Below, in pieces: positions 1 through 64,000 of a stretch of 64,000 nucleotides of DNA. Position 1 is the stretch's first letter; every line of letters starts with the position of its first letter. This DNA comes from Serinicoccus kebangsaanensis (lineage in GTDB: Bacteria; Actinomycetota; Actinomycetes; Actinomycetales; Dermatophilaceae). The DNA is taken from assembly GCF_008919445.1 (NCBI RefSeq), contig NZ_VSLG01000010.1, forward strand, positions 1 through 64,000, given 5' to 3'. The position numbers and the translations under genes are program-made. The notes under the pieces were generated by a model, which saw nothing but the letters and a program-made list of their open reading frames with translations, did not search any database and was not told the origin of the DNA.

Positions 1-30
1 AGTGTGGGAGAGTAGGACACCGCCGGACCA
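1..30 (+). rRNA. rrf: 5S ribosomal RNA, 3' end only
   Basis: The first bases match the conserved 3' end of actinobacterial 5S rRNA: GGGAGAGTAGG followed by CACCGCCGGAC. The rest of the gene, and presumably the 16S and 23S genes, lie before the window. A long perfect hairpin follows within a few bases, as expected at the end of an rrn operon. The exact mature 3' end cannot be fixed because the pairing 5' end is missing. Confidence 0.85.
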
Positions 31-36
31 CACCCC

Positions 37-70
37 CGCAAGGGCCCACCCACACGGGTGGGCCCTTGCG
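37..70 (+). terminator. rrn operon terminator hairpin
   Basis: Positions 37-51 and 56-70 form a perfect 15-bp inverted repeat (CGCAAGGGCCCACCC against its complement) around a 4-nt loop. No U-tract follows, which is common in high-GC actinobacteria. It stands directly behind the 5S 3' end and before the Stealth gene at 129. Confidence 0.9.
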
Positions 71-128
71 CTATACCGGGGCGGCGGGGGCGACATCCAC
101 GCCGGTCCACCGACGATCCAGGAGACCC

Positions 129-1910
129 ATGCCTCGTCGTTCCAGGGTGCGTGCTCTTGCTCGGCACCTCGTGCCACCGCAGGTGCGCGCCAGGCGCGAG
201 GCGGCTCGTCGCGAGCTGGCCGAGCAGGCAGAGCGGGATCGGCTCGCGCGGAAGGAGCAGGCGGAGCTGCAGCGTCGCCGGGCCAGGGTCGAGGAGCGTC
301 GCCAGGCCCTGCTCGCCGCCGACCCCCAGGTCCGGCTCGTCTCCCAGGGGCGGCTGGACGGGCCGGGCCGGGTGGTGGAGACCTTCACCGCGGCCGGCGC
401 CGCCGACCGGAACCTGCGCCTGGTCACCGACGTGCTCTGCGCAGCGGGGATCGACTACTTCATGGTCCGCGGACGGTCGCGGACGCGGCACGTGGTGGGG
501 GTGCGCCTGGCGGACCGCGCGGCACTGCTGCGGGAGATGCGCGAGCGCTACCGCTCGAGCGCGCTCTGGGCGATCAGGCCGGGGGCCGGAGGCAAGGCGC
601 AGGTGCTCAGCGCCTACGTCGACGGTGCGCTGGACCCCCAGATCAAGAAGGGCCTGGTCATCCGCTTCGCCGAACCGCTCCTGTCCCCGGCCGGCCGGGT
701 GCTGGCCGGCGCGCAGTACGGCTGCGACGTGGAGTTCTGGCGGGACGGCGGCGCGGTGCTGGAGCGCGACTCGGCCGAGCAGATCAAGGAGCTGCGCTGC
801 CAGACGCCGCCGGAGGCACTCGCCCGGTCGCGGGTCGCGCCCCGGGCCAACCGGGTCGCCGACGTGCTGCCCCCCTCGGCGCAGCGGCCGGCGACCATCG
901 AGGTCGGCGGGAAGCAGCACCCGACGGTCGAGCCGTTCACCTGGACGCTGATGGACGAGGTCACCTTCCCGGTCGACGTCGTCTACACCTGGGTCGACGG
1001 CGGGGACGCGGCGCACGCCGCCCTGCGGGCGCGGTTCCGGGGAGACCAGGACGTCGGGATCGCGGCGAACGCCTCACGCTTCGCCAGCCATGACGAGCTG
1101 CGGTACTCCCTGCGCTCGCTGCACATGTACGCACCCTTCGTCCGGCACGTCTATCTCGTCACCGACGACCAGTGCCCGGAGTGGTTGGACCGGGACGCGC
1201 CGGGGATCACCGTGGTCGACCACCGCGACATCTTCACGGACCGGTCGGCCCTGCCCACCTTCAACTCGCACGCCATCGAGAGTCAGCTGCACCACATCGA
1301 CGGGCTGTCCGACCGCTACCTCTACCTGAACGACGACGTCTTCCTGGCCCGCCCCATGCGGGCCGAGGACTTCTTCCACGCCAACGGCATCGCCCAGGTG
1401 CCGTTCTCCCCGTCTCAGTTCGGTGTGGGTGAGCTGATCGACGGCGAGGTCGCGCCCAACTCGGCCGGGAAGAACGCCCGGTCGCTCCTCGCCGCCGACT
1501 TCGGGCGGGGGATCACCCACAAGTTCAAGCACGCGCCGCACCCGCAGATCCGCCAGGTGCTCCTCGACCTGGAGGCGGCCTACCCGGACGCGCTCGGGGC
1601 GACCATGCGCTCGCGCTTCCGGTCCCCCCACGACGTCGCCCTGGCAGCCACGCTGCACCACCACTACGCCCTGCTCACCGGCCGGGCGGTCCCGGGTGAG
1701 GTGGCCATGCGCTATGTCGACATCGGCGCGGACGACGCACGAGAGCGGCTGGCCCGGCTGGAGGCGTCGCCCCAGGTGGACACCTTCTGCCTCAACGACG
1801 TCGACACTCCGCCCGAGGCCCGGGAGGCGGCGCAGCAGATGATGCGCGAGTTCCTCGTCGCGCGCTTCCCCTTCCCCTCGCCCTTCGAGCGGCGCGGCGG
1901 CGCCAACTGA
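129..1910 (+). CDS. Stealth family sugar-phosphate transferase
   Basis: This 593-aa protein has the conserved blocks of the Stealth family, enzymes that transfer hexose-1-phosphate in capsule or cell-wall polysaccharide synthesis (family knowledge). CR1 is near residue 280 (VDVVYTWVDGGD). CR2 spans about 315-411 (DELRYSLRSL, HVYLVTDDQ, YLYLNDDVFL). CR3 is about 447-524 (ITHKFKHAPHP, FRSPHDVAL), and CR4 about 550-592 (FCLNDVD to the C-terminus). The first 60 residues are very rich in Arg and Glu and look helical or coiled-coil. There is no signal peptide, so the protein is probably cytoplasmic. ATG 129 was chosen because AGGAG lies just upstream; an earlier in-frame ATG at 66 falls in the terminator arm. 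It stands alone between the rrn operon and the starch genes, so no polysaccharide cluster in view names its product. Confidence 0.85.
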   Translation: MPRRSRVRALARHLVPPQVRARREAARRELAEQAERDRLARKEQAELQRRRARVEERRQALLAADPQVRLVSQGRLDGPGRVVETFTAAGAADRNLRLVTDVLCAAGIDYFMVRGRSRTRHVVGVRLADRAALLREMRERYRSSALWAIRPGAGGKAQVLSAYVDGALDPQIKKGLVIRFAEPLLSPAGRVLAGAQYGCDVEFWRDGGAVLERDSAEQIKELRCQTPPEALARSRVAPRANRVADVLPPSAQRPATIEVGGKQHPTVEPFTWTLMDEVTFPVDVVYTWVDGGDAAHAALRARFRGDQDVGIAANASRFASHDELRYSLRSLHMYAPFVRHVYLVTDDQCPEWLDRDAPGITVVDHRDIFTDRSALPTFNSHAIESQLHHIDGLSDRYLYLNDDVFLARPMRAEDFFHANGIAQVPFSPSQFGVGELIDGEVAPNSAGKNARSLLAADFGRGITHKFKHAPHPQIRQVLLDLEAAYPDALGATMRSRFRSPHDVALAATLHHHYALLTGRAVPGEVAMRYVDIGADDARERLARLEASPQVDTFCLNDVDTPPEAREAAQQMMREFLVARFPFPSPFERRGGAN

Positions 1911-1932
1911 GCGGGACCACGAGGCTCGTTCT

Positions 1933-1982
1933 GCAAAATCTTGCGAAGAGGTGTTGTCTTTCTCGCAGCGACGCCCTAGGTT
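1933..1982 (+). promoter_or_regulatory. Promoter and candidate sugar-repressor operator of the amylopullulanase gene
   Basis: TTGTCT (1954-1959) and TAGGTT (1977-1982) are exactly 17 nt apart and form a plausible housekeeping promoter. Just upstream, GCAAAATCTTGC (1933-1944) is an inverted repeat with GCAA/TTGC arms. It resembles the TTGCA-type half-sites of LacI-family maltose regulators at actinobacterial amylase genes. The promoter is a firm reading; the operator assignment is inference. Confidence 0.55.
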
Positions 1983-2020
1983 GAGGCACAGGTTCTGTCC
2001 CTGCCCTCCTGGAGATCGCA

Positions 2021-5000
2021 ATGACGCGTCCACTTCTTGCTGCTGCGCTCGGCGGCGCCCTGCTCGTCACCACCGCGGCCAGCGGTGTCCTGCCGTCCAC
2101 GCCGGCCTCGTCCGCCAGTGCCGCACCGGCACGGACGGTGACGCTGGTCGGTGACCTGCAGGAGGAGCTGGGCTGCGAGCAGGACTGGGCCCCCGACTGC
2201 GAGGCCACCCGTCTGCCACCGGCCGAGGGGAGCGACACCCTCTACCGCGGCACCTTCGACGTCCCCGCCGGGCGCTGGGAGTACAAGGTGGCGCTCGACG
2301 GCGGCTGGGACGAGGCATACCCGGAGCAGAACCTGTCCTTCGAGGTGCAGGGGCCGGCTACGGTCGAGTTCTCCTTCGACGACGAGGCCGACGAGGTGGG
2401 ACTCGTACCGGTCCTCCCCGAGCCGGACGAGGAGCAGGACGCGGCGCTGGCGGGGGAGAGCCTGCGCGCCCCGGTGACCCGGGAGCAGTTCTACTTCGTC
2501 ATGGCCGACCGCTTCGCCAACGGCGACCCGGGCAACGACACGGCGCAGATCGACGGGGACCGGCTGCAGCACGGCTTCGACCCGACCGACAAGGGCTTCT
2601 TCCACGGCGGTGACCTCGCCGGGATCCAGCAGAAGCTGGACTACATCGAGGGTCTGGGCACGACCGCCATCTGGCTCACCCCGAGCTTCAAGAACCGCCC
2701 GGTGCAGGGGACGGGGGCCGACGCGAGCGCGGGCTACCACGGCTACTGGATCACCGACTTCACCCAGATCGACCCGCACCTGGGGACGAACGAGGAGATG
2801 AAGGCGCTCGTCGACGAGGCGCACGACCGCGGGATGAAGGTCTACTTCGACATCATCACCAACCACACCGCCGACGTCATCGACTACGCGGAGGGGGAGT
2901 ACGGCTACGTCGACAAGGCGACCGAGCCCTACCGTGACGCCGCCGGCAACACCTTCGACGACCGGGACTACGTCAACAAGCCGTTCCCCCTGCTGGATCC
3001 CGAGACCTCCTTCCCCTACACCCCGGTCTTCCGCAGCGAGGAGGACGCCGAGGTCAAGGTCCCCGGGTGGCTCAACGACCCGTCGCTCTACCACAACCGC
3101 GGGGACTCCACCTTCGCCGGTGAGTCCAGCCTCTACGGCGACTTCGTCGGCCTGGACGACCTGTTCACCGAGAATCCCGAGGTGGTCGACGGCATGGTCG
3201 ACATCTACTCCACCTGGGCCGAGCTCGGCATCGACGGCTTCCGGATCGACACGGTCAAGCACGTCAACCTGGAGTTCTGGCAGGAGTTCAGCCCGCGCGT
3301 GCTGGAGGCGGCGCGCGAGGGCAACGAGGACTTCTTCATGTTCGGCGAGGTCTACGACGCCAACCCGGAGTACCTGTCCACCTTCCCCACCGAGGGCGAG
3401 CTTCAGGCCGTGATCGACTTCGGCTTCCAGGCCCGCTCGGTCGCCTTCGCGCGAGGCGCGGCCACCACCGACCTGCGGACGTTCTACGCCCAGGACGACT
3501 ACTACACCGACACCGACTCCAACGCCTACCAGCTGCCCACCTTCACCGGGAACCACGACATGGGTCGGGCCGCGATGATGCTGGCCGCCGACTTCTCCGG
3601 GGAGGACCTGCAGCAGCGGGTCGAGCTGACCAACGCGCTGATGTTCCTCACCCGGGGCCAGCCGGTCGTCTACTACGGCGACGAGCAGGGGTTCATCGGC
3701 AGCGGCGGCGACAAGGACGCCCGGCAGGACATGTTCGCCACCCAGGTGCAGCAGTATGCCGACGAGCCGGTCATCGGCGCCCCGTCGGGCTCGAGGGACC
3801 GCTACGACACCGGGCACCCGCTGTACCGCCAGGTCGCCGTGCTCAGCGATCTCGTCGCCGCCAACCCGGCGCTCGCCGACGGCGCGCAGATCCACCGCTA
3901 CGCGAGCAACGAGGCCGGCATCTACGCCTTCTCCCGGATCGACGCCGAGGAGCAGGTCGAGTACCTCGTGGTGGCCAACAACTCCGACGAGCCCCAGCAG
4001 GCCACCCTGTCGACGTACGGGGCCCGGACCCTCTACCGCGCGATCTACGGCGAGCGGGGCCGGTTCATCACCGGAGCGGAAGGTCGTCTCACCGTGGAGG
4101 TCGACCCGTTGTCCGTCGAGGTCTACCGGGCCGAGAAGGATCTGCGCGGGCGTCGTGAGGCGCCGCCGGTCACGATGACCAGCCCGGCCGCCGGCGGGGT
4201 GGTCGGTGGCCGCGCCGAGATCGGCGCAGCGGTGCCGGAGAACGTCTTCGCGCAGGTCACCTTCGCCTACCGCCCGGTCGGTGTGGGGGAGTGGTCGGTG
4301 CTCGGGACCGACGACAACGCGCCCTACCGCGTCTTCCACGACGTCACCGACCTCCCGGAGGGGACCCTCCTGGAGTACCGCGCGATCCTGCAGGACCACT
4401 CCGGCAACGTCTCCGCCTCCTCCAGCTACGGGATCGTCGGCGAGGCGGGCGGCGGCGGAGGTGGCGGCGTCGACCCCATCGGGCCGGTGGAGCAGCCGGA
4501 CGCCGTGAGCGTCCCGGGCAGCCACAACGTCGCGATGGGGTGTCCCGGCGACTGGCAGCCGGACTGCGACCAGGCCCAGCTCACGCTCGACGCCAAGGAC
4601 ACCGTGTGGAAGGGCACCTACGACGACGGCACCATCCCCGCGGGCGACTACGAGTACAAGGCGGCGATCGACGGCTCGTGGGACGAGAACTACGGCGCCG
4701 GGGGAGTGCCCGGCGGCCCGAACATCGGCTACTCCGCCGACGGTGGACCGGTCAGCTTCTACTACGAGCACGCCCGCCACTACGTGACCTCCGACGCCGA
4801 GGGACCGATCATCACCGCTCCCGGCTCGATGCAGAGCGAGCTGGGCTGCCCCGGTGACTGGGACCCGTCGTGCATGGCACCGTGGCTCATCGACCCGGAC
4901 GGCGACGGCACGTATACCTATGCCACCACCGCGATCCCGGTCGGCAACTACGAGCTCAAGGTGGCGCACGGCCTGTCCTGGGACGAGAACTACGGCGAGG

Positions 5001-7735
5001 GCGGCGAGCGGGACGGCGCCAACATCGGCTTCTCGGTGCCCTCGGACGGGGTGCTCACGACCTTCAGCTACGAGCTCGGGACGCACCTGCTGACGGTGAC
5101 CACGTCCGAGGCCGGCGTGGCGCCGGACCTCGGCTCACAGCGGGCCTACTGGGTGCGTGAGGGCGTGGTGGCGTGGCCCGCCGAGGGGGTCGACGACCCC
5201 ACGCTGCGGGACTGGCGGCTGCACTGGTCCGCCGACGGCGGCCTGGGGATCGACGCCGAGGCCGTCACCGGGGGCGACTCCTCCCCGCTGACCCTCGACC
5301 CGGACGGGCTCCCCGACGAGGTGCTCGAGGACTTCCCGCACCTCGAGGGCTACCTCGCCCTCCGGCTGGACCGGCGCAGCGCCCGGGCCGCCGGGGACAT
5401 CCTCACCGGGCAGGTGGCCGTCGCGATGTACGACGACCTCGGGCGGCTGGCCGACGCGACCGGCGTCCAGGTCCCGGGCGTCCTCGACGACCTGTATGCC
5501 GAGCGCGCCGACCGCGCCGAGCTCGGCGTGAGCTGGCGCGGGCCGAACCCGACCCTGCGCCTGTGGGCCCCGACCGCCCAGGACGTCCGGCTGCTGACCT
5601 GGCCCGAAGGCGGGGAGGGTGATCCGCAGGAGTCGTCCCTGCGCCGGCTGAAGGACGGCAGCTGGGAGGTCAAGGGGAAGAGATCCTGGACGGGACGCGA
5701 GTACCTCTTCGAGGTCGACGTCTTCGTGCCGGAGACCGGGGCGGTGGAGACCAACCGGGTCACCGACCCGTACTCGGTCGCCCTGACCCTCGACAGCGAG
5801 CGCTCGGTGCTGGTCGACCTGGACGACCGGCGCTGGCAGCCAAGGGTCTGGCAGCGGGCGGAGGCGCCGGCGCTCGAGGACGAGGTCGACCAGACGATCT
5901 ACGAGCTGCACGTGCGCGACTTCTCGATGGCCGACCCGGACGTGCCGGCCGAGCTGCGCGGCTCCTACCTGGCCTTCGCCGAGGACGGCTACGGCCGCCG
6001 CCACCTGGAGTCGCTCGCCGAGGCGGGGATGAACACGGTGCACCTGCTCCCGACCTTCGACATCGCCTCCATCCCGGAGACGACGGCGGACGCGGACGCG
6101 GTGCCGCAGCCGGACTGCGACCTCGACTCGCTCCCGCCGGACAGCGCCGAGCAGCAGGAGTGCGTCATGGCGCAGGCCGACGCGGATGCCTTCAACTGGG
6201 GCTACGACCCGTGGCACTTCATGGCGCCCGAGGGCTCCTACGCCTCGACGACCGAGGCGGCCCAGGGCGGTGCCCGGGTGGCGGAGTTCCGGACGATGGT
6301 CGGCGGGCTGCACGAGTCCGGTCTCCGCGTCGTCCTGGACCAGGTCTTCAACCACACCGCCCAGTCGGGTCAGGGGGACAAGAGCGTCCTCGACAAGGTC
6401 GTGCCCGGCTACTACCACCGGCTCAACGCCGTCGGTGACGTGGAGACCTCGACCTGCTGCCAGAACATCGCGACCGAGCACGCCATGGCCGAGAAGTTGA
6501 TGGTGGACGCGGTGGTCCTCTGGGCGCGCGACTACAAGGTCGACGGCTTCCGCTTCGACCTCATGGGTCACCACAGCCGGGACAACATGGAAGCGGTGCG
6601 TGCCGCGCTGGACGAGCTCACCGTCCGCCGCGACGGGGTCGACGGCTCGCAGGTCACGCTCTACGGCGAGGGATGGAACTTCGGCGAGGTGGCCGACAAC
6701 GCCCGGTTCTACCAGGCCACGCAGGGCCAGCTCGACGGCACCTCGATCGGCACCTTCAACGACCGGCTCCGCGACGGCGTCCGCGGTGGCGGACCCTTCG
6801 ACGAGGACCCGGGTGCGGAGAAGGGCTTCGCGACGGGTGGCAGCAGCGGCAACGACACCGACCTGGTGCAGGTCGGCCTCGCCGGCAACCTGCGGGGCTT
6901 CGAGCTGCGCAGCCAGGAGACCGGTGAGGTGGTGAGCGGCGAGCAGGTCGACTACAACGGCTCGCCGGCCGGCTACGCGGAGGACCCGGACGAGGTCGTC
7001 AACTACGTGGACGCCCACGACAACGAGACGATCTTCGACGCCCTCACCTTCAAGCTGCCGCAGGACCTGCCGATGGCGGACCGGGTGCGGATGAACACCC
7101 TCGCCCTGTCCACCACCACGCTGTCGCAGTCCATCAGCTTCTGGCACGGTGGTGCCGACCTGCTGCGCAGCAAGAGCCTGGACCGCAACTCCTACAACAG
7201 CGGCGACTGGTTCAACCTGCTCGACCTCACCCTCGAGGACAACGGCTTCGGCCGCGGCCTGCCGCCGGCGGCGGACAACGAGGACAAGTGGGACCTCATG
7301 CGCCCGCTGCTCGCCGACCCGGCCCTGAAGCCCGCGCCGGAGGACATCGAGCAGGCCTCGGCGATGGCCGCCGACCTGCTCCGGCTGCGCTTCTCCAGCG
7401 AGCTCTTCCGGCTCGGGGACCCGGCGCAGATCGAGCAGAAGGTCTCCTTCCCCGTGTCCGGCACGGACGCCGGGGACGAGCAGGTGATCGTGATGCGCAT
7501 CGACGACACCACCGGCCCCGACGCGGACGCGGACCTCGACGGCCTCGTCGTCGTCTTCAACGCCGGCGACACCGCGGTCGACCAGGTCGTCCCCGGGCTC
7601 GCGGGCGTGCCGATGGAGCTGTCCCCGGTGCAGGTCGACGGCGCCGACGAGGTCGTCAAGGACGCGGTGTGGGAGGAGGCAAGCGGCACCGCCCAGGTGC
7701 CCGCCCGGACCGTGGCGGTCTTCGTCCAGCCCTGA
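2021..7735 (+). CDS. Secreted bifunctional amylopullulanase (two GH13 catalytic domains)
   Basis: This 1904-aa protein degrades starch or pullulan outside the cell. It opens with a signal peptide (residues 1-35, hydrophobic core [12 protein letters not shown]). An X25-type starch-binding module follows (about 40-125), then an alpha-amylase GH13 domain (about 150-600) with [10 protein letters not shown] near 403, FGEVYD near 438 and GNHDMG near 509. A beta-sandwich-like segment and a glycine run come next, then two more X25 modules (about 830-1025, each with CPGDW and DENYG). The second catalytic region (about 1150-1800) is of pullulanase type with [12 protein letters not shown] near 1507, [10 protein letters not shown] near 1547 and YVDAHDNET near 1661. 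Nucleophile Asp and acid Glu are therefore present in both domains. ATG 2021 follows GGAG. The second half resembles the whole of the next protein. One domain should cut alpha-1,4 bonds and the other alpha-1,6; exact specificities are inferred. Confidence 0.93.
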
Positions 7736-7757
7736 GCCGGCAGGCAGGATAGGCAGG

Positions 7758-10490
7758 ATGGATCCCCTCGACCTGCTCCGCGCCCGCGCCCACTGGCTGA
7801 CCCGGGACCTGGTCGCCGTCCCGGCCACGGCACTGCCGCCGGGCACCGCCGCCGAGGACCTCTCGTGGACCCTCGCGGTGTCCGCGGAGGGCGGGCTCGA
7901 TCCGTCGGCGGCGGACGGTGGTCCCGGCGAGCGGCTCACCCTCACGCTCGCCGACGGTGCGTTGCCGCACGAGGCGGCGGAGCGGTGGCCGCACCTGTCG
8001 GCATACCACCCGCTGCACCTGGGCGGGGCCGACGCGGCCGGTGCCGCGGAGCTGCTCACCGGGCAGGTCGCGCTCTTCGGCCACGATGCGACCGGGTCCC
8101 TGCGCCTCGCCACGTCGCTGCAGGTGCCAGGCGTGCTCGACGACCTCCACGCCCCCTCGGTCCTGGGCCGGAGCCTGGGCGTGAGCTGGCGGGGGGAGCT
8201 CGGGCGGCGGGTGCCCACGGTGCAGGTCTGGGCCCCCACGGCACGCCGGGTCGAGCTGCTGCTGTGGGAGGGCGTGCCGGACCCAGGACGGGCCGAGCCG
8301 TGGACGCCCACCGGGTCCCCGATGCGGGTGCCGATGGAGCGCGAGCCGGACGGCACGTGGACGGCGACCGGCACCGCGGCCTGGGCCGACCGCTGCTACC
8401 TGCTGGAGCTGGACCACGTGCTGCCCCGGACCGGCGAACGACGCGTCGTGCGCAGCACCGACCCCTGGTCGGTCGGGCTGTCCCTCGACTCCCGGCACTC
8501 GGTGCTGGTCGACCTGGACGACCCCAGGCACGCCCCGAGGCGGTGGACCCAGGCTCCGGTCCCGGCACCGATCCGAGCCGTCGACCAGGCGATCTACGAG
8601 CTGCACGTCCGGGACTTCTCCCGGGACGACACCGAGGTGCCGGAGGCCGAGCGAGGCTCCTACCTGGCCTTCGCCTCTCCGGGACGGGGTGTCCGGCACC
8701 TGGCCGCGCTCGCCGACGCCGGTCTGACCACGGTCCATCTGCTGCCGACCTACGACCTCACCTCGGTGCCCGAGGACCCGGCGCTGCGGGCGCAGGAGGC
8801 GCCCGCCGAGCTGGGGTCGTGGCCACCGGACAGCCCCGAGCAGCAGCGCCGGATCCGGGCGCACGCGTTGCGCGACGCCTTCAACTGGGGTTACGACCCC
8901 TGGCACTTCCTCGCGCCGGAGGGGTCCTACACCTCCGCGCCCGGCCAGGCGCACGGCGGTGCCCGCACCGCGCAGTTCCGCACCATGGTGGCCGGGCTGC
9001 ACGAGCTCGGTCTCCGCGTGGTCCTGGACCAGGTCTACAACCACACGACCGACTCCGGGCTGCACCGTGCCTCGGTGCTGGACCGGGTCGTGCCGGGCTA
9101 CTACCACCGGCTGGACGCCGAGGGATCGGTCGAGACCACGACCTGCTGCCAGAACCTCGCGACCGAGCACGCGGTCGCCGGCAAGCTCATGGTGGACGGC
9201 TGCCTGCTGTGGGTGCGGCACTACCGGGTCGACGGCTTCCGGTTCGACCTCATGGGCCATCACTCCCGGGCGAACCTGGAGGCCGTCCGGGCGGCGCTGG
9301 ACGCGCTCACCCCCGAGGAGCACGGGGTGGACGGCCGCGCCGTGCACCTCTACGGCGAGGGATGGGACTTCGGCGAGGTGGCAGGCGGTGCGCGTTTCCG
9401 GCAGGCCCGGCAGGGCGAGCTGGACGGCACCGGCATCGGCACCTTCAACGACCGGCTGCGGGACGCGGTGCGCGGCGGCAGCGTCCACGACCCCGACCCG
9501 AGGTCGGGGCTGGGCTTCGCCACCGGCGGTCGCGACCCCCGGCACACCGACCTGCTCCAGATCGGGCTCGCCGGTGGGCTGCGCGGACTGCGCCTGCGGA
9601 GCCAGGAGACGGGGGAGTGGGTGCGCGGTGCGCAGGTGGCCTACGGCGACGCACCGGGTGGGTATGCCTCCGCCCCCGAGGAGGTGGTCAACTACGTCGA
9701 CGCGCACGACAACGAGACGCTGTGGGACACGCTCGTCCTCAAGCTGCCCGCCGACACCCCGATGGCCGAACGCCTGCGGCGCAACACGCTGGCCCTCGCG
9801 ACGGTGACCCTCTCCCAGGGGATCAGCTTCTGGCACGCCGGTGCCGAGATCCTCCGGAGCAAGAGCCTGGACCGCAACAGCTACGCCTCGGGCGACTGGT
9901 TCAACCACTTCGACCCCGGCCTGCAGGACAACGGCTTCGCCCGTGGCCTGCCGCCGGAGCCGGACAACGGCGCCCGCTGGGAGGTGATGGGCCCGTTGCT
10001 GGCCGACCCGGCGCTACGGCCCACCACCGCACAGATGGCGGGGGCCCGGGACCAGGCGCTGGACCTGCTGCGGCTACGGGCCCGGCACCCGTTGCTCCGG
10101 CTCGGCAGCGCCGAGGCGATCGAGCAGGCGGTCAGCTTCCCGGTCTCGGGCACCGAGCACGGCGGAGCGGACCGGGTGGTCATGCTCGTCGACGGACGGC
10201 TGCTGCGCTCGCCGGTGCGTAGCCTCGAGGACGGGGTGCTGGTGGTCCTCAACGCCTCGCTCGACGCGGCGACCATCACGGTCCCGGCCCTGGCCGGGCA
10301 GCGCTGGGAGCTCTCCCCGGTGCACCGGGGAGGGGCGGACGAGCAGGTCAAGGCGACCGGGTGGCGGCTGGCCGAGGGGCAGGTGCGGGTGCCCGGGCTG
10401 ACGGCCGCGGTGCTGGTCCGCGAGCGCGCTCGCGGTCAGGTGCGGCTGGAGCCGGGCGAGCTCGGGTCGACGGGCAGCGGGCAGGTGTAG
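7758..10490 (+). CDS. Cytoplasmic pullulanase-type alpha-1,6-glucosidase
   Basis: This 910-aa GH13 protein is colinear with the second half of the preceding secreted enzyme. Shared blocks include [29 protein letters not shown] (here CCQNLATEHA) and [10 protein letters not shown]. Catalytic motifs are [12 protein letters not shown] near residue 491, YGEGWDFGEV near 532 and YVDAHDNET near 647. It has no signal peptide and no X25 modules, so it should debranch imported maltodextrins inside the cell. It starts 22 nt after the upstream stop and is probably cotranscribed. The 3' end overlaps the convergent ArsR-type gene by 55 nt. ATG 7758 is preceded only by a weak purine run. Confidence 0.9.
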   Translation: MDPLDLLRARAHWLTRDLVAVPATALPPGTAAEDLSWTLAVSAEGGLDPSAADGGPGERLTLTLADGALPHEAAERWPHLSAYHPLHLGGADAAGAAELLTGQVALFGHDATGSLRLATSLQVPGVLDDLHAPSVLGRSLGVSWRGELGRRVPTVQVWAPTARRVELLLWEGVPDPGRAEPWTPTGSPMRVPMEREPDGTWTATGTAAWADRCYLLELDHVLPRTGERRVVRSTDPWSVGLSLDSRHSVLVDLDDPRHAPRRWTQAPVPAPIRAVDQAIYELHVRDFSRDDTEVPEAERGSYLAFASPGRGVRHLAALADAGLTTVHLLPTYDLTSVPEDPALRAQEAPAELGSWPPDSPEQQRRIRAHALRDAFNWGYDPWHFLAPEGSYTSAPGQAHGGARTAQFRTMVAGLHELGLRVVLDQVYNHTTDSGLHRASVLDRVVPGYYHRLDAEGSVETTTCCQNLATEHAVAGKLMVDGCLLWVRHYRVDGFRFDLMGHHSRANLEAVRAALDALTPEEHGVDGRAVHLYGEGWDFGEVAGGARFRQARQGELDGTGIGTFNDRLRDAVRGGSVHDPDPRSGLGFATGGRDPRHTDLLQIGLAGGLRGLRLRSQETGEWVRGAQVAYGDAPGGYASAPEEVVNYVDAHDNETLWDTLVLKLPADTPMAERLRRNTLALATVTLSQGISFWHAGAEILRSKSLDRNSYASGDWFNHFDPGLQDNGFARGLPPEPDNGARWEVMGPLLADPALRPTTAQMAGARDQALDLLRLRARHPLLRLGSAEAIEQAVSFPVSGTEHGGADRVVMLVDGRLLRSPVRSLEDGVLVVLNASLDAATITVPALAGQRWELSPVHRGGADEQVKATGWRLAEGQVRVPGLTAAVLVRERARGQVRLEPGELGSTGSGQV

Positions 10491-10999
10491 ACGACCACGC
10501 GCTTGGCCGCCGGGTTGCCCTGGCCCACGCGGCGGTAGCGGTCCAGCACCTCGAGCAGCTCGGCCCGCAGCGCGCTGAGCTGCTCGGTCGTGACCTGCAC
10601 GGTGTGGTCCTCCAGGCCGCACGTCTGGCGCCACACCGGGTCCCAGGCGTGCTGCTCCGCGAGCCAGCCGCGCGCCCGGTCACCGAAGTGGGCGAGGTAG
10701 TCCAGGGCCAGCCAGTCGGCGGCCTGGGCATCGTCCTCGTCCACCGGCTCCTCGTCGGACGGTGCGTCGGCAGCCAGGTCGACGGCACGCCACACCCGCC
10801 GCCGCCCGGTGCCGGTGCCGGTGTCCTCGACCAGGCCCACCTCGGCGAGCTTGCGCAGGTGGTAGGACGTCGCCCCGGTGTGCGTGCCCAGCGCGTCGGC
10901 CAGCTCGGTCCCGGTCGCCCGGCCGTGCACCCGCAGCTCCGCCAGCAGCCGGCTGCGCAGCGGGTGGGCCAGGGTCCGCAGCGCGGATCGGTCGGGCAC
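10436..10999 (-). CDS. ArsR-type winged-helix transcriptional regulator
   Basis: This 187-aa protein has an N-terminal winged helix-turn-helix (residues about 1-75): LRTLAHPLRSRLL, then ELADALGTHTGATSYHLRKL as the recognition region. A C-terminal part rich in Trp, Asp and Glu (about 90-187) may sense a ligand. GTG 10999 lies 2 nt after the stop of the upstream AI-2E gene, so the two are translationally coupled. This reading frame stays open far upstream inside the AI-2E gene, but that extension has no family likeness and was discarded. The ligand is unknown. It may bind the palindrome before the AI-2E gene (inference). Confidence 0.8.
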   Translation of the reverse strand: MPDRSALRTLAHPLRSRLLAELRVHGRATGTELADALGTHTGATSYHLRKLAEVGLVEDTGTGTGRRRVWRAVDLAADAPSDEEPVDEDDAQAADWLALDYLAHFGDRARGWLAEQHAWDPVWRQTCGLEDHTVQVTTEQLSALRAELLEVLDRYRRVGQGNPAAKRVVVYTCPLPVDPSSPGSSRT

Positions 11000-11001
11000 G
11001 C

Positions 11002-12183
11002 TCAGGTCTCCTGCCCGAAGCTCTCCCGCGTCGTCTCCGCCTGCGCGGTCTCGGGGTTCGAGGCGAGGAAGGCGTTGACCCACCTGGCCTGCGGGTCGGC
11101 GTCGATGAGGATCGCCTTGACCAGCAGGGTCGCCGGGAGCGCGAGCAGCGCGCCGACCGGGCCCAGCACCCAGGCCCAGACGACCAGCGAGATGAAGGTG
11201 ATGGTCGGGGTGACCCCGACGGCGTCCCCGGTGAACTTCGGCTGGATGAGCGACTGGACGACGAAGTTCAGCACGCTGTAGACCGCCACCACGAGCAGGG
11301 CGTTCACCGGGCCGTTCGCCAGCAGGGCCACGACCGCGGGCGGGACCAGGCCGATGACGAACCCGATGTTGGGGATGTAGTTGGTGAGGAAGGAGAGCAC
11401 GCCCCAGGCCAGCGCCAGGGGCACGCCCAGCCACACCAGGGCGATGACGTCCAGCAGCGCCACGATGAGACCGAAGACCGTCGTCACCACCCAGTAGCGC
11501 CGCACGCCCTGCCCGAAGCTCACCAGCGCGTGCGCGACGTTCGGGTGCTGGTCCTTGACCAGCGCCATCCGGCGCCCGGCGCTGAGCGTGTCGATCATGA
11601 GGAAGAAGATGACGATGACGGTGGTGGTCAGCAGCCCGAGGATGCCGCCGAGGTTGCTGAGCACACCGCCGAGGGCGCCGATGATGCGGCTCGGGTCGAG
11701 GGCCGACTCCAGCTGCTCGGTCAGCGTGTCCTGCTGCAGGCCGTAGCCCTCCAGGAAGGTGATCACCTGGTTGTAGAGCTCGGTGTACCGCTGCCGGTAC
11801 TCCCGCGAGCTCAGCTCCTCCACCATGGCGGCGGCGGACCAGCCCAGGGCGGTGAAGAAGCCGAGGAGGAAGGCGAAGATCGCGGTCCCGGTCACCACGG
11901 CGGCGAGCGGTCTGGGCGTCCCGACCTTCACCAACCAGCGCTGCAGCGGCACCGCGGCGAGGACGAGGTTCAGCGCCAGGAACACCGGGGCCACGTAGTC
12001 CCGCAGCTGGTGCAGGCCGAGGAGCACGGCGAAGGCCAGGGTGATGCCGAGCAGCACCAGGAGGGCGCGGGGCCACGGCTCCGGCGCGACCGGCACCGGT
12101 GCCGGTGTGCCCGCGGCGGCGCCGACGTGGTCCGCGTCGCGGCGCTCGGCCGCTCGCCGACGGAGGGAGGGCAGGATCGGCAC
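11002..12183 (-). CDS. AI-2E family transporter (UPF0118/PerM-like permease)
   Basis: This 393-aa integral membrane protein has about seven to eight hydrophobic segments and typical AI-2E family features: YIPNIGFVIGLVPP in the conserved late loop, and FSGDAVGV-like VQSLIQPKFTGDAV near residue 310. Family members have been linked to autoinducer-2 export or Na+/H+ exchange, so substrate is uncertain. GTG 12183 was chosen because AAAGGAG lies 6 nt before it; an upstream ATG at 12249 would put the palindromic operator inside the gene. The downstream ArsR-type gene follows after 2 nt, forming a two-gene operon. Confidence 0.85.
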   Translation of the reverse strand: MPILPSLRRRAAERRDADHVGAAAGTPAPVPVAPEPWPRALLVLLGITLAFAVLLGLHQLRDYVAPVFLALNLVLAAVPLQRWLVKVGTPRPLAAVVTGTAIFAFLLGFFTALGWSAAAMVEELSSREYRQRYTELYNQVITFLEGYGLQQDTLTEQLESALDPSRIIGALGGVLSNLGGILGLLTTTVIVIFFLMIDTLSAGRRMALVKDQHPNVAHALVSFGQGVRRYWVVTTVFGLIVALLDVIALVWLGVPLALAWGVLSFLTNYIPNIGFVIGLVPPAVVALLANGPVNALLVVAVYSVLNFVVQSLIQPKFTGDAVGVTPTITFISLVVWAWVLGPVGALLALPATLLVKAILIDADPQARWVNAFLASNPETAQAETTRESFGQET

Positions 12184-12230
12184 GACGTGCTCCTTTCGAC
12201 GAGGCCGAGCGTACGCGAGCGTGGTGCGCG

Positions 12231-12262
12231 ATGCACACTTTCTGTGCACAAAAGTGCTGCAT
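12231..12262. promoter_or_regulatory. Imperfect palindrome, candidate operator
   Basis: A 32-bp segment with a TGTGCACA core and ATGCA/TGCAT outer arms has 11 of 16 base pairs matching about its centre. It lies between the AI-2E gene (start 12183) and rplM, and overlaps the likely -35 region of the AI-2E promoter (minus-strand TACGCT at 12207-12212). It is a natural target for the ArsR-type protein of that operon; this is inference. Confidence 0.45.
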
Positions 12263-12313
12263 CAGGGTGCGGCGGCATCGACATACCGGCTCTGACCTGT
12301 GCTTTTGTCTGTT

Positions 12314-12342
12314 TTGGGGTGCCTGCGAAGGCTCGGTAGACT
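12314..12342 (+). promoter_or_regulatory. Promoter of rplM-rpsI
   Basis: TTGGGG (12314-12319) and TAGACT (12337-12342) are separated by 17 nt. The start codon of rplM follows 50 nt downstream, leaving a leader of about 40 nt with a GAGAAGAAGG Shine-Dalgarno. The T-rich tract just before the -35 box (GCTTTTGTCTGTTTT) could act as an UP-like element, as is common for ribosomal protein genes. Confidence 0.6.
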
Positions 12343-12391
12343 AGAACGGTTGCCCGATCCAAACACCCACTCCCGAGAAGAAGGTCTGCCG

Positions 12392-12835
12392 ATGCGCACC
12401 TACTCCCCGAAGGCCGGTGACATCACCCGCGCCTGGCACGTCATCGACGCCACGGACGTCGTCCTGGGTCGTCTGGCGTCCCAGACCGCGACGCTGCTGC
12501 GTGGCAAGCACAAGACGATCTTCGCCCCCCACGTGGACACCGGCGACTTCGTCATCATCATCAACGCCGACAAGGTGGCCCTGACCGGCTCCAAGCTGGA
12601 GCAGAAGAAGGCCTACCGGCACTCCGGCTACCCGGGTGGGCTCAAGGCCCAGAGCTATGAGCAGATGCTCGAGAAGCACCCCACCCGCGCGGTGGAGAAG
12701 GCCGTGCGCGGCATGCTCCCCAAGAACTCGCTGGGCCGGCAGATGCTCTCCAAGCTGAAGGTCTACGCGGGCGACACCCACCCGCACGCCGCCCAGAAGC
12801 CCGTCCCGTTCGAGATCTCCCAGGTCGCCCAGTAA
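12392..12835 (+). CDS. rplM: 50S ribosomal protein L13
   Basis: This 147-aa protein is full length for bacterial L13. It begins [10 protein letters not shown] and has the family signatures [32 protein letters not shown] and the late motif [12 protein letters not shown] 12392 is preceded by GAGAAGAAGG. It is followed 16 nt later by rpsI, the conserved bacterial pair. L13 is an early 50S assembly protein. Confidence 0.98.
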
Positions 12836-12851
12836 GGAAGCCGAAGGACCC

Positions 12852-13358
12852 ATGACTGTCAACGACATCGACACCACCGACGGCGCCGACTTCGACGAGA
12901 ACGCCGTCTCCGAGTACACCTCCGAGTCCGCTCCCGCCGCCGAGGGCACGACCGAGCGCCCGAGCGCGTCGGCACCCGGTGCCGGCACCGGCCGCCGCAA
13001 GCAGGCGGTCGCCCGCGTCCGCATCGTCCCGGGCAGCGGCCAGTGGCGCATCAACGGCCGCACCCTGGCGGAGTACTTCCCGAACAAGGTGCACCAGCAG
13101 ATCGCGGCCGAGGCGCTCACCCTGCTCGAGCTGGACGGCGCCTACGACGTCCTCGTGCGCGTGCACGGCGGCGGCCCCTCCGGCCAGGCCGGGGCCGTGC
13201 GCCTCGGCGTGGCCCGCTCGCTCAACGGCGTCGACGCCGAGCTGAACCGGCCCGCGCTCAAGCGCGCCGGTCTGCTCACCCGCGACGCCCGCGTGCCCGA
13301 GCGCAAGAAGGCCGGCCTCAAGAAGGCCCGCAAGGCGCCGCAGTACAGCAAGCGCTGA
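12852..13358 (+). CDS. rpsI: 30S ribosomal protein S9
   Basis: This 168-aa S9 has the conserved core from about residue 45: [36 protein letters not shown], and the C-terminal [10 protein letters not shown] tail that reaches the P-site tRNA. The first 45 residues are an acidic, Ala- and Ser-rich extension, as often seen in actinobacterial S9. ATG 12852 follows GAAGGACCC. A 13-bp hairpin terminator follows the gene. Confidence 0.98.
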
Positions 13359-13405
13359 TCTGTCACGGCGTCGCCGGTCGGCCACCACCGACCGGGCGCG
13401 CCCCC

Positions 13406-13446
13406 TCGACGGCCCGCCAGGAGCACCCCTTCCGGCGGGCCGTCGA
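13406..13446 (+). terminator. Terminator of rplM-rpsI
   Basis: TCGACGGCCCGCC (13406-13418) and its perfect complement (13434-13446) form a 13-bp stem with a 15-nt loop. It lies 48 nt after the rpsI stop and before glmM. There is no U-tract. Confidence 0.75.
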
Positions 13447-13553
13447 TGTTCGACCACGCCGCGCGGAGGCACGCCAGGGCGAGCGCCCGGCACCGGGTGG
13501 GAGATACTGCCCTGTCAGCCCGCACGGGACGACCACGACGAGAAGGACGACGC

Positions 13554-14900
13554 ATGGGACGGCTCTTCGGCACTGACGGGGTGCGTGGCCTGGCCAACCG
13601 GGACATCACCGCCGAGCTGGCGCTGAACCTGTCCGTGGCGGTCGCGCACGAGCTGGGCGGGCAGAGCGTCTACGGCGGCAACCGCGCGACCGCGGTCGTG
13701 GGCCGCGACCCGCGGGCCTCGGGGGAGTTCCTCTCCGCCGCCGTCATGGCAGGGCTGGCATCCGCCGGTGTCGACGTGCTCGACGCCGGGGTGCTGCCGA
13801 CCCCCGCCATCGCCTACCTCACCCAGCGGATGAACGCCGAGATGGGCGCCATGCTCTCCGCGTCGCACAACGCGATGCCGGACAACGGGCTGAAGTTCTT
13901 CGCCCGGGGTGGCCACAAGCTGGCGGACGAGATCGAGGACCGCATCTCCGAGCGCATCGGCGGTGAGTGGGACCGGCCCACCGGACCCGGGGTCGGCCGG
14001 ATCAGGCCCTTCCGCCGCGGGGCGGAGTTCTACATCGAGCACCTCCTCCAGGCGGCTCCGGGTCGCCTGGACGGGCTGCGGATCGTCATCGACGCCGCCC
14101 ACGGCGCCGCCTCCGAGGTGGGCCCGGAGGTCTTCCGGAGGGCCGGCGCGACCGTCGACCTCATCGGGGCCGACCCCAACGGGCTCAACATCAACGACGG
14201 CGCGGGGTCGACGCACCTGGACCAGCTGCAGGAGGCCGTCCGGCTGCGCGGCGCGGACATGGGTGTGGCCTTCGACGGCGACGCCGACCGCTGCCTCGCC
14301 GTCGACGCCCGCGGTGAGCAGGTCGACGGCGACCAGATCATGGCGATCCTGGCGCTGGACCTGCACGAGCGCGGAGAGCTCACGGAGGACACCCTCGTCG
14401 CGACGGTGATGAGCAACCTGGGGCTGCTGCAGGCCATGGAGCGCGCGGGGATCACCGTGATCCAGACCGCCGTGGGGGACCGCTACGTGCTGGAGGAGAT
14501 GCGCGCCCGGGGTCTGTCCCTGGGTGGGGAGCAGTCGGGCCACGTCATCATGCTGGAGCACGGGACCACCGGCGACGGTGTGCTCACGGCGCTCGCCCTC
14601 GCGCAGCGGGTGGTCTCCGCCGGTCAGGCGCTGCACGAGCTCGCCGGGGTGATGACCCGCCTGCCGCAGATCCTGGTCAACGTGAAGGGCGTCGACAAGG
14701 ACCGGGTCGAGCAGGACCAGGGCGTGACCGACGCGGTCGCCGGCATCGAGGCCGAGCTGGGCGACCAGGGCCGGGTCCTGCTCCGCAAGTCGGGCACCGA
14801 GCCGGTGGTGCGGGTCATGGTCGAGGCGGACACCCAGGAGCGGGCGGCGCAGTATGCCGACCGGCTCGCTCAGGTCGTCCAGGAGCGGCTCGCGCTGTAG
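13554..14900 (+). CDS. glmM: Phosphoglucosamine mutase
   Basis: This 448-aa enzyme interconverts glucosamine-6-phosphate and glucosamine-1-phosphate for peptidoglycan precursor UDP-GlcNAc. It has the family landmarks [12 protein letters not shown] at the start, the phosphoserine loop MLSASHN near residue 102, the Mg-binding loop DGDADR near 242, and the phosphate-binding [12 protein letters not shown] near the end. ATG 13554 follows AGAAGGA. Placement after rplM-rpsI is conserved in actinobacteria. The 3' end overlaps the convergent MauE-like gene by 31 nt. Confidence 0.97.
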
Positions 14901-15814
14901 TCGAGCAGCCGCTCGATCTCCTCGACCCCGGTCGCCGGGGTGCCGAGCATCCCCTCGCTCCCGACGAGGACGGCGGTCGGGCCGGTGCCGGCGCCGACCG
15001 CGGTGAACAGGCGCGCTCCGGGGTCCCACCACACGTCCTCGAGGCCGCCCACCCTCGGCTCCGACCACGGCGGTTGCGTGTGGACCAGGTGGACGCCGAG
15101 GTCGGGGGCTCGCTCGCGCCACCCGGGGAGGCGCTCGAGCACGGCGAAGGTGGACCCGCACCAGCAGCTCACCAGGACCAGCAGCTGGGGCCGGGCCAGG
15201 GTCAGGGACAGCAGCGGGATCGTGTCCAGCTCGGCGTCCACCAGCAACGAGCCGAGCACCGAGGACCTCGGCGGGGTGGCCGACCGCACACGGTCGGGGG
15301 AGGCACCGCCACCGGCCAGGACGCCCAGGACGGCGAGGGTCAGGGCCAGGGCCAGCCAGACCGCGTCGGACCACGCGTAGCCGGTGACGAGGCCGACGGT
15401 GGTGGAGCCGGTCACGGCGAGCCAGCCGGCCACGAGGGCCAGGCCCACGAGCACGGTGTTGCGCGCGACGGTGCGGCCCGTGATCCGGTGGTTGCCGACG
15501 CGGCCGAAGCAGGCGCACACCGGCCGCGGGTCGAGGCCCATGGCGCGCACCACCACCGCGAGGAAGGCGCCGAAGAGGGCCACCGCCGAGCCGCAGCCCA
15601 GGGCATACGTCCAGCGCCAGGGGGTGAGCAGCAGGGCCGCCGTCGTCAGCTCCACCCAGGGCAGCGCCCACCCGACAGTGGTCGGCGGCACCCAGCGGGG
15701 CAGCCGCAGGGCCTGCACCATGCTCGCCGTGGCACCGCGGTCGCGCAGCTTGGCCACCCCGGACAGGACGAGGACCGCCGCGAGGGCCAGTGGTGCCAGG
15801 GAGAGGGCGGCCAT
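14870..15814 (-). CDS. MauE-like membrane protein with C-terminal thioredoxin-like domain
   Basis: This 314-aa protein has an N-terminal MauE/DoxX-type four-helix membrane domain (about 1-145; [23 protein letters not shown], and the paired-Cys motif [12 protein letters not shown] near residue 100), a further helix (about 155-175), and a thioredoxin-like region (about 210-305). The latter begins [11 protein letters not shown], so its cysteines are spaced Cys-Trp-Cys, not the usual CxxC. MauE family members are thought to help disulfide formation in exported proteins. The gene starts 10 nt after the carbonic anhydrase stop and overlaps glmM convergently by 31 nt. Redox role is inferred from family. 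Confidence 0.75.
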
Positions 15815-15824
15815 CGCGACCTGC

Positions 15825-16334
15825 TCAGACCAGCTGGGTCAGCCGGCCGGTGTCGACGTCGTAGCGGAAGCCCCCGACCTCGGCCCGCCCCTGGATGAGC
15901 GGGTGGGAGGTCACCCGGTGCACGTCCTCGGCCAGCGCCGCCTCCTGGTCCGGCACCACGTGGAAGCGCTGGAACCACGCATCGACCCCGGCCCGCTCCG
16001 AGATCGTCTCGCGCAGCTCGTTCTCGCTCCTGGTGGTCATGGCGCAGCGGGTGTGCGGGACCACCAGGATCCGGTCGACGCCCAGCAGGTGCACGCCCAG
16101 GACGAGCGCCTCCAGGGCGGCGTCGGTGACGCGCCCACCCGGGTTGCGGAAGATCTTGGCGTCCCCGTGGGTGAGACCGAGCAGCTGCAGCGGCTCGATG
16201 CGGGAGTCCATGCAGGTGATGACGGCGACCCCGGCCCGCGCCACCCCGTCGAAGCCCTGGAGCGCCTGCGCGTGGCTGGCGGCATACTCCTCGTTGGCGC
16301 GGAGCAGGTCGTCGAACGCGGTCGTGGTGCTCAT
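15825..16334 (-). CDS. Beta-class carbonic anhydrase
   Basis: This 169-aa protein hydrates CO2 to bicarbonate. Zinc ligands are visible as Cys41 (ITCMDSR, which also gives the Asp43-Arg45 dyad), His94 and Cys97 (VVPHTRC). NPGGRVTD near residue 64 is also typical. Its length matches the short actinobacterial beta carbonic anhydrases. It is the first gene of a pair with the MauE-like gene. A minus-strand TAGGCT at 16348-16343 lies 8 nt before the ATG, suggesting a leaderless transcript. Confidence 0.92.
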   Translation of the reverse strand: MSTTTAFDDLLRANEEYAASHAQALQGFDGVARAGVAVITCMDSRIEPLQLLGLTHGDAKIFRNPGGRVTDAALEALVLGVHLLGVDRILVVPHTRCAMTTRSENELRETISERAGVDAWFQRFHVVPDQEAALAEDVHRVTSHPLIQGRAEVGGFRYDVDTGRLTQLV

Positions 16335-16361
16335 GAGGCGCCAGCCTAGCCGGGTGCGCGC

Positions 16362-17288
16362 TCAGGCGAGCCCGAGGTCCTGCCGGGTGGGCGCCGCGGC
16401 ACCGGCCCGCGCGACGGTGAACCCGGCGCACTCGACCGCCCGCTCCAGCGCGGGGGCGATGTCCTCCAGCTCGGCCTGTGCCAGCCGGCGGCGCGCCTCG
16501 GGGGAGCCGAGCAGCCCTGCGTCGAGCAGCCCGCTGACCAGCCCCGACATGAAGGAGTCGCCCGCCCCCACGGTGTCGACCACCTGGACGGTGAGCGAGG
16601 GCAGCTCCAGGGTGGTGTCGTCGCGGGAGAGGTGGACGACCGCCCCCTCACCGCCGCGGGTCACGACGACCAGCTCCGGTCCGAGCTGACCCCACTCGTG
16701 GACCACCTGCACCACGTCCGCGTCGGCGCCGTAGAGCCACTCGACGTCCTCCAGGCTGGCCTTGACGACGTCGCTGCGGCCGATGCACTCCTCGATCCGC
16801 TGCCGCGCGTCCCGGGGGTCGCCCATGATCGAGGGTCGGGCGTTGGGGTCGTAGGAGACCGTCGCCGTCGCCCGGGCCTGCTCGATCAGCCGCACGACGT
16901 CCGAGCCACCGGGCTCCAGGGTGGCGGCGATCGACCCGGTGTGGACGTGGCCGACGCCGTCGAGGTCCTGCGGGCCGACGGCCCAGGACAGGTCGAACTC
17001 GTAGGTCGCCACCGCCTCGGCGTCCAGGTGCGCGGTGGCGGTCGAGGTGCGGTCGGCCCCCATCGACCCCTCGGTGAGGTGCACGCCGTAGCGCTCGACG
17101 TGCTGGCGCACCCGGTCCCCGTGCTCGTCCTGCGCGAGGTATGCCGTGAGCCGGCTGTCGTGGTCGAGCGCGGCGACCCCGATCGCGACGTTGGCGGGTG
17201 ACCCCCCGACGTGCTCGCTGCGCTCGCCGTCGCCGTGCGGCACGACGATGTCGATCAGAGCCTCGCCGACGGTGAGGACGGCGGCCAT
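16362..17288 (-). CDS. PfkB-family carbohydrate kinase (fructokinase-like)
   Basis: This 308-aa ribokinase-family enzyme phosphorylates a sugar with ATP. The substrate-side GGSPANVAIG motif is near residue 28 and the catalytic VDTVGAGDSFMSG (Asp is the base) near 245. It most resembles fructokinases, but substrate cannot be fixed from sequence alone. Its ATG shares one base with the glpX stop (TGATG), so the two are translationally coupled. That pairing with fructose-1,6-bisphosphatase supports a fructose-phosphate role. Confidence 0.88.
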   Translation of the reverse strand: MAAVLTVGEALIDIVVPHGDGERSEHVGGSPANVAIGVAALDHDSRLTAYLAQDEHGDRVRQHVERYGVHLTEGSMGADRTSTATAHLDAEAVATYEFDLSWAVGPQDLDGVGHVHTGSIAATLEPGGSDVVRLIEQARATATVSYDPNARPSIMGDPRDARQRIEECIGRSDVVKASLEDVEWLYGADADVVQVVHEWGQLGPELVVVTRGGEGAVVHLSRDDTTLELPSLTVQVVDTVGAGDSFMSGLVSGLLDAGLLGSPEARRRLAQAELEDIAPALERAVECAGFTVARAGAAAPTRQDLGLA

Positions 17289-18310
17289 CAGACGGCGTCC
17301 GGGGCGAGCGAGTCGGAGATCGCGGCGACCTTGTCCAGGCGGTGGTGCGAGGTGATCTCGCGGATCGTCCCGGAGCGGGACCGCATCACCAGCGACTGGG
17401 TGACGGCGGTGCCGGAGCCGTAGCGGACGCCGTGCAGCAGCTCGCCGGTGGTGATGCCGGTGGCGACGAAGAAGCAGTTGTCGCCGGTCACCAGGTCGTC
17501 GGTGGACAGCACCCGGTCGAGGTCGTGGCCCGCGTCGATGGCCTTCTGCCGTTCCTCGTCGTCCTTGGGCCAGAGCCGACCCTGGATCACCCCGCCCATG
17601 GCCTTCATGGCGCAGGCGGTGATGATGCCCTCCGGTGTGCCGCCGATGCCGATGAGCATGTCGACCGAGGAGCCCTCGCGGGCCGCGGCGATCGCCGCGG
17701 CCACGTCGCCGTCGGTGATGAACCGCAGCCGGGCCCCGGCCTCGCGGACCTCGTGGGTGTAGCGGTCGTGGCGCGGGCGGTCGAGCATGATGACCGTGAG
17801 GTCCTCGACGTAGCGCTTCTTGGCGCGGGCGATGCGGCGCAGGTTCTCCTGCACCGGCAGCCGGATGTCCACCCGGTCCGCCACCTCGGCGCCCACCACC
17901 AGCTTGTCCATGTAGAACACGGCGGACGGGTCATACATCGTGCCGCGCTCGGAGACGGCCATCACGGCGATCGAGTTGTCCATCCCCTTGGCCGTCGGGG
18001 TGGTGCCGTCGATCGGGTCCACGGCGACGTCGACGGCAGGCCCGTTGCCGTCGCCGACCGCCTCCCCGTTGAACAGCATCGGGGCCTCGTCCTTCTCGCC
18101 CTCCCCGATGACGACCACACCGTCCATGGCGACCTGGGAGATGACCTTGCGCATGGCCTCGACCGCCGCGTTGTCGGCGAGGTTCTTGTCGCCACGCCCC
18201 ACCCACCGGCCGGCCGCCAGGGCCGCCGCCTCGGTCACCCGGACCAGCTCCATCGCCAGGTTGCGGTCCGGGAGGACCTGGTCGGTCGTCTTCGGTGAAC
18301 GGTCGGCCAT
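17288..18310 (-). CDS. glpX: Class II fructose-1,6-bisphosphatase
   Basis: This 340-aa protein makes fructose-6-phosphate in gluconeogenesis. Class II features include [16 protein letters not shown] near residue 33, [12 protein letters not shown], the metal-site DPIDGTT near 100, and [10 protein letters not shown] near 205. ATG 18310 was preferred over the upstream ATG 18346 because AAGGAGG lies just before it. The gene is the first of a two-gene unit with the PfkB kinase. Confidence 0.96.
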
Positions 18311-18401
18311 GGGCCCCTCCTTCGTCGGAACGGTGCTGCTCGCCACCCTATCGGGTACGCCGACGTCCCGACCCGGGCCGCGGGGGTGCGACCATGGAGG
18401 G

Positions 18402-19007
18402 GTGAGCAGCAGCCCGCAGACCGGCCCAGGTGGCCCCGCGCCCGGTGCCGCGCCGGACCGGAGGCGCCAGCGGCTGGCGTCCTACACCGTGCGCAACATG
18501 GTCTACTCCACGCTGATCGTACTCGCGCTGGTGCTCGTGTGGTGGTCGCTCACCTACAACCCGACCGAGCCGCAGCCGCGGCAGGTGGAGGTCGCGGCCA
18601 CGGCGTCGTATGCCGCGGAGCAGGCCGACTGGCCGGTGTGGGTCCCGGACCCCGGGGAGGCGTGGACGCCGACCGTGGTGTGGTTCGAGCCGGTCGCGGA
18701 CGTGCCGACATGGCACATCTCCTACGTGACCCCGCAGGGTGAGTACCTCGCCATCCACCAGGCGTCCGGGACCACCGCGCAGTGGCGTGCCGAGGTGCTC
18801 GCCGGTGCGGCGCAGGTCGGTGAGGCCGACCTGCTGGGCCCGACCGGGGAGCGGCGGTGGCAGACCTGGGAGGCGGAGTCCGGCAACGCGCAGCGCGCCT
18901 GGCTGCTGGGACCCGAGGCCGCTGGCGGTGCGACGGTCGCCGTGCACGGCACGGCGGGCGAGGACGAGGCGAGCGCCCTGCTGGCCTCGGTCGACCCCCG
19001 GGAGTAG
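18402..19007 (+). CDS. DUF4245 family membrane-anchored protein
   Basis: This 201-aa protein has a Pro-rich N-terminus, one membrane segment (about 35-50, [16 protein letters not shown]) and an extracytoplasmic domain ([29 protein letters not shown]). This is the actinobacterial DUF4245 pattern. Function is unknown; the gene is often found beside glpX and xseA/xseB, as here. GTG 18402 follows GGAGGG. The 3' end faces xseB with a 10-nt gap. Confidence 0.8.
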
Positions 19008-19017
19008 TCGCTCCCGC

Positions 19018-19344
19018 CTAGGCGTCGGGGGCGTCGTCGCCCTCGCCGTCGCCTTCGCTGTCGTCGGGTCCGTCGTCGTCGGTCTCGCCCCCCGTGGTGT
19101 CGGACCGCTCAGCGCTCCTGCCCTGCCCCGTGGCGCGGTCCAGGGTGTCCTGGGCGGCGTCGAGCTTGGTCTGGCAGTGGGCCGCGAGCTGCTCGCCCCG
19201 CTCCCACAGCAGCATCGCCTCCTCCAGCGGCACCTGGCCGGACTCGATCCGCGCGACCAGGGCGACCAGCTCGTCCCGCGCCTGCTCGTAGGTGAGGTCG
19301 GCGACGGGGGTGTCCGGCTCAGGCTCGGAGGGCGTCTGGCTCAT
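19018..19344 (-). CDS. xseB: Exodeoxyribonuclease VII small subunit
   Basis: This 108-aa protein has the XseB core (about 15-70: LTYEQARDELVALVARIESGQVPLEE split over helices, then LLWERGEQLAAHC). The C-terminal 38 residues are a highly acidic tail (Asp, Gly, Glu) beyond the usual length of about 70-80. It pairs with XseA to degrade single-stranded DNA. The MT0933-like gene on the opposite strand separates it from xseA. A minus-strand TACGCT (19356-19351) lies 6 nt before the ATG, so xseB appears to have its own leaderless promoter. Confidence 0.93.
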   Translation of the reverse strand: MSQTPSEPEPDTPVADLTYEQARDELVALVARIESGQVPLEEAMLLWERGEQLAAHCQTKLDAAQDTLDRATGQGRSAERSDTTGGETDDDGPDDSEGDGEGDDAPDA

Positions 19345-19445
19345 CGGGCCAGCGTAACGGCCGGTAGCGAGGCGCCGATGCGGAGCGCGACGGACGCGTC
19401 GGGGGTACGGTGCGGAGATCGACGATCTATCGACAGGAGTGGGCG

Positions 19446-19958
19446 ATGAGCGATCAGCCGCAGCAGTTCGGTGGGAAGAGCGGGGAGTACGTCGACCGGG
19501 CGCGCGACGCCGCGGGGGACTATGCGCAGGACAACCCCGACAAGGCGCGCAGCATGATCGACAAGGTCGAGGACCTCATCGACGACAAGACCGGCGGGCG
19601 GTATGCCGATGCCGTCGACCGGGGCGGCGACTGGGTCGAGAAGCAGCTCGGCCTGCCGACCGAGGAGGAGTCGCAGCCCACCACGCCGGGTGAGCCCGCG
19701 CCCGGGGAGCCGGCCCCGCAGACCCCGACCGAGCCGACACCGCAGACCCCGGCCGAGCCGGCGCCTGCCGAACCCACGCCGGCGGAGCCGCTGCCGGCGG
19801 AACCCGCTCCGTCCGAGCCGGCGCCCGCCGAGCCCGCTCCGTCCGAGCCGGCACCGTCCCCGCCCGGGCCGGCCGAGCCGTCCCCGCCCGAGCCGACCAC
19901 CCCCGAGGGCGGGTTCCGGCCCTACGAGCCCTCCGACGACCCCGCACGCGAGGGCTGA
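19446..19958 (+). CDS. MT0933-like antitoxin-family protein with Pro/Glu/Ala repeat tail
   Basis: This 170-aa protein has two parts. Residues 1-75 carry a conserved small helical domain (VDRARDAAGDYAQDNPDKARSMI split, then KVEDLIDDKTGGRYADAVDRG), which resembles the MT0933/Rv0909-type antitoxin family. Residues about 78-160 are low-complexity repeats of PAEP, PSEP and PTEP units, probably disordered. No toxin-like gene is adjacent, so a toxin-antitoxin role is not supported by context. ATG 19446 follows AGGAG. It lies on the opposite strand between xseB and xseA. Confidence 0.7.
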   Translation: MSDQPQQFGGKSGEYVDRARDAAGDYAQDNPDKARSMIDKVEDLIDDKTGGRYADAVDRGGDWVEKQLGLPTEEESQPTTPGEPAPGEPAPQTPTEPTPQTPAEPAPAEPTPAEPLPAEPAPSEPAPAEPAPSEPAPSPPGPAEPSPPEPTTPEGGFRPYEPSDDPAREG

Positions 19959-19993
19959 GCCCCACTCGCCCCGAGCCCGGCGCCCGACGCGTT

Positions 19994-21229
19994 CTAGCCC
20001 GCTACCGGGCGGACGGCGAAGTCACCCCGGGCCACGGTGACCCGCAGCAGCTCGTCCGCGTCCACCTCCTCGCGGTCGCGGACGATGCTGCCATCGGCGT
20101 GCCGGACGACGGCATACCCCCGCTCCAAGGTGTGCTGCGGCGAGACCGCGCGCAGGTGCCGCGCGAGCTGGTCGCTGCGGTCGCGCTCCCGGTCCACCTG
20201 CCCGGAGAGCAGGCCGCGTCCCCGGCGGTGCAGATCGACGACCTCCCGTCGGTGCTGCGCGACGATCGCCGCCCGGTCCGCCATCACGGGGCGCGCCATG
20301 AGCTCGAGCAGGCGCTCGCGCTCGCGTGCCACCCGGGACGTCAGCGCCCGCCGGGACCGCGCGCGCACGGTGCCGAGCCCGCGCAGCTCGTCGGTGACGT
20401 CCGGCACGACCGCGGCCGCGGCGTGGGTCGGTGTCGACGCCCGGAGGTCGGCGACGAAGTCGATGAGCGGGCTGTCGCTCTCATGACCGATCGCCGACAC
20501 CACCGGGGTCCGCGCGGCGGACACGGCGCGGACGAGGGTCTCGTTGGAGAACGGCAGCAGGTCCTCGAAGGAGCCGCCCCCGCGGGCGATGACGATGACC
20601 TCCACCTCGGCCGCGTCGTCCAGCTCGCGCAGGGCGTCGGCGACGGCGGTGACCGTCTCCGTGCCCTGGACCGGCACCTGACGCACCTCCACCACGGCCG
20701 CCGGCCACCGCCTCGAGACGCCGGCGAGGACGTCACGCTCGGCCGCGGTGGCACGACCGGTGATGAGTCCGATCCGCCGGGGGAGGAAGGGCAGCGGGCG
20801 CTTGCGCTGCGGGTCGAAGAGTCCTTCGCTGCGCAGCAGCTGCTTCAGGTGCTCCAGCCGTGCCAGCAGCTCGCCGACGCCGACGTGCCGCATCTGTCGG
20901 GCCTCCAGCTGGAGCGTGCCGCGCTTGGCCCAGAAGGTCGGCTTGGCGTGCACGACCACGCGGGCGCCCGGCTGGGGCTCGGCCGGCATCGCGTCCAGCG
21001 CGCCGGTGGGGATGGCCACCGACAGCGACATGTCGACGTCGGTGTCCCGCAGCGTCAGGAACGCGGTCGACATGCCGGGCCGGCGGTTGAGCTGGACGAT
21101 CTGGCCCTCGACCCACAGCGGCGACATCTTGTCGACGTAGTCGCTGATCTTCATGGACAGGGTGCGCACCGGCCAGGGGGAGGCGGCGGTCGTCTCCCGG
21201 GCGGTGGGGGGCAGGGACTGCGGCGGCAC
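19994..21229 (-). CDS. xseA: Exodeoxyribonuclease VII large subunit
   Basis: This 411-aa catalytic subunit degrades single-stranded DNA into oligonucleotides. The N-terminal OB-fold is at about 20-120 (VEGQIVQLNRRPG, ARVVVHAKPTFWAKRGTL). The catalytic domain follows (PLPFLPRRIGLITG, VIVIARGGGSFEDLLPFSNE, AIGHESDSPLID), then a coiled-coil and the C-terminal ERGYAVVR. GTG 21229 lies 7 nt from a minus-strand TACCCT (21242-21237), so a leaderless start is likely. The hydrolase gene diverges from the same 49-bp gap. Confidence 0.95.
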   Translation of the reverse strand: MPPQSLPPTARETTAASPWPVRTLSMKISDYVDKMSPLWVEGQIVQLNRRPGMSTAFLTLRDTDVDMSLSVAIPTGALDAMPAEPQPGARVVVHAKPTFWAKRGTLQLEARQMRHVGVGELLARLEHLKQLLRSEGLFDPQRKRPLPFLPRRIGLITGRATAAERDVLAGVSRRWPAAVVEVRQVPVQGTETVTAVADALRELDDAAEVEVIVIARGGGSFEDLLPFSNETLVRAVSAARTPVVSAIGHESDSPLIDFVADLRASTPTHAAAAVVPDVTDELRGLGTVRARSRRALTSRVARERERLLELMARPVMADRAAIVAQHRREVVDLHRRGRGLLSGQVDRERDRSDQLARHLRAVSPQHTLERGYAVVRHADGSIVRDREEVDADELLRVTVARGDFAVRPVAG

Positions 21230-21278
21230 GTGGCCCAGGGTATGCCGCCCCCGGGGCGCGGCGAGGCAGACTCACGGC

Positions 21279-22001
21279 ATGGAGACGAGCGGCTCGACGC
21301 CGAGGCCCGCGCTGGTGCTGCTGCACGGCACCCGGATGAGCGCCGCGCAGTGGGAGCCCTACCGTGCCCTGCTGCCGGGGATCGACCTGGTCACCGTGGA
21401 CCTGCCCGGCCACGGCCGGCGGGTGGGTGAGGAGTTCACCCGGGAGGCTGCGCTGGCCACGATCGACGAGGCCGTCGGGCGGGCCGGCGCCAGACCGGTG
21501 CTGGCCGGGCACAGCCTCGGCGGGTATCTGGCGACGGTGTGGGCCAGCGAGCACCCCGGGGCCGTGCGTGCCCTGGTGCTCCTCGGCGCCACGGCCGACC
21601 CTCGCGGACCGCTCACGGGGGTCTACCGCGGCTTCGCGCGCGCACTGCCCCTGGTGGGGGAGGAGCGCGTGGCGCGAGGGGCGAACGCCCTGATGCGCAG
21701 GTTGGGCGCGCGGGGCGAGCACGCCGACGCGCTGCCGGACGGTCGCGCCTACGCGGCGCTCCCCGCGGCGTGGGAGCTGGTGATGTCGGAGGTGCGGCCG
21801 GACCTGCTGGGCGCGGTGGGGTGTCCGGTGACGCTCGTGAACGGTCAGTTCGACCAGATGCGGGTCCACGTGCGGCGGTTCGCCGCGGCCGCCGGCGACG
21901 TGCGGATCGTCACCATCCCCCGCGCCTCCCACCTCATGCCCGCCACGCATCCGGAGCAGGTCGCCGACGTGCTGCGGTCGGCGGTGCACCGGGCGCGCTG
22001 A
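21279..22001 (+). CDS. Alpha/beta hydrolase
   Basis: This 240-aa soluble hydrolase has the oxyanion HG at 16-17 (LVLLHGTRMSA), the nucleophile elbow LAGHSLGGY with Ser79, an acid strand near 195 (VTLVNGQFDQ), and a late His in RASHLMPATHP near 224. All triad elements are present. Substrate is unknown. ATG 21279 was chosen over an upstream in-frame ATG inside the divergent xseA region. CAGACT (21269-21274 region) 6 nt before the ATG may be a weak -10 box. Confidence 0.8.
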   Translation: METSGSTPRPALVLLHGTRMSAAQWEPYRALLPGIDLVTVDLPGHGRRVGEEFTREAALATIDEAVGRAGARPVLAGHSLGGYLATVWASEHPGAVRALVLLGATADPRGPLTGVYRGFARALPLVGEERVARGANALMRRLGARGEHADALPDGRAYAALPAAWELVMSEVRPDLLGAVGCPVTLVNGQFDQMRVHVRRFAAAAGDVRIVTIPRASHLMPATHPEQVADVLRSAVHRAR

Positions 22002-22072
22002 GGGGTGTGCGGTGCGCCGCCGCGCGGCCGGAGGCTCCCCGGTGCGCCCGGGAACCTCTCAGCCGCAGCACC

Positions 22073-22078
22073 TAAACT
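22073..22078 (+). promoter_or_regulatory. -10 box of ispH (leaderless)
   Basis: TAAACT lies 7 nt before GTG 22086. With the transcript starting 6-8 nt after the box, the mRNA would begin at or near the start codon. No Shine-Dalgarno is visible. Confidence 0.55.
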
Positions 22079-22085
22079 GGGGGGC

Positions 22086-23165
22086 GTGACTTCCGCGACA
22101 CCCTCGACCCGACCGAGCGATGCGATGGCCGTGCCGACGGCCGACGCGTCCGACCGGCGAGTCCTGCTCGCCGCACCCCGTGGCTACTGCGCCGGCGTGG
22201 ACCGCGCCGTGGTGACGGTGGAGAAGGCCCTGGAGCTCTACGGTCCGCCCATCTACGTCCGCAAGGAGATCGTGCACAACAAGCACGTGGTGCGCACCCT
22301 GGAGAAGCGGGGGGCGATCTTCGTCGAGGAGACCGACGAGGTGCCCGAGGGGGCACGCGTCATCTTCTCGGCGCACGGGGTGAGCCCGACCGTCCACGCC
22401 GAGGCGCGCCAGCTCTCGCTGCAGACCATCGACGCCACCTGCCCGTTGGTCACCAAGGTGCACCGCGAGGCGGTCCGGTTCGCCGACCAGGACTTCGACA
22501 TCCTCCTCGTCGGGCACGAAGGGCACGAGGAGGTCGAGGGCACCGCGGGGGAGGCTCCGGACCACATCACCCTGGTGGAGAGCCCGGACGACGTGGAGCA
22601 CGTCGAGGTGCGGGACCCGGAGAAGGTCGTCTGGCTCTCGCAGACCACGCTGAGCGTGGACGAGACCATGGAGACCGTGCGCCGGCTGCGGGAGAAGTTC
22701 CCGCTGCTGCAGGACCCGCCGAGCGACGACATCTGCTACGCCACCCAGAACCGTCAGGTGGCGGTGAAGCAGATGGCCTCCGACTGCGACCTGATGATCG
22801 TGGTCGGCTCGCAGAACTCCTCGAACTCCAAGCGGCTGGTCGAGGTGGCGTTGGAGTACGGCTCGCGCGACGGGCACCTGGTCGACTACGCCGACGAGAT
22901 CGACGAGTCCTGGCTGGACGGCGTGTCCACCGTCGGCGTCACCAGCGGGGCGAGCGTGCCCGAGGTGCTGGTGCGGGACGTGCTCGACTGGCTCGCCGAG
23001 CGTGGCTACGAGGACGTGCAGGCGGTCACCGCGGCCGAGGAGTCGCTGCTCTTCGCGCTGCCGACCGAGATCCGTCGCGACCTGAAGGCCGCCGGCCAGG
23101 ACGTGAAGAAGGTCCAGCACGACCCCAGCTCGATCCCGAGCGGCCGAGGGAGCTCCCTGCGCTGA
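22086..23165 (+). CDS. ispH: 4-hydroxy-3-methylbut-2-enyl diphosphate reductase
   Basis: This is the last enzyme of the MEP isoprenoid pathway, giving IPP and DMAPP, and it uses a [4Fe-4S] cluster. The protein is 359 aa. The three cluster cysteines are visible in [23 protein letters not shown] and [25 protein letters not shown] and VGSQNSSNS are further family motifs. GTG 22086 was selected because TAAACT sits 7 nt upstream, a leaderless arrangement; ATG 22125 is the alternative. It converges on rmuC with a 6-nt gap. Confidence 0.96.
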
Positions 23166-23171
23166 CCGCGG

Positions 23172-24434
23172 TCAGCCGACCTCCCTCTCCGGCCGACCCT
23201 GCGGCCGTGCCGCCGGCGCAGGGTCCGCGTCATCGGCGTCGTCGCGACCCGGTGTGCCCTCGCTGAGCTCGGCGGCGAGCCAGTCCTCCCCGACCGGTCG
23301 GGGCGCGACGGCCAGCGTCGGCAGCGGCTCCGGCGCCTCCTGCGCCAGGCCGAGCTCGGTCATCCGCCGTGAGGTGACCAGCACCCTCGACTCCAGCGTG
23401 CCGACCAGCTGGTTGTAGGTCTCGACCGACCGTCGCAGGGCCGAGCCCATGGCGCGCGTGTGCCGGCCGACGGTGCTCAGCCGGTGGTGCAGCTCCGTGC
23501 CCAGCTCGAGCACCTCCTGGGCGTTGCTCGCCAGGGTGTCCTGCTGCCAGGCCAGCGCCGTCGCCCGGAGCACCGCGAGCAGGGTGGCCGGGGACGCGAG
23601 CACCACCTTGCGCGCCTGGGCGTGGTCGTAGAGGTCGGGGGCGGCACGCAGGGCCGCGGCCAGCACGGCGTCGCTCGGGACGAAGCAGATCACCAGCTCG
23701 GGGGAGGTGGTGAAGGCCGTCCAGTACTCCTTCCCCGCCAGGGCCTCCACGTGGCCACGCAGGGCGGCCGCGTGGTCGCGGAGCAGCGCGTCCACCTCGT
23801 CTCCCGGACGGCCTGGCGCCTGGGCGCGCAGGAAGGCCGTCAGAGGGGCCTTGCTGTCGATGACCAGCACCTTGTCGCCCGGCAGGCGAACGACGGCGTC
23901 CGGGCGCACGCGGGCGTCGTGCCGGCTGATCGCGCTCACCTGCTCGTCGAAGTCGCACCGGGCGAGCATCCCGGCATGCTCCATCACCCGGCGCAGCTGC
24001 ACCTCGCCCCAGGTCCCCCGGGTGCCCGAGGCGCTCAGCGCCCCGGAGAGGGCCGCCGTCTGCTCCTGCAGCGCGCGGGTCTGCGCGGCCACCTGGTCCA
24101 GGTGCTCGCCGACCTGGCCGAAGTGCTCGACCCGGTCCCGCTCCAGGGTGCGGACCTGGCGCTCCACCCGCTCCAGCGCGGAGCGCAGCGGCGCCAGCTC
24201 GGCGGCGGTCCGTCCATCCGCCTCGATGCTGTCCTGGGCGTCGTCCAGCAGCAGCTGCAGCTCTGCGGCGCGGGACCGCTCGCGGTCGCGGTCCGCCCGC
24301 GCGAGGGTGACCTCGGTCTCGGCGCGGGCCAGCCGCGCGGACATGCCGGACCGGCCCACCAGCCAGCCCAGGGCCAGGCCGAGCAGCAGGGCCAGCGCGA
24401 GGGGAAGGAGGAGTGCCGGTGCGGTGGTGCTCAT
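23172..24434 (-). CDS. rmuC: DNA recombination protein RmuC
   Basis: This 420-aa protein has an N-terminal membrane segment (about 8-26, LLLPLALALLLGLALG), a long coiled coil (about 32-135), and the RmuC nuclease-like domain (about 140-360: GTWGEVQLRRVMEHAGM, VIDSKAPLTAFL, WTAFTTSPELVICFVPSD). The C-terminal 50 residues are Pro- and Asp-rich. RmuC is reported to limit DNA inversions and to belong to a restriction-endonuclease-like fold. ATG 24434 is used. It stands divergent from the ABC operon at 24601. Confidence 0.92.
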   Translation of the reverse strand: MSTTAPALLLPLALALLLGLALGWLVGRSGMSARLARAETEVTLARADRDRERSRAAELQLLLDDAQDSIEADGRTAAELAPLRSALERVERQVRTLERDRVEHFGQVGEHLDQVAAQTRALQEQTAALSGALSASGTRGTWGEVQLRRVMEHAGMLARCDFDEQVSAISRHDARVRPDAVVRLPGDKVLVIDSKAPLTAFLRAQAPGRPGDEVDALLRDHAAALRGHVEALAGKEYWTAFTTSPELVICFVPSDAVLAAALRAAPDLYDHAQARKVVLASPATLLAVLRATALAWQQDTLASNAQEVLELGTELHHRLSTVGRHTRAMGSALRRSVETYNQLVGTLESRVLVTSRRMTELGLAQEAPEPLPTLAVAPRPVGEDWLAAELSEGTPGRDDADDADPAPAARPQGRPEREVG

Positions 24435-24518
24435 GCCACGACCGTGGCAGGAGGCACCGACATACCCCCGTGCCGGGCCGCGCGGTGGTCACGATCCGAT
24501 CACGGCGGTGCCCCGGCG

Positions 24519-24547
24519 TTGACACGCGCGGACGCCTCCCGTACCTT
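24519..24547 (+). promoter_or_regulatory. Promoter of the ten-gene ABC/catabolic operon
   Basis: TTGACA (24519-24524) and TACCTT (24542-24547) are exactly 17 nt apart, the best housekeeping promoter match in the window. The palindromic operator at 24556-24579 covers the expected transcription start. Confidence 0.75.
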
Positions 24548-24555
24548 CCAACACG

Positions 24556-24579
24556 AAACATGAATCACCTTTCATGTTT
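24556..24579. promoter_or_regulatory. Perfect palindromic operator (TetR type)
   Basis: AAACATGAA (24556-24564) and TTCATGTTT (24571-24579) are perfect 9-bp inverted repeats around a 6-nt spacer. The site covers the expected start of transcription, 9 nt after the -10 box, so binding would block transcription. The TetR gene at 30994 in the same operon is the obvious partner, giving autoregulation (inference). Confidence 0.75.
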
Positions 24580-24600
24580 GGCTCACGAAGGAGTGTCCCG

Positions 24601-25821
24601 GTGACCGCACGCGCTACCCGCCTGTTCGTCCTCATGTCCGCCACCGCCGCGCTCGCGGTGGCCGGCTGCGCCCCGTCGACCACGGACGGGGGTGACGCGG
24701 AGTCCGACGGGTCTACCGGCGCGGCCGAGGGCGGCGGCACCGCGCGGGTCGGCATCATCTACTCCGAGACCGGGGCGCTGGCCGCCTACGGCGAGCAGTA
24801 CCGCCAGGGCCTGGAGGCCGGGCTCGACTACGCGACGGACGGCACCGGCGAGGTCGACGGCACCGCCATCGAGCTGGAGTTCCGCGACGACGCGGGCAAC
24901 CCCGACACCGCCGTCGCCGCGGCCCGCGACCTCATCGGGCAGGACTACCAGATCCTCGGCGGCACCGTGGTCTCCGGCATCGCCACGGCGATGGCGGAGC
25001 AGGCCGCGCAGAACGAGGTCCTCTACATCTCCGGGCCGGCGGCCACCGACGCGATCACCGGCGTCAACGAGTTCACCTTCCGCTCCGGCCGGCAGACCTA
25101 CCAGGACGTCGCCACCGCCGGCGCGATGCTCGACGACAGCTCCGGCAAGGTCGTCGTCCTGGCCCAGGACACCGCCTTCGGCCAGGGCAACCTGGCCGCG
25201 GTCGAGGCCGTCCTGGGTGCCGAGGGCGCGGAGGTCGCCAGCGTGCTCGTGCCGGAGGACGCCACCGAGTTCACCGGCTTCGCCCGCCAGGTGGTGGACG
25301 AGCAGCCCGACCTCATCTTCGTCGCCTGGGCGGGAGCCACCGCGGGCAACATGTGGACCTCCCTGAGCCAGCAGGACGTCTTCGACGCGGCACCGGTCGT
25401 CACCGGGCTGGCCGACTCGGCGACCTTCGCCGCCTACGGCGCGGCCGGCGAGCAGATCTCCTTCCTGTCGCACTACTTCCCGGGTGCCACGGACAACGAG
25501 GTGAACCAGGCGCTCGTCGACTCGGTCACCGAGGCCGGCGGGACCCCGGACCTGTTCACGGTCGACGGCTTCGTCGCCGGGCAGATGATCGCCCAGGCGG
25601 TCGCCGAGGGCGGGGACGACGTCGACGCCATGATCGAGGCGCTGGAGGGCTGGGAGTTCGAGGGCCCGAAGGGCACGACGACGATCCGCGAGGGCGACCA
25701 CGCGCTGGTCCAGGACATGTTCACCGCCCAGCTCGTGCAGGACGGTGACGCGTGGGTGCCGGAGGTAATCGACACCGTGCCGGCCGACGAGGTGGCTCCG
25801 CCGGAGACCGCGGCCGAGTGA
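24601..25821 (+). CDS. ABC transporter substrate-binding lipoprotein (LivK type)
   Basis: This 406-aa protein has a lipoprotein signal with lipobox AVAGC (Cys near residue 21), then an acidic Ser/Gly linker and a periplasmic-binding fold of the branched-chain amino acid class (VGIIYSETGALAAYGEQ, ELEFRDDAGNPDTAV, VVVLAQDTAFGQG, FEGPKGTTTIREGDHA). It would be tethered outside the membrane and feed the two permeases downstream. The linked catabolic genes argue against a simple amino acid substrate and suggest a carboxylic or hydroxy acid (inference). GTG 24601 has AAGGAG 7 nt upstream. Its stop overlaps the next start (GTGA). Confidence 0.88.
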   Translation: MTARATRLFVLMSATAALAVAGCAPSTTDGGDAESDGSTGAAEGGGTARVGIIYSETGALAAYGEQYRQGLEAGLDYATDGTGEVDGTAIELEFRDDAGNPDTAVAAARDLIGQDYQILGGTVVSGIATAMAEQAAQNEVLYISGPAATDAITGVNEFTFRSGRQTYQDVATAGAMLDDSSGKVVVLAQDTAFGQGNLAAVEAVLGAEGAEVASVLVPEDATEFTGFARQVVDEQPDLIFVAWAGATAGNMWTSLSQQDVFDAAPVVTGLADSATFAAYGAAGEQISFLSHYFPGATDNEVNQALVDSVTEAGGTPDLFTVDGFVAGQMIAQAVAEGGDDVDAMIEALEGWEFEGPKGTTTIREGDHALVQDMFTAQLVQDGDAWVPEVIDTVPADEVAPPETAAE

Positions 25822-26621
25822 CCGGGCGCTCACGCCCGGGCGTGGATGCCGACGCGGGGCCGGTCGGCGCCGCCCCGGCCCTGGAGGTCCGGGAGCTGTC
25901 GCTGCGCATCGGTGGCGCGCAGATCCTGGAGGACATCAGCTTCACCGTGCCGACGGGTGAGATCGTCGGCGTCATCGGACCGAACGGTGCCGGCAAGACC
26001 ACGCTGTTCAACCTGGTCTCCGGGGTGCACCAGCCGACGACCGGCCAGGTCCTCCTCGGCGGCAGGGACCTCACCCGGGCGAGCATCACGGCACGCGCCG
26101 TCGCAGGGCTCGGCCGCACCTTCCAGACCTCCTCGCTCTTCCCGGGACTCACGGTGCACGAGAACGCCAGGCTGGCCGCCCAGGTGCGGGCGGGCCGGGC
26201 GATCTCGCTGTTCACCTTCCCCCGCCGGGGCGACGCCGCCTCGCGCCGGGCGACCGAGCTGCTGGAGGAGGTCGGCCTGGGCCACCGCGCCGACCACCGT
26301 GCCGGGGACCTGCCGCACGGCGACAAGCGCAAGCTGGAGATCGCCATGCTGCTGGCCACCGACCCGCAGGTCGTGCTGCTGGACGAGCCGATGGCCGGTG
26401 TCGCCTCCGGTGACGTCCCCGGACTCACCGAGGTGATCCGTGGGCTGCACCGCGACCACGGGTGCACCGTGCTCATGGTCGAGCACCACATGGAGGTGCT
26501 GCTGGGTCTGGTCGAGCGGGTGGCGGTGCTCCACTTCGGCCACCTGCTGGCGATGGACACGCCGGAGGCGGTCATGGCCGACCCCACGGTGCAGAGCGCC
26601 TACCTGGGGGAGTCGGTATGA
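25818..26621 (+). CDS. ABC transporter ATP-binding protein (LivG type)
   Basis: This 267-aa ATPase has Walker A GPNGAGKTT near residue 54, the signature-loop region (DLPHGDKRKLEIAMLL, with HGDKRK in place of SGGQ as is usual for LivG) near 165, and Walker B VVLLDEPMAG near 186. It energises import with the LivF-type partner. GTG 25818 overlaps the previous stop by 4 nt, and the first 20 residues before the fold are not conserved. It ends by overlapping the next ATG. Confidence 0.9.
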   Translation: MTGRSRPGVDADAGPVGAAPALEVRELSLRIGGAQILEDISFTVPTGEIVGVIGPNGAGKTTLFNLVSGVHQPTTGQVLLGGRDLTRASITARAVAGLGRTFQTSSLFPGLTVHENARLAAQVRAGRAISLFTFPRRGDAASRRATELLEEVGLGHRADHRAGDLPHGDKRKLEIAMLLATDPQVVLLDEPMAGVASGDVPGLTEVIRGLHRDHGCTVLMVEHHMEVLLGLVERVAVLHFGHLLAMDTPEAVMADPTVQSAYLGESV

Positions 26622-27424
26622 CGAGCACCCAGCCGCGCGGCGACGTCGCCGTCGACGGCGCACCGGCGGGCGACCCCGTCCTGCGGGTGCGTGGCCTCTC
26701 GGCGCACGTGGCCGGCCAGCAGGTCGTCGAGCACGTCGACCTCGACGTCGCCCCCGTGGGGGTGACGGCGCTGCTCGGTCGCAACGGCGTCGGCAAGACC
26801 TCCACGATCAAGGCGGTCCTCGGTCTGATCGGTCGCTCCGGCACGGTCGAGCTGGACGGTGCCGACCTGGTCCACCTGCCGACGCACCAGATCGTGCAGC
26901 GCGGCGTGGGCTACGTGCCCGAGGACCGCGAGGTCTTCTCCGGCCTCACCGTCACCGACAACCTCCGCCTGGCGGAGCGCCGGGGGAGCCGGCACCGCTA
27001 CGACCTGGTCTACGACCTCTTCCCCGAGCTCCAGGAGCGAGGGGCGCAGGCGGCCGGCACCCTGTCCGGCGGCCAGCAGCAGATGGTCTCCCTGGCCCGC
27101 GCCCTGCTCAACGACAACCAGGTGCTGCTCGTCGACGAGCCGACCAAGGGCCTGGCGCCACGTCTGGTGCAGGAGGTGAGCCGGGTGCTGGCCCGGGCGG
27201 CGCAGGTCGCCCCGATCCTGCTCGTCGAGCAGAACCTGCAGGTGGTGCGCGATCTGGCCCAGCACGCCGTCGTCCTCACCGACGGGCGCAGCGTCCACCA
27301 CGGGCCGGCCGCCGACTTCCTGGCCGACGACGCCCTGACCCAGCGCCTCCTGGGCGTGCACGCCGAGGGCGGCGGCGAGCCCACCGACGGCGGGTCCGGG
27401 CATACCGGGGAGGAGCGCGCATGA
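26618..27424 (+). CDS. ABC transporter ATP-binding protein (LivF type)
   Basis: This 268-aa ATPase has Walker A GRNGVGKTS near residue 52, the LivF-type VGYVPEDREVFSGLTV, the signature LSGGQQQMVSLARAL near 149, Walker B VLLVDEPTKGLAP, and the H-loop replaced by Gln in LLVEQN, as in most LivF proteins. It forms the second nucleotide-binding subunit of this importer. It begins with a 4-nt overlap after the LivG-type gene and ends with one before the permease gene. Confidence 0.9.
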   Translation: MTSTQPRGDVAVDGAPAGDPVLRVRGLSAHVAGQQVVEHVDLDVAPVGVTALLGRNGVGKTSTIKAVLGLIGRSGTVELDGADLVHLPTHQIVQRGVGYVPEDREVFSGLTVTDNLRLAERRGSRHRYDLVYDLFPELQERGAQAAGTLSGGQQQMVSLARALLNDNQVLLVDEPTKGLAPRLVQEVSRVLARAAQVAPILLVEQNLQVVRDLAQHAVVLTDGRSVHHGPAADFLADDALTQRLLGVHAEGGGEPTDGGSGHTGEERA

Positions 27425-28296
27425 GCACCGTCGTCCTGCTGCTGTTCACCGGCGTCGGGCTGGGCGCGATCTACTTCCTCGTGGCCTCCGGCCTGTCCCT
27501 GATCTACGGCCTGATGCACGTCCTCAACTTCGCGCACGGCGTCTTCCTGTCGCTGGGGGCCTTCCTCGGCTTCGAGGTGGCCTCCCGGCTGGGGGCGAGC
27601 ACGTGGACCGGCTTCGCGGCCTCGCTGCTCGTCGGGGCACTGGCCGGGGCGGTCTTCGCCGCGCTGACCGAGCGGGTGCTGGTGCAGCGCCTCTACGAAC
27701 GGCACATCGAGCAGGTGCTCGTCACGGTCGGGCTGGGACTCGGGGCGGTCGCCCTCTTCGACGGGATCTGGGGGACCGACCCGCGGTTCATCTCCGGGCC
27801 TGCCTGGATGAGCCGGACCACGCACATCCTCGGCGCCAACGTGCCGAACGACCGGTTCGTGGCGATCCTCGTCGCCACCCTGGTGCTGGTCGGGATGGTC
27901 CTCTTCCTGCAGCGGACCCGCTACGGCATGATCATCCGGGCCGGCGTCGAGAACCGGGCGATGGTCACCGCGCTCGGCATCGACGTCCGCACCGCCTTCA
28001 CCCTGGTCTTCACCATCGGCGGCATCGCCGCCGGCCTCGGCGGCGTCCTGGCCAGCCACTACTTCGGCTACGTCTCACCCCTGCTGGGTCAGACCCTGCT
28101 CATCTTCGCCTTCATCGTCACGGTGATCGGCGGTCTGGGCTCGCTGACCGGCGCGGCCGTCGCGTCGTTGCTGGTGGCGCTGCTCCAGCAGTTCGCCAAC
28201 TACTACCTGTGGGGCACCGGCGACCTCGCCGTCGTCGTGCTGCTCGCCGTGGTGCTGCTGACCAGGCCGTCCGGACTGATGGGGAGGCGCGCATGA
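27421..28296 (+). CDS. ABC transporter permease (LivH type)
   Basis: This 291-aa membrane protein has about eight helices. Characteristic features are GLSLIYGLMHVLNFAHG near residue 27, the ERVLVQRLYERHIEQ loop, and the GIAAGLGGVLAS segment near 200, which contacts the ATPases. It forms one half of the membrane channel with the LivM-type subunit. Overlapping ATGA junctions mark both ends. Confidence 0.9.
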   Translation: MSTVVLLLFTGVGLGAIYFLVASGLSLIYGLMHVLNFAHGVFLSLGAFLGFEVASRLGASTWTGFAASLLVGALAGAVFAALTERVLVQRLYERHIEQVLVTVGLGLGAVALFDGIWGTDPRFISGPAWMSRTTHILGANVPNDRFVAILVATLVLVGMVLFLQRTRYGMIIRAGVENRAMVTALGIDVRTAFTLVFTIGGIAAGLGGVLASHYFGYVSPLLGQTLLIFAFIVTVIGGLGSLTGAAVASLLVALLQQFANYYLWGTGDLAVVVLLAVVLLTRPSGLMGRRA

Positions 28297-29435
28297 GCAC
28301 CTCGACCGACGCGTCGGCCGGCCGCCGCGCCTGGGTCGGGCGGCTGCTCCCCCTGGGACTGGTCGTGCTGCTGGCCTGCCTGCCGCTGCTCGACCTGAAC
28401 CTCCCGGGCGTGCTGCCGGGTCCGACCTACACCCCCGGAACCCTGCACCTGCTCGCCCTGGCGATGGTGATGGCGGCGCTGGCGCTGTCCTACCACCTGC
28501 TGCTCGGGGTCGCCGGTCTGCTCTCCTTCGGGCACGCGCTCTACTTCGGCTTCGGCGCCTACCTGCTCGGCATCGTCATGACCGAGCTCGAGCTGGCCCT
28601 GGTCCCCTCGGTGGTCGTGGTGCTGCTGGCCGGGGCGGTGTTCTCCACGCTGCTCGGAGCGATCAGCCTGCGGGTCACCGGCATCCCGTTCGCCATGGTG
28701 ACGCTCGCCTTCGCCCAGGCGGGGTCGGTCCTCGTCCGTCGCGACCCGGGCCGGGTCACCGGCGGCGAGGAGGGTATGCGGTTGCCCACCGAGCACGTGC
28801 CGGACGCCCTGGTCGGGGTCGCCGACACCCGCAACCTCTACTGGCTCGCCCTGGCCGCCCTGGTGCTCGCCTTCGGTCTCACCACGTGGGTGCAGCGCAG
28901 CCGTGCCGGGCACGTCGCCGAGGCGGTGCGGGAGAACGAGCTGCGGGTCCGGGTGCTGGGCATGCGACCCTTCCTCGTCAAGCTCGCCATCTTCGTCGCC
29001 GCGTCCGTCATCGCGATCGGGATGGGCATGGTCCACCTCCTCCTGAACTCGGGTGCCGTGCCGCACATCGTCAGCGCCGAGTTCACCATCTCGCTGCTGC
29101 TCATGGTGGTCATCGGCGGGGTCGGGTCGCGGTGGGGCGCGGTCGGCGGGGCCGTGCTCTACGTGCTGCTGAACCAGCGGCTCACCGTCCTCGCCCAGGC
29201 GGAGTGGGTGCATGACCTCCCGGCGGTCCTGCGCATCCCGCTCTCGGAGCCGATGTTCATCCTCGGCACGCTGTTCGTCCTCGTCGTCATGTTCCTCCCC
29301 GGCGGCCTGGCCGGCACCGTCACCCGGCTGCGCGGGCGGCGCCGGAGCGGTGGCGGCCCCGAGGAGGGGGCTGCGAGGCTGGAGGAGATGGACGACGACG
29401 AGCAGGACCAGACGGTGGGGGCGGCCCGCCCATGA
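28293..29435 (+). CDS. ABC transporter permease (LivM type)
   Basis: This 380-aa membrane protein has about nine helices: ALSYHLLLGVAGLLSFGHALYFGFGAY split over the conserved early region near 65-90, the RVTGIPFAMVTLAFAQ segment, and the late cytoplasmic loop ENELRVRVLGMRPFLVKL near 215. The C-terminal 40 residues are charged and end in a Glu/Asp-rich tail. It pairs with the LivH-type permease. Its stop overlaps the acyl-CoA ligase start by 4 nt. Confidence 0.9.
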   Translation: MSTSTDASAGRRAWVGRLLPLGLVVLLACLPLLDLNLPGVLPGPTYTPGTLHLLALAMVMAALALSYHLLLGVAGLLSFGHALYFGFGAYLLGIVMTELELALVPSVVVVLLAGAVFSTLLGAISLRVTGIPFAMVTLAFAQAGSVLVRRDPGRVTGGEEGMRLPTEHVPDALVGVADTRNLYWLALAALVLAFGLTTWVQRSRAGHVAEAVRENELRVRVLGMRPFLVKLAIFVAASVIAIGMGMVHLLLNSGAVPHIVSAEFTISLLLMVVIGGVGSRWGAVGGAVLYVLLNQRLTVLAQAEWVHDLPAVLRIPLSEPMFILGTLFVLVVMFLPGGLAGTVTRLRGRRRSGGGPEEGAARLEEMDDDEQDQTVGAARP

Positions 29436-30997
29436 TCTCCACGCATCCGGGCCCTGACGGGCTGCACACGCTGGGCCGCTGGCCCACCGCCCGGGCACGC
29501 ATGGCTCCGGGCCACCCCGCCGTCGTCGACCGCGGGGTGACGGTGAGCTACGGGGAGCTGGAGTCCCGGGTCGAGTCCCTGGCCGGCGCCCTGCTCGGCG
29601 CCGGTGTCGGACGGGGTATGCGCGTGGCCACCCTGGTCGGCAACAGCGCCGAGCACGTGGTGCTCTTCTTCGCCTGCGCCCGGGTCGGGGCCGCGCTGGC
29701 CCCGCTGTCCTGGCGGCTGACGCCGCCGGAGCTGGTGCGTCAGGTGCAGCTGCTCGACCCGGTCCTGCTCGTGACCGAGGAGGAGACCGGCTCCCTGGCC
29801 CGCGAGGTCGGTGCGCGGCTCACCCGCCCCGTGCCGACGGCATACCTCACCGAGCTGGAGCGCAGCGGCGTGCTGCGCGACCTGACCCGGCGGCCGCCCG
29901 CCGAGCCGGAGCCGGTCGCCGACGAGGACCCGCTGCTCATCGTCTTCACCTCGGGCAGCGTCAGCGCCCCCAAGGCCGCCGTGCTGTCGCACCGCACCTG
30001 CTGGTGGACCAACCTGTCCCTGTCTCGGACCCTGGAGCTGACCGAGCGGGACGTGGTGCTCGCGGTGCTGCCGCAGTTCCATGCGGGCGGGTGGAACATC
30101 CAGCCGCTGCTCGCCTGGTGGACGGGGGCCACGGTGGTGCTGGAGCGGACCTTCGACCCCGGTCGGGTGCTCCGGCTGATCGCCGAGCAGCGGGTCAGCA
30201 CCGTGATGGGGGTGCCGACGCAGTACCTCATGCTGGCCGAGCACCCCGCCTTCCCCGACGCCGACCTGTCCAGCCTGCGCAGCGCGGTGGTCGGTGGTGC
30301 CCCGATGCCGCCGCCGCTGCTGCGCACCTTCCACGCGCGCGGCGTCGCGCTGACCCAGGGCTACGGGCTCACCGAGGCCGGCCCCAACGTGCTGTGCCTG
30401 CCCCCGCACGAGGCCACCGAGCGCGCCGGCTGGGCCGGGGTGCCCTACCCGCACGTCGAGGTCGCGCTGGCCGACCCCGCCACGGGGGAGCGGGTGGAGG
30501 GTGCGGGCACGGGGGAGCTGCTGGTGCGGGGCCCGGGTCTGTTCACCGGCTACCTGCACGACGACGAGGCCACCGCCCAGGTGCTGCGCGACGGCTGGCT
30601 GTGGACCGGTGACGTCGCCCTCCGGGACGCGGACGGCTACCTGCGGATCGTCGACCGGCTCCGCAACATCTACATCAGCGGCGGGGAGAACGTCGCCCCG
30701 GCCGAGGTGGAGGCGGCGCTGCGACGTCACCCCGCCGTCGCCCGGGCGGCCGTGGTGGGGCGGCCCGACGAGCGCTGGGGCGAGGTCGGTGTCGCGGTGG
30801 TGGTGCTCCGGTCCGGGGTGGCGACGGACGAGCACGACCTGCTCGAGCACTGCCGCGGGCTGCTGGCGTCGTTCAAGGTGCCGACGCGCGTCCTGGCGGT
30901 GCCCGAGCTGCCCGAGGTCGGGATCGGCAAGACCGACCAGTCCGCGGTGCGCGCCCTCGTCGAGGAGATCCTGGAGCGGACGGGGGAGCGGCGGTGA
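29432..30997 (+). CDS. AMP-forming acyl-CoA synthetase/ligase
   Basis: This 521-aa ANL-superfamily enzyme should activate a carboxylic acid to its CoA thioester. Visible motifs are the P-loop-like FTSGSVSAPKAAVLSH (near 172), QGYGLTEAGPN (near 309), WLWTGDVALRDADGYLRIVDR (near 389), ISGGENVAPAEVE (near 414) and the catalytic Lys in GIGKTDQSA near 503. The P-loop departs from the usual TSGTTGxPKG: Ala replaces the last Gly, and Val-Ser-Ala replaces TGx. Its position inside the importer operon implies the imported substrate, or its product, is the acid it activates. Chain length is not readable from sequence. Confidence 0.88.
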   Translation: MISTHPGPDGLHTLGRWPTARARMAPGHPAVVDRGVTVSYGELESRVESLAGALLGAGVGRGMRVATLVGNSAEHVVLFFACARVGAALAPLSWRLTPPELVRQVQLLDPVLLVTEEETGSLAREVGARLTRPVPTAYLTELERSGVLRDLTRRPPAEPEPVADEDPLLIVFTSGSVSAPKAAVLSHRTCWWTNLSLSRTLELTERDVVLAVLPQFHAGGWNIQPLLAWWTGATVVLERTFDPGRVLRLIAEQRVSTVMGVPTQYLMLAEHPAFPDADLSSLRSAVVGGAPMPPPLLRTFHARGVALTQGYGLTEAGPNVLCLPPHEATERAGWAGVPYPHVEVALADPATGERVEGAGTGELLVRGPGLFTGYLHDDEATAQVLRDGWLWTGDVALRDADGYLRIVDRLRNIYISGGENVAPAEVEAALRRHPAVARAAVVGRPDERWGEVGVAVVVLRSGVATDEHDLLEHCRGLLASFKVPTRVLAVPELPEVGIGKTDQSAVRALVEEILERTGERR

Positions 30998-31626
30998 GCG
31001 TCGAGGAGTCCACCAGCCGGCCCGCGCCGCGCACGGCCCGGGGCGCGCGCACCCGGGCACGGCTGCTGCAGGCCGCCGAGGACGTCTTCGCCACGGTCGG
31101 CTATCCCGAGGCGTCGATCGTCCGGATCACCGAGCTCGCCGGGGTGGCGCTGGGCACCTTCTACGTGCACTTCACCGGCAAGAAGGAGATCTTCGACGAG
31201 GTGGTGCTCGACCTCTCGCGCCGGGTCCGGCAGGCGATGAGCGAGGCCTCCTCGGCCGCCCCCGACCGGCTGCAGGCCGAGCGCGACGGCTTCCGGGCCT
31301 TCTTCGCGTTCACCGCGGAGCACCCTGCCCTCTACCGGATCATCCGGCAGGCCGAGTTCGTCTCGCCCGAGGTGATGCGGACCCACTACGACGACATCTG
31401 CTCGGGGTATGCCTCGGGCCTGGACCGCGCGATGGGTGCCGGTGAGATCCGGCAGCTGGACCCGATGGTGGCGGCCTGGGCGCTGATGGGTGCCGGCGAG
31501 CTGATCGGGATGCGGTGGGTGCTGTGGGAAGAGGGCGGGCAGATCCCGGACCCGGTCTTCGAGCAGCTGATGCGGTTGATCGAGGGCGCGCTGGCGCCCA
31601 CCCCGACGGACGGAGAGAGCAGATGA
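30994..31626 (+). CDS. TetR-family transcriptional regulator
   Basis: This 210-aa repressor has an N-terminal HTH (about 10-60): RARLLQAAEDVFATVGYPEAS, then VRITELAGVALGTFYVHFTGK with the recognition helix. The C-terminal ligand domain is about 75-200. It lies in the middle of the operon, overlapping both neighbours by 4 nt. The perfect 9-bp palindrome at the operon promoter (24556-24579) is the likely target. An acyl-CoA or hydroxy-acid effector would fit the neighbours (inference). Confidence 0.88.
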   Translation: MSVEESTSRPAPRTARGARTRARLLQAAEDVFATVGYPEASIVRITELAGVALGTFYVHFTGKKEIFDEVVLDLSRRVRQAMSEASSAAPDRLQAERDGFRAFFAFTAEHPALYRIIRQAEFVSPEVMRTHYDDICSGYASGLDRAMGAGEIRQLDPMVAAWALMGAGELIGMRWVLWEEGGQIPDPVFEQLMRLIEGALAPTPTDGESR

Positions 31627-32357
31627 CACGCAGGGCGATCGTCACCGGAGGGGCCAGCGGCATCGGCGCGGCCGTGGCGCGGAGGCTGGCGGCCGACGGG
31701 TTGCGCGTGGTCGTCGCCGACCGGGACGCCGACGCGGCCTCTCGGGTGGCCGCGGACATCGGGGGTGAGGTGTGGGCGGTCGACCTGTCGGACACGGGCG
31801 CGCTGCAGCAGGCGTCGGTGGAGTGCGACGTGCTGGTCAACAACGCCGGGGTGCAGCGGGTGGCCCCGGTCCACGAGTTCGACCCCGAGGACTTCCGGCT
31901 GATCCAGCGGCTGATGCTGGAGGCCCCCTTCCTGCTGGCCCGGGCTGCCCTGCCGCACATGTATGCCCGGGGCTGGGGCCGGATCGTCAACGTCTCCTCC
32001 GCGCACGGGCTGCGGGCCTCGGCCTTCAAGTCGGCCTACGTCTCCGCCAAGCACGGGCTGGAGGGGTTGTCCAAGGTCATTGCGCTGGAAGGGGCCGAGC
32101 ACGGGGTGACGAGCAACTGCGTCAACCCGGGCTACGTGCGCACACCGTTGGTGGAGGCGCAGATCGCCGACCAGGCGAGGACCCACGGGATCGGGGAGAA
32201 CGAGGTGGTGGAGAAGATCATGCTGACCCGGTCCGCGGTGAAGCGGCTGGTCGAGCCGGAGGAGGTGGCGGCCCTGGTGTCCTTCCTGGCCTCGGACGAC
32301 GCCGGGATGGTGACCGGCACGGCATACACGATGGACGGGGGGTGGACCGCCCAGTGA
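31623..32357 (+). CDS. SDR oxidoreductase, 3-hydroxybutyrate dehydrogenase type
   Basis: This 244-aa short-chain dehydrogenase has TGGASGIG (residues 8-15), NNAG near 77, the catalytic Ser in NVSSAHGL, YVSAKHG (Tyr near 140, Lys four later) and NPGYVRTPLVE, which is typical of D-3-hydroxybutyrate dehydrogenases along with the late VTGTAYTMDGGW. It would oxidise 3-hydroxybutyrate to acetoacetate with NAD+. Assignment to that substrate rests on family pattern and on the neighbouring GntP permease. It overlaps both neighbours by 4 nt. Confidence 0.82.
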   Translation: MTRRAIVTGGASGIGAAVARRLAADGLRVVVADRDADAASRVAADIGGEVWAVDLSDTGALQQASVECDVLVNNAGVQRVAPVHEFDPEDFRLIQRLMLEAPFLLARAALPHMYARGWGRIVNVSSAHGLRASAFKSAYVSAKHGLEGLSKVIALEGAEHGVTSNCVNPGYVRTPLVEAQIADQARTHGIGENEVVEKIMLTRSAVKRLVEPEEVAALVSFLASDDAGMVTGTAYTMDGGWTAQ

Positions 32358-33286
32358 GCACCCTGACCCTGCCCGAGTCGGTCCGGTCCGTCGTCGGGCC
32401 CCGATACCGCAGCGAGCGGGTGCCGGTCGAGGGCGGCGACCTGCACGTGGGGGTGTGGGAGCCCGAGGACACGGCGGGTGCCGACGTGCCGACCGCCGTC
32501 CTGATCCACGGGATCACCGCCTCGCACGTCTCCTGGGCCGCCCTCGCCCAGGCGCTGCCCGGGGTGCGGCTGGTCGCGCCGGACCTGCGTGGCCGGGGTC
32601 GCTCCCGGGACCTCCCCGCGCCCTACGGCATGCCGCGGCACGCCGACGACGTCGCGGCCGCGCTGGAGCACCTGGGCGTGCGCCGCACGGTGGTGGTCGG
32701 CCACTCGATGGGCGCCTTCGTCGCCCTCGTGCTGGCGGACCGGCACCCCGACCTGGTGCGGTCGCTCCTCCTCGTCGACGGGGGTATGCCGCTGCTCCCG
32801 CCGCCCGGCGTCGCGCCGGAGGACATGGCGGCGGCGGTGCTCGGCCCGGCGGCCGACCGGCTGCGGATGACCTTCCCCAGCCGGGAGGCATACCACGACT
32901 TCTGGCGCGAGCACCCGGCGCTGGGGCCGGGGTGGGACGCGTTCGTCGAGGCGTACGTCGACTACGACCTCGTGGGCGAGGCCCCGCGGCTGCAGCCGTC
33001 CACCCGTCCCGCGGCGCTCGCGGAGGACATCCGCGAGCTCGTCGACGGCGACTCGGTCGAGCAGGCGCTGGAGGGGCTGCACCACCCGGCGACCTGGTTC
33101 GTCGCGCCGCGCGGACTGCTGGACGAGGTGCCGCCGCTCTATCCCGACGGCGCCCGGGACCGGTGGACCGGGCGCCTGCCGGACCTGCGCATGGTGCCGG
33201 TCGAGGACGTCAACCACTACACCGTCGTGCTGGCCGAGCGCGGCGTGCGCCAGCTGCTGCCGCACCTGGAGGAGGGGCTCGCATGA
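32354..33286 (+). CDS. Alpha/beta hydrolase
   Basis: This 310-aa hydrolase has HGITASHVSW (oxyanion region near 47), DLRGRGRS, the elbow VVGHSMGAF with nucleophile Ser near 118, and a late His in DVNHYTVVL near 291. No signal peptide is seen, so it is cytoplasmic. In this operon it could cleave an ester, such as a hydroxyacid oligomer, before oxidation; this is inference from context only. GTG 32354 overlaps the SDR stop, and the gene ends with an ATGA overlap into the permease. Confidence 0.78.
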   Translation: MSTLTLPESVRSVVGPRYRSERVPVEGGDLHVGVWEPEDTAGADVPTAVLIHGITASHVSWAALAQALPGVRLVAPDLRGRGRSRDLPAPYGMPRHADDVAAALEHLGVRRTVVVGHSMGAFVALVLADRHPDLVRSLLLVDGGMPLLPPPGVAPEDMAAAVLGPAADRLRMTFPSREAYHDFWREHPALGPGWDAFVEAYVDYDLVGEAPRLQPSTRPAALAEDIRELVDGDSVEQALEGLHHPATWFVAPRGLLDEVPPLYPDGARDRWTGRLPDLRMVPVEDVNHYTVVLAERGVRQLLPHLEEGLA

Positions 33287-34770
33287 TCGGACTGATCGGG
33301 ATCCTGCTGTCCCTGGCCCTGCTCATCGTCCTGGCCTACCGCGGCCTCAACGTCATCGTGCTGGCCCCGATCATGGCGAGCATCGCCGTGATCTTCGCCG
33401 GGGCGCCGATCCTGGCCACCTACACCCAGGTCTTCATGCCGGCGATGGGGAACTTCGTCGTCAGCTTCTTCCCGCTCTTCCTGCTCGGTGCGCTGTTCGG
33501 CAAGGTCATGTCCGACTCGGGCGCGGCACTGCGGATCGCCGAGTGGGTGGTGCGCCGGGTGGGCGGCGGCAAGGCCATCCTCTCCGTGGTGCTGGCCTGC
33601 GCGATCCTCACCTACGGCGGCGTCTCGCTCTTCGTGGTGGCCTTTGCGATGTTCCCCATCGCGGCGGCGCTCTTCCGTGAGGCCCAGGTGCCCAAACGGC
33701 TGATCCCCGGGGCGATCGCGCTCGGGGCCTTCACCTTCACCATGACCGCCCTGCCCGGCACCCCCGCGATCCAGAACGCCATCCCGAACCCCTACTTCGG
33801 CACCGACGGCTTCGCCGCGCCCGGCCTGGGCGCGATCGCGGGGCTCATCATGTTCGTCGGTGGGGTCAGCTGGTTGACGTGGCGCAGCAGGCGTGCCGCC
33901 GCGGCAGGGGAGGGGTATGACGACGGTCCGCTCATGACGACCGGCGCCGACTCCGCGGCGCTCACCATCGACCTCGGTGAGGACCAGGGACCGACGTCCC
34001 GCGGGGAGGAGGGCACCGGCACCCAGCCCGAGGCCGGCGGCACCCTCACTGCCGTCCGCGAGCGCGACCTCCCCCCGCTGTGGGTGGCCTTCCTGCCGGT
34101 CGTCGTCGTCATCGGGCTCAACCTGTTCCTGCTGCGGGTGGTCTTCCCCATGATGGACACCAGCTACCTCGCGCAGGAGGAGTACGGCGCGACGGACCTG
34201 TCCACGGTGCAGGGCAACTGGGGGCTCATCGTGGCGCTCGCCACCGCGGTGGTCCTCGCCTTCGTCCTCAACTGGCGGCGGCTGGCCAACCCGAAGAAGA
34301 GCTTCAACTCCGGCACCACCGCCTCCTTCCTGCCGATCATGAACACGGCGAGCGAGGTCGGCTACGGCGCCGTCATCGCCTCGCTCGCGGGCTTCGTGCT
34401 GGTCCGGGACGCGATCATGGGCTCCTCGGACAACCCGGTCGTCTCGACCGCGATCGCGGTCAGCGTGCTGGCCGGCATCACCGGCTCGGCCTCGGGCGGC
34501 ATGGGGATCGCGCTGGAGGCGCTGGGTCAGGACTTCCAGTCGATGGCCGCCTCGGCCGGGATCGACATGGAACTCATGCACCGGGTGACCACGCTGGCCT
34601 CCGGCGGCATGGACGCGCTGCCGCACAACGGCGCCGTCATCACCCTGCTGGCGATCTGCGGCCTGACCCACAGGCAGTCCTACAAGGACGTCGGGATGGT
34701 GGCCGTGGTCATACCGGTCCTGGCGCTCGCGGTCGTCGTCGCGCTCGGCTCGGCCTTCGGCGCGTTCTAG
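33283..34770 (+). CDS. GntP-family permease
   Basis: This 495-aa integral membrane protein of the GntP family imports gluconate-like or short hydroxy acids by proton symport. It has about 12 helices, AILTYGGVSLFVVAFAMFPIAAALF near 105-130, TMTALPGTPAIQNAIP near 155, and the late GITGSASGGMGIALEA and DALPHNGAVI segments. A soluble acidic loop of about 50 residues lies in the middle (about 210-260). It is the last gene of the operon. Paired with a 3-hydroxybutyrate-type dehydrogenase, it resembles known 3-hydroxybutyrate permease partners. Two different import systems in a single operon is unusual. Confidence 0.85.
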   Translation: MIGLIGILLSLALLIVLAYRGLNVIVLAPIMASIAVIFAGAPILATYTQVFMPAMGNFVVSFFPLFLLGALFGKVMSDSGAALRIAEWVVRRVGGGKAILSVVLACAILTYGGVSLFVVAFAMFPIAAALFREAQVPKRLIPGAIALGAFTFTMTALPGTPAIQNAIPNPYFGTDGFAAPGLGAIAGLIMFVGGVSWLTWRSRRAAAAGEGYDDGPLMTTGADSAALTIDLGEDQGPTSRGEEGTGTQPEAGGTLTAVRERDLPPLWVAFLPVVVVIGLNLFLLRVVFPMMDTSYLAQEEYGATDLSTVQGNWGLIVALATAVVLAFVLNWRRLANPKKSFNSGTTASFLPIMNTASEVGYGAVIASLAGFVLVRDAIMGSSDNPVVSTAIAVSVLAGITGSASGGMGIALEALGQDFQSMAASAGIDMELMHRVTTLASGGMDALPHNGAVITLLAICGLTHRQSYKDVGMVAVVIPVLALAVVVALGSAFGAF

Positions 34771-34786
34771 AAGCAGGTCTGCCCGG

Positions 34787-35653
34787 TCAGCGCACCTGAC
34801 GGGCGCTGAACTGCATACGCGGGTCCGCGAAGGTGTCCTGGGCCTGGACCAGCCGCAGCTCGCGCTCGCCGGAGTCGAGGGTGGCCTGGAGCAGGTCGAA
34901 GACGCTGGAGGCGGTCCGCTCCAGGGCGGTCGCGGCGGACCCCGTCTCGCGGTAGTGCGCGGTGAACAGCGCACTGGTGACGTCGCCGGAGCCGTTGGCC
35001 TTGATCGGCAGCCGCGGGGTCGCGACGATCCACGCGCCCTCGTCGTCCACGGCGAGCATCTCGATCGTCTCGCCGCCGTCCGGCTGGGCCTCCCGGTCCG
35101 GGCGCAGCACGCTGGTGACCAGGACCGTGCGCGGCCCGAGGTCGCGTGCCGTGTCCGCCGACGCGAGCGTCGACTCGAGGTCGTCCGGCTCGGTGTGCGT
35201 CATGTAGCCGAGCTCGAACTGGTTGGGCGTGATGATGTCGGCGTGCGGGATCACCCGCTCCCGGATGAGCGGCGGGATGGCGTCGGCCACGAAGCAGCCC
35301 GACGTGGCGTTGCCCATCACCGGGTCGCAGGTGTAGGTCGCCTCCGGGTTGGCTGCCTTGACCCGCGCGACCGCGTCCACCACGACGTCGACGATCTCCT
35401 CGCCGCCGAGGTAGCCGGACAGCACGCCGTCGACGGTGGGCAGCACACCGCGGTCCTCGATGCCGGTGACGACCGCCCGCACGTCGTCGGCGGGGATGAG
35501 CGGGCCGCCCCACTCGCCGTAGCCGGTGTGGTTGGAGAAGTTCACCGTCAGCACCGGCCAGACCTCGTGCCCGATGCGTTGCAGCGGGAAGACGGCGGCC
35601 GAGTTGCCGACGTGGCCGTAGGCGACGTGGCTCTGGATGGAGAGGAAGCGCAT
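34787..35653 (-). CDS. pdxY: Pyridoxal kinase
   Basis: This 288-aa ribokinase-superfamily enzyme phosphorylates pyridoxal in vitamin B6 salvage. It begins MRFLSIQSHVAYGHVGN, the PdxY/PdxK signature, then FSNHTGYGEWGG, CDPVMGN, ITPNQFELGYM, and the catalytic LPIKANGSGDVTSALF with the GSGD motif near 222. ATG 35653 was preferred to an upstream ATG at 35704, which overlaps the divergent ychF promoter. It ends 16 nt from the convergent GntP gene. Confidence 0.93.
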   Translation of the reverse strand: MRFLSIQSHVAYGHVGNSAAVFPLQRIGHEVWPVLTVNFSNHTGYGEWGGPLIPADDVRAVVTGIEDRGVLPTVDGVLSGYLGGEEIVDVVVDAVARVKAANPEATYTCDPVMGNATSGCFVADAIPPLIRERVIPHADIITPNQFELGYMTHTEPDDLESTLASADTARDLGPRTVLVTSVLRPDREAQPDGGETIEMLAVDDEGAWIVATPRLPIKANGSGDVTSALFTAHYRETGSAATALERTASSVFDLLQATLDSGERELRLVQAQDTFADPRMQFSARQVR

Positions 35654-35682
35654 ACCTCGATCTTCGCACTCCTCCCGGCGAC

Positions 35683-35688
35683 TAGACT
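35683..35688 (+). promoter_or_regulatory. -10 box of ychF (leaderless)
   Basis: TAGACT lies 9 nt before GTG 35698, with no Shine-Dalgarno between, so translation probably starts at or near the mRNA 5' end. This promoter also reads into the left end of the inserted mobile element. Confidence 0.55.
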
Positions 35689-35697
35689 GCTGACCCC

Positions 35698-36804
35698 GTG
35701 GCACTCACCATCGGAATCGTCGGCCTGCCCAACGTGGGCAAGTCCACGCTCTTCAACGCGCTGACCAAGAACACCGTGCTCGCGGCGAACTACCCCTTCG
35801 CCACGATCGAGCCCAACATCGGCGTGGTGCCGCTCAAGGACGGCCGGCTGGACCGGCTCGCGCAGATCCACTCCAGCGCCAAGGTGCTCCCTGCCACGGT
35901 GAGCTTCGTCGACATCGCCGGCATCGTGCGCGGCGCGAGCGAGGGGGAGGGGCTGGGCAACAAGTTCCTCGCCAACATCCGCGAGGCGGACGCGATCTGC
36001 CAGGTGGTGCGCGCCTTCCGCGACGACGACGTGGTGCACGTGGACGGCAAGGTCAGCCCGCGCGACGACATCGAGACGATCAACACCGAGCTCATCCTCG
36101 CCGACCTGCAGACGCTGGAGAACGCCATCCCGCGGCTGGAGAAGGAGGTCAAGGGCAAGCGGACGGACAAGGCGGTCCTGGACACGGCGCTCGCGGCGCA
36201 GCAGGTGCTGGAGGCGGGGGACACGCTGTATGCCGGTGGCGCCGCGGCGGGTGTGGATGTCGCCGTCGCGCGGCAGCTCGGGCTGCTCACGACCAAGCCG
36301 TTCCTCTACGTCTTCAACCTGGACGAGGACGGGCTGACCGACGAGGCGCTGCACGCCGACCTCGCCGAGCTCGTCGCGCCGGCCGAGGCGATCTACCTGT
36401 CCGCCAAGCTCGAGGCGGACCTCGCCGAGCTCGAGGACGAGGAGGCCCGCGAGCTGCTGGAGTCGGTCGGGGTCACCGAGCCCGGCCTGGACCAGCTGGC
36501 CCGGGTCGGCTTCGACACCCTCGGGCTGCAGACCTACCTCACCGCCGGTCCGAAGGAGTCCCGCGCCTGGACGATCCGCAAGGGTTCGACCGCGCCCCAG
36601 GCGGCCGGCGTCATCCACACCGACTTCGAGCGCGGCTTCATCAAGGCCGAGATCGTCAGCTTCGACGCGCTCGACGAGCTGGGCTCGATGGTGAGGGCCA
36701 AGGAGGCCGGCAAGGTGCGCATGGAGGGCAAGGACTACGTCATGGCCGACGGGGACGTCGTGGAGTTCCGCCACGGGGGAACATCAGGGACGGGCAAGAA
36801 GTGA
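35698..36804 (+). CDS. ychF: YchF/OLA1 redox-regulated ATPase with altered C-terminus
   Basis: This 368-aa OBG-family P-loop protein has [14 protein letters not shown] near residue 9, [17 protein letters not shown] near 70, the NLDEDG variant of the NKxD region (favouring ATP) and a C-terminal TGS domain. The native end in this family is [11 protein letters not shown]. Here it reads VVEFR and then [10 protein letters not shown], because a mobile element has inserted after the CGC of Arg358. The original Phe-Asn-Val-stop lies at 48596-48607. The hybrid protein should still function. GTG 35698 is leaderless. The new TGA overlaps the first GTG of an element gene. Confidence 0.96.
36760..36771 (+). 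repeat. Left attachment core (attL)
   Basis: GTGGAGTTCCGC lies in frame in ychF, encoding Val355-Glu-Phe-Arg358. The identical 12 bp recur at 48584-48595. Sequences on either side of the two copies differ, so 12 bp is the full direct repeat. Confidence 0.92.
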
Positions 36805-37424
36805 TCTCCACCACCATGGCGGCGGAGAGCGTGCTCGCATGGCCCGAGTACGTCTCGCTTAGTGCCGGGGTGGTGTCGGTGGTGATCGCCGTGCTTGCCT
36901 GGCTTGCTGCGCGCAAGAGCACCAACATCGCAGAACGCGCGCAGACCTACGCAGAGGCCCAGCCCACAGAGGCCGCGTGGGACTCGCTGCTGGTTGCAGT
37001 CGCCGCTCTCCAAACCTTCGACCCGAACGGAAACGAGAGGGCGCGGCCCTTGCTGACGGAGCTACGCACTCGAGCAACACTCTTGATTGACCGTCTGCAA
37101 TGGCCTGGCTTCGACCAGTGGATTGCGGCAGAATCCCAGCTTGGCGCAAGTCTGATGGGCGAGGCCTTGGAGCGCGGCGAGGCCCGGCGACGCGACAAGG
37201 GCGGGCTGAGCACAGAGGATCACGTAGAGTTGGGTAGCCAGGCCTGGGCGTGGGTGTCCGCCTTGTTCTCCAACCTCAGACTTCTACGCCGTGAGGGATT
37301 CCAGCCCGACAAGGTGGAACGACTGCGAGTGCTCGCCGTCGATACAGCGATGGCGGTCGCTGAGAGGAACGGCTGGGAGCCGCCTCCGGATAAGGTGCCA
37401 GGTGTCTCGGACCTAGACGATTAG
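36801..37424 (+). CDS. Unknown single-pass membrane protein, coupled to ychF
   Basis: This 207-aa protein is not recognised. It has one N-terminal membrane helix (about 17-36, VSLSAGVVSVVIAVLAWLAA) and a soluble helical domain (LLIDRLQWPGFDQW, LGSQAWAWVSALFSNLRLL). GTG 36801 overlaps the hybrid ychF stop (GTGA), and no Shine-Dalgarno is visible, so translation is likely coupled to ychF. ATG 36816 is the alternative start. Codon use includes AGA, TTG and ATT and is less GC-biased than host genes. It is the only element gene on the plus strand, so it would be expressed from the host promoter. Confidence 0.65.
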   Translation: MISTTMAAESVLAWPEYVSLSAGVVSVVIAVLAWLAARKSTNIAERAQTYAEAQPTEAAWDSLLVAVAALQTFDPNGNERARPLLTELRTRATLLIDRLQWPGFDQWIAAESQLGASLMGEALERGEARRRDKGGLSTEDHVELGSQAWAWVSALFSNLRLLRREGFQPDKVERLRVLAVDTAMAVAERNGWEPPPDKVPGVSDLDD

Positions 37425-37522
37425 CCCCACCCAACTACATAACCCCATCGATCGCGCCTGCCACCACGGCGGCGATGGCTCCCTCGGCGACGCGGCCGCG
37501 GCACCTGCGAGCGGAAGCCTGG

Positions 37523-37717
37523 CTACGGCTGGACGGGGCACATGCGGTCGCTGCGGCTTGCTTCGCAGTCCGTGTTGGAACACGCTCGGACAGCGATCCA
37601 GGTGACCGTGGGGCTGCCGAGCTTGCGGTTCTCCAGCCACTTGACGACGAACGTCTCGGAGGCACACAGGCGGCATGGGGGCGACTGATAGGTGTCGCGA
37701 TTGGATACCTCGGTCAC
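37523..37717 (-). CDS. Small zinc-ribbon-like protein
   Basis: This 64-aa protein is not assigned to a named family. It has CRLC near residue 15 and CSNTDC near 46, the two Cys pairs of a zinc ribbon, flanking a basic stretch. GTG 37717 follows AGGAGAG at good spacing, which supports it as a real gene. It is the last minus-strand gene of the element, 41 nt after the HIRAN-domain gene. Confidence 0.55.
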   Translation of the reverse strand: MTEVSNRDTYQSPPCRLCASETFVVKWLENRKLGSPTVTWIAVRACSNTDCEASRSDRMCPVQP

Positions 37718-37758
37718 GAGAGCTCTCCTGCCAACTACAGCGGCGCGATGGCCGGTGT

Positions 37759-38424
37759 TCAGCCGGGGTAGGTGCCGACCAACTGGACGAGTAGGCGCAT
37801 GTGGAAGCCGGCGTCGCGGTGGTTGACGCGCTCGACCGTGAGCTCGTGGTCGCCCGCCATGATGGGGTGGACATACTCGGTCAGCGGGCGCGGCACGTAA
37901 CCGAGGCGGTGCCCGTCATCGGTGACCAGCACGGCGTGCTCGTCGGTCGGGGTGTCCGGTGCCGCCTGCAAGTGAAGTCGCTGACCCTCGGCGAGGGTGT
38001 CGATACGCGCTCGCTCCTGCTCGGTGAGGTGGCGGATGCCGTGCACGAGGAAGGGCAGCCTGACGGGGCCGGGCTCTGGCATGGGAGTGAGCTCCAGCAT
38101 GTCCACGGCGGACCGGCCACCAGAGCGCGTCAGCACCTCGAACGGTGTAGCCGTCGGCGGGAGGTCGAGCCGGGCGAGGTAGTCGTCGTGGTCGGCGCGG
38201 CGCGGGGAGATAACGCGGTGGCTGAACAGCGGGAACAGCTCGGCGGAGCGGTGGGGCTCGCCAGGGGGCATGCCGGGCAGGGCTCGGGTGATGCCGTCGC
38301 GGTAGGTGAAGGTGTAGCCGTCCTCGTCGTGGATCAGCTCGCCGATGGCTTCATAGTGCCTGGTGTCCGGGTTGCGGCGGGTGACCAACAGGCGCCGTGT
38401 GCTCGTCCGAGTCATCATTGACAT
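37759..38424 (-). CDS. HipA-N-like and HIRAN domain protein
   Basis: This 221-aa protein has two parts. Residues about 10-120 resemble the N-terminal half of HipA-type proteins (YEAIGELIHDEDGYTFTY, AELFPLFSHRVISPRR). Residues about 125-220 form a HIRAN domain (FLVHGIRHLTEQERARIDTL, HLQAAPDTPTDEHAV, GHRLGYVPRPL), a module predicted to bind damaged or stalled DNA ends. The start, ATG 38424, overlaps the end of the HipA-like kinase gene by 10 nt, so the two probably act together. Confidence 0.7.
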   Translation of the reverse strand: MSMMTRTSTRRLLVTRRNPDTRHYEAIGELIHDEDGYTFTYRDGITRALPGMPPGEPHRSAELFPLFSHRVISPRRADHDDYLARLDLPPTATPFEVLTRSGGRSAVDMLELTPMPEPGPVRLPFLVHGIRHLTEQERARIDTLAEGQRLHLQAAPDTPTDEHAVLVTDDGHRLGYVPRPLTEYVHPIMAGDHELTVERVNHRDAGFHMRLLVQLVGTYPG

Positions 38425-39242
38425 AGCGTGCTCACCCTCTCCTGATTCATCGTCAGTATGCCGTCCATGAAGGTACGCGCGACGTCTGACATACCGTCGA
38501 TGTCTGCCAGTATGCCGCGCCAGTGCTCGGGGGGCACATCGGCCACGCGCTGGGGCCACCAATACGCGCCAGACCTCTCTACGGCTATCGCTGCGAGCTC
38601 GAGCAGCGTCCCGCCCTCGGTGAAGTAGCGCGTCCTGCCCGTTTCGCAGAAGGCCGCGAGGCTGCGGGAGAGGCGCCGCTCATCGGTGAGGCCGCTGCCC
38701 AGTGCTGACCCGTGGTCGTAGGCGGGCAGCAGGGTCGTGCGGCGCTGGTCGTCCTCGACCACCGCCCAATTGCCTCCGTGCCGGTCGGTATTGGCTATCC
38801 ATGCGTCCAGGACGAGGTAGCCGGCGAACACCTGGCGAGCGCTCATCCCCTCGCACTGAGGGGGGACGCCGATATCGCTGGTGAGCATGAGGTCGATGGT
38901 TGCGAGGCTGTAGGGCAGGAAGGGTGCCAGATTGCCACCGTGGGTAAGGTCTGTGCCGTCCGGGGTGAGGTTGCGCGAGATGGCTCCCGGCTTGTTGCGG
39001 AAGGCGAGCTCGCACTCGGCCGCCGGTAGGCCGATCCGTTGCGCGAGCCGATAGGCCAGCACCTCTGCGACGTCGCTGTATCGAGGGTGTGCCTTCTCCT
39101 TCCCGGTGCCGAGCCGGGGCTTCCATAGCCACCAGTTGTCACGGTCGGCGCCGGGCGACTTGCTGAGCCATAGCTTGTTCTCGTCTTGGCCGTCCGGCTC
39201 ATCCGTGATGACATACCAGCCGGTGACGTCGATGACCTCCAC
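38415..39242 (-). CDS. HipA-like kinase domain protein
   Basis: This roughly 275-aa protein resembles the C-terminal kinase half of HipA. Key motifs are WLWKPRLG (ATP-binding region), VLDAWIANTDRHGGNW near residue 145 (catalytic Asp and Asn, HipA-type NxDRHxxN) and AYDHGSALG near 174 (metal-binding DxG). It is shorter than classic HipA of about 440 aa; the missing N-terminal part appears to be the adjacent HIRAN-containing protein. GTG 39242 with AGGA close before it is the likely start; an in-frame ATG at 39305 is possible. A toxin, kinase or defence role is inferred. Confidence 0.68.
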   Translation of the reverse strand: MEVIDVTGWYVITDEPDGQDENKLWLSKSPGADRDNWWLWKPRLGTGKEKAHPRYSDVAEVLAYRLAQRIGLPAAECELAFRNKPGAISRNLTPDGTDLTHGGNLAPFLPYSLATIDLMLTSDIGVPPQCEGMSARQVFAGYLVLDAWIANTDRHGGNWAVVEDDQRRTTLLPAYDHGSALGSGLTDERRLSRSLAAFCETGRTRYFTEGGTLLELAAIAVERSGAYWWPQRVADVPPEHWRGILADIDGMSDVARTFMDGILTMNQERVSTLCQ

Positions 39243-39375
39243 TGTCCTAGCCGAGCACGCCGTGCTGCCGAGGGCTCGGACGACGCGCCGACCACCTTGC
39301 CTCACTGCGCCGCCGAGCTGCCCTCTCAGTCGGTGGGCGGTGTGCAGACACCGTGACCGACCAGAGGCTTAGCGT

Positions 39376-40320
39376 CTACCGCTGGGCGACCTCCTGCTCG
39401 GCGAGGGCTGCCTCGCGCTGCTGGAGGGCCTGCCGCTCGCGCTCGCGGCGGGCCTTGACCTCTAGGCGCTGCTCGTCGTGCTCGGCCTGCCACTGTGCGG
39501 CCTCGGCGGCGAGCGCCGCGTGCCGGTCCTGCTGCCGCTGCTCGATGCCGGCGAAGTAGGCGTCGACCTCGGCGGCCCTCTGCTGGGCTGCAGCGTCGGC
39601 GTCGACCATGGTCTGCTCGGCGGCGGCTACCTCGGCCGCTGCGGCCTGCTGGGCGGCCTCCCAGCGGCTCGGACGGGGCGGGGCGTCTTCGTAGGCGGCA
39701 GCGTGCCTGCGCCTCCACAGGGCATCGCTGACGGGCCTGTCGCCCCTGCGGGCCGGACGACCCCGGTTCGCGTCTCGGCGTGCGCCGACCACCATCGAGG
39801 CCAACGTCTCCCCGCTGCCGTGACGATCGGCGAGGCCTTGTTCATAGTCGGCCCTCCAGGTGCGGGCGGCTCCGCGGCGCCGGGATTGGCGGTCGGTGGC
39901 GCGCTGGTCGGACTGTCCGCCCTGGCGCTCCTTCGCGCGGCGGATGCGCCGTAGCCTGCTCGGGATCACGACCACCTCATCGGCCGTCGGCCAGCCGATG
40001 AGCGCCGACGGTGGCGCCTCCGCGACATAGACGATGCCCTCGGGGCCGAGGCGGTCCGCATAGCGGCGGGCAGTCCAGTAGCTCTCGGTCCAGGACATGC
40101 GGCGCTGGTCGCCGGGGAGGCAGCCGCGGTAGAGGGGGATCGGCCCGTCGGGGCGGAGCTCGCGGGCTTCCTGGCGGCCTAGCGTGCGCCAGAGCCGGAC
40201 CCGGGAGCGCCGGTCCAGGCGGTCGCGGCGCACGGTCCAGGCCACCTTCAGCTCCTCCAGCGTCGTCGGGTTGACAGCACTGTCGTCGGTGCTGCCCTGC
40301 TGCTGCTCGTCCGTGCTCAT
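39376..40320 (-). CDS. Possible ADP-ribosyltransferase-like domain protein with coiled-coil tail
   Basis: This 314-aa protein is not firmly assigned. Residues about 55-125 read PIPLYRGCLPGDQ, then RMSWTESYWTARRYADR, then IVYVAEAPPSALIGW and ADEVVVIPSRL. The order Arg-Gly, Ser-Trp-Thr, and a late Glu-Val-Val resembles the R-S-E pattern of mono-ADP-ribosyltransferases and related phage proteins. Residues about 210-314 are Ala-, Glu- and Arg-rich coiled coil. It overlaps the WhiB-like gene by 4 nt. Catalytic activity is uncertain. Confidence 0.5.
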   Translation of the reverse strand: MSTDEQQQGSTDDSAVNPTTLEELKVAWTVRRDRLDRRSRVRLWRTLGRQEARELRPDGPIPLYRGCLPGDQRRMSWTESYWTARRYADRLGPEGIVYVAEAPPSALIGWPTADEVVVIPSRLRRIRRAKERQGGQSDQRATDRQSRRRGAARTWRADYEQGLADRHGSGETLASMVVGARRDANRGRPARRGDRPVSDALWRRRHAAAYEDAPPRPSRWEAAQQAAAAEVAAAEQTMVDADAAAQQRAAEVDAYFAGIEQRQQDRHAALAAEAAQWQAEHDEQRLEVKARRERERQALQQREAALAEQEVAQR

Positions 40321-41216
40321 CGGATCGCCTTCCTGCGTCGGGATCGTGGTCGTGGCTTGCGTGGCTGGGTGCGCTGCCCTCGGTGCCGACCAGCGGGCCG
40401 GCGTGGGATGAGCAGGGCTTCGGATGCGGTGCGCGCGGCCGGGTCGATCGGCAGCGGGCCGGGCTGGGCGTTGCAGTCGCACGACGTGAGCCAGCACGAC
40501 GGGCACGGCCTCTCCTCCCGCTGCGGCCGACCAGCGGGGGGCGGTTGCTCCTGCTCCTGCTGCTCTGTGCCTTCGGGCAGTCGCCACGGGATGCCGGACC
40601 CTCGTCGGGCTCCGAGCTGGTCGGCTACACGTCCAAGCTGCTTGGCGAAGATGCCTGCGTCGCGGGCAGCGCTGCGCAACTCCGCGGCCGTGCCCTCCTC
40701 CTTGCGCAGAGCCTTGCGTAGCCACTCGATGGCCTCGTCATCGGTGACCTTCGGCCTCGTCGCCTTCGGTCGGCCGGCCGGGAGGTGCTGCGTCGGGGCG
40801 GGCTTGCCGAACTCCAGCCCGACACCTGCCCACAAGCCGTGGGCGGGGTGCTGTCGGGCCTCGGTCGCGCACTCGGCCAGGACAGGGCACCGGGCGCACA
40901 ACGCGAGCGCGTGCGGCCGTGCATCGGTCTGCGTGGCGAGGTCGACGAGGTCGACGTCGCTGCCCTGGCACTGCGCCTGCTCGTGCCAGCGGGCGCCGCG
41001 GTGGGGAAGGTCGCCGGAGGTGAGGGCCTCCCAACGTCGCTTCGGCGGCGTCCGCTCGAGCCACGCGGCCCGCTCCTCGTCGGTGAGCGCAGCGACCTCG
41101 GTGACATCCCGCGGCTGCGGGACCGGCTCCTGCTCGTCGCGGGGCGGTGCGACGGCCTCCAGCTCGGCCGTGAGTCGGTCGCTGCTGTCCTGCTGCTCGA
41201 CCTGCTGGGCACTCAT
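40317..41216 (-). CDS. WhiB-like iron-sulfur protein with long C-terminal extension
   Basis: This 299-aa protein has the Wbl cluster cysteines Cys83, Cys107, Cys110 and Cys116 (C-x23-C-x2-C-x5-C) and the turn GLWAGVGLEFG just after. Classic WhiB proteins are about 80-130 aa. This one adds an 80-residue N-terminus and about 160 C-terminal residues with a basic, Gln- and Pro-rich part and a second Cys group (CPSCWLTSCDC near 252). Actinophages also carry Wbl proteins that redirect host transcription. It overlaps both neighbours by 4 nt. ATG 41216 is used. Confidence 0.75.
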   Translation of the reverse strand: MSAQQVEQQDSSDRLTAELEAVAPPRDEQEPVPQPRDVTEVAALTDEERAAWLERTPPKRRWEALTSGDLPHRGARWHEQAQCQGSDVDLVDLATQTDARPHALALCARCPVLAECATEARQHPAHGLWAGVGLEFGKPAPTQHLPAGRPKATRPKVTDDEAIEWLRKALRKEEGTAAELRSAARDAGIFAKQLGRVADQLGARRGSGIPWRLPEGTEQQEQEQPPPAGRPQREERPCPSCWLTSCDCNAQPGPLPIDPAARTASEALLIPRRPAGRHRGQRTQPRKPRPRSRRRKAIR

Positions 41217-41521
41217 CGGACTGCCTCCGTCCAGCCGAGCAGCTCCGAGGCGTGACCGGCCAGCGTGGCTCTGACGGCACCGATGAGCTGGTCGGCCTCG
41301 TCCTGTGGCTGACCGACGATCCAGCCCTGCCACGCGGGTATGCCGCGTTCGCTGGCAGCAACCTCGACCACGGCCATCTGTGCCGGCTCGGCGAGCTCAT
41401 CCCACAACGGGCGCGATGGAGGCCGACCAGCACCCTCGGCGTCCTGCAGGTGCATATCGACGATGCGGCGGAACTGCTCGGCCTGGGGGACCGTGGTCTG
41501 CGGCCTGGGTCTGCGTGGCAT
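41213..41521 (-). CDS. Unknown 102-aa element protein
   Basis: The family is not recognised. The protein is mostly helical by composition, with a basic N-terminus (MPRRPRPQ), an acidic central part (DMHLQDAEGAG, LWDELAEPAQM) and Trp residues near the end. ATG 41521 shares one base with the terminase-like stop, and the gene ends with a 4-nt overlap into the WhiB-like gene. It is part of the tight minus-strand operon 41934 to 39376. Confidence 0.55.
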   Translation of the reverse strand: MPRRPRPQTTVPQAEQFRRIVDMHLQDAEGAGRPPSRPLWDELAEPAQMAVVEVAASERGIPAWQGWIVGQPQDEADQLIGAVRATLAGHASELLGWTEAVR

Positions 41522-41934
41522 CACTGCGGTCCCTTCTCGCGCGCCCACCGGGCATTCGCTGCCCTGCGTGCGCGTTCGCTCGTTGCTGCGGGGATGGCGG
41601 GCTCGGCGCCCTGCTCGTCGGCGTCGTCGGCTGGTAGACCGAGAGCCTTCGTGAGTTGCGCCACCTGTCCACGCTGCGCCCGCATCTCCGCGAGTGCCCA
41701 GTGCCCCACGGGCTGGCCCATGCTCCCGGCCATCTGGAGAGAGGGGGCCTTGCGCAGCTCGTCGGCCAGGACGTCGATCACTCCGAGCACCCGGCAAAGC
41801 TCGTGCAGCAAGGTCACCTCGTGCGGGATCGCGAGCTCGAACCTGCTCGTGACGTCGCGCCAGTAGCGGCGGCCTCGGTCGCTGAGGCCGTCCGGTGGGT
41901 CCGGCGGCTCTGTCGTGCTGGTGAAGGTCGTCAT
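41521..41934 (-). CDS. Terminase-small-subunit-like protein (P27 type, tentative)
   Basis: This 137-aa protein resembles small terminase subunits of the P27 family: GLSDRGRRYWRDVTSRF near 20, HEVTLLHELCRVLGVIDVL near 40, then HWALAEMRAQRGQVAQLTKALGLP near 82, and a C-terminal ARRAANARW motif often seen in actinophage TerS. ATG 41934 follows AGAAGGAG. It starts a four-gene operon. No large terminase is present in the element, so if the reading is right it would redirect a helper phage's packaging. Similarity is moderate. Confidence 0.55.
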   Translation of the reverse strand: MTTFTSTTEPPDPPDGLSDRGRRYWRDVTSRFELAIPHEVTLLHELCRVLGVIDVLADELRKAPSLQMAGSMGQPVGHWALAEMRAQRGQVAQLTKALGLPADDADEQGAEPAIPAATSERARRAANARWAREKGPQ

Positions 41935-41984
41935 CTGCTCCGCTCCTTCTGAGGGAGTTGGGTGGATGTGCAGTGCGTAGATAG

Positions 41985-41999
41985 TTAGCGTGGTGCTAA
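41985..41999. promoter_or_regulatory. Inverted repeat in the element operon promoter region
   Basis: TTAGC (41985-41989) and GCTAA (41995-41999) are perfect 5-bp inverted repeats around 5 nt, about 50 nt before the terminase-like ATG. On the minus strand, TAACTA and TATCTA overlap it and could be a -10 box. The rest of gap 41935-42170 holds a short CCAC-GAT-GTGG repeat and a GGGGG/CCCCC hairpin near 42088-42105, but no gene. Confidence 0.35.
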
Positions 42000-42170
42000 G
42001 TAGTCCACGATGTGGAAATACGGGTGTGAGGGCTGCGTACGGAACGCTGGGCGGTATGGGACCCGGTGGAAGAGGAGCGAGGGCCTCTGGGGGAATCCCC
42101 CCACCCCCGGCCAGGCGGTGCAATGGAGACATTCATCGCCCGGCCGGGGAGGTGGGGGCTGCTCATCGGC

Positions 42171-43211
42171 TCAGTAGTAGAGATCGCGAGCGTCGGCCTC
42201 GTAGTTGACCGCCCCGCTGATTCGCTCCAGGGGCGGCCAGTCCCGGGTCAGGTCGGTGACCTTGAAGGCCTCGCTGCGCTCCAGGCGCCACAGGCTGTAG
42301 CGGGAGGCGAGGTCTCCGGTCTGGTGCAGGGCGCGCCGGGTCTGCATGTCGCACCGGGTCTGACTGGTGTCGGCCATGATCGGGCGTGCCAGATCCAGCT
42401 TGCTGACCTGCGTTGCGGCCTCGGCCAGGGCCGCCGTGATCTTGGCCCGGTCGAGGCGCTGCCGGGGCATGCGGTCGCCGGGAGCAGAGGCCACGTAGGC
42501 ATCGAGGGCCGTTGCTGCTGTCGCGGCCTGGGCGCGAGCCTCGGCGATGGCGGCCAGGGCAGCCTCATGCGCTTCGGCCAAGGCCGCATAGAGTGCCTTG
42601 GTGCGGTCCTCACCGGACAGGGCCTCGGCAGCCCTGTCGTAGTCGCGCCGGGCGCGCTGGGCACGGTCCACGAGGCCGCGGGCGTAGGCCCGGCGCTCTG
42701 CCCGGCGGGCCTCCCAATTGACCGGGGCTGGAGCCTCGGGCATCGGCTCGCCAGACGCCGCCGACGACCTCACGGCGCCCTCGTAGGACGATCGGGCGGT
42801 CGACTCCTCACGGTCGACTCCGCGGACAGCCTCGATGGCAGCCAGGGAAGCCTCGACGGCTTCCTCGACCGCGGTCCACGCCTTGCGCAGCGCGGCCGGC
42901 GTGGCGAGCTGCTGCGAGGCCGGCCGGCCGAGCAGACCTTGCAGCAGCCGCTTGGTGGAGCCGTCGGTGAGGGGGTCGGTGCGCCGGCTGCTGGTCCCGG
43001 CGCGGACACCGAGGCCGCCCTGCTCGACGTTACGGCCGTCGGTGAAGATGGCGTCGGCCTCGCCGGTGTCTGTCGTCATGCCGGCGAGAGGACTGCCGAG
43101 GTCGTCGGCCGCCTGCTCGGGGCGGCCCACGACGTCAGACTCGGCCGTGCTCCAGCCGTCGTCGGAAAGACTGCCGGGATGGCGCTGGGGGCGGTTGGTG
43201 GGGAGTGACAT
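42171..43211 (-). CDS. Unknown coiled-coil protein of the element
   Basis: This 346-aa protein is not assigned. It has a disordered Asp/Ser/Thr-rich N-terminus (about 1-95), then a long Ala-, Glu- and Arg-rich helical region (about 100-290; TAVEEAVEASLAAIEAV, RRAERRAYARGLVDRAQRARRD) likely to be coiled coil, and a globular C-terminus rich in aromatic residues (about 310-346, ending in LYY). ATG 43211 follows GAAGGAAGGA. It might be structural or a scaffold-like protein, but there is no evidence for that. Confidence 0.6.
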   Translation of the reverse strand: MSLPTNRPQRHPGSLSDDGWSTAESDVVGRPEQAADDLGSPLAGMTTDTGEADAIFTDGRNVEQGGLGVRAGTSSRRTDPLTDGSTKRLLQGLLGRPASQQLATPAALRKAWTAVEEAVEASLAAIEAVRGVDREESTARSSYEGAVRSSAASGEPMPEAPAPVNWEARRAERRAYARGLVDRAQRARRDYDRAAEALSGEDRTKALYAALAEAHEAALAAIAEARAQAATAATALDAYVASAPGDRMPRQRLDRAKITAALAEAATQVSKLDLARPIMADTSQTRCDMQTRRALHQTGDLASRYSLWRLERSEAFKVTDLTRDWPPLERISGAVNYEADARDLYY

Positions 43212-43274
43212 TGTGGTGTTCCTTCCTTCGGGGGTGATGCCAACGGCCGGGCGGCCGGCGGCGACTGGGTGGGT

Positions 43275-43547
43275 CTATGCGAGGGCGTCGGCCCTCTCGG
43301 TGGTGACGCGGCGGACTTCTGCCTCGATGAGACCGGCCGGGTCGGTGAGGACGTAGCCGAGCGGGTCGGCGCAGTGGGCGACGCGGTGCCCGAGCAGTCG
43401 GTCCGCTCCGAGCAGGTGGCGCCCGCCACCGTGGGTGTGACGCCGCCGGCACGCTGGGCACTCGATGGCGAAGTACCAACCGCGCCGGTCCTCGCTCCAG
43501 GTGGCGCCTACCAGGGGTGCGGCGGGCGGTTCGGTCGTGGCGCTCAT
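43275..43547 (-). CDS. Small Cys/His protein of the element
   Basis: This 90-aa protein is not assigned. It contains CPAC near residue 30 and HTHGGGRH near 37, a possible zinc site, and Trp-rich GATWSEDRRGWYF before it. ATG 43547 overlaps the upstream stop (ATGA), so the two are coupled. It may be a DNA- or RNA-binding accessory. Confidence 0.55.
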   Translation of the reverse strand: MSATTEPPAAPLVGATWSEDRRGWYFAIECPACRRRHTHGGGRHLLGADRLLGHRVAHCADPLGYVLTDPAGLIEAEVRRVTTERADALA

Positions 43548-44158
43548 GAGCGGGGCCCTTCGAAGTCGACGCCGGACTCCTCGGCGTAGTCGGCGGTGTC
43601 GAGCGCGCGGACGAGCGTCGGCCACCTGGTGCCGTGGTGCTCGGCGATGGCCTGGGCGATGCGCTGCGCGTGTTGGGCGGAGCGGATGACTCGTTCGGTC
43701 TGCTGACCGTGGCCGGTGATGATGGCGACTTCGGTCGGCCGGAGGGTGTCGCCATCCCGGCCGGTGAGGGCGAGGCGGATGACACCAGCCTGATACGCAC
43801 CCTTGACTGCGGGACCGAGGACGCTGCCGACGGTGAGTGCGGCGCGCCGGTGCTCGGCTATCCGGAGCCGGGACGCGAGGCTCTCCCGCTGCTGCCGGGT
43901 GTCGAGCTGCTGGCCGGGCGCGAGGACGGTGTAGGCGACGTTCTCCAGGCCGCCGTGGCGGGTGTCGTCCAGGCCGCCGTCGGTGGAGTCGGGAGCCACC
44001 CACGCGGGGTAGTGCTCGGTGCGGCCCTCGTCGTCGGTGACGGCGACCCACCCGACGAGAGGGGAGTAGTCGTGCCGGAGGGTCTGGCCGTCCTCGGTGT
44101 AGGTCTCGACCACCTGCCATCCGTTCGGGGCGGGGATGAGGCTCTGCGGTGTGGTCAT
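43544..44158 (-). CDS. Unknown 204-aa element protein
   Basis: No family is recognised. The N-terminal third has beta-rich sequence (WQVVETYTEDGQTLRHDYSPL, GWVAVTDDEG). The C-terminal part is mixed and includes VAIITGHGQQTERVI and a late acidic end. ATG 44158 was chosen because AAGGAACGAC precedes it; an upstream ATG at 44317 lies inside the primase gene. It lies directly after the primase gene and overlaps the small Cys/His gene by 4 nt. Confidence 0.58.
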   Translation of the reverse strand: MTTPQSLIPAPNGWQVVETYTEDGQTLRHDYSPLVGWVAVTDDEGRTEHYPAWVAPDSTDGGLDDTRHGGLENVAYTVLAPGQQLDTRQQRESLASRLRIAEHRRAALTVGSVLGPAVKGAYQAGVIRLALTGRDGDTLRPTEVAIITGHGQQTERVIRSAQHAQRIAQAIAEHHGTRWPTLVRALDTADYAEESGVDFEGPRS

Positions 44159-44213
44159 CTGTCGTTCCTTCTCTGTGAGGTGGTGCACGGGCTTGCGAGC
44201 GGTGGGGCTTGCT

Positions 44214-46622
44214 CTAGGGGTAGCGAGGACGCGCGGAAACGTCCGATAACGTTCTTGATTCGCTAGAAGTGGTAGGCACTTGGAGCATTTCGAGCACTTG
44301 GGCGGGCATCTGGACATAACCGCGCGCCTGCGCCATGACGGCTAGCGCACGCTGGCGGGCAGTGCTGAGCGTTAGGTGCCAGGAGCGCGTGCCGTCGTCG
44401 CTGTCGTTGACCATGCGCAGCAGCCGGAGGGCGTGAAGGATGCGGTCAACGGTGCGGGGGTCTTCCCCCAGCCGGCGAGCGAGGGCGTAGCTGGTGCGGC
44501 CGGCTGACTCCCCACCTGCTAGCAGTGCGTCGAGAACGCGAGCGCGGCTCGGTGGCATCGTGTCGGCGGCGACGCGGATGCACAGACGCTCGGCATCCGC
44601 TGGCGTCATCCCGATGAGGACCGCTCCCTGATAGAGCTGGAGCAGCTGCACGATCAGGCGGGTATGCACCTCCCGGTCGTGGGCCTCGGTCGGGTCGCCC
44701 CGGTAGTCGGTCTCGACGGCGGTGCGGGAGAGGGCCACTAGGTCGGCCACGGCCAGGAGCCGTGCCTCCCGACCCTCGTCGAGCTCGACATGTCGAGGCT
44801 GCACGTTCTGCAGCAACCCCCCAACGGCGGCTGTCAGCTCAGCCCGCATACGGGCCAGGCCTCCCTCGGCTGCTGCCGCACGTAGCGCCGCCGCGGCCAG
44901 CTCCTCGGACTCCTCCACGTTGGGGCGGACGATGAGGAAGCGGTCGCCGTACCGGGAGACGACGGAGTGCGCGGCGTCCCATGCGGTCGTCACTGCGCCG
45001 ATGACGGTCGCCCGGCCCTTCCAGGAGACACGGCGGCCGCCCTCGGCGCCGACGGTGCGGGTCCAGGAGCCGTCGTGAATCTCTCGCAGCGCGGCCAGCA
45101 CCTCGGCACGACGCTCTCGGTTCATCGAGAGGATGCTGGTCACGTCTTTGAGCAGGAGCAGCCCGCGGGGACCGAGCTCGTCGAGCAGACCGCCGGTAGC
45201 ATCGGCGGCCCGCTCATTGGCGGGCGTCGCGGACAGGAGCGCCGCCTCACCCGTGAGGGTCGATGCGGACACGGCTCCGAGGTCGGCCAGGGGCGCCATC
45301 GTCTCTGACTTCGTGGCGCCGGAGCCGGAGCAGATGAGCAGCCACGCCGGCGCGTCATCGAGGTAGAGCGAGCCTGCCGCCACAGCGAGGGTGGCGCGCA
45401 TGACGTCGAGGTCGTAGCCGGGTCCGAACCACTGTGCGGTCAGCTCCTCCACTGCGGCCAGGGGCGCGGGCGCGTAGGACTCGACGGGGTGCTCGTCGGG
45501 GTGTGTGTGCCCTCCCAGCTCAGCGCGGGCACGGTCGTGCGTCATCGCGGCGGCACGGTTCCGACCCCAGGCGAGCGCGCCGGCAATCTCGCCGGGCGCG
45601 GGATCACGCTTCGCGCCGACGTTGAGGCGGGTCGTGAACCGCTCGACCAGCGCGGCCTGCGCGGACCGGGCATCCTCGAGCGAGAGGCAGCCGGAGCGCT
45701 GAGCGGCGGCGAGCCGGGTCGCCTGCGCGACCAACCATCCGTGCCGGCCGCCGCTGGTGGGCTTGTCCTTGGCCCAACCCTTGACCATCGTTGCGGCGTA
45801 GGAGCAGGACCGGGCCGGGGTGGGCCAGTGCTCGGCGGGGCACAGCACCTCATCGAGGGCGATCGTGTCTTCCGTGACCTCGGGCACGGCGTACTCGTCG
45901 AGAGTCTCGGCGAGCCGGGTGAGGGTGAGCACGTCTGTGCTCGTCGAGCGCAGCTCGGTCGGGATCGGCTGCCCCTTCCGGTTGGTCGTGCCAGGTGCCC
46001 TGAGCACCCGGTCGAGGTTCCATACCGGGTCGACCTCGCCGCCGTGCATCGAGGCGACGTGCGCGACCAGGCGGCCCCAGCGGCGCGTGAGGGCCTGGGC
46101 GGCGCGGAAGGGCTCCGATGAGGAGCCGTCAGGCCAGTCGGTGCGGCCCGGCTCCTGCTCGATACGCCAGACCGGCTGCAGCCCGTGGCCGGTCATCACG
46201 ACGGCCGCGGGAGCCACTCCGAGCATCATCGTCAGGTCGGCGATGATGTTCTCAGCCGCGGTCCAGGTCGGCAGGGCGCCGGGCTTGACGTCGAGGTCGG
46301 CGTAGATGCAGGCGAGCCGCACGACGTCGCCAGCGGTGCCCTTGCGGCCCTCCGGGAGTCCGGCGCGGACTGGGTTGGCACTGACCCAGCAGTCAGCCTC
46401 TGCCATCGTGGCGGCGATGCCCTTGTCGGCGACCTCGGCCGTCCGCGTGGTGGCGATGAATCGGCCGGCGTCGTCGAGCGTGGCAATGGCGACTGTCTCG
46501 CTGGGAAGAATCCCACGCGCTGCATTCCAGGCGGCTATCGGGCTGGTATTCTGGGACTGTATTTCGGAGGAGATGAGGGCCGCGCTACCTGCCAGGGCGC
46601 GGCCCTTGTCGCTGGCGGTCAC
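44214..46622 (-). CDS. Replication protein: primase-polymerase-like N-terminus and ATPase C-terminus
   Basis: This 802-aa protein has an archaeo-eukaryotic-primase-like N-terminus: CIYADLDVKPG (metal-binding DLD near 110), VMTGHGLQPVW near 143, and DRVLRAPGTTNRKG (204-217). This is the pattern of bifunctional prim-pol proteins on plasmids and phages. A second domain (about 390-620) has a Walker-A-like SGSGATKSE (432-440) and a Walker-B-like GLLLLKDVTSIL (487-498), with SRYGDRFLIVRP near 580. The C-terminal 100 residues contain a winged-helix-like ARRLGEDPRTVDRIL segment. It should replicate the excised element. It overlaps the excisionase gene by 4 nt. Confidence 0.85.
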   Translation of the reverse strand: MTASDKGRALAGSAALISSEIQSQNTSPIAAWNAARGILPSETVAIATLDDAGRFIATTRTAEVADKGIAATMAEADCWVSANPVRAGLPEGRKGTAGDVVRLACIYADLDVKPGALPTWTAAENIIADLTMMLGVAPAAVVMTGHGLQPVWRIEQEPGRTDWPDGSSSEPFRAAQALTRRWGRLVAHVASMHGGEVDPVWNLDRVLRAPGTTNRKGQPIPTELRSTSTDVLTLTRLAETLDEYAVPEVTEDTIALDEVLCPAEHWPTPARSCSYAATMVKGWAKDKPTSGGRHGWLVAQATRLAAAQRSGCLSLEDARSAQAALVERFTTRLNVGAKRDPAPGEIAGALAWGRNRAAAMTHDRARAELGGHTHPDEHPVESYAPAPLAAVEELTAQWFGPGYDLDVMRATLAVAAGSLYLDDAPAWLLICSGSGATKSETMAPLADLGAVSASTLTGEAALLSATPANERAADATGGLLDELGPRGLLLLKDVTSILSMNRERRAEVLAALREIHDGSWTRTVGAEGGRRVSWKGRATVIGAVTTAWDAAHSVVSRYGDRFLIVRPNVEESEELAAAALRAAAAEGGLARMRAELTAAVGGLLQNVQPRHVELDEGREARLLAVADLVALSRTAVETDYRGDPTEAHDREVHTRLIVQLLQLYQGAVLIGMTPADAERLCIRVAADTMPPSRARVLDALLAGGESAGRTSYALARRLGEDPRTVDRILHALRLLRMVNDSDDGTRSWHLTLSTARQRALAVMAQARGYVQMPAQVLEMLQVPTTSSESRTLSDVSARPRYP

Positions 46623-46948
46623 GTCGACTGCACCGCCTTGGCGCCAGAGGCGAAGATGGCGGCGAGCCGGTCACGCTGGGCTGGAGTCAGCACGGGGGCG
46701 GCGTCGACCAGGGCGGCGACGTGCTCGTCGATCGGGTCGACGTCGCGGGCAACTGGTCGGACGAGGGCTTCGACGTCCTCGCGGCGGCGGAAGCGGGTGC
46801 GCCCTCCGACCTTGTAGGCGGGGAGCTGACCAGCGGAGACGAAGCGATCGAACGTGCGGAGGGACACGCCGGCCAGGGCCGCGCCGGTGTGACGATCCAG
46901 TTCTAGCTCGGCGAGCTGAGGGGGTGATGTAGCGGTCTGCGGGGCCAC
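46619..46948 (-). CDS. AlpA/HTH_17-type DNA-binding protein (excisionase-like)
   Basis: This 109-aa protein has a MerR-like helix-turn-helix of the AlpA/excisionase class: GVSLRTFDRFVSAG, then LPAYKVGGRTRFRRREDVEAL (about 28-64). Such proteins guide excision or activate replication genes of integrative elements. ATG 46948 starts a two-gene unit with the primase gene. The repeated GCATCTCGC sites immediately upstream are its likely target. Confidence 0.8.
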   Translation of the reverse strand: MAPQTATSPPQLAELELDRHTGAALAGVSLRTFDRFVSAGQLPAYKVGGRTRFRRREDVEALVRPVARDVDPIDEHVAALVDAAPVLTPAQRDRLAAIFASGAKAVQST

Positions 46949-46988
46949 GATGGCGCCTCTCGATGCGGACTTCCTGCACCGCGTCCCG

Positions 46989-47079
46989 GCATCTCGCTAC
47001 CGGCGGTGCGGGGAGGTCGCATCTCGCGCCTGACCCTCGCGGCTACTTGGGCCGCTGACCGAAAGGGAAGGCATCTCGC
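46989..47079. repeat. Three direct repeats GCATCTCGC (candidate iterons/operators)
   Basis: Perfect 9-bp copies lie at 46989-46997, 47019-47027 and 47071-47079, starts 30 and 52 nt apart. They sit in the 250-bp gap before the excisionase-primase unit. This could be a replication origin read by the prim-pol protein, or operators for the AlpA-like protein. The 30-nt spacing of the first two (near three helical turns) favours protein binding on one face. Confidence 0.5.
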
Positions 47080-47164
47080 CCTCGACCATTCGGCTGATAC
47101 AAAGCATGCACGGCGCTCGCAAGAATGTCAAGCAGCGTCATCGCGAGTCAAAAGGGATCTAACC

Positions 47165-47190
47165 CACTAAGAATGCTCACGAATAGTGAG
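47165..47190. repeat. Nested inverted repeats after the integrase gene
   Basis: CACTA (47165-47169) pairs with TAGTG (47184-47188), and CTCAC (47176-47180) pairs with GTGAG (47186-47190), within a locally AT-rich 100-bp tract. It may be the integrase terminator or part of a replication origin. Nothing else is visible in 47080-47198. Confidence 0.35.
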
Positions 47191-47198
47191 TCTGCAGG

Positions 47199-48560
47199 TC
47201 AGGAGCGCCATTCAATATCGACGGTCCCGTCATTCGGGCGGAACTTCCGCCCACGCTCGGCGGGGTTGAGGGTGACGGCGGCGAGCAGGTCGACCACCTC
47301 GCGCCTGCTGCCGAGGGGGAGGGCGTCGAATGCCTCACCGGGAGCTGGGGCGGTCAGTAGGGCGGCCAGGCTGGGGCCTGTCAGGGCGGCGCGAGCGGCC
47401 TCGGCTGCGCTGAGCTCGGCCCGTACCTTCTCGCTGGCGACGGCGAAGCGGCGGCCGTCGATGTGGCCGGCGTCGTAGTCGGCTTCGACCTGCGCGAGCC
47501 GGGAGCGGAGGCGGGCAACGTCGCTCGCGGCCTGCGCTGCCCGGCCTTCGTCCTTGTGCGGCGCCAGGGCCTCGGCTGCGTCGGGACGCTTGAGTCGGGC
47601 GCGGATCACGGCCGTGACGTAGGCGTCGATGCTCGCACCCATCCTCGTGATGTGCCCGCCCTCGGGGCAGCGGTAGCGGCCTCCGGAGTGCGAGCGCACC
47701 CGACCACCGCACACGCCGCACCGATACAGGCCCGAGCCGAGGTGCTTCCGGTCGGTCCCGGCGCGGTTGGTGATCCGCCGCGGGTCGGTGAGGCGTGCCT
47801 GCACGCTGTCGAAGGTGGCTTCGTCCACGATCGCCTGCCAGGTGCCCGCCTGGCCGGTCACCTCGCCACGGTAGACGGCGCGGCCTGCATACCGGGGATT
47901 CGTGAGGATCGTGCGGACCGTCGACGGATTCCAGGCCGCGCCTCGCCGCGTGGTGTGGCCCTGCTCGGCGAGCCACACCGTGATCCCTCGTAGGGAGTCC
48001 CCAGCGTCGAAGCGGGCGAAGATGGCGCGGACGGTCTCGGCCTCGTCGGGCACGACGTCACCGGCCACCGTGTAGCCGGTCAGTCGGACCCCCGCGGGTG
48101 GCTTGCCCCGGTCGGCCCTCTGGGCAGCGGCGCGCTTCTGGCGGGCGGACTTGCGCTCCACCTCGGCGCGGGCGACCGACGCCTTGATGCGGGCGAACAG
48201 TCGACCACCGTCGGTCGACAGGTCTGCCTCACCGTTGGCGGTCACCAGCATGAGGCCGCGCTCCTCGGCCGCGTCTATCCAGTCCTCGAGCTGGCGCGGC
48301 TGGCGGGTGAGCCGGTCTAGGTCCCAGCACACGAGGGCGTCGAAGCGGCCCGCGGCGTAGTCCTGCACCATGCGCTCGTAGGCAGGGCGGGCGACGGTGC
48401 GCTTGCTCGCGCTGACCGAGTTGTCGGTGTAGGTCTCGACCACCTCCCACCCTCGATCCGCCGCGATGCGCTCGCAGTCCTCGCGCTGCCGAGCGACGGC
48501 CAGGCGTTCCCCCGTGGCGTCCAGGGAGACGCGGAGGTAGATGGCGGTGCGTGTGGTCAT
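47199..48560 (-). CDS. Serine recombinase (integrase of the element)
   Basis: This 453-aa large serine integrase has the catalytic domain first, with nucleophile Ser12 in YLRVSLDATGE and DRLTRQPRQLEDW near 84. A recombinase domain follows (about 160-260: GYTVAGDVVPDEAETVRAIF, NPRYAGRAVYRGEV), then a zinc ribbon near 293 (YRCGVCGG, RYRCPEGG) and a coiled coil (about 350-400). It would cut at GTGGAGTTCCGC. It lies 24 nt from the right end of the element. A minus-strand TATCGT (48573-48568) 7 nt before the ATG suggests a leaderless start, with the promoter reaching across the attachment core. Confidence 0.93.
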   Translation of the reverse strand: MTTRTAIYLRVSLDATGERLAVARQREDCERIAADRGWEVVETYTDNSVSASKRTVARPAYERMVQDYAAGRFDALVCWDLDRLTRQPRQLEDWIDAAEERGLMLVTANGEADLSTDGGRLFARIKASVARAEVERKSARQKRAAAQRADRGKPPAGVRLTGYTVAGDVVPDEAETVRAIFARFDAGDSLRGITVWLAEQGHTTRRGAAWNPSTVRTILTNPRYAGRAVYRGEVTGQAGTWQAIVDEATFDSVQARLTDPRRITNRAGTDRKHLGSGLYRCGVCGGRVRSHSGGRYRCPEGGHITRMGASIDAYVTAVIRARLKRPDAAEALAPHKDEGRAAQAASDVARLRSRLAQVEADYDAGHIDGRRFAVASEKVRAELSAAEAARAALTGPSLAALLTAPAPGEAFDALPLGSRREVVDLLAAVTLNPAERGRKFRPNDGTVDIEWRS

Positions 48561-48583
48561 ATGTTGTACGATAGCGTAACGAG

Positions 48584-48595
48584 GTGGAGTTCCGC
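48584..48595 (+). repeat. Right attachment core (attR)
   Basis: GTGGAGTTCCGC here is identical to 36760-36771 in ychF. It is followed by TTCAACGTGTAG, which restores the canonical ychF ending. Confidence 0.92.
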
Positions 48596-48607
48596 TTCAA
48601 CGTGTAG
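48584..48607 (+). pseudogene. ychF: Displaced 3' end of ychF
   Basis: Read in the ychF frame, these 24 bases encode Val-Glu-Phe-Arg-Phe-Asn-Val-stop, the conserved C-terminus of actinobacterial YchF. It was cut from the gene body by the insertion. Joining 36771 to 48596 rebuilds a 361-aa YchF. Confidence 0.92.
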
Positions 48608-48647
48608 CTCCTGACGCGGTCGCGGGCGATGGCTCGGCGTGCCGCCC

Positions 48648-48717
48648 GACGTGCACGATGTCGATCACTCGGCGCTGACCTGCGGTGGGGTATGCCGCGC
48701 ACGGCATCGTGCACGTC
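48648..48717. repeat. 13-bp inverted repeat between ychF remnant and MetAP gene
   Basis: GACGTGCACGATG (48648-48660) and CATCGTGCACGTC (48705-48717) are perfect 13-bp inverted repeats with 44 nt between. Each arm contains the palindrome CGTGCACG. It may be the original ychF/MetAP bidirectional terminator or a protein-binding pair. The rest of 48608-48751 shows no gene. Confidence 0.5.
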
Positions 48718-48751
48718 CGTCGGCACGTGAGGGGCCGGTCGGGGAGGGGGC

Positions 48752-49531
48752 TCAGCGACGAAGAGCGGGTGCGGTGAGCACCTCGGCACCGTCGTGGGTG
48801 ATGGCGATGGTGTGCTCGCTGTGCGCGGTCCGGGCACCGGTCGCGCTGCGCAGCGTCCACCCGTCGGCGTCGACGACGAGCCGGTCGGTGTCGGCCATGA
48901 CCCAGGGCTCCAGCGCGAGCATCAGACCCGGGCGCAGCCGGTAGCCGCGGCCGGGTCGCCCGGTGTTGGCCACGTGCGGGTCCTGGTGCATGGTCGTCCC
49001 GATGCCGTGCCCGCCGAACTCGAGGTTGATCGGGTAGCCGGCGTCGGAGAGCACGGTGCCGATCGCGTGGGAGAGATCACCGATGCGGGCTCCCGGTCGC
49101 GCGGCGGCGATGCCGGCGGTGAGCGCACGCTCGGTGGTGTCGATCATCCGCTGGTCCTCGGGGGAGCGGGGCCGGCCGACGACGAAGCTGATGGCCGCGT
49201 CGGCGGCGACGCCGTGGAGACTGACCGCGAGGTCGAGGGAGAGCAGGTCCCCGTCGGCCAGCCGGTCGTCGTGCGGCAGCCCGTGCAGGACGGCGTCGTT
49301 GACGGAGGTGCAGATCCAGTGCCCGAACGGGCCGTCGCCGAAGGAGGGCGCATAGTCCACGTAGCAGGACTGCGCCCCGGCCTCGAGGATCATCTCCTGG
49401 GCCCACCGGTCGATGTCGAGCAGGTTCGTGCCGACCTGGGTGCGCTCCTTGACGGTCCGGAGGATCTCGCCGACGAGGCGTCCGGTCCGGCGTGCCTGGT
49501 CCACCTGGGTCGGGGTGAGGATCTCGATCAC
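48752..49531 (-). CDS. map: Type I methionine aminopeptidase
   Basis: This 259-aa enzyme removes the N-terminal Met from new proteins. Metal ligands appear in order: Asp in LSLDLAVSLHG, Asp in AADAAISFVV, His in GGHGIGTTMHQDPHV, Glu in LALEPWVM and Glu in HSEHTIAI. It has the cytosolic type I length and no zinc-finger extension. GTG 49531 lies 6 nt after a minus-strand TATAGT (49543-49538), a leaderless arrangement. It diverges from an XRE regulator gene 46 nt away, which is not the usual secY-adk-map context, so this is probably an additional copy. Confidence 0.93.
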   Translation of the reverse strand: MIEILTPTQVDQARRTGRLVGEILRTVKERTQVGTNLLDIDRWAQEMILEAGAQSCYVDYAPSFGDGPFGHWICTSVNDAVLHGLPHDDRLADGDLLSLDLAVSLHGVAADAAISFVVGRPRSPEDQRMIDTTERALTAGIAAARPGARIGDLSHAIGTVLSDAGYPINLEFGGHGIGTTMHQDPHVANTGRPGRGYRLRPGLMLALEPWVMADTDRLVVDADGWTLRSATGARTAHSEHTIAITHDGAEVLTAPALRR

Positions 49532-49577
49532 CCAATAACTATACCGTCCAGATCATCCCGGTACTAGAATCCCGGAC
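49532..49577. promoter_or_regulatory. Divergent leaderless promoters of map and the XRE gene
   Basis: In 46 bp, minus-strand TATAGT (49543-49538) serves map and plus-strand TAGAAT (49565-49570) serves the XRE gene, 6 and 7 nt from their start codons. TACCG (49542-49546) and CGGTA (49559-49563) form an inverted repeat between them, a natural operator for the XRE protein. Confidence 0.6.
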
Positions 49578-49844
49578 ATGGTGAGACTTCCGCTCGCGCC
49601 GGAGGAGATCGAACGCGGCAAGCGCCTCGGCGCCCTGCTCCGGCTGGCCCGTGGCCCGCGCTCGATCCTCGACGTCGCGCTCGACGCCCGCGTGTCGCCC
49701 GAGACGCTGCGCAAGATCGAGACGGGCCGGGTGGCCACGCCGGCGTTCTCGACGGTCGCTGCCGTCACGGGCGTGCTCGGACTCTCCCTGGACGAGGTGT
49801 GGGCGCAGGTGACCGCTCCCGCGGACGACGTCTCCCGGGTCTGA
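49578..49844 (+). CDS. XRE-family helix-turn-helix regulator
   Basis: This 88-aa protein is a single HTH domain: RGKRLGALLRLARG, then SILDVALDARVSPETLRKIETGR with the recognition helix, and VAAVTGVLGLSLDEVW. It has no effector domain. It diverges from map across a 46-bp promoter region and probably controls itself and map (inference). ATG 49578 is leaderless. Confidence 0.85.
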   Translation: MVRLPLAPEEIERGKRLGALLRLARGPRSILDVALDARVSPETLRKIETGRVATPAFSTVAAVTGVLGLSLDEVWAQVTAPADDVSRV

Positions 49845-49891
49845 CAGCACACCTGTCAGGCCGTCGGCGTCATCGGCGCCGTGGCTGGGGC

Positions 49892-50278
49892 TCAGCCGAC
49901 GGCGGACCGGCGCTCGCGGCGCACCGCGACGAACGAGCGGACGCCGAGCACGACATACCCCACCAGCAGCACGAAGGTGACGGTGCCGGAGATGACGGCC
50001 AGCGGCCGCTCGGCCTCGCCCGCGACCAGGTCGCCCAGACCCATGACGTTGCGCAGCGTCCCGAGGGCTCCGACCACGGCGACCACCAGGGCCGCGTGGA
50101 TCCAGACCTTGGGGTTGCTGCGTCCCAGCACGCCGCAGACCGCCAGCACCACACCCAGGATGGCCGGGATGAGGGCCGTCCAGCTGGACATGCCGGCGGC
50201 GATCCAGCCGATCACCCCCACCGCGACGAGCAGGACGCCCAGGGTGACGGTGGTGCGCGGCATGGACGAGTTCTGCAT
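49892..50278 (-). CDS. Small four-helix membrane protein, unknown function
   Basis: This 128-aa protein has four membrane segments (about 9-28, 31-50, 56-80, 92-115) and a basic C-terminus (RSFVAVRRERRS). No family is recognised with certainty. ATG 50278 follows AAGGAGCACC. It stands alone between the XRE gene and the MFS gene. Confidence 0.7.
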   Translation of the reverse strand: MQNSSMPRTTVTLGVLLVAVGVIGWIAAGMSSWTALIPAILGVVLAVCGVLGRSNPKVWIHAALVVAVVGALGTLRNVMGLGDLVAGEAERPLAVISGTVTFVLLVGYVVLGVRSFVAVRRERRSAVG

Positions 50279-50398
50279 GGTGCTCCTTCTCGGTGTCCCG
50301 GCTGAGGTCTAAGCGTAGCCAAGCGGCGAGCGTCGGGCCCGGACGGCAGGCGGATGTCGGTGCCGCCGCCTAGCATGCTCGGGTGACCAGGGTGCGAC

Positions 50399-51847
50399 GT
50401 GACGGCTGAGCCGGAGACCGAGACCGACACCGCACCCGAGCCGGACCCGGCACGCTGGCGGATCCTCGCCGTCACGCTCGCGGTGGGCTTCATGTCCCTG
50501 CTCGACGTGACGATCGTCAACGTCGCGATCCCCTCGATGCGCAGCGGCCTGGACACCTCCGCCGCCACCATCCAGTGGGTCGTCTCGGGGTATGCCCTGA
50601 GCTTCGGCCTGATGCTGGTCACCGGTGGACGGCTCGGGGACGCCTGGGGCCGGCGACGGCTCATGCTCGTCGGACTCGCCGGGTTCGTCCTCGCCAGCGC
50701 GGCCTGCGGCCTGGCCCCCACGGCCGGCGTGCTGGTGGCCGCGCGCCTGGTCCAGGGCATCTCCGCCGGTCTGCTGGCGCCGCAGAACACCGGCCTCATC
50801 CAGGAGCTCTTCTCCGGCGCGGAGCGCGGCAGGGCCTTCGGGCTCTTCGGCCTCGTGGTCTCGGTGGCCTCCGCGGTCGGCCCGGTGCTCGGCGGCGTCA
50901 TCATCGCGCTCGCCGGCGACGACGGGGGCTGGCGCTGGATCTTCCTGGTCAACGTGCCCATCGGGGTGGTGCTGCTCGTGGCGATCGCCCGGATGGTGCC
51001 GGACACGCGCGCCGAGGGTGAGGCGGCGGACGCACGGCTGGACCTCGTCGGCGCCGTGCTGCTCGGCCTCGCGGTGCTGTGCCTGCTGCTGCCGGTGGTG
51101 GCCCTCGAGTCGGGGGAGACCCGGCTGCTCGTGCTGCTCGCCGGGGTGCCGGCCTTCGGCTGGGCGTTCGTCGTCTGGGAGCGGCGGCTCAGCCGCGGCG
51201 GCGGGGCGCCCCTGCTGGACGTCGCGCTGCTGCGCCGCACCCCCGGCTACGGCAACGGCATCGTGGTCGGCTCGCTCTACTTCACCGGCTTCACCGGCGT
51301 CTTCCTCGTGCTCTCGGTCTACCTGCAGGACGGTCTGGGCTACTCGACCCTGGCGACCGGGCTGCTGCTCACCCCCTTCGCCGTCGGGTCGGCCGTGTCC
51401 TCGCCGTGGGCCGGCCGGGCCGTCTCCCGGGTGGGTCGTCCGCTGGTCGTCTGGGCCCTCGTGGTCATGATGACCGGGCTGGTGCTGCTGGCGCTCCTGG
51501 CCGGCTGGGCGCAGGACCGGCCCTGGCTCTGGGCCGCTCTCGCGCTGCCGCTGCTGCTCGCCGGACTGGGCGGCGGAGCCGTCGTCTCACCGAACTTCAC
51601 CCTGACCCTGGCGCAGGTGCCGCCGCGGATGGGCGGCGCGGCCGGTGGTGCGCTGCAGACCGGTCAGCGGGTCGGCTCGGCCATCGGTGCCGCCGTGCTC
51701 ATCACGGCCTACCAGCTCGGTGCGGGCTCGGACCAGGACCCGGGTGCCGGGCTCCGCGCGGCGATCGCGACGGCGCTGGCGCTGCTGCTCGCGGCCCTCG
51801 GCGCAGCCGTCTGGGACGGGTGGCGGCGGCGCGCACGCCGCAGCTGA
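50399..51847 (+). CDS. MFS multidrug exporter (DHA2 family)
   Basis: This 482-aa transporter probably has 14 membrane helices. It shows the DHA2 start LDVTIVNVAIPSMR near residue 40, the MFS loop GGRLGDAWGRRR near 78, motif C at VSVASAVGPVLGG near 155, and WRWIFLVNVPIG, which is typical of EmrB/QacA-type exporters. The drug is unknown. GTG 50399 was used. A TAGCAT -10 box at 50371-50376 would start mRNA near GTG 50383, which opens an 8-codon reading frame overlapping this start. Confidence 0.87.
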   Translation: MTAEPETETDTAPEPDPARWRILAVTLAVGFMSLLDVTIVNVAIPSMRSGLDTSAATIQWVVSGYALSFGLMLVTGGRLGDAWGRRRLMLVGLAGFVLASAACGLAPTAGVLVAARLVQGISAGLLAPQNTGLIQELFSGAERGRAFGLFGLVVSVASAVGPVLGGVIIALAGDDGGWRWIFLVNVPIGVVLLVAIARMVPDTRAEGEAADARLDLVGAVLLGLAVLCLLLPVVALESGETRLLVLLAGVPAFGWAFVVWERRLSRGGGAPLLDVALLRRTPGYGNGIVVGSLYFTGFTGVFLVLSVYLQDGLGYSTLATGLLLTPFAVGSAVSSPWAGRAVSRVGRPLVVWALVVMMTGLVLLALLAGWAQDRPWLWAALALPLLLAGLGGGAVVSPNFTLTLAQVPPRMGGAAGGALQTGQRVGSAIGAAVLITAYQLGAGSDQDPGAGLRAAIATALALLLAALGAAVWDGWRRRARRS

Positions 51848-51883
51848 CCCGGACCCGGCCACGGGCCGTGGCACGCCCGCCGC

Positions 51884-53314
51884 TCAGGCGCGCGGCGCGG
51901 TGAACGCGGCGAGGAAGTCGACCAGCAGCCCGGCGCTCTGCTCGCGCGGGAGGCCCTCGATCAGCGCCAGCACCGCGGCGAGGTCCAGCTCCCCGCTCTC
52001 CCGGGCGGCGTGCGCCAGGGCCACCGGGTCGGGAAGGGCGCCTGCACCGGGCGGACCCTCCGCGGCCGCCGGGCCGGGGGGCCGCCCGCGCACGTCGTCG
52101 GCGCCGTCGGTCAGGGCCCGGCCGAGCTCGGCCAGCACGCGGGTCGTCACCGGGGTGATGGTCAGGTGCGTGGACCGGGGGATCGTCGTGCCGTCGGCCT
52201 GGGTCAGGGCCGGCTGCCCCTGCAGGACGAAGCCGCGCCGCGCGACCGCGGTGGCCCAGGCGTGCGGGTCGACCCGCTCGGCCTCCGGGAGGCCCGGGTC
52301 CGTCGTGACCGCGAGCAACGGACCGACCGGCTCCCCGACCAGACGCAGCCCGCGGACCCGGTCGAGCACCTGGCGCACCGACGCCGTCGCCTCGACGACC
52401 GACGCGGTGAGACCGGCATACCCCTGCGGCCCGAGCCGGGTCACCACCGCCCACGCCGCCGCGAGCGACATCGCCGAGCGGGAGCCCAGGGCCGTCGGGT
52501 TGACGACCGGGTATCCCGGCCAGTCGGTGAGCGCGTAGTAGCGCGCCCGGTCCAGGTCCGGGTCGGTGAAGAGCAGCACCGACGCGCCCTTGGGGGCGTA
52601 GCCGAACTTGTGCAGGTCGGCCGAGATGCTCGTGACGCCGGGGACGGACAGGTCCCACGCCTCCGCCCCCGGCCACCACGGCAGCACGAAGCCACCGACG
52701 CAGGCGTCCACGTGGCACGGGAGGTCGCGGGCGGTCGCAGCCGCCGCGATCTCGGCGACCGGGTCCAGCACGCCGTGCGGGTAGGCCGGTGCGCTCGCGA
52801 CGACCAGCGCCGTCGCGTCGTCCAGGTGCTCCACCAGCCGCGCTGCCGGGAGGGTGCCGCTCGCGGGGTCCACCGGGACGGCGGTCACCTCGAGCCCCAG
52901 GTAGTGCGCGGCCTTGTGGAAGGCGGCGTGCGCCGTGCTGGGGGCGACGATGCGCGGGGTCGCGCGACTGCCCGGATGACGCTCGCGCCAGCGCTCCCGC
53001 GCGGCCAGCACCGCCAGCAGGATGCTCTCGGTGCCGCCTGAGGTGACCGCCCCGACGGTGCCCGGCCCTCCACCCAGCACGTCCCGGGCGAAGGTCACCA
53101 GGTCCGCCTGCATCAGCGCCACCGAGCCGAACGTCGTCGGGTCCAGCGCGTTGACGGCCTGCACCTGGGCGGCGGCCGCGCCGGCCAGCTCGTCCAGCTC
53201 GGCCAGGCCGCTGTCGTAGACGTAGCTGAGCACCCGGCCGCCGTGCGTGGGCGCGTCGTGCTCGCGGTAGGCCGCCAGCTGGGCGAGCACCTGGTCCGGG
53301 GTGGGCTGGGTCAC
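51884..53314 (-). CDS. PLP-dependent group II decarboxylase/lyase
   Basis: This 476-aa enzyme has the group II fold: TSGGTESILLAVLAARE near 94 (phosphate-binding), VDACVGGFVLPWW near 215 (Asp pairing with the ring N) and SISADLHKFGYAPKG near 244 with the PLP lysine. The pattern is close to glutamate decarboxylases and sphingosine-phosphate-lyase-like proteins. The C-terminal 75 residues are an Ala/Pro linker and a small helical domain. GTG 53314 overlaps the transporter stop by 4 nt, so enzyme and transporter likely share a substrate. Substrate is not readable. Confidence 0.82.
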   Translation of the reverse strand: MTQPTPDQVLAQLAAYREHDAPTHGGRVLSYVYDSGLAELDELAGAAAAQVQAVNALDPTTFGSVALMQADLVTFARDVLGGGPGTVGAVTSGGTESILLAVLAARERWRERHPGSRATPRIVAPSTAHAAFHKAAHYLGLEVTAVPVDPASGTLPAARLVEHLDDATALVVASAPAYPHGVLDPVAEIAAAATARDLPCHVDACVGGFVLPWWPGAEAWDLSVPGVTSISADLHKFGYAPKGASVLLFTDPDLDRARYYALTDWPGYPVVNPTALGSRSAMSLAAAWAVVTRLGPQGYAGLTASVVEATASVRQVLDRVRGLRLVGEPVGPLLAVTTDPGLPEAERVDPHAWATAVARRGFVLQGQPALTQADGTTIPRSTHLTITPVTTRVLAELGRALTDGADDVRGRPPGPAAAEGPPGAGALPDPVALAHAARESGELDLAAVLALIEGLPREQSAGLLVDFLAAFTAPRA

Positions 53315-54654
53315 GGGCTGCCTTCCGTCACGACGGCGGGGGTCACGGGTGCCGGATCGACGTAGCGCCGCAGCGCGACGAGGCTCAGGGCGACCAGCGC
53401 GGCCGGGAGGAGGGAGAAGGCGAGCACGATCGCGGTGGAGGCGGCCTCGGGCTGGGTCAGCTGCTCCCCGGCGGTGCTGGAGCGGAAGCCGGTGAGCCCC
53501 AGCAGGACGAGCATGACCACCGGGCCGAGGGCCAGACCCGTCGTCTCGCCGGCGGTCCACAGCCCGCTCATCGCCCCGCCGCGCTCGCGACCCGCGGCGC
53601 TGATGACGTCGGGGAGCATGGCGAGCAGGAAGAGCTGCATGCCGGCGTAGGCCACGCCCGCCACCCCCACGGCCAGGTAGACCCACCACCCCGGGGCCCA
53701 GACCAGCCCCGCCAGGCAGGCCGTCGCGGCGGCGAAGACGAGCGAGGCGGCCCGCAGCGCGGCGGGCTTGCCGCGACCGGCGGCATACCTCGTCCACAGC
53801 GGCATGACCAGCAGCGCCGGCGCCACGAGCGCGACGAAGAGGAAGGTCAGCGCGGCCTGGTCGCCGAGGGTGTAGGTCGCGACGTACTGGGCCGCGGCGA
53901 GCATCACGCCGGTTGCGAGCGCCTGCAGCACGAAGACCGTGAGCAGGGTCCGGTAGGCCTGCTCCTCGCGCCAGACGACCAGCCCGGCCCGGTAGCCGGA
54001 CAGGGCGGTGGTGGCCTGCGTCCCGGTCGTGCCGGAGAGGTGGCGGCGGGTGCCCACGATGGTGGCCAGCATGCCGGCGAGCAGCAGCACCGCGATCCCG
54101 AGCGCCATCCAGAGGTAGCCGGCGTGGCCGCCGCCGGCCGCGTCGCGGATGGCCGGACCACCGGCGCCGACGAGCAGGATCGCCAGCGCCAGCGTCGCGA
54201 TCCGCCACGCCAGGACGCGGGTGCGCTCGGCGTAGTCGCTGGTCAGGTCGGCCGGGAGCGCGATGTAGGGGACCTGGAAGCAGGAGAAGGACGTCGTCGC
54301 CAGCACGAAGAAGACGAGCACCCAGAGGCCGGCGGCGACCGGACCGAGACCCTCCGGGGTGGCGAACATGCCCACGAACCCGAGGGGGAGGGTGAGCGCC
54401 CCCAGCAGCATCAGCCGGGTCCGGCCCGCCCTCGACGCCGCCTGCCGGTCGCTGCGGGCCCCCACGACCGGGTCGATGAGGACATCCCACACCTTCGGGA
54501 CGATGACGACCAGCGTGGCCAGCAGCGCGGGGACGGCGAGCGTGTCGGTGAGGTAGTAGGCCAGGACCAGGCCGGGCAGCGTGCTGAACCCGCCGGTGCC
54601 GACACTGCCCGCGGCATACCCGAGCACGGCCGGGCGGGGGACACGACGCTGCAT
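53311..54654 (-). CDS. MFS transporter of the GPH/MelB (MFS_2) type
   Basis: This 447-aa membrane protein has about 12 helices and the GPH cation-symporter start (YAAGSVGTGGFSTLPGLVLAYYLTD split), PKVWDVLIDPVVGARSDR near 54, and SCFQVPYIALPADLT near 123. Family members carry sugars, or lysolipids in eukaryotic homologues. ATG 54654 lies 8 nt after minus-strand TAGGCT (54668-54663). It leads the two-gene unit with the PLP enzyme. Confidence 0.85.
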   Translation of the reverse strand: MQRRVPRPAVLGYAAGSVGTGGFSTLPGLVLAYYLTDTLAVPALLATLVVIVPKVWDVLIDPVVGARSDRQAASRAGRTRLMLLGALTLPLGFVGMFATPEGLGPVAAGLWVLVFFVLATTSFSCFQVPYIALPADLTSDYAERTRVLAWRIATLALAILLVGAGGPAIRDAAGGGHAGYLWMALGIAVLLLAGMLATIVGTRRHLSGTTGTQATTALSGYRAGLVVWREEQAYRTLLTVFVLQALATGVMLAAAQYVATYTLGDQAALTFLFVALVAPALLVMPLWTRYAAGRGKPAALRAASLVFAAATACLAGLVWAPGWWVYLAVGVAGVAYAGMQLFLLAMLPDVISAAGRERGGAMSGLWTAGETTGLALGPVVMLVLLGLTGFRSSTAGEQLTQPEAASTAIVLAFSLLPAALVALSLVALRRYVDPAPVTPAVVTEGSP

Positions 54655-54662
54655 GGCGCGTC

Positions 54663-54726
54663 AGCCTAGCGGTGCCCTCGGCAGGTCCTGCCGACGTGGC
54701 CGGGGGGCGGACCCGCCCGCTAGCCT
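54663..54726. promoter_or_regulatory. Divergent promoters, transporter unit and epimerase-like gene
   Basis: Minus-strand TAGGCT (54668-54663) and plus-strand TAGCCT (54721-54726) each lie 8 nt from their start codons (54654 and 54735). Both genes appear leaderless. The 52 bp between hold no further clear signal. Confidence 0.5.
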
Positions 54727-54734
54727 TCGGCCCC

Positions 54735-55502
54735 ATGAGGCGGATGGACGGGACCTGGCTGATCACCGGACTGAACGGCACGGTGGCGCCGAAGGTCGCC
54801 GAGCGGCTGGTCCAGCTCGGCGGCGACGTCGTCGGATGGGACCGGGGCGCCGTGCCACCGGACGACGTGGCCGCGGGTGAGGCCTACCTCGCGGCGGTCC
54901 GCCCGGCCGGCATCTTCCACCTCGGCATGGGTGCCGAGGCGTGGGCGGGGCGGCTGGCGGGGTATGCACGGGACCACGCCGTGCCCATCGTGGTCACCAG
55001 CTCGGTGTCCGTCTTCGGCGACGCGCCGGACGATCCCGACGGCCCGTTCCGCCCGGACGACGCGCCGACCGCGCGGGACGACTACGGCAGCTACAAGGCG
55101 CGCTGCGAGACGGCGGTGCGCGAGGCCCACCCGGAGGCGGTCGTCGCGCGGATCGGGTGGCAGGCCGACCCCGAGGGCCTGGGCAACAACATGGTGGCGC
55201 AGCTCGCCGCGCAGGCCGATGCCGCGGGCGGACTCGTCCGGGCCAGCAGGCTGTGGCGACCCGCGACATCGTGGATGGCGGACACGGCGGCCGCGCTGGT
55301 GGCCCTGGCGGCGTCCGATCGCTCCGGCACCGTGCACCTCGACAGCAACGCCGCCGACGGCTGGACCTTCCCGGAGATCGTCCGGTACGTCGCCCGGCAC
55401 ACGGGTCACGCGTGGACGGTGGAGGAGCACGAGGAGCTGGACCACGACACCCGCCTCATCGGCGACGAGGACCTGATCGCACCGCTCTCCGCCCGCCCGT
55501 GA
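54735..55502 (+). CDS. NAD(P)-dependent epimerase/reductase-like protein (extended SDR)
   Basis: This 255-aa extended SDR resembles RmlD/epimerase proteins. The Rossmann loop ITGLNGTVAPKVAE is near residue 8, FHLGMGAEAW near 61, VTSSVSVFGDAP near 87, and the catalytic YGSYKARCE near 118 has Tyr and Lys three apart by the usual YxxxK count. It is shorter than typical 290-320 aa. Substrate is unknown. ATG 54735 is leaderless. It converges on xylA with a 25-nt gap. Confidence 0.75.
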   Translation: MRRMDGTWLITGLNGTVAPKVAERLVQLGGDVVGWDRGAVPPDDVAAGEAYLAAVRPAGIFHLGMGAEAWAGRLAGYARDHAVPIVVTSSVSVFGDAPDDPDGPFRPDDAPTARDDYGSYKARCETAVREAHPEAVVARIGWQADPEGLGNNMVAQLAAQADAAGGLVRASRLWRPATSWMADTAAALVALAASDRSGTVHLDSNAADGWTFPEIVRYVARHTGHAWTVEEHEELDHDTRLIGDEDLIAPLSARP

Positions 55503-55527
55503 CCGAGCCGACCCGCTAGGCCCGCGG

Positions 55528-56715
55528 TCAGCGGGCGCCGAGCACGTGCTCGACGGCGAGCTGGTTGAGGCGCACGAAGCCGTAGCCGCGCTCGGCCAGG
55601 CGGTCGGACTCGGCCGCCAGCCCGTCGAAGTCGTAGCCCTCCAGCAGGGAGGCCGCGGTCTCACCCTCGTCCAGGGTGGGTCGGGCCAGCTCCGGGATGC
55701 CGGAGGCGGACATGGCCTCCTGCACCTCGGGGTCGGCGCGGAAGGCTGCTGCCCGCTCGGCCAGCAGGCGGTAGGTGGCCATGTTGGCGGCCGCCGAGGC
55801 CCAGACCCCGTCCAGGTCCTCGGTGCGGGACGGCTTGTAGTCGAAGTGGCGCGGGCCCTCGTAGCGCGGGCCGCCGGAGGGGAAGCCGTTCTCCAGGAGG
55901 TCGACGGTGAAGAAGGCCGAGAGCAGGTCGCCGTGGCCGAAGACGAGGTCCTGGTCGAACTTCGGGCCGTGCTGGCCGTTGAGATCGATGTGGAAGAGCT
56001 TGCCGGCCCACAAGGCCTGGGCGATGCCGACGGTGAAGTTGAGTCCGGCCATCTGCTCGTGCCCGACCTCGGGGTTGACCCCGACGATGTCGCCGTGCTC
56101 CAGCTGGGCGATGAGCGCCAAGGCGTGCCCGACCGTGGGCAGCATGATGTCGCCCCGCGGTTCGTTCGGCTTGGGCTCCAGGGCGATGCGCAGACCGTAG
56201 CCCTGCTCCTTGATGTAGCCGGCGACCGCGTCCAGGCCCTCGCGGTACCGCTCGTGCGCGGCGCCGTAGTCCTTGGCGCCGTCGTACTCGGCACCCTCCC
56301 GGCCGCCCCACATGACGAAGGTCTCGGCCCCCAGCTCGGCACCGAGGTCGACCTGGCGCAGCACCTTGCGCAGGGCCAGCCGGCGCACCTCCCGGTCGTT
56401 GCTCGTCAGGGCGCCGTCCTTGAAGACGGGGTGGGCGAAGGTGTTCGTGGTGACCATGGGCACGGTCAGACCGGTCTCCTGCAGCGCGGCCCGGAAGCGT
56501 GCGACCGTCTGCTCACGCTCGGCCGCCGAGGCACCGAACGGCACCAGGTCGTCGTCGTGGAAGGTGATCCCGGAGGCGCCCAGCTCGGCCAGTCGGCGCA
56601 CCGACTCGACCGGGTCCAGCGCGGGCCGGGTCGCATCGCCGAACGGGTCCTGGGCCTGCCAACCGACCGTCCACAGGCCGAAGGTGAAGTTGATCGGTGC
56701 CGCGCTGCTCGCCAT
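55528..56715 (-). CDS. xylA: Xylose isomerase
   Basis: This 395-aa enzyme converts xylose to xylulose. It matches the actinobacterial class I form in length and motifs: [10 protein letters not shown] near 10, [12 protein letters not shown] near 50 (catalytic His and Asp), [11 protein letters not shown] near 134, [10 protein letters not shown] near 180 (metal Glu), [11 protein letters not shown] near 214 and [14 protein letters not shown] near 244 (metal Asp ligands). ATG 56715 follows AGGAGG. It diverges from the sugar ABC operon. No xylB lies in view. Confidence 0.97.
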
Positions 56716-56744
56716 GAAGACCTCCTGATTGGTTGTGTGACAAA

Positions 56745-56750
56745 ACTATA
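56745..56750 (-). promoter_or_regulatory. -10 box of xylA
   Basis: Minus-strand TATAGT lies 30 nt before the xylA ATG, leaving a short leader with AGGAGG. TTGTGTGACAA (56733-56743), with TTGT/ACAA arms, lies directly downstream and could be an operator. Confidence 0.5.
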
Positions 56751-56791
56751 GGGGGTCGCCAACGCCCGCAAGTCCCGCCGTGCCGTAACGA

Positions 56792-56838
56792 AATCGTTAT
56801 CGACATCGATTGACACCCGGGTCCTGCGATGGCAGTCT
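56792..56838 (+). promoter_or_regulatory. LacI-type operator and promoter of the xylo-oligosaccharide ABC operon
   Basis: AATCGTTATC/GACATCGATT (56792-56811) is a 20-bp palindrome with 8 of 10 pairs matching and a central CG, typical of LacI-family operators. It abuts TTGACA (56810-56815), and a -10-like CAGTCT lies 17 nt on (56833-56838). An overlapping palindrome, TAACGAAATCGTTA (56786-56799), may be a second site. The LacI gene at 62393-63397 is the likely regulator (inference). Confidence 0.62.
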
Positions 56839-56878
56839 CGGCACCACTGATCTCTCTCACCGTCGAGGAGCAACTCCC

Positions 56879-58189
56879 ATGAAGAACACCCGCACGCTGA
56901 GCCTGGTGGCCACCGGCAGCCTCGCCCTCACCCTCGCCGCGTGTGGCGGCGGAGGCGACACGGGCGGCGGCTCCGACTCCGGGGGTGAGGCCGCCGGAGG
57001 GGCGAGCACCCTGACCTGGTGGCACAACTCCAACACCGGCGAGGGTAAGGACTACTACGACCAGGTGGCCCGGGACTTCGAGGCGGCGAACGAGGGCGTC
57101 ACGGTCGAGGTCAGCGCGATGCAGCACGAGGACATGCTGACCAAGCTGGACGCGGCCTTCCAGGCGGGCGACGCGCCGGACGTCTACATGGAGCGCGGCG
57201 GCGGTGAGCTCGCCGACCACGTCGAGGCCGGTCTGACCAAGGACCTGTCCGACGAGGCGGGCGAGACCATCGAGAAGCTCGGTGGCAACGTCGCGGGCTT
57301 CCAGGTGGACGGCCAGACCTACGCGCTGCCGTTCTCGATGGGTGTGGTGGGGTTCTGGTACAACACCGAGAAGTTCGAGGAGGCCGGCATCACCGAGGCC
57401 CCGGAGACCTGGGCGCAGATGTACGACGCGATCGACACGCTCAAGCAGGCCGGGATCGACCCCATCTCGGTGGGCGCCGGGGACAAGTGGCCGGCCGCGC
57501 ACTACTGGTACCAGTTCGCCCTCCGGTCCTGCTCGCAAGAGGTCCTCGAGGGCGCGGTCACCAGCCTGGACTTCTCCGACCCCTGCTTCGTGGAGGCGGG
57601 AGAGGCCACCCAGCAGCTGGTCGACGCAGAGCCCTTCAACCGTGGCTTCCTGTCCACGCCGGCGCAGACCGGGCCCACCAGCGCCTCGGGGCTGCTGGCC
57701 ACCGGCAAGGTGGCGATGGAGATGCAGGGCCACTGGGAGCCGGGCGTGATGCAGGGACTCACCGAGGACGGTGAGGGCCTGGGTGACAAGCTCGGCTGGT
57801 TCCCGTTCCCGGCGATGGACGGCGGGGCCGGAGACCCGGCCGCCCAGCTCGGCGGCGGCGACGCGTGGGCGGTCTCCGCCGACGCCCCGGACGCCGCGGT
57901 CGACTTCGCCGAGTACCTGCTCTCCGACGAGGTCCAGAAGGGCTTCGCCGAGCTGGACATGGGGCTGCCCACCAACCCGACGGCGTCCGAGTTCGTCGGC
58001 GACCCGGCGCTGGGCTCGCTGCTCGAGGTCCGGGACGGCGCGCCCTACGTGCAGCTCTACTTCGACACCGCCTTCGGCCAGTCGGTGGGCGGGGCCATGA
58101 ACGACGCGATCGCCCTGATGTTCGCCGACCAGGCCTCTCCGCAGGAGATCGTGGACGCCACCCAGCAGGCCGCCGACGCGGAGGGCTGA
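56879..58189 (+). CDS. Sugar ABC transporter substrate-binding lipoprotein
   Basis: This 436-aa extracellular solute-binding family 1 protein has the lipobox TLAAC near residue 21 and a Gly/Ser linker. The fold has LTWWHNSNTGEGKDYYD near 44, FQAGDAPDVYMERGGGE near 98, LPFSMGVVGFWYNTEKF near 150, and GDAWAVSADAPD near 330. It captures oligosaccharide for the two downstream permeases. No ATPase gene is in the operon, so it presumably uses a shared MsiK-type ATPase. ATG 56879 follows GAGGAG. Confidence 0.92.
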   Translation: MKNTRTLSLVATGSLALTLAACGGGGDTGGGSDSGGEAAGGASTLTWWHNSNTGEGKDYYDQVARDFEAANEGVTVEVSAMQHEDMLTKLDAAFQAGDAPDVYMERGGGELADHVEAGLTKDLSDEAGETIEKLGGNVAGFQVDGQTYALPFSMGVVGFWYNTEKFEEAGITEAPETWAQMYDAIDTLKQAGIDPISVGAGDKWPAAHYWYQFALRSCSQEVLEGAVTSLDFSDPCFVEAGEATQQLVDAEPFNRGFLSTPAQTGPTSASGLLATGKVAMEMQGHWEPGVMQGLTEDGEGLGDKLGWFPFPAMDGGAGDPAAQLGGGDAWAVSADAPDAAVDFAEYLLSDEVQKGFAELDMGLPTNPTASEFVGDPALGSLLEVRDGAPYVQLYFDTAFGQSVGGAMNDAIALMFADQASPQEIVDATQQAADAEG

Positions 58190-58200
58190 ACCACCGCCTC

Positions 58201-59190
58201 ATGACCATCACCCCAGCGCTCCCCAGGGGAGCTGAGGAGAAGCAGGAGGCGCCCGCCGGCCGCACCTCGCGACCGGCGGGCGGCCGACGGCGGGACTGGC
58301 GGATGGCCCTGGAGGTCATCGGCTTCACCGCCCCGGCCCTGGCCCTCTTCCTCCTCTTCGTCGTCTGGCCGATCCTGCGTGCCGTGCAGTTCTCCGTCTA
58401 CCGGTGGAAGGGCTTCGGTCCGCTGGTCGACTTCGTGGGCCTGCAGAACTATCTCGCCGTGCTCCGCAACGAGGTGTTCACCGATGCGCTGATGCACAAC
58501 CTCATCATCGTGGTGCTCTCCATCGTGGTCCAGCTGCCCCTCGGCCTGGCCATCGCGCTGCTGCTGAACCGCAGGATGAGGGGGCAGGGGATGCTGCGCA
58601 CCATCATCTTCGTCCCCTACGTCCTGGCCGAGGTCATCGCCGGCGTCGTCTGGTTCCAGCTGCTGCAGCCGCAGTACGGCGTCGTCGACAACCTCACCGA
58701 GGCCGTCGGGCTCTCCGGTCCGGAGCAGGGCTGGCTGGGCACCCCGGGGCTGGCGCTCTACACCGTCCTGGCCGTCCTGACCTGGAAGTACCTGGGCCTC
58801 GCCGTCCTGCTGTTCCTCGCCGGCCTGCAGGGCGTCCCGGAGGAGCTCTCCGAGGCCGCCCAGATCGACGGCGCCTCCTGGTGGCAGACCCAGCGCAGGA
58901 TCACGATCCCGCTGCTCGGCCCGACCATCCGGATGTGGGCCTTCCTGTCGATGATCGGCTCGCTGCAGCTCTTCGACATGGTGTGGATCCTGACCGGGGG
59001 CGGGCCGGCCAACGCCACCACCACGATGGCCACGTTCCTGGTGAACGAGGGCACGAAGCGACAGAACTACGGCATCGCCGCGGCCGCCTCGGTGGTGCTC
59101 TTCGTGGTGGCGCTGGTGCTGGCCCTGCTCTACCAGCGGTTCATCCTGAGCCGGGACAACGACGCCTCGGACGCGAGGGAGGTGCGATGA
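58201..59190 (+). CDS. Sugar ABC transporter permease (MalF type)
   Basis: This 329-aa permease has six membrane helices. The first 35 residues are a basic, Pro-rich cytoplasmic N-terminus. The coupling loop EAAQIDGASWWQTQRRITIPLL near 220 is the EAA motif, and GGGPANATTTM near 263 is typical of the family. It forms the channel with the next protein. ATG 58201 is 11 nt after the previous stop. The gene ends in an ATGA overlap. Confidence 0.92.
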   Translation: MTITPALPRGAEEKQEAPAGRTSRPAGGRRRDWRMALEVIGFTAPALALFLLFVVWPILRAVQFSVYRWKGFGPLVDFVGLQNYLAVLRNEVFTDALMHNLIIVVLSIVVQLPLGLAIALLLNRRMRGQGMLRTIIFVPYVLAEVIAGVVWFQLLQPQYGVVDNLTEAVGLSGPEQGWLGTPGLALYTVLAVLTWKYLGLAVLLFLAGLQGVPEELSEAAQIDGASWWQTQRRITIPLLGPTIRMWAFLSMIGSLQLFDMVWILTGGGPANATTTMATFLVNEGTKRQNYGIAAAASVVLFVVALVLALLYQRFILSRDNDASDAREVR

Positions 59191-60053
59191 GCACGGCAGC
59201 GACGCTGCGACGCGGTCGCCCCCGGGAGGGGAGCGGGCGCAGCGAGGGCGGCCCGGTGGTCTACCTCGTCGCGCTGCTCGTGGTCGCGGTCACCCTCGGA
59301 CCGGTCCTGTATGCCGTCCTCGGCGGCTTCCGCACCAACGCGCAGCTGGCGGCGTCGCCGGCGGGGCTGCCCGACCCCTGGGTCCTGGACAACTACCGGG
59401 GAGTCCTCGCCAGCCGCGACTTCTGGGCCTACGCCCTCAACTCCACGGTCGTCGCGGTGATCACGACCGCGGTCACGGTGGTCTTCGGCCTGATGGCGGC
59501 CTACCCGCTCGCGCGCTACCACTTCCGCTGGCGCGAGCCGCTGTTCATGGTCTTCGTCGTGGGCCTGCTGTTCCCGGCCACCGTCGCCATCATCCCGCTG
59601 TTCATCCTGGTCACCCGCGATCTCCAGCTCGGCAACACCTGGTGGGGCGTGGCCCTGCCGCAGGCGGCGTTCGCGCTGCCGATGACCATCGTGATCCTGC
59701 GCCCGTTCCTCATGGCGATCCCGCGGGAGATGGAGGAGGCCGCCCTGATCGACGGGGCCAGCCGGCTGCAGTTCTTCTGGCGGATCCTGCTGCCGCTGTC
59801 CGGGCCGGGGATGGTCACGGTCGGCGTGCTGGCCTTCGTCGGGTCGTGGAACGCCTACCTGCTGCCGTTGCTGCTGCTGCAGGGCGACATGAAGACGCTG
59901 CCGCTGGGCGTGGCCGACTTCTCCTCGCAGTACTCCTCCGACACCGCGGGCGTCTTCGCCTTCACCACCCTGGCGATGGTGCCCGCGCTGATCTTCTTCC
60001 TCGCGATGCAGCGACGGATCGTCAGCGGCCTCCAAGGGGCCGTGAAGGGTTGA
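59187..60053 (+). CDS. Sugar ABC transporter permease (MalG type)
   Basis: This 288-aa permease has six helices. It shows the ALNSTVVAVITTAVTVVFGLMAAYPLARY region near 84, PRFLMAIPREMEEAALIDGAS-type EAA loop near 190, and FVGSWNAYLLPLLLL near 222, as in MalG-class subunits. ATG 59187 overlaps the MalF-type stop by 4 nt. The GH3 gene follows after 37 nt. Confidence 0.92.
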   Translation: MSTAATLRRGRPREGSGRSEGGPVVYLVALLVVAVTLGPVLYAVLGGFRTNAQLAASPAGLPDPWVLDNYRGVLASRDFWAYALNSTVVAVITTAVTVVFGLMAAYPLARYHFRWREPLFMVFVVGLLFPATVAIIPLFILVTRDLQLGNTWWGVALPQAAFALPMTIVILRPFLMAIPREMEEAALIDGASRLQFFWRILLPLSGPGMVTVGVLAFVGSWNAYLLPLLLLQGDMKTLPLGVADFSSQYSSDTAGVFAFTTLAMVPALIFFLAMQRRIVSGLQGAVKG

Positions 60054-60090
60054 CGCCCGTCCTGCCACCACCACGACAGAAAGGACCACC

Positions 60091-62400
60091 ATGCCTGACG
60101 CCACCTCGGTCGCCGAGCAGCGGAGCACCGTCGAGCGGCCCCGGACGCAGGACCGCCCGACCGACCCCGCGACGATCCTGGCCGCGATGAGCCTGGAGGA
60201 GAAGCTGGCCCAGATCGTCGGCTTCTGGGACAAGGGCGACGGGGACGCGGTGGCACCGCTCCAGGGGGACTTCGGTGCCGCACCTGAGCTCTACGAGGTG
60301 GCCCGGCACGGGCTGGGCCACCTGACCCGGGTCTACGGCACCACCCCGGTCGACCCGGTCGAGCGGGCCAGGTGGCTGTGGGAGTTCCAGCGCTGGATCG
60401 TTCGGAGCTCGCGCCTGGGCATACCGGCCCTGGTGCACGAGGAGTGCCTCACCGGGCTGTCCGCCTGGCGGGCGGCGACCTTCCCCACCCCGCTGGCCTG
60501 GGGCGCGTCCTTCGACCCCGACCTGGTCCGGGACATGGCGGCCTCCATCGGCCGGTCCATGCGCGAGCTGGGGGTGCACCAGGGGCTGGCTCCCGTGCTC
60601 GACGTCATCCGGGACCCGCGCTGGGGCCGCGTCGAGGAGGCCATCTCCGAGGACCCCTACCTCGTGGCCACCGTCGGCACGAGCTACGTCGAAGGGCTGC
60701 AGTCCGAGGGCGTCCACGCCACCCTCAAGCACTTCGTCGGCTACTCGGCCTCGCAGGCGGGCCGCAACTTCGCCCCGGTCCACGCCGGTCCCCGCGAGGT
60801 GGCGGACGTCCTGCTGCCGCCGTTCGAGATGGCGGTCCTCGAGGGTGGGGTCCGGTCGGTGATGCACTCCTACGCGGAGATCGACGGCGTGCCGGTCGCC
60901 GCGGACCCGTCCCTGCTCACCGGGGTGCTGCGGGAGTCGTGGGGTTTCGACGGCACCGTGGTGGCCGACTACTTCGGGGTGGCCTTCCTCCACCTGCTCC
61001 ACCACGTGGCCGGCGACCTGGGCGAGGCCGCGGGTCAGGCGCTGGCGGCCGGCGTCGACGTCGAGCTGCCGACCGGCGACGCCTACCTCGCCCCGCTGGC
61101 CGCCGCCGTCCGGGACGGTGCGGTCGAGGAGTCCCTGGTGGACCGCGCCTGCCTGCGGGCGCTGCAGCAGAAGGCCGAGCTCGGGCTGCTCGGCCAGACC
61201 TTCGAGGACGACCCCCCGTCCGCGGTCGACCTGGACGGGCCGGAGCACCGTGCCCTGGCGGCCCGGCTCGCGGAGGAGTCGGTGGTGCTCCTGGCGAACG
61301 ACGGCACGCTGCCGCTGACGGAGCCGGGCGAGGTCGCGGTGATCGGGCCCAACGCGGACCGCCTGGAGGCGCTCTTCGGCTGCTACTCCTTCGTCAACCA
61401 CGTCATCCCCCAGCACCCGGGCACCGAGGCCGGGATCGTGGCGTCGACCGTGCGTGAGGCCCTCGGGCGGGAGTGGGACGGCGCCCGGACCAGGTATGCC
61501 CAGGGCTGCGACGTGGACAGTGACGACACCTCGGGCTTCGGGGCCGCGGTCGCGGCCGCGAGCGAGGCGGAGGTCGCCGTGCTCGTGGTGGGCGACCACT
61601 CGGGGTTGTTCGGGCGCGGCACCTCGGGCGAGGGCTGCGACCGGGACGACCTGGAGCTGCCCGGCGTGCAGCGCCAGCTCGTCGAGGCGGTCCTCGCCAC
61701 CGGCCGGCCGGTCGTGCTGGTGCTGCTGACCGGCCGGCCCTACGCCGTGGACTGGGCGCTGGACTCCTGCGCGGCGGTGGTGCAGGCCTTCTTCCCGGGG
61801 GAGGAGGGGGCCGGGGCCATGGCCGGTGTGCTCTCCGGCAGGGTCAACCCCTCGGGGCGGCTGCCGGTGAGCCTGCCGCGCTCCGCCGGGAGCCAGCCCT
61901 ACTCCTACCTCCACCCCTCCCTAGGTGGGGACACCGACGTCACCAACCTGTCCAGCAGGCCCGCGCTGCCCTTCGGGCACGGCCTGTCCTACACCAGCTT
62001 CGAGCACTCGGACCTGGTGGTGCGCGGGGAGGGCGTGGATGCCGGGCTGGAGGTCTCGGTGCGGGTCACGAACTCGGGCGCGCGTGCGGGCGACGACGTC
62101 CTCCAGGTCTACGTGCAGGACCTGGTGGGCTCGGTCACCCGCCCGGTGGCGCAGCTGGCCGGCTATGCCCGGGTGAGGCTGCAGGCGGGGGAGTCCCGCA
62201 CCGTGACGCTGTCCGTCCCGAGCAGCCGGCTGGCCTTCACCGCCCGTGACGGGCGGAGGGTGGTCGAGCCGGGGGAGTTCGAGGTGTGGGTCGGGGCGTC
62301 GGTGCAGGACCGCACCCTGGGGCACGTGGTGAGCCTCTGTGGCGAGGTGCACGAGGTCTCCCTGCAGGACCCGCGCCGCTCGACGGTCTCCGTCAGCTGA
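60091..62400 (+). CDS. GH3 family beta-xylosidase/beta-glucosidase
   Basis: This 769-aa glycosidase cleaves imported beta-linked oligosaccharides. It has the GH3 N-terminal barrel (MSLEEKLAQIVGFWDKG near 31, KHFVGYSASQAGRN near 212) with nucleophile Asp293 in GTVVADYFGVA. A C-terminal alpha/beta domain follows (VVLLANDGTLPL near 394, FGRGTSGEGCDRDDLELP near 510) and a fibronectin-III-like end (VSVRVTNSGARAGDDVLQ near 653). No signal peptide is seen, so it acts in the cytoplasm. The xylan context favours xylosidase. ATG 60091 follows GAAAGGACC. It overlaps the convergent LacI gene by 8 nt. Confidence 0.9.
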   Translation: MPDATSVAEQRSTVERPRTQDRPTDPATILAAMSLEEKLAQIVGFWDKGDGDAVAPLQGDFGAAPELYEVARHGLGHLTRVYGTTPVDPVERARWLWEFQRWIVRSSRLGIPALVHEECLTGLSAWRAATFPTPLAWGASFDPDLVRDMAASIGRSMRELGVHQGLAPVLDVIRDPRWGRVEEAISEDPYLVATVGTSYVEGLQSEGVHATLKHFVGYSASQAGRNFAPVHAGPREVADVLLPPFEMAVLEGGVRSVMHSYAEIDGVPVAADPSLLTGVLRESWGFDGTVVADYFGVAFLHLLHHVAGDLGEAAGQALAAGVDVELPTGDAYLAPLAAAVRDGAVEESLVDRACLRALQQKAELGLLGQTFEDDPPSAVDLDGPEHRALAARLAEESVVLLANDGTLPLTEPGEVAVIGPNADRLEALFGCYSFVNHVIPQHPGTEAGIVASTVREALGREWDGARTRYAQGCDVDSDDTSGFGAAVAAASEAEVAVLVVGDHSGLFGRGTSGEGCDRDDLELPGVQRQLVEAVLATGRPVVLVLLTGRPYAVDWALDSCAAVVQAFFPGEEGAGAMAGVLSGRVNPSGRLPVSLPRSAGSQPYSYLHPSLGGDTDVTNLSSRPALPFGHGLSYTSFEHSDLVVRGEGVDAGLEVSVRVTNSGARAGDDVLQVYVQDLVGSVTRPVAQLAGYARVRLQAGESRTVTLSVPSSRLAFTARDGRRVVEPGEFEVWVGASVQDRTLGHVVSLCGEVHEVSLQDPRRSTVSVS

Positions 62401-63397
62401 GCACGCGGGTGGAGGCCCGCTCGACCAGTCGGGTCTCCAGCCGCACGTGCGGGCGCTCGGGCACCCTCCCGGCGAGCAGCTCGAGCAGCATCCGCAGGGC
62501 GGTGCTGCCGATCTCCCGCAGCGGCTGGGCCACCGTGGTCAAGGGTGGCTGGGACAGGGCGGACTCCGGGATGTTGTCGAAGCCGACGACGGACAGGTCG
62601 TCCGGGACGCCCAGCCCCAGCTCACCCGCCACCGTCATGGTCCGCAGCGCCATCAGGTCGTTGGCCGCGACGACGGCGGTGGGCCGGTCCCGGCGGTCCA
62701 GCAGCAGCCGTGCCGGGCCGTCGGCGGACTCGGCGCGGTAGGAGCCGGTGGCGAGCAGGGTCTCGTCGATCTCCAGCCCGGCGTCGGCCATGGCGGCGCG
62801 GAAGCCCTGCTCGCGCAGCCGCGCGGACTCCAGGTCCTCACGACCACGGATCATGCCGATCCGGGTGTGCCCGCAGGAGATGAGGTGCTCGGTGGCGCTC
62901 CGGGCGCCGGCCACGTTGTCCGAGTAGACGGAGGGGATGTCGCTGGTCCCCGTGTGCGGGTCGATGGCGACGACGGGGATGGATCCTCCGGTGGCCACGA
63001 CCGTGGGGGTGACGATGATCGCTCCGTCGATGAGCGTGCCCCCGAGCCTGCTCAGCGAGCGGCGCTCCCAGCCGACGCTGGTCCCCTGGGTCGCCCCGGC
63101 GAAGGCGAGCAGCTCGTAGCCGCTGTCGAGGACGGACTCCGAGACCCCCTTGAGCAGCTCGGTGCTGAACGGCTCGAACTCCGCCACCAGCACACCGATG
63201 ATGTTCGTCCGGGTGCTCCTCAGGCTCTGTGCGCCCAGGCTGGCCTGGTAGCCCAGCTGCTCGATGACCTCCTGGACCCGCGAGCTGGTGGCGGCGGACA
63301 CGCCATACCGGTTGTTGACCACCTTGGACACGGTGGCGACCGAGACTCCCGCGGTCCGGGCGACGTCCTCCATCCGGACGCGACCGTTCGTGTGCAT
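62393..63397 (-). CDS. LacI-family transcriptional regulator
   Basis: This 334-aa repressor has the LacI HTH (MEDVARTAGVSVATVSKVVNN, residues 9-29) followed by VQEVIEQLGYQASLGAQSLR, the hinge. The sugar-binding core spans about 65-334 (NIIGVLVAEFEPF, ATEHLISCGHTRIGMI, AVVAANDLMALR). It probably controls the xylose/xylan genes through the palindrome at 56792. ATG 63397 lies 6 nt from minus-strand TAGATT (63409-63404), a leaderless start. It converges on the GH3 gene with an 8-nt overlap. Confidence 0.93.
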   Translation of the reverse strand: MHTNGRVRMEDVARTAGVSVATVSKVVNNRYGVSAATSSRVQEVIEQLGYQASLGAQSLRSTRTNIIGVLVAEFEPFSTELLKGVSESVLDSGYELLAFAGATQGTSVGWERRSLSRLGGTLIDGAIIVTPTVVATGGSIPVVAIDPHTGTSDIPSVYSDNVAGARSATEHLISCGHTRIGMIRGREDLESARLREQGFRAAMADAGLEIDETLLATGSYRAESADGPARLLLDRRDRPTAVVAANDLMALRTMTVAGELGLGVPDDLSVVGFDNIPESALSQPPLTTVAQPLREIGSTALRMLLELLAGRVPERPHVRLETRLVERASTRVLS

Positions 63398-63415
63398 CAG
63401 GTCAATCTACCGGCC

Positions 63416-63451
63416 GCACCGCGGGCCGGGAGCGATCCTGGCCCGCGGTGC
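63416..63451 (-). terminator. Terminator after the xylanase gene
   Basis: GCACCGCGGGCC (63416-63427) and GGCCCGCGGTGC (63440-63451) are perfect 12-bp arms with a 12-nt loop. It lies 7 nt after the xylanase stop and before the LacI promoter, so it separates the two minus-strand genes. Confidence 0.75.
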
Positions 63452-63458
63452 GCCGTCG

Positions 63459-64000
63459 TCAGCGCCGGTGTGCGCCTCGGGGCGAGCGACCAGGTGTGGC
63501 GTCCCGGAGCGACTCCAGCATCGCGTGGTAGGCGGGCTTGGGGGTGAAGTCGTCGAGGAAGATCGTCGCCCAGTCCTCACCGGGGAAGACGTCCGGGACC
63601 CAGGAGTTGGCGTCCGGGAAGCCCCAGACGGTGAACGAGGTGCAGGCCGGCACGTCGATGCAGGCCTGGAGCATGGCGTCGTGCCGCTCCGCGTGCAGCT
63701 GGACCTGCTCGGCGGTGGGCTCGCCGAGCTCGGGGTCGAGGGGGACCCGCACGTCCGCCTCGGTCACGGCGACCTCCAGCCCGAGGTCCGCGAACCGCTC
63801 CAGGTTCGCCTGGAGCGAGGTGTCGAAGCCGTACTGCAGGGACAGGTGCCCCTGGGCGCCGAACCCGCCGAGGGGCACCCCCTCCGCGAGCAGCTCCTGG
63901 GCCAGCGCGTAGTAGGCGTCGGTCTTGGCGTTGATCCCCTCCGCGTTGTAGTCGTTGAGGAACAGCACCGCCTCCGGGTCGGCCTCGTGCGCCCAGCGGA
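63459..64000 (-). CDS. GH10 endo-1,4-beta-xylanase, C-terminal part (cut by window edge)
   Basis: The last roughly 180 residues of a GH10 xylanase are visible; the gene continues past the window. The frame reads RWAHEADPEA, then LFLNDYNAEG, GFGAQGHLS, the nucleophile strand VAVTEADVRV (Glu) and FTVWGFPDANSW. All are canonical for the second half of the barrel. No start is visible inside the window; a GTG at 63968 is internal. It hydrolyses xylan backbone. Its place beside the LacI regulator and the importer operon fits a xylan locus. Confidence 0.93.
   Translation of the reverse strand, partial: RWAHEADPEAVLFLNDYNAEGINAKTDAYYALAQELLAEGVPLGGFGAQGHLSLQYGFDTSLQANLERFADLGLEVAVTEADVRVPLDPELGEPTAEQVQLHAERHDAMLQACIDVPACTSFTVWGFPDANSWVPDVFPGEDWATIFLDDFTPKPAYHAMLESLRDATPGRSPRGAHRR

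Follow-up and report, generated by a model that had tools for sequence, protein, structure and literature searches.

The ychF gene in the window, the stretch of 64,000 nucleotides of Serinicoccus kebangsaanensis DNA analysed here, poses a simple question: how did the conserved end of a housekeeping gene come to lie 11.8 kb away from the rest of it, and what has the gene been given in its place? A preliminary description proposed that a mobile element bounded by a 12 bp repeat had replaced the last codons with ten residues of its own, leaving a native Phe-Asn-Val-stop ending beyond the second repeat, and comparison with relatives confirms this. There are exact copies of GTGGAGTTCCGC at 36760–36771 and 48584–48595 and no third in the window (three matches when permitting up to one mismatch, against 0.67 expected), and with TTCAACGTGTAG, which continues the second copy, the sequence from 48584 on translates as VEFRFNV-stop. 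YchF ends in FNV or FAV at 27 of 30 loci in the genus (L001–L030), the only exceptions being the window's genome, G009 and G011, and the ten-residue tail is absent from the other 29. The sister genome G007, whose YchF matches that of the window at 97% (residues 2–359), has an uninterrupted empty site in which ychF is followed by the window's right-hand neighbours; the joined window flanks (35698–36771 plus 48596–50400) match it at 93.9% over 1104 bases and then at 88.2% over 1264, the second block lying about 190 bases farther along the G007 sequence. Within the family, 179 genomes have a ychF C-terminus, and in 18 of them it is a replaced, non-FNV-like end. The window's tail is unique among all tails read; relatives with native endings were found, and no element-free relative sharing this tail was. 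A mobile element has inserted in the last codons of ychF and supplied a replacement ending; its features are listed in Table 1.

Table 1. Features of the ychF locus and of the inserted element (window coordinates)
Feature	Position	Strand	Evidence or remark
ychF with replaced end	35698..36804	+	YchF-GTPase_C E 6.6e-37; host-derived up to the probable crossover 36760–36761
attL, 52 bp around probable GT crossover 36760–36761	36735..36786	.	putative palindrome; intact attP in viral contigs L195, L202
Element-derived tail, 10 residues and TGA stop	36772..36804	+	absent from other 29 genus loci
First cargo gene, 207 aa	36801..37424	+	GTG start overlaps ychF TGA; weak matches only
HIRAN-domain protein, candidate defence protein PDC-M03B	37759..38562	-	HIRAN E 4.6e-8; PADLOC E 6.4e-67
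HipA-like kinase, candidate defence protein PDC-M03A	38415..39305	-	HipA_C E 1.7e-8; PADLOC E 3e-77
ORF, start position uncertain	39376..40725	-	no Pfam or PHROGs match; PADLOC scan covered 39379–40236
WhiB-like regulator	40317..41333	-	Whib E 4.9e-9
Terminase small subunit-like	41521..42132	-	phrog_1496 E 6.8e-13
ORF	42171..43211	-	no match in Pfam, PHROGs or PADLOC
ORF	43544..44317	-	only HD_5, below Pfam cut-off; no PADLOC match
Phage-type DNA polymerase/primase	44214..46622	-	phrog_2478 E 1.1e-74
Helix-turn-helix protein, excisionase-like candidate	46619..46948	-	HTH_17 E 2.7e-6; phrog_1840 excisionase E 0.00048
Large serine recombinase (integrase), 453 aa	47199..48560	-	Resolvase E 3.3e-32; Recombinase E 1.4e-21; phrog_95 integrase E 8.6e-100
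attR, 52 bp around probable GT crossover 48584–48585	48559..48610	.	same basis as attL
Native ychF end, stranded, VEFRFNV-stop	48584..48607	+	repeat search and translation

The serine recombinase adjoins the right end of the element, as first described, with its start codon 23 bp from the probable crossover. That the element is a serine-integrase insertion which keeps ychF open and strands its native end is supported by sequence comparison in three respects. First, there is the empty site in G007. Second, the same arrangement is found in other genomes with related integrases. Third, an intact attP adjoins integrases in IMG/VR viral contigs (e.g. L195 and L202), and in L202 it encodes VEFR-SGITSGAKR-stop. 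The attP is a palindrome whose arm positions are mirrored around a GT dinucleotide and whose arms contain a common binding motif (...AACSTCTGG); attB and attP are unlike apart from a short core, and the attP half-sites are apparently inverted. The repeat had been described as a 12 bp core, and while the twelve shared bases stand, they are not a bare crossover core, comprising instead the likely GT, which the stranded-end search preset by itself requiring Val at the crossover, and the Glu-Phe-Arg codons common to attP and attB. One attP-like pattern scanned on viral contigs matched only L254, which is the contig of L202 again, and the four matches to a second (L255–L258) were judged on reading to be chance. 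There is no VVEFR-like site in the fetched stretches of five phage records (Caron, Gretchen, SuMoo, Kumao and prophiGD54-2; L205–L209) taken from 193 with a related integrase, and integrase matches in five plasmid records have at most 37% identity.

The association with ychF extends across many actinobacterial genera. In a tree of 75 rows, restricted to full-length integrases (at least 380 aa aligned) and omitting partial integrases and repeats (L031, L032, L033, L034, L047, L066 and L090), 35 of the 43 rows in the integrase clade are tied to ychF, and a ychF end or tail is present at 32 of 50 integrase-fetched loci (two of the 50, L089 and L090, represent a single integrase match, reached from either end of its contig). 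No ychF end was found within about 10 kb on each side of clade members L096, L098 and L109, or within 0.7 and 3 kb of L200. The tail HSATTK is also present in G031, where the integrase match lies about 12 kb away and falls outside the clade. This site preference, together with the coding signature of the tails, supports the earlier suggestion of evolved target choice. The defence-type cargo, the coding attP arm and the overlap of ychF with the first cargo gene go beyond the preliminary description.

The tails themselves have several striking features. First, they commonly terminate in two basic residues, with such an end in 52 of 61 distinct arms (28 of 35 in a less biased set) compared with 20 of 477 control ORFs, and in only 3 and 0 of the same 61 arms when read in the two shifted frames; since the arms are related by descent, these counts are not independent events. 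The nine arms without it are HS and HSATTK (two each), SGLASR, SGLASGGKKA, IGSTSAGAK, FGSTSTSKH and TGLTSGGNK, and in the family survey alone it is missing from 5 of 18 tails. Second, there is a codon phase, with third-position entropy of 1.15 versus 0.49 bits among the 19 nine-residue tails of the less biased set (permutation, 0.0043). A portion of the tails came from a search with a protein that itself carries one; such a search is biased towards tails of this kind and might mimic a codon phase, but both signals persist in the less biased subset, which omits tails known only from truncated listings ranked by similarity to that query. In family f20, tail L248 (ISPTSAAKK) is outside all counts, and tails L189, L211 and L214, on fragmentary contigs, may be domesticated, with the residues kept without the DNA motif. 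AlphaFold2, run on the YchF of the window together with 14 relatives (mean pLDDT 45), was uninformative on the tail. Overall, the element's site arm appears to behave as coding sequence, which is new here, and the convergence of the tails could reflect either YchF stability or termination, or translation of the cargo.

The last of these raises the possibility that the AAGAAG preceding the stop codon serves only to space a ribosome-binding site from the start of the first cargo gene (GGAGG...AAGAA-GTG), with Lys-Lys as a by-product. An ORF of at least 100 aa does begin inside the ychF stop codon of 17 of 32 TGA tails, four of these ORFs being HsdM-like (L107, L127, L135 and L228 by sequence, L127 and L228 also by Pfam), and L242 has kept GGGGGGTAAGAAGTGA although its FNV end is intact. 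However, tails ending in TAG or TAA make no overlapping start, yet 23 of their 30 distinct arms are dibasic (15 of 20 in the less biased set), and some exchange Lys and Arg using dissimilar codons (AAGCGG in L180 and AAGAGG in L217, for example). In favour of the by-product explanation, which we regard as possible, if rather unlikely, the codon-phase contrast is no more than suggestive when nine-residue TAG/TAA tails are taken by themselves (13 arms, p 0.051). It seems more doubtful still that the tail is neutral, such that any open frame through an integrase-bound arm suffices and the likeness of the tails stems from shared descent and integrase-binding constraint. The arms do share their binding motif, the integrases are homologous, and the tail statistics ignore kinship, but the dibasic end lies beyond the mirrored part of the palindrome, at a position varying from 5 to 9 codons from Arg and with Lys/Arg swaps, and the codon-phase variation of the right arm is absent from the left (1.80 versus 1.78).

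The gene content is that of a satellite-like element. Integrase, primase and packaging gene (TerS) are all three present, as in a PICI-like phage satellite, and there are no capsid or tail genes among the ten element ORFs scanned with PHROGs. The terminase small subunit-like gene and phage primase would equally suit an ordinary prophage remnant that struck ychF once and non-specifically, but in many genera related integrases accompany this same site and kind of tail, and an intact attP exists, making this scarcely credible. The candidate defence proteins PDC-M03A and PDC-M03B are adjacent (PADLOC), the definition of the pair as a system being taken from the model names. The first cargo gene of the window has a weak PADLOC match to a '1TM effector' (E 0.00073) and one to phrog_2525 (function unknown; E 0.00017); of 51 first genes, 30 were scanned, and 21 of these look like anti-phage defence.

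We therefore propose an account, very probably correct as a whole, of a satellite-like element with ychF as attB, a coding attP arm and cargo read from the ychF transcript, for which the observed insertion, empty site, attP structure, clade site preference, coding signature, overlap and cargo families provide the basis. The large serine integrase of the 11.8 kb element is predicted to recombine attP with an attB formed by the last ychF codons, Asp-Val-Val-Glu-Phe-Arg-Phe-Asn-Val, with the exact crossover presumably at the GT of the second Val codon. The right arm of the palindromic attP repeats the Glu-Phe-Arg codons and then runs on in frame, so that integration swaps Phe-Asn-Val for the element-encoded tail. 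This arm seems to evolve as coding sequence: small or polar residues lead up to Lys-Lys (or Arg), which would leave the host gene with an acceptable C-terminus. The bases involved may in many elements double as a ribosome-binding and start signal (...AAGAAGTGA), through which the first cargo gene, often one of anti-phage defence, would be read from the ychF transcript by stop/start overlap and presumably co-expressed. The chances seem about even that a single attP arm, evolved by a clade of actinobacterial serine integrases, performs three jobs – as an integrase half-site, as a C-terminus whose dibasic cap would keep YchF well expressed, and as a start signal tying defence cargo to ychF – and that mobile defence islands have a docking site of their own in the ychF 3′ end.

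Large serine recombinases of the phiC31/Bxb1 kind likewise have Resolvase and Recombinase domains, a short shared core and inverted half-sites, but the target of the element described here is the 3′ end of a conserved housekeeping gene, which it recodes on integration. For the directionality factor that reverses the otherwise unidirectional recombination of such enzymes, 46619–46948 offers only an excisionase-like candidate. In Escherichia coli, e14 and phage 21 insert at icd and bring along, within attP, a substitute for its 3′ end; they use a tyrosine integrase, and the homologous gene end that they carry is longer. There too the gene stays open with an end supplied by the element, whereas here the recombinase is a serine recombinase and the tail is short, unrelated and convergent on a dibasic end. 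The serine recombinases of SCCmec, which are different enzymes, likewise work at the 3′ end of rlmH, itself conserved. Adjacent HipA-like and HIRAN genes are common to the window element, PADLOC PDC-M03 and the HipA-HIRAN modules of PMC8262856, which PMC11706625 also discusses. Mobile DNA is also found beside ychF in Streptococcus pneumoniae (PMC6375853), where the attB of prophages and satellites is intergenic and upstream of ychF, and the accessible portions of these accounts describe no change to the YchF C-terminus (PMC8637289, PMC10383233). A literature search of partial texts outside subscription journals and supplements found no description of this ychF 3′-end site. Searches for defence genes in Actinobacteria could usefully include the ychF 3′ end, which also offers att sites in many genera and a natural series of C-terminal replacements for tests of what a protein's last residues do. 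Site-specific serine-recombinase IMEs disrupt dispensable genes, gene ends being typical of tyrosine integrases, according to the available part of an IME review (PMC5704250); in contrast, this serine integrase family appears to live in a conserved housekeeping gene whose end it recodes.

The ychF gene of the window ends in an element-encoded tail in place of its native Phe-Asn-Val (FNV) residues, and the native end lies stranded at the far side of the element. A 12 bp stretch near the end of the gene is repeated exactly, the second copy continuing into TTCAACGTGTAG, with 11.8 kb separating the two inferred crossovers, and the window flanks, once joined, align to a single element-free stretch in the sister genome G007. 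FNV also forms the terminal residues of the solved YchF 1jal and of the 8kie chain; within the genus, a native FNV or FAV end is present in 27 of 30 loci, the exceptions being the window genome, G009 (TGIPSGGKK) and G011 (HS). Directly past the stranded end is an inverted repeat with 26 bp arms (88% complementary), possibly the original ychF terminator displaced by 11.8 kb. In locus L242 (G624), GGGGGGTAAGAAGTGA lies shortly after an intact FNV end, like a remnant of a tail and start signal.

Positions of features in the window and in fetched loci
Feature	Sequence	Coordinates	Strand
ychF	window	35698-36804	
Integrase	window	47199-48560	-
Second 12 bp copy	window	48584-48595	
Inverted repeat	window	48638-48727	
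Serial stranded FNV ends behind a single ychF	L135	12207-19997	
Diverged ychF-like C-terminal fragment	L064 (G019)	~5350-5508	
CGTTAT after ychF end	L085	8148	

The integrase is judged from its domains and the att layout to be a large serine recombinase. It is accompanied by an excisionase-like HTH protein, a phage primase, two unknown ORFs, a terminase small subunit-like protein, a WhiB-like protein, a further unknown ORF, and a HipA-like kinase beside a HIRAN protein, the two matching PADLOC models PDC-M03A and PDC-M03B. The first gene is a 207-aa ORF whose GTG start overlaps the ychF stop, and it weakly matches a one-transmembrane effector model. The element is satellite-like, with putative helper mobilisation. 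When ten element proteins, the integrase excluded, were compared with the fetched loci (tblastn, E 1e-6), the HTH protein had relatives in five loci and the others had none.

Replaced ychF ends are not confined to the window. A family survey using the native YchF C-terminus as query gave matches in 179 of 186 family genomes; in 21 the match does not align to the FNV end (a further one, G145, is interrupted by a contig end), and these comprise 18 replaced tails and three FNV-like tails (FAL, FAL, FSN). A ychF end or tail is also present in 32 of the 50 integrase loci from one scan of named genomes, a count in which the short end motif was allowed up to two substitutions (so that roughly one match could be due to chance) and one contig enters two times. 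Among the host genera are Lentzea, Sinomonas, Nocardia, Kocuria, Rothia, Corynebacterium, Cutibacterium, Microbacterium, Brevibacterium and Arachnia. Serial stranded FNV ends behind a single ychF in L135 and L076 (three in the latter) look as if insertions had stacked, and the split or shortened partial integrase ORFs of L061 and L077 suggest that these elements are no longer self-mobile.

In the integrase tree, 35 rows of a 43-row clade (support 100/100) are linked to ychF; the link is an attP-like site in five viral contigs (L195, L198, L199, L201 and L202) and a ychF end or tail within the locus in the other linked rows. Among the eight unlinked rows, L118 is identical to L115, L099 stops within the att core, and L092 and L196 are truncated by contig ends; in L096, L098, L109 and L200 a ychF end was looked for in the locus and none was seen. 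Over the whole tree the ychF label requires nine changes versus about 25 in shuffles, with rows without a detected site, including those with short flanks, scored as 'none'.

The attP is predicted to be palindromic, its right arm encoding the tail and its left arm adjoining the stranded end, with the crossover position inferred from the symmetry centre of the arms. Left arms were taken from 58 stranded ends with a search pattern demanding Val ahead of Glu/Asp, and the GT at the crossover is therefore not independent evidence. Read by eye, outward positions 5, 8, 9, 16, 19, 20, 21 and 23 are mirrored between the arms. Intact attP-type sites adjoin the integrases of viral contigs L202 (encoding VEFR-SGITSGAKR-stop), L195 (tail FQVTSGSGKA), and L198 and L201 (both HR).

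Most tails close with a dibasic end, i.e. two terminal Lys/Arg residues. The fetched loci yield 65 non-FNV tails, 61 of them distinct in DNA, and 52 of these 61 arms are dibasic (29/31 with TGA, 23/30 with TAG/TAA). In a less biased set of 35 distinct arms from the family survey and integrase-fetched loci the count is 28 (TGA 13/15, TAG/TAA 15/20); by source it is 13/18 for the survey alone and 18/20 for integrase loci alone. Control ORFs, chosen by length and third-position GC from large loci, are dibasic in 20 of 477 cases, and shifted-frame controls in 3/61 and 0/61. The spacing from Arg to the dibasic pair varies from 5 to 9 codons, and unlike codons underlie Lys/Arg swaps. The nine non-dibasic arms are HS (twice), HSATTK (twice; G031 carries this tail), SGLASR, SGLASGGKKA, IGSTSAGAK, FGSTSTSKH and TGLTSGGNK. 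L189, L211 and L214, on fragmentary contigs, keep the residue pattern without the attP DNA motif.

Codon-phase variation was computed as entropy per codon position over arm bases 11–37. For the 19 tails of 9 aa in the less biased set it is 0.49 at positions 1–2 versus 1.15 at position 3 (permutation, 0.0043), and for all tail lengths (n = 35) 1.14 versus 1.55 (0.0063); left arms (n = 58, all element classes) give 1.78 and 1.80. Among the 13 TAG/TAA tails of 9 aa in the full set, the contrast (0.78 versus 1.25 bits) is only suggestive, since p is 0.051. Differing codon pairs are synonymous in 438 cases and nonsynonymous in 456. According to Weber et al. 2020 (PMC7246954), Lys and Arg are enriched at bacterial C-termini, and charged and polar last residues, chiefly Lys, increase protein level in Mycoplasma pneumoniae; on this basis we suggest that small residues followed by Lys-Lys may be a safe cap for YchF.

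In many loci the tail also overlaps the first cargo gene. An ORF of at least 100 aa (ATG or GTG) begins inside the stop in 17 of 32 TGA tails (18 if one CTG start is included; L171 and L221 are near-copies among the 17), against a chance expectation of about 3 to 4, roughly estimated from base composition. Four of these overlapping genes are HsdM-like. At other loci the first gene follows close behind ychF, and in L102 and L104 the integrase starts 9 bases past the stop. Pfam searches of 30 of the 51 listed first ORFs (hand-picked, mostly long, several mutually related) identify restriction-modification, methylase or GmrSD functions in 16, and further defence types in five (AAA/OLD-like L227, Ppl-like L131, DrmD-like L103, ApeA L186 and HEPN L082); the remaining nine are Exonuc_VII_L, zinc ribbon, RelA_SpoT, PF00144, DUF499, NYN, a recombinase and two without a match.

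Several other arrangements occur at the ychF site. A CCTCTG-like motif follows an FNV-like tail (FAL, FSN) in L074, L079, L086 and L162, perhaps marking a second element class that mimics the native end and does not cap it. Identical CGTTAT bases follow the ychF end, in place or stranded, in L027, L074, L077, L085, L190, L193, L219 and L220, several with a candidate HigB-like ORF (by eye), and a small FNV-restoring unit may share the site there. Partial ychF copies of about 150–160 C-terminal residues lie next to the full gene in L230 and L231 (G703, with transporter- and reductase-like ORFs by eye) and L232 (G794). G019, whose own ychF ends in FNV, has at a second place in the genome the L064 fragment with tail HGVTSGSGKK and, behind it, a restriction-like ORF (by eye).

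In the literature searched, which lay outside subscription journals and supplements, we did not find the combination of a serine integrase, a conserved housekeeping gene end, a coding attP arm and defence cargo. Recoding of a target gene's end is itself known in kind: e14 at icd recodes the end of its target gene, as the element described here does at ychF.
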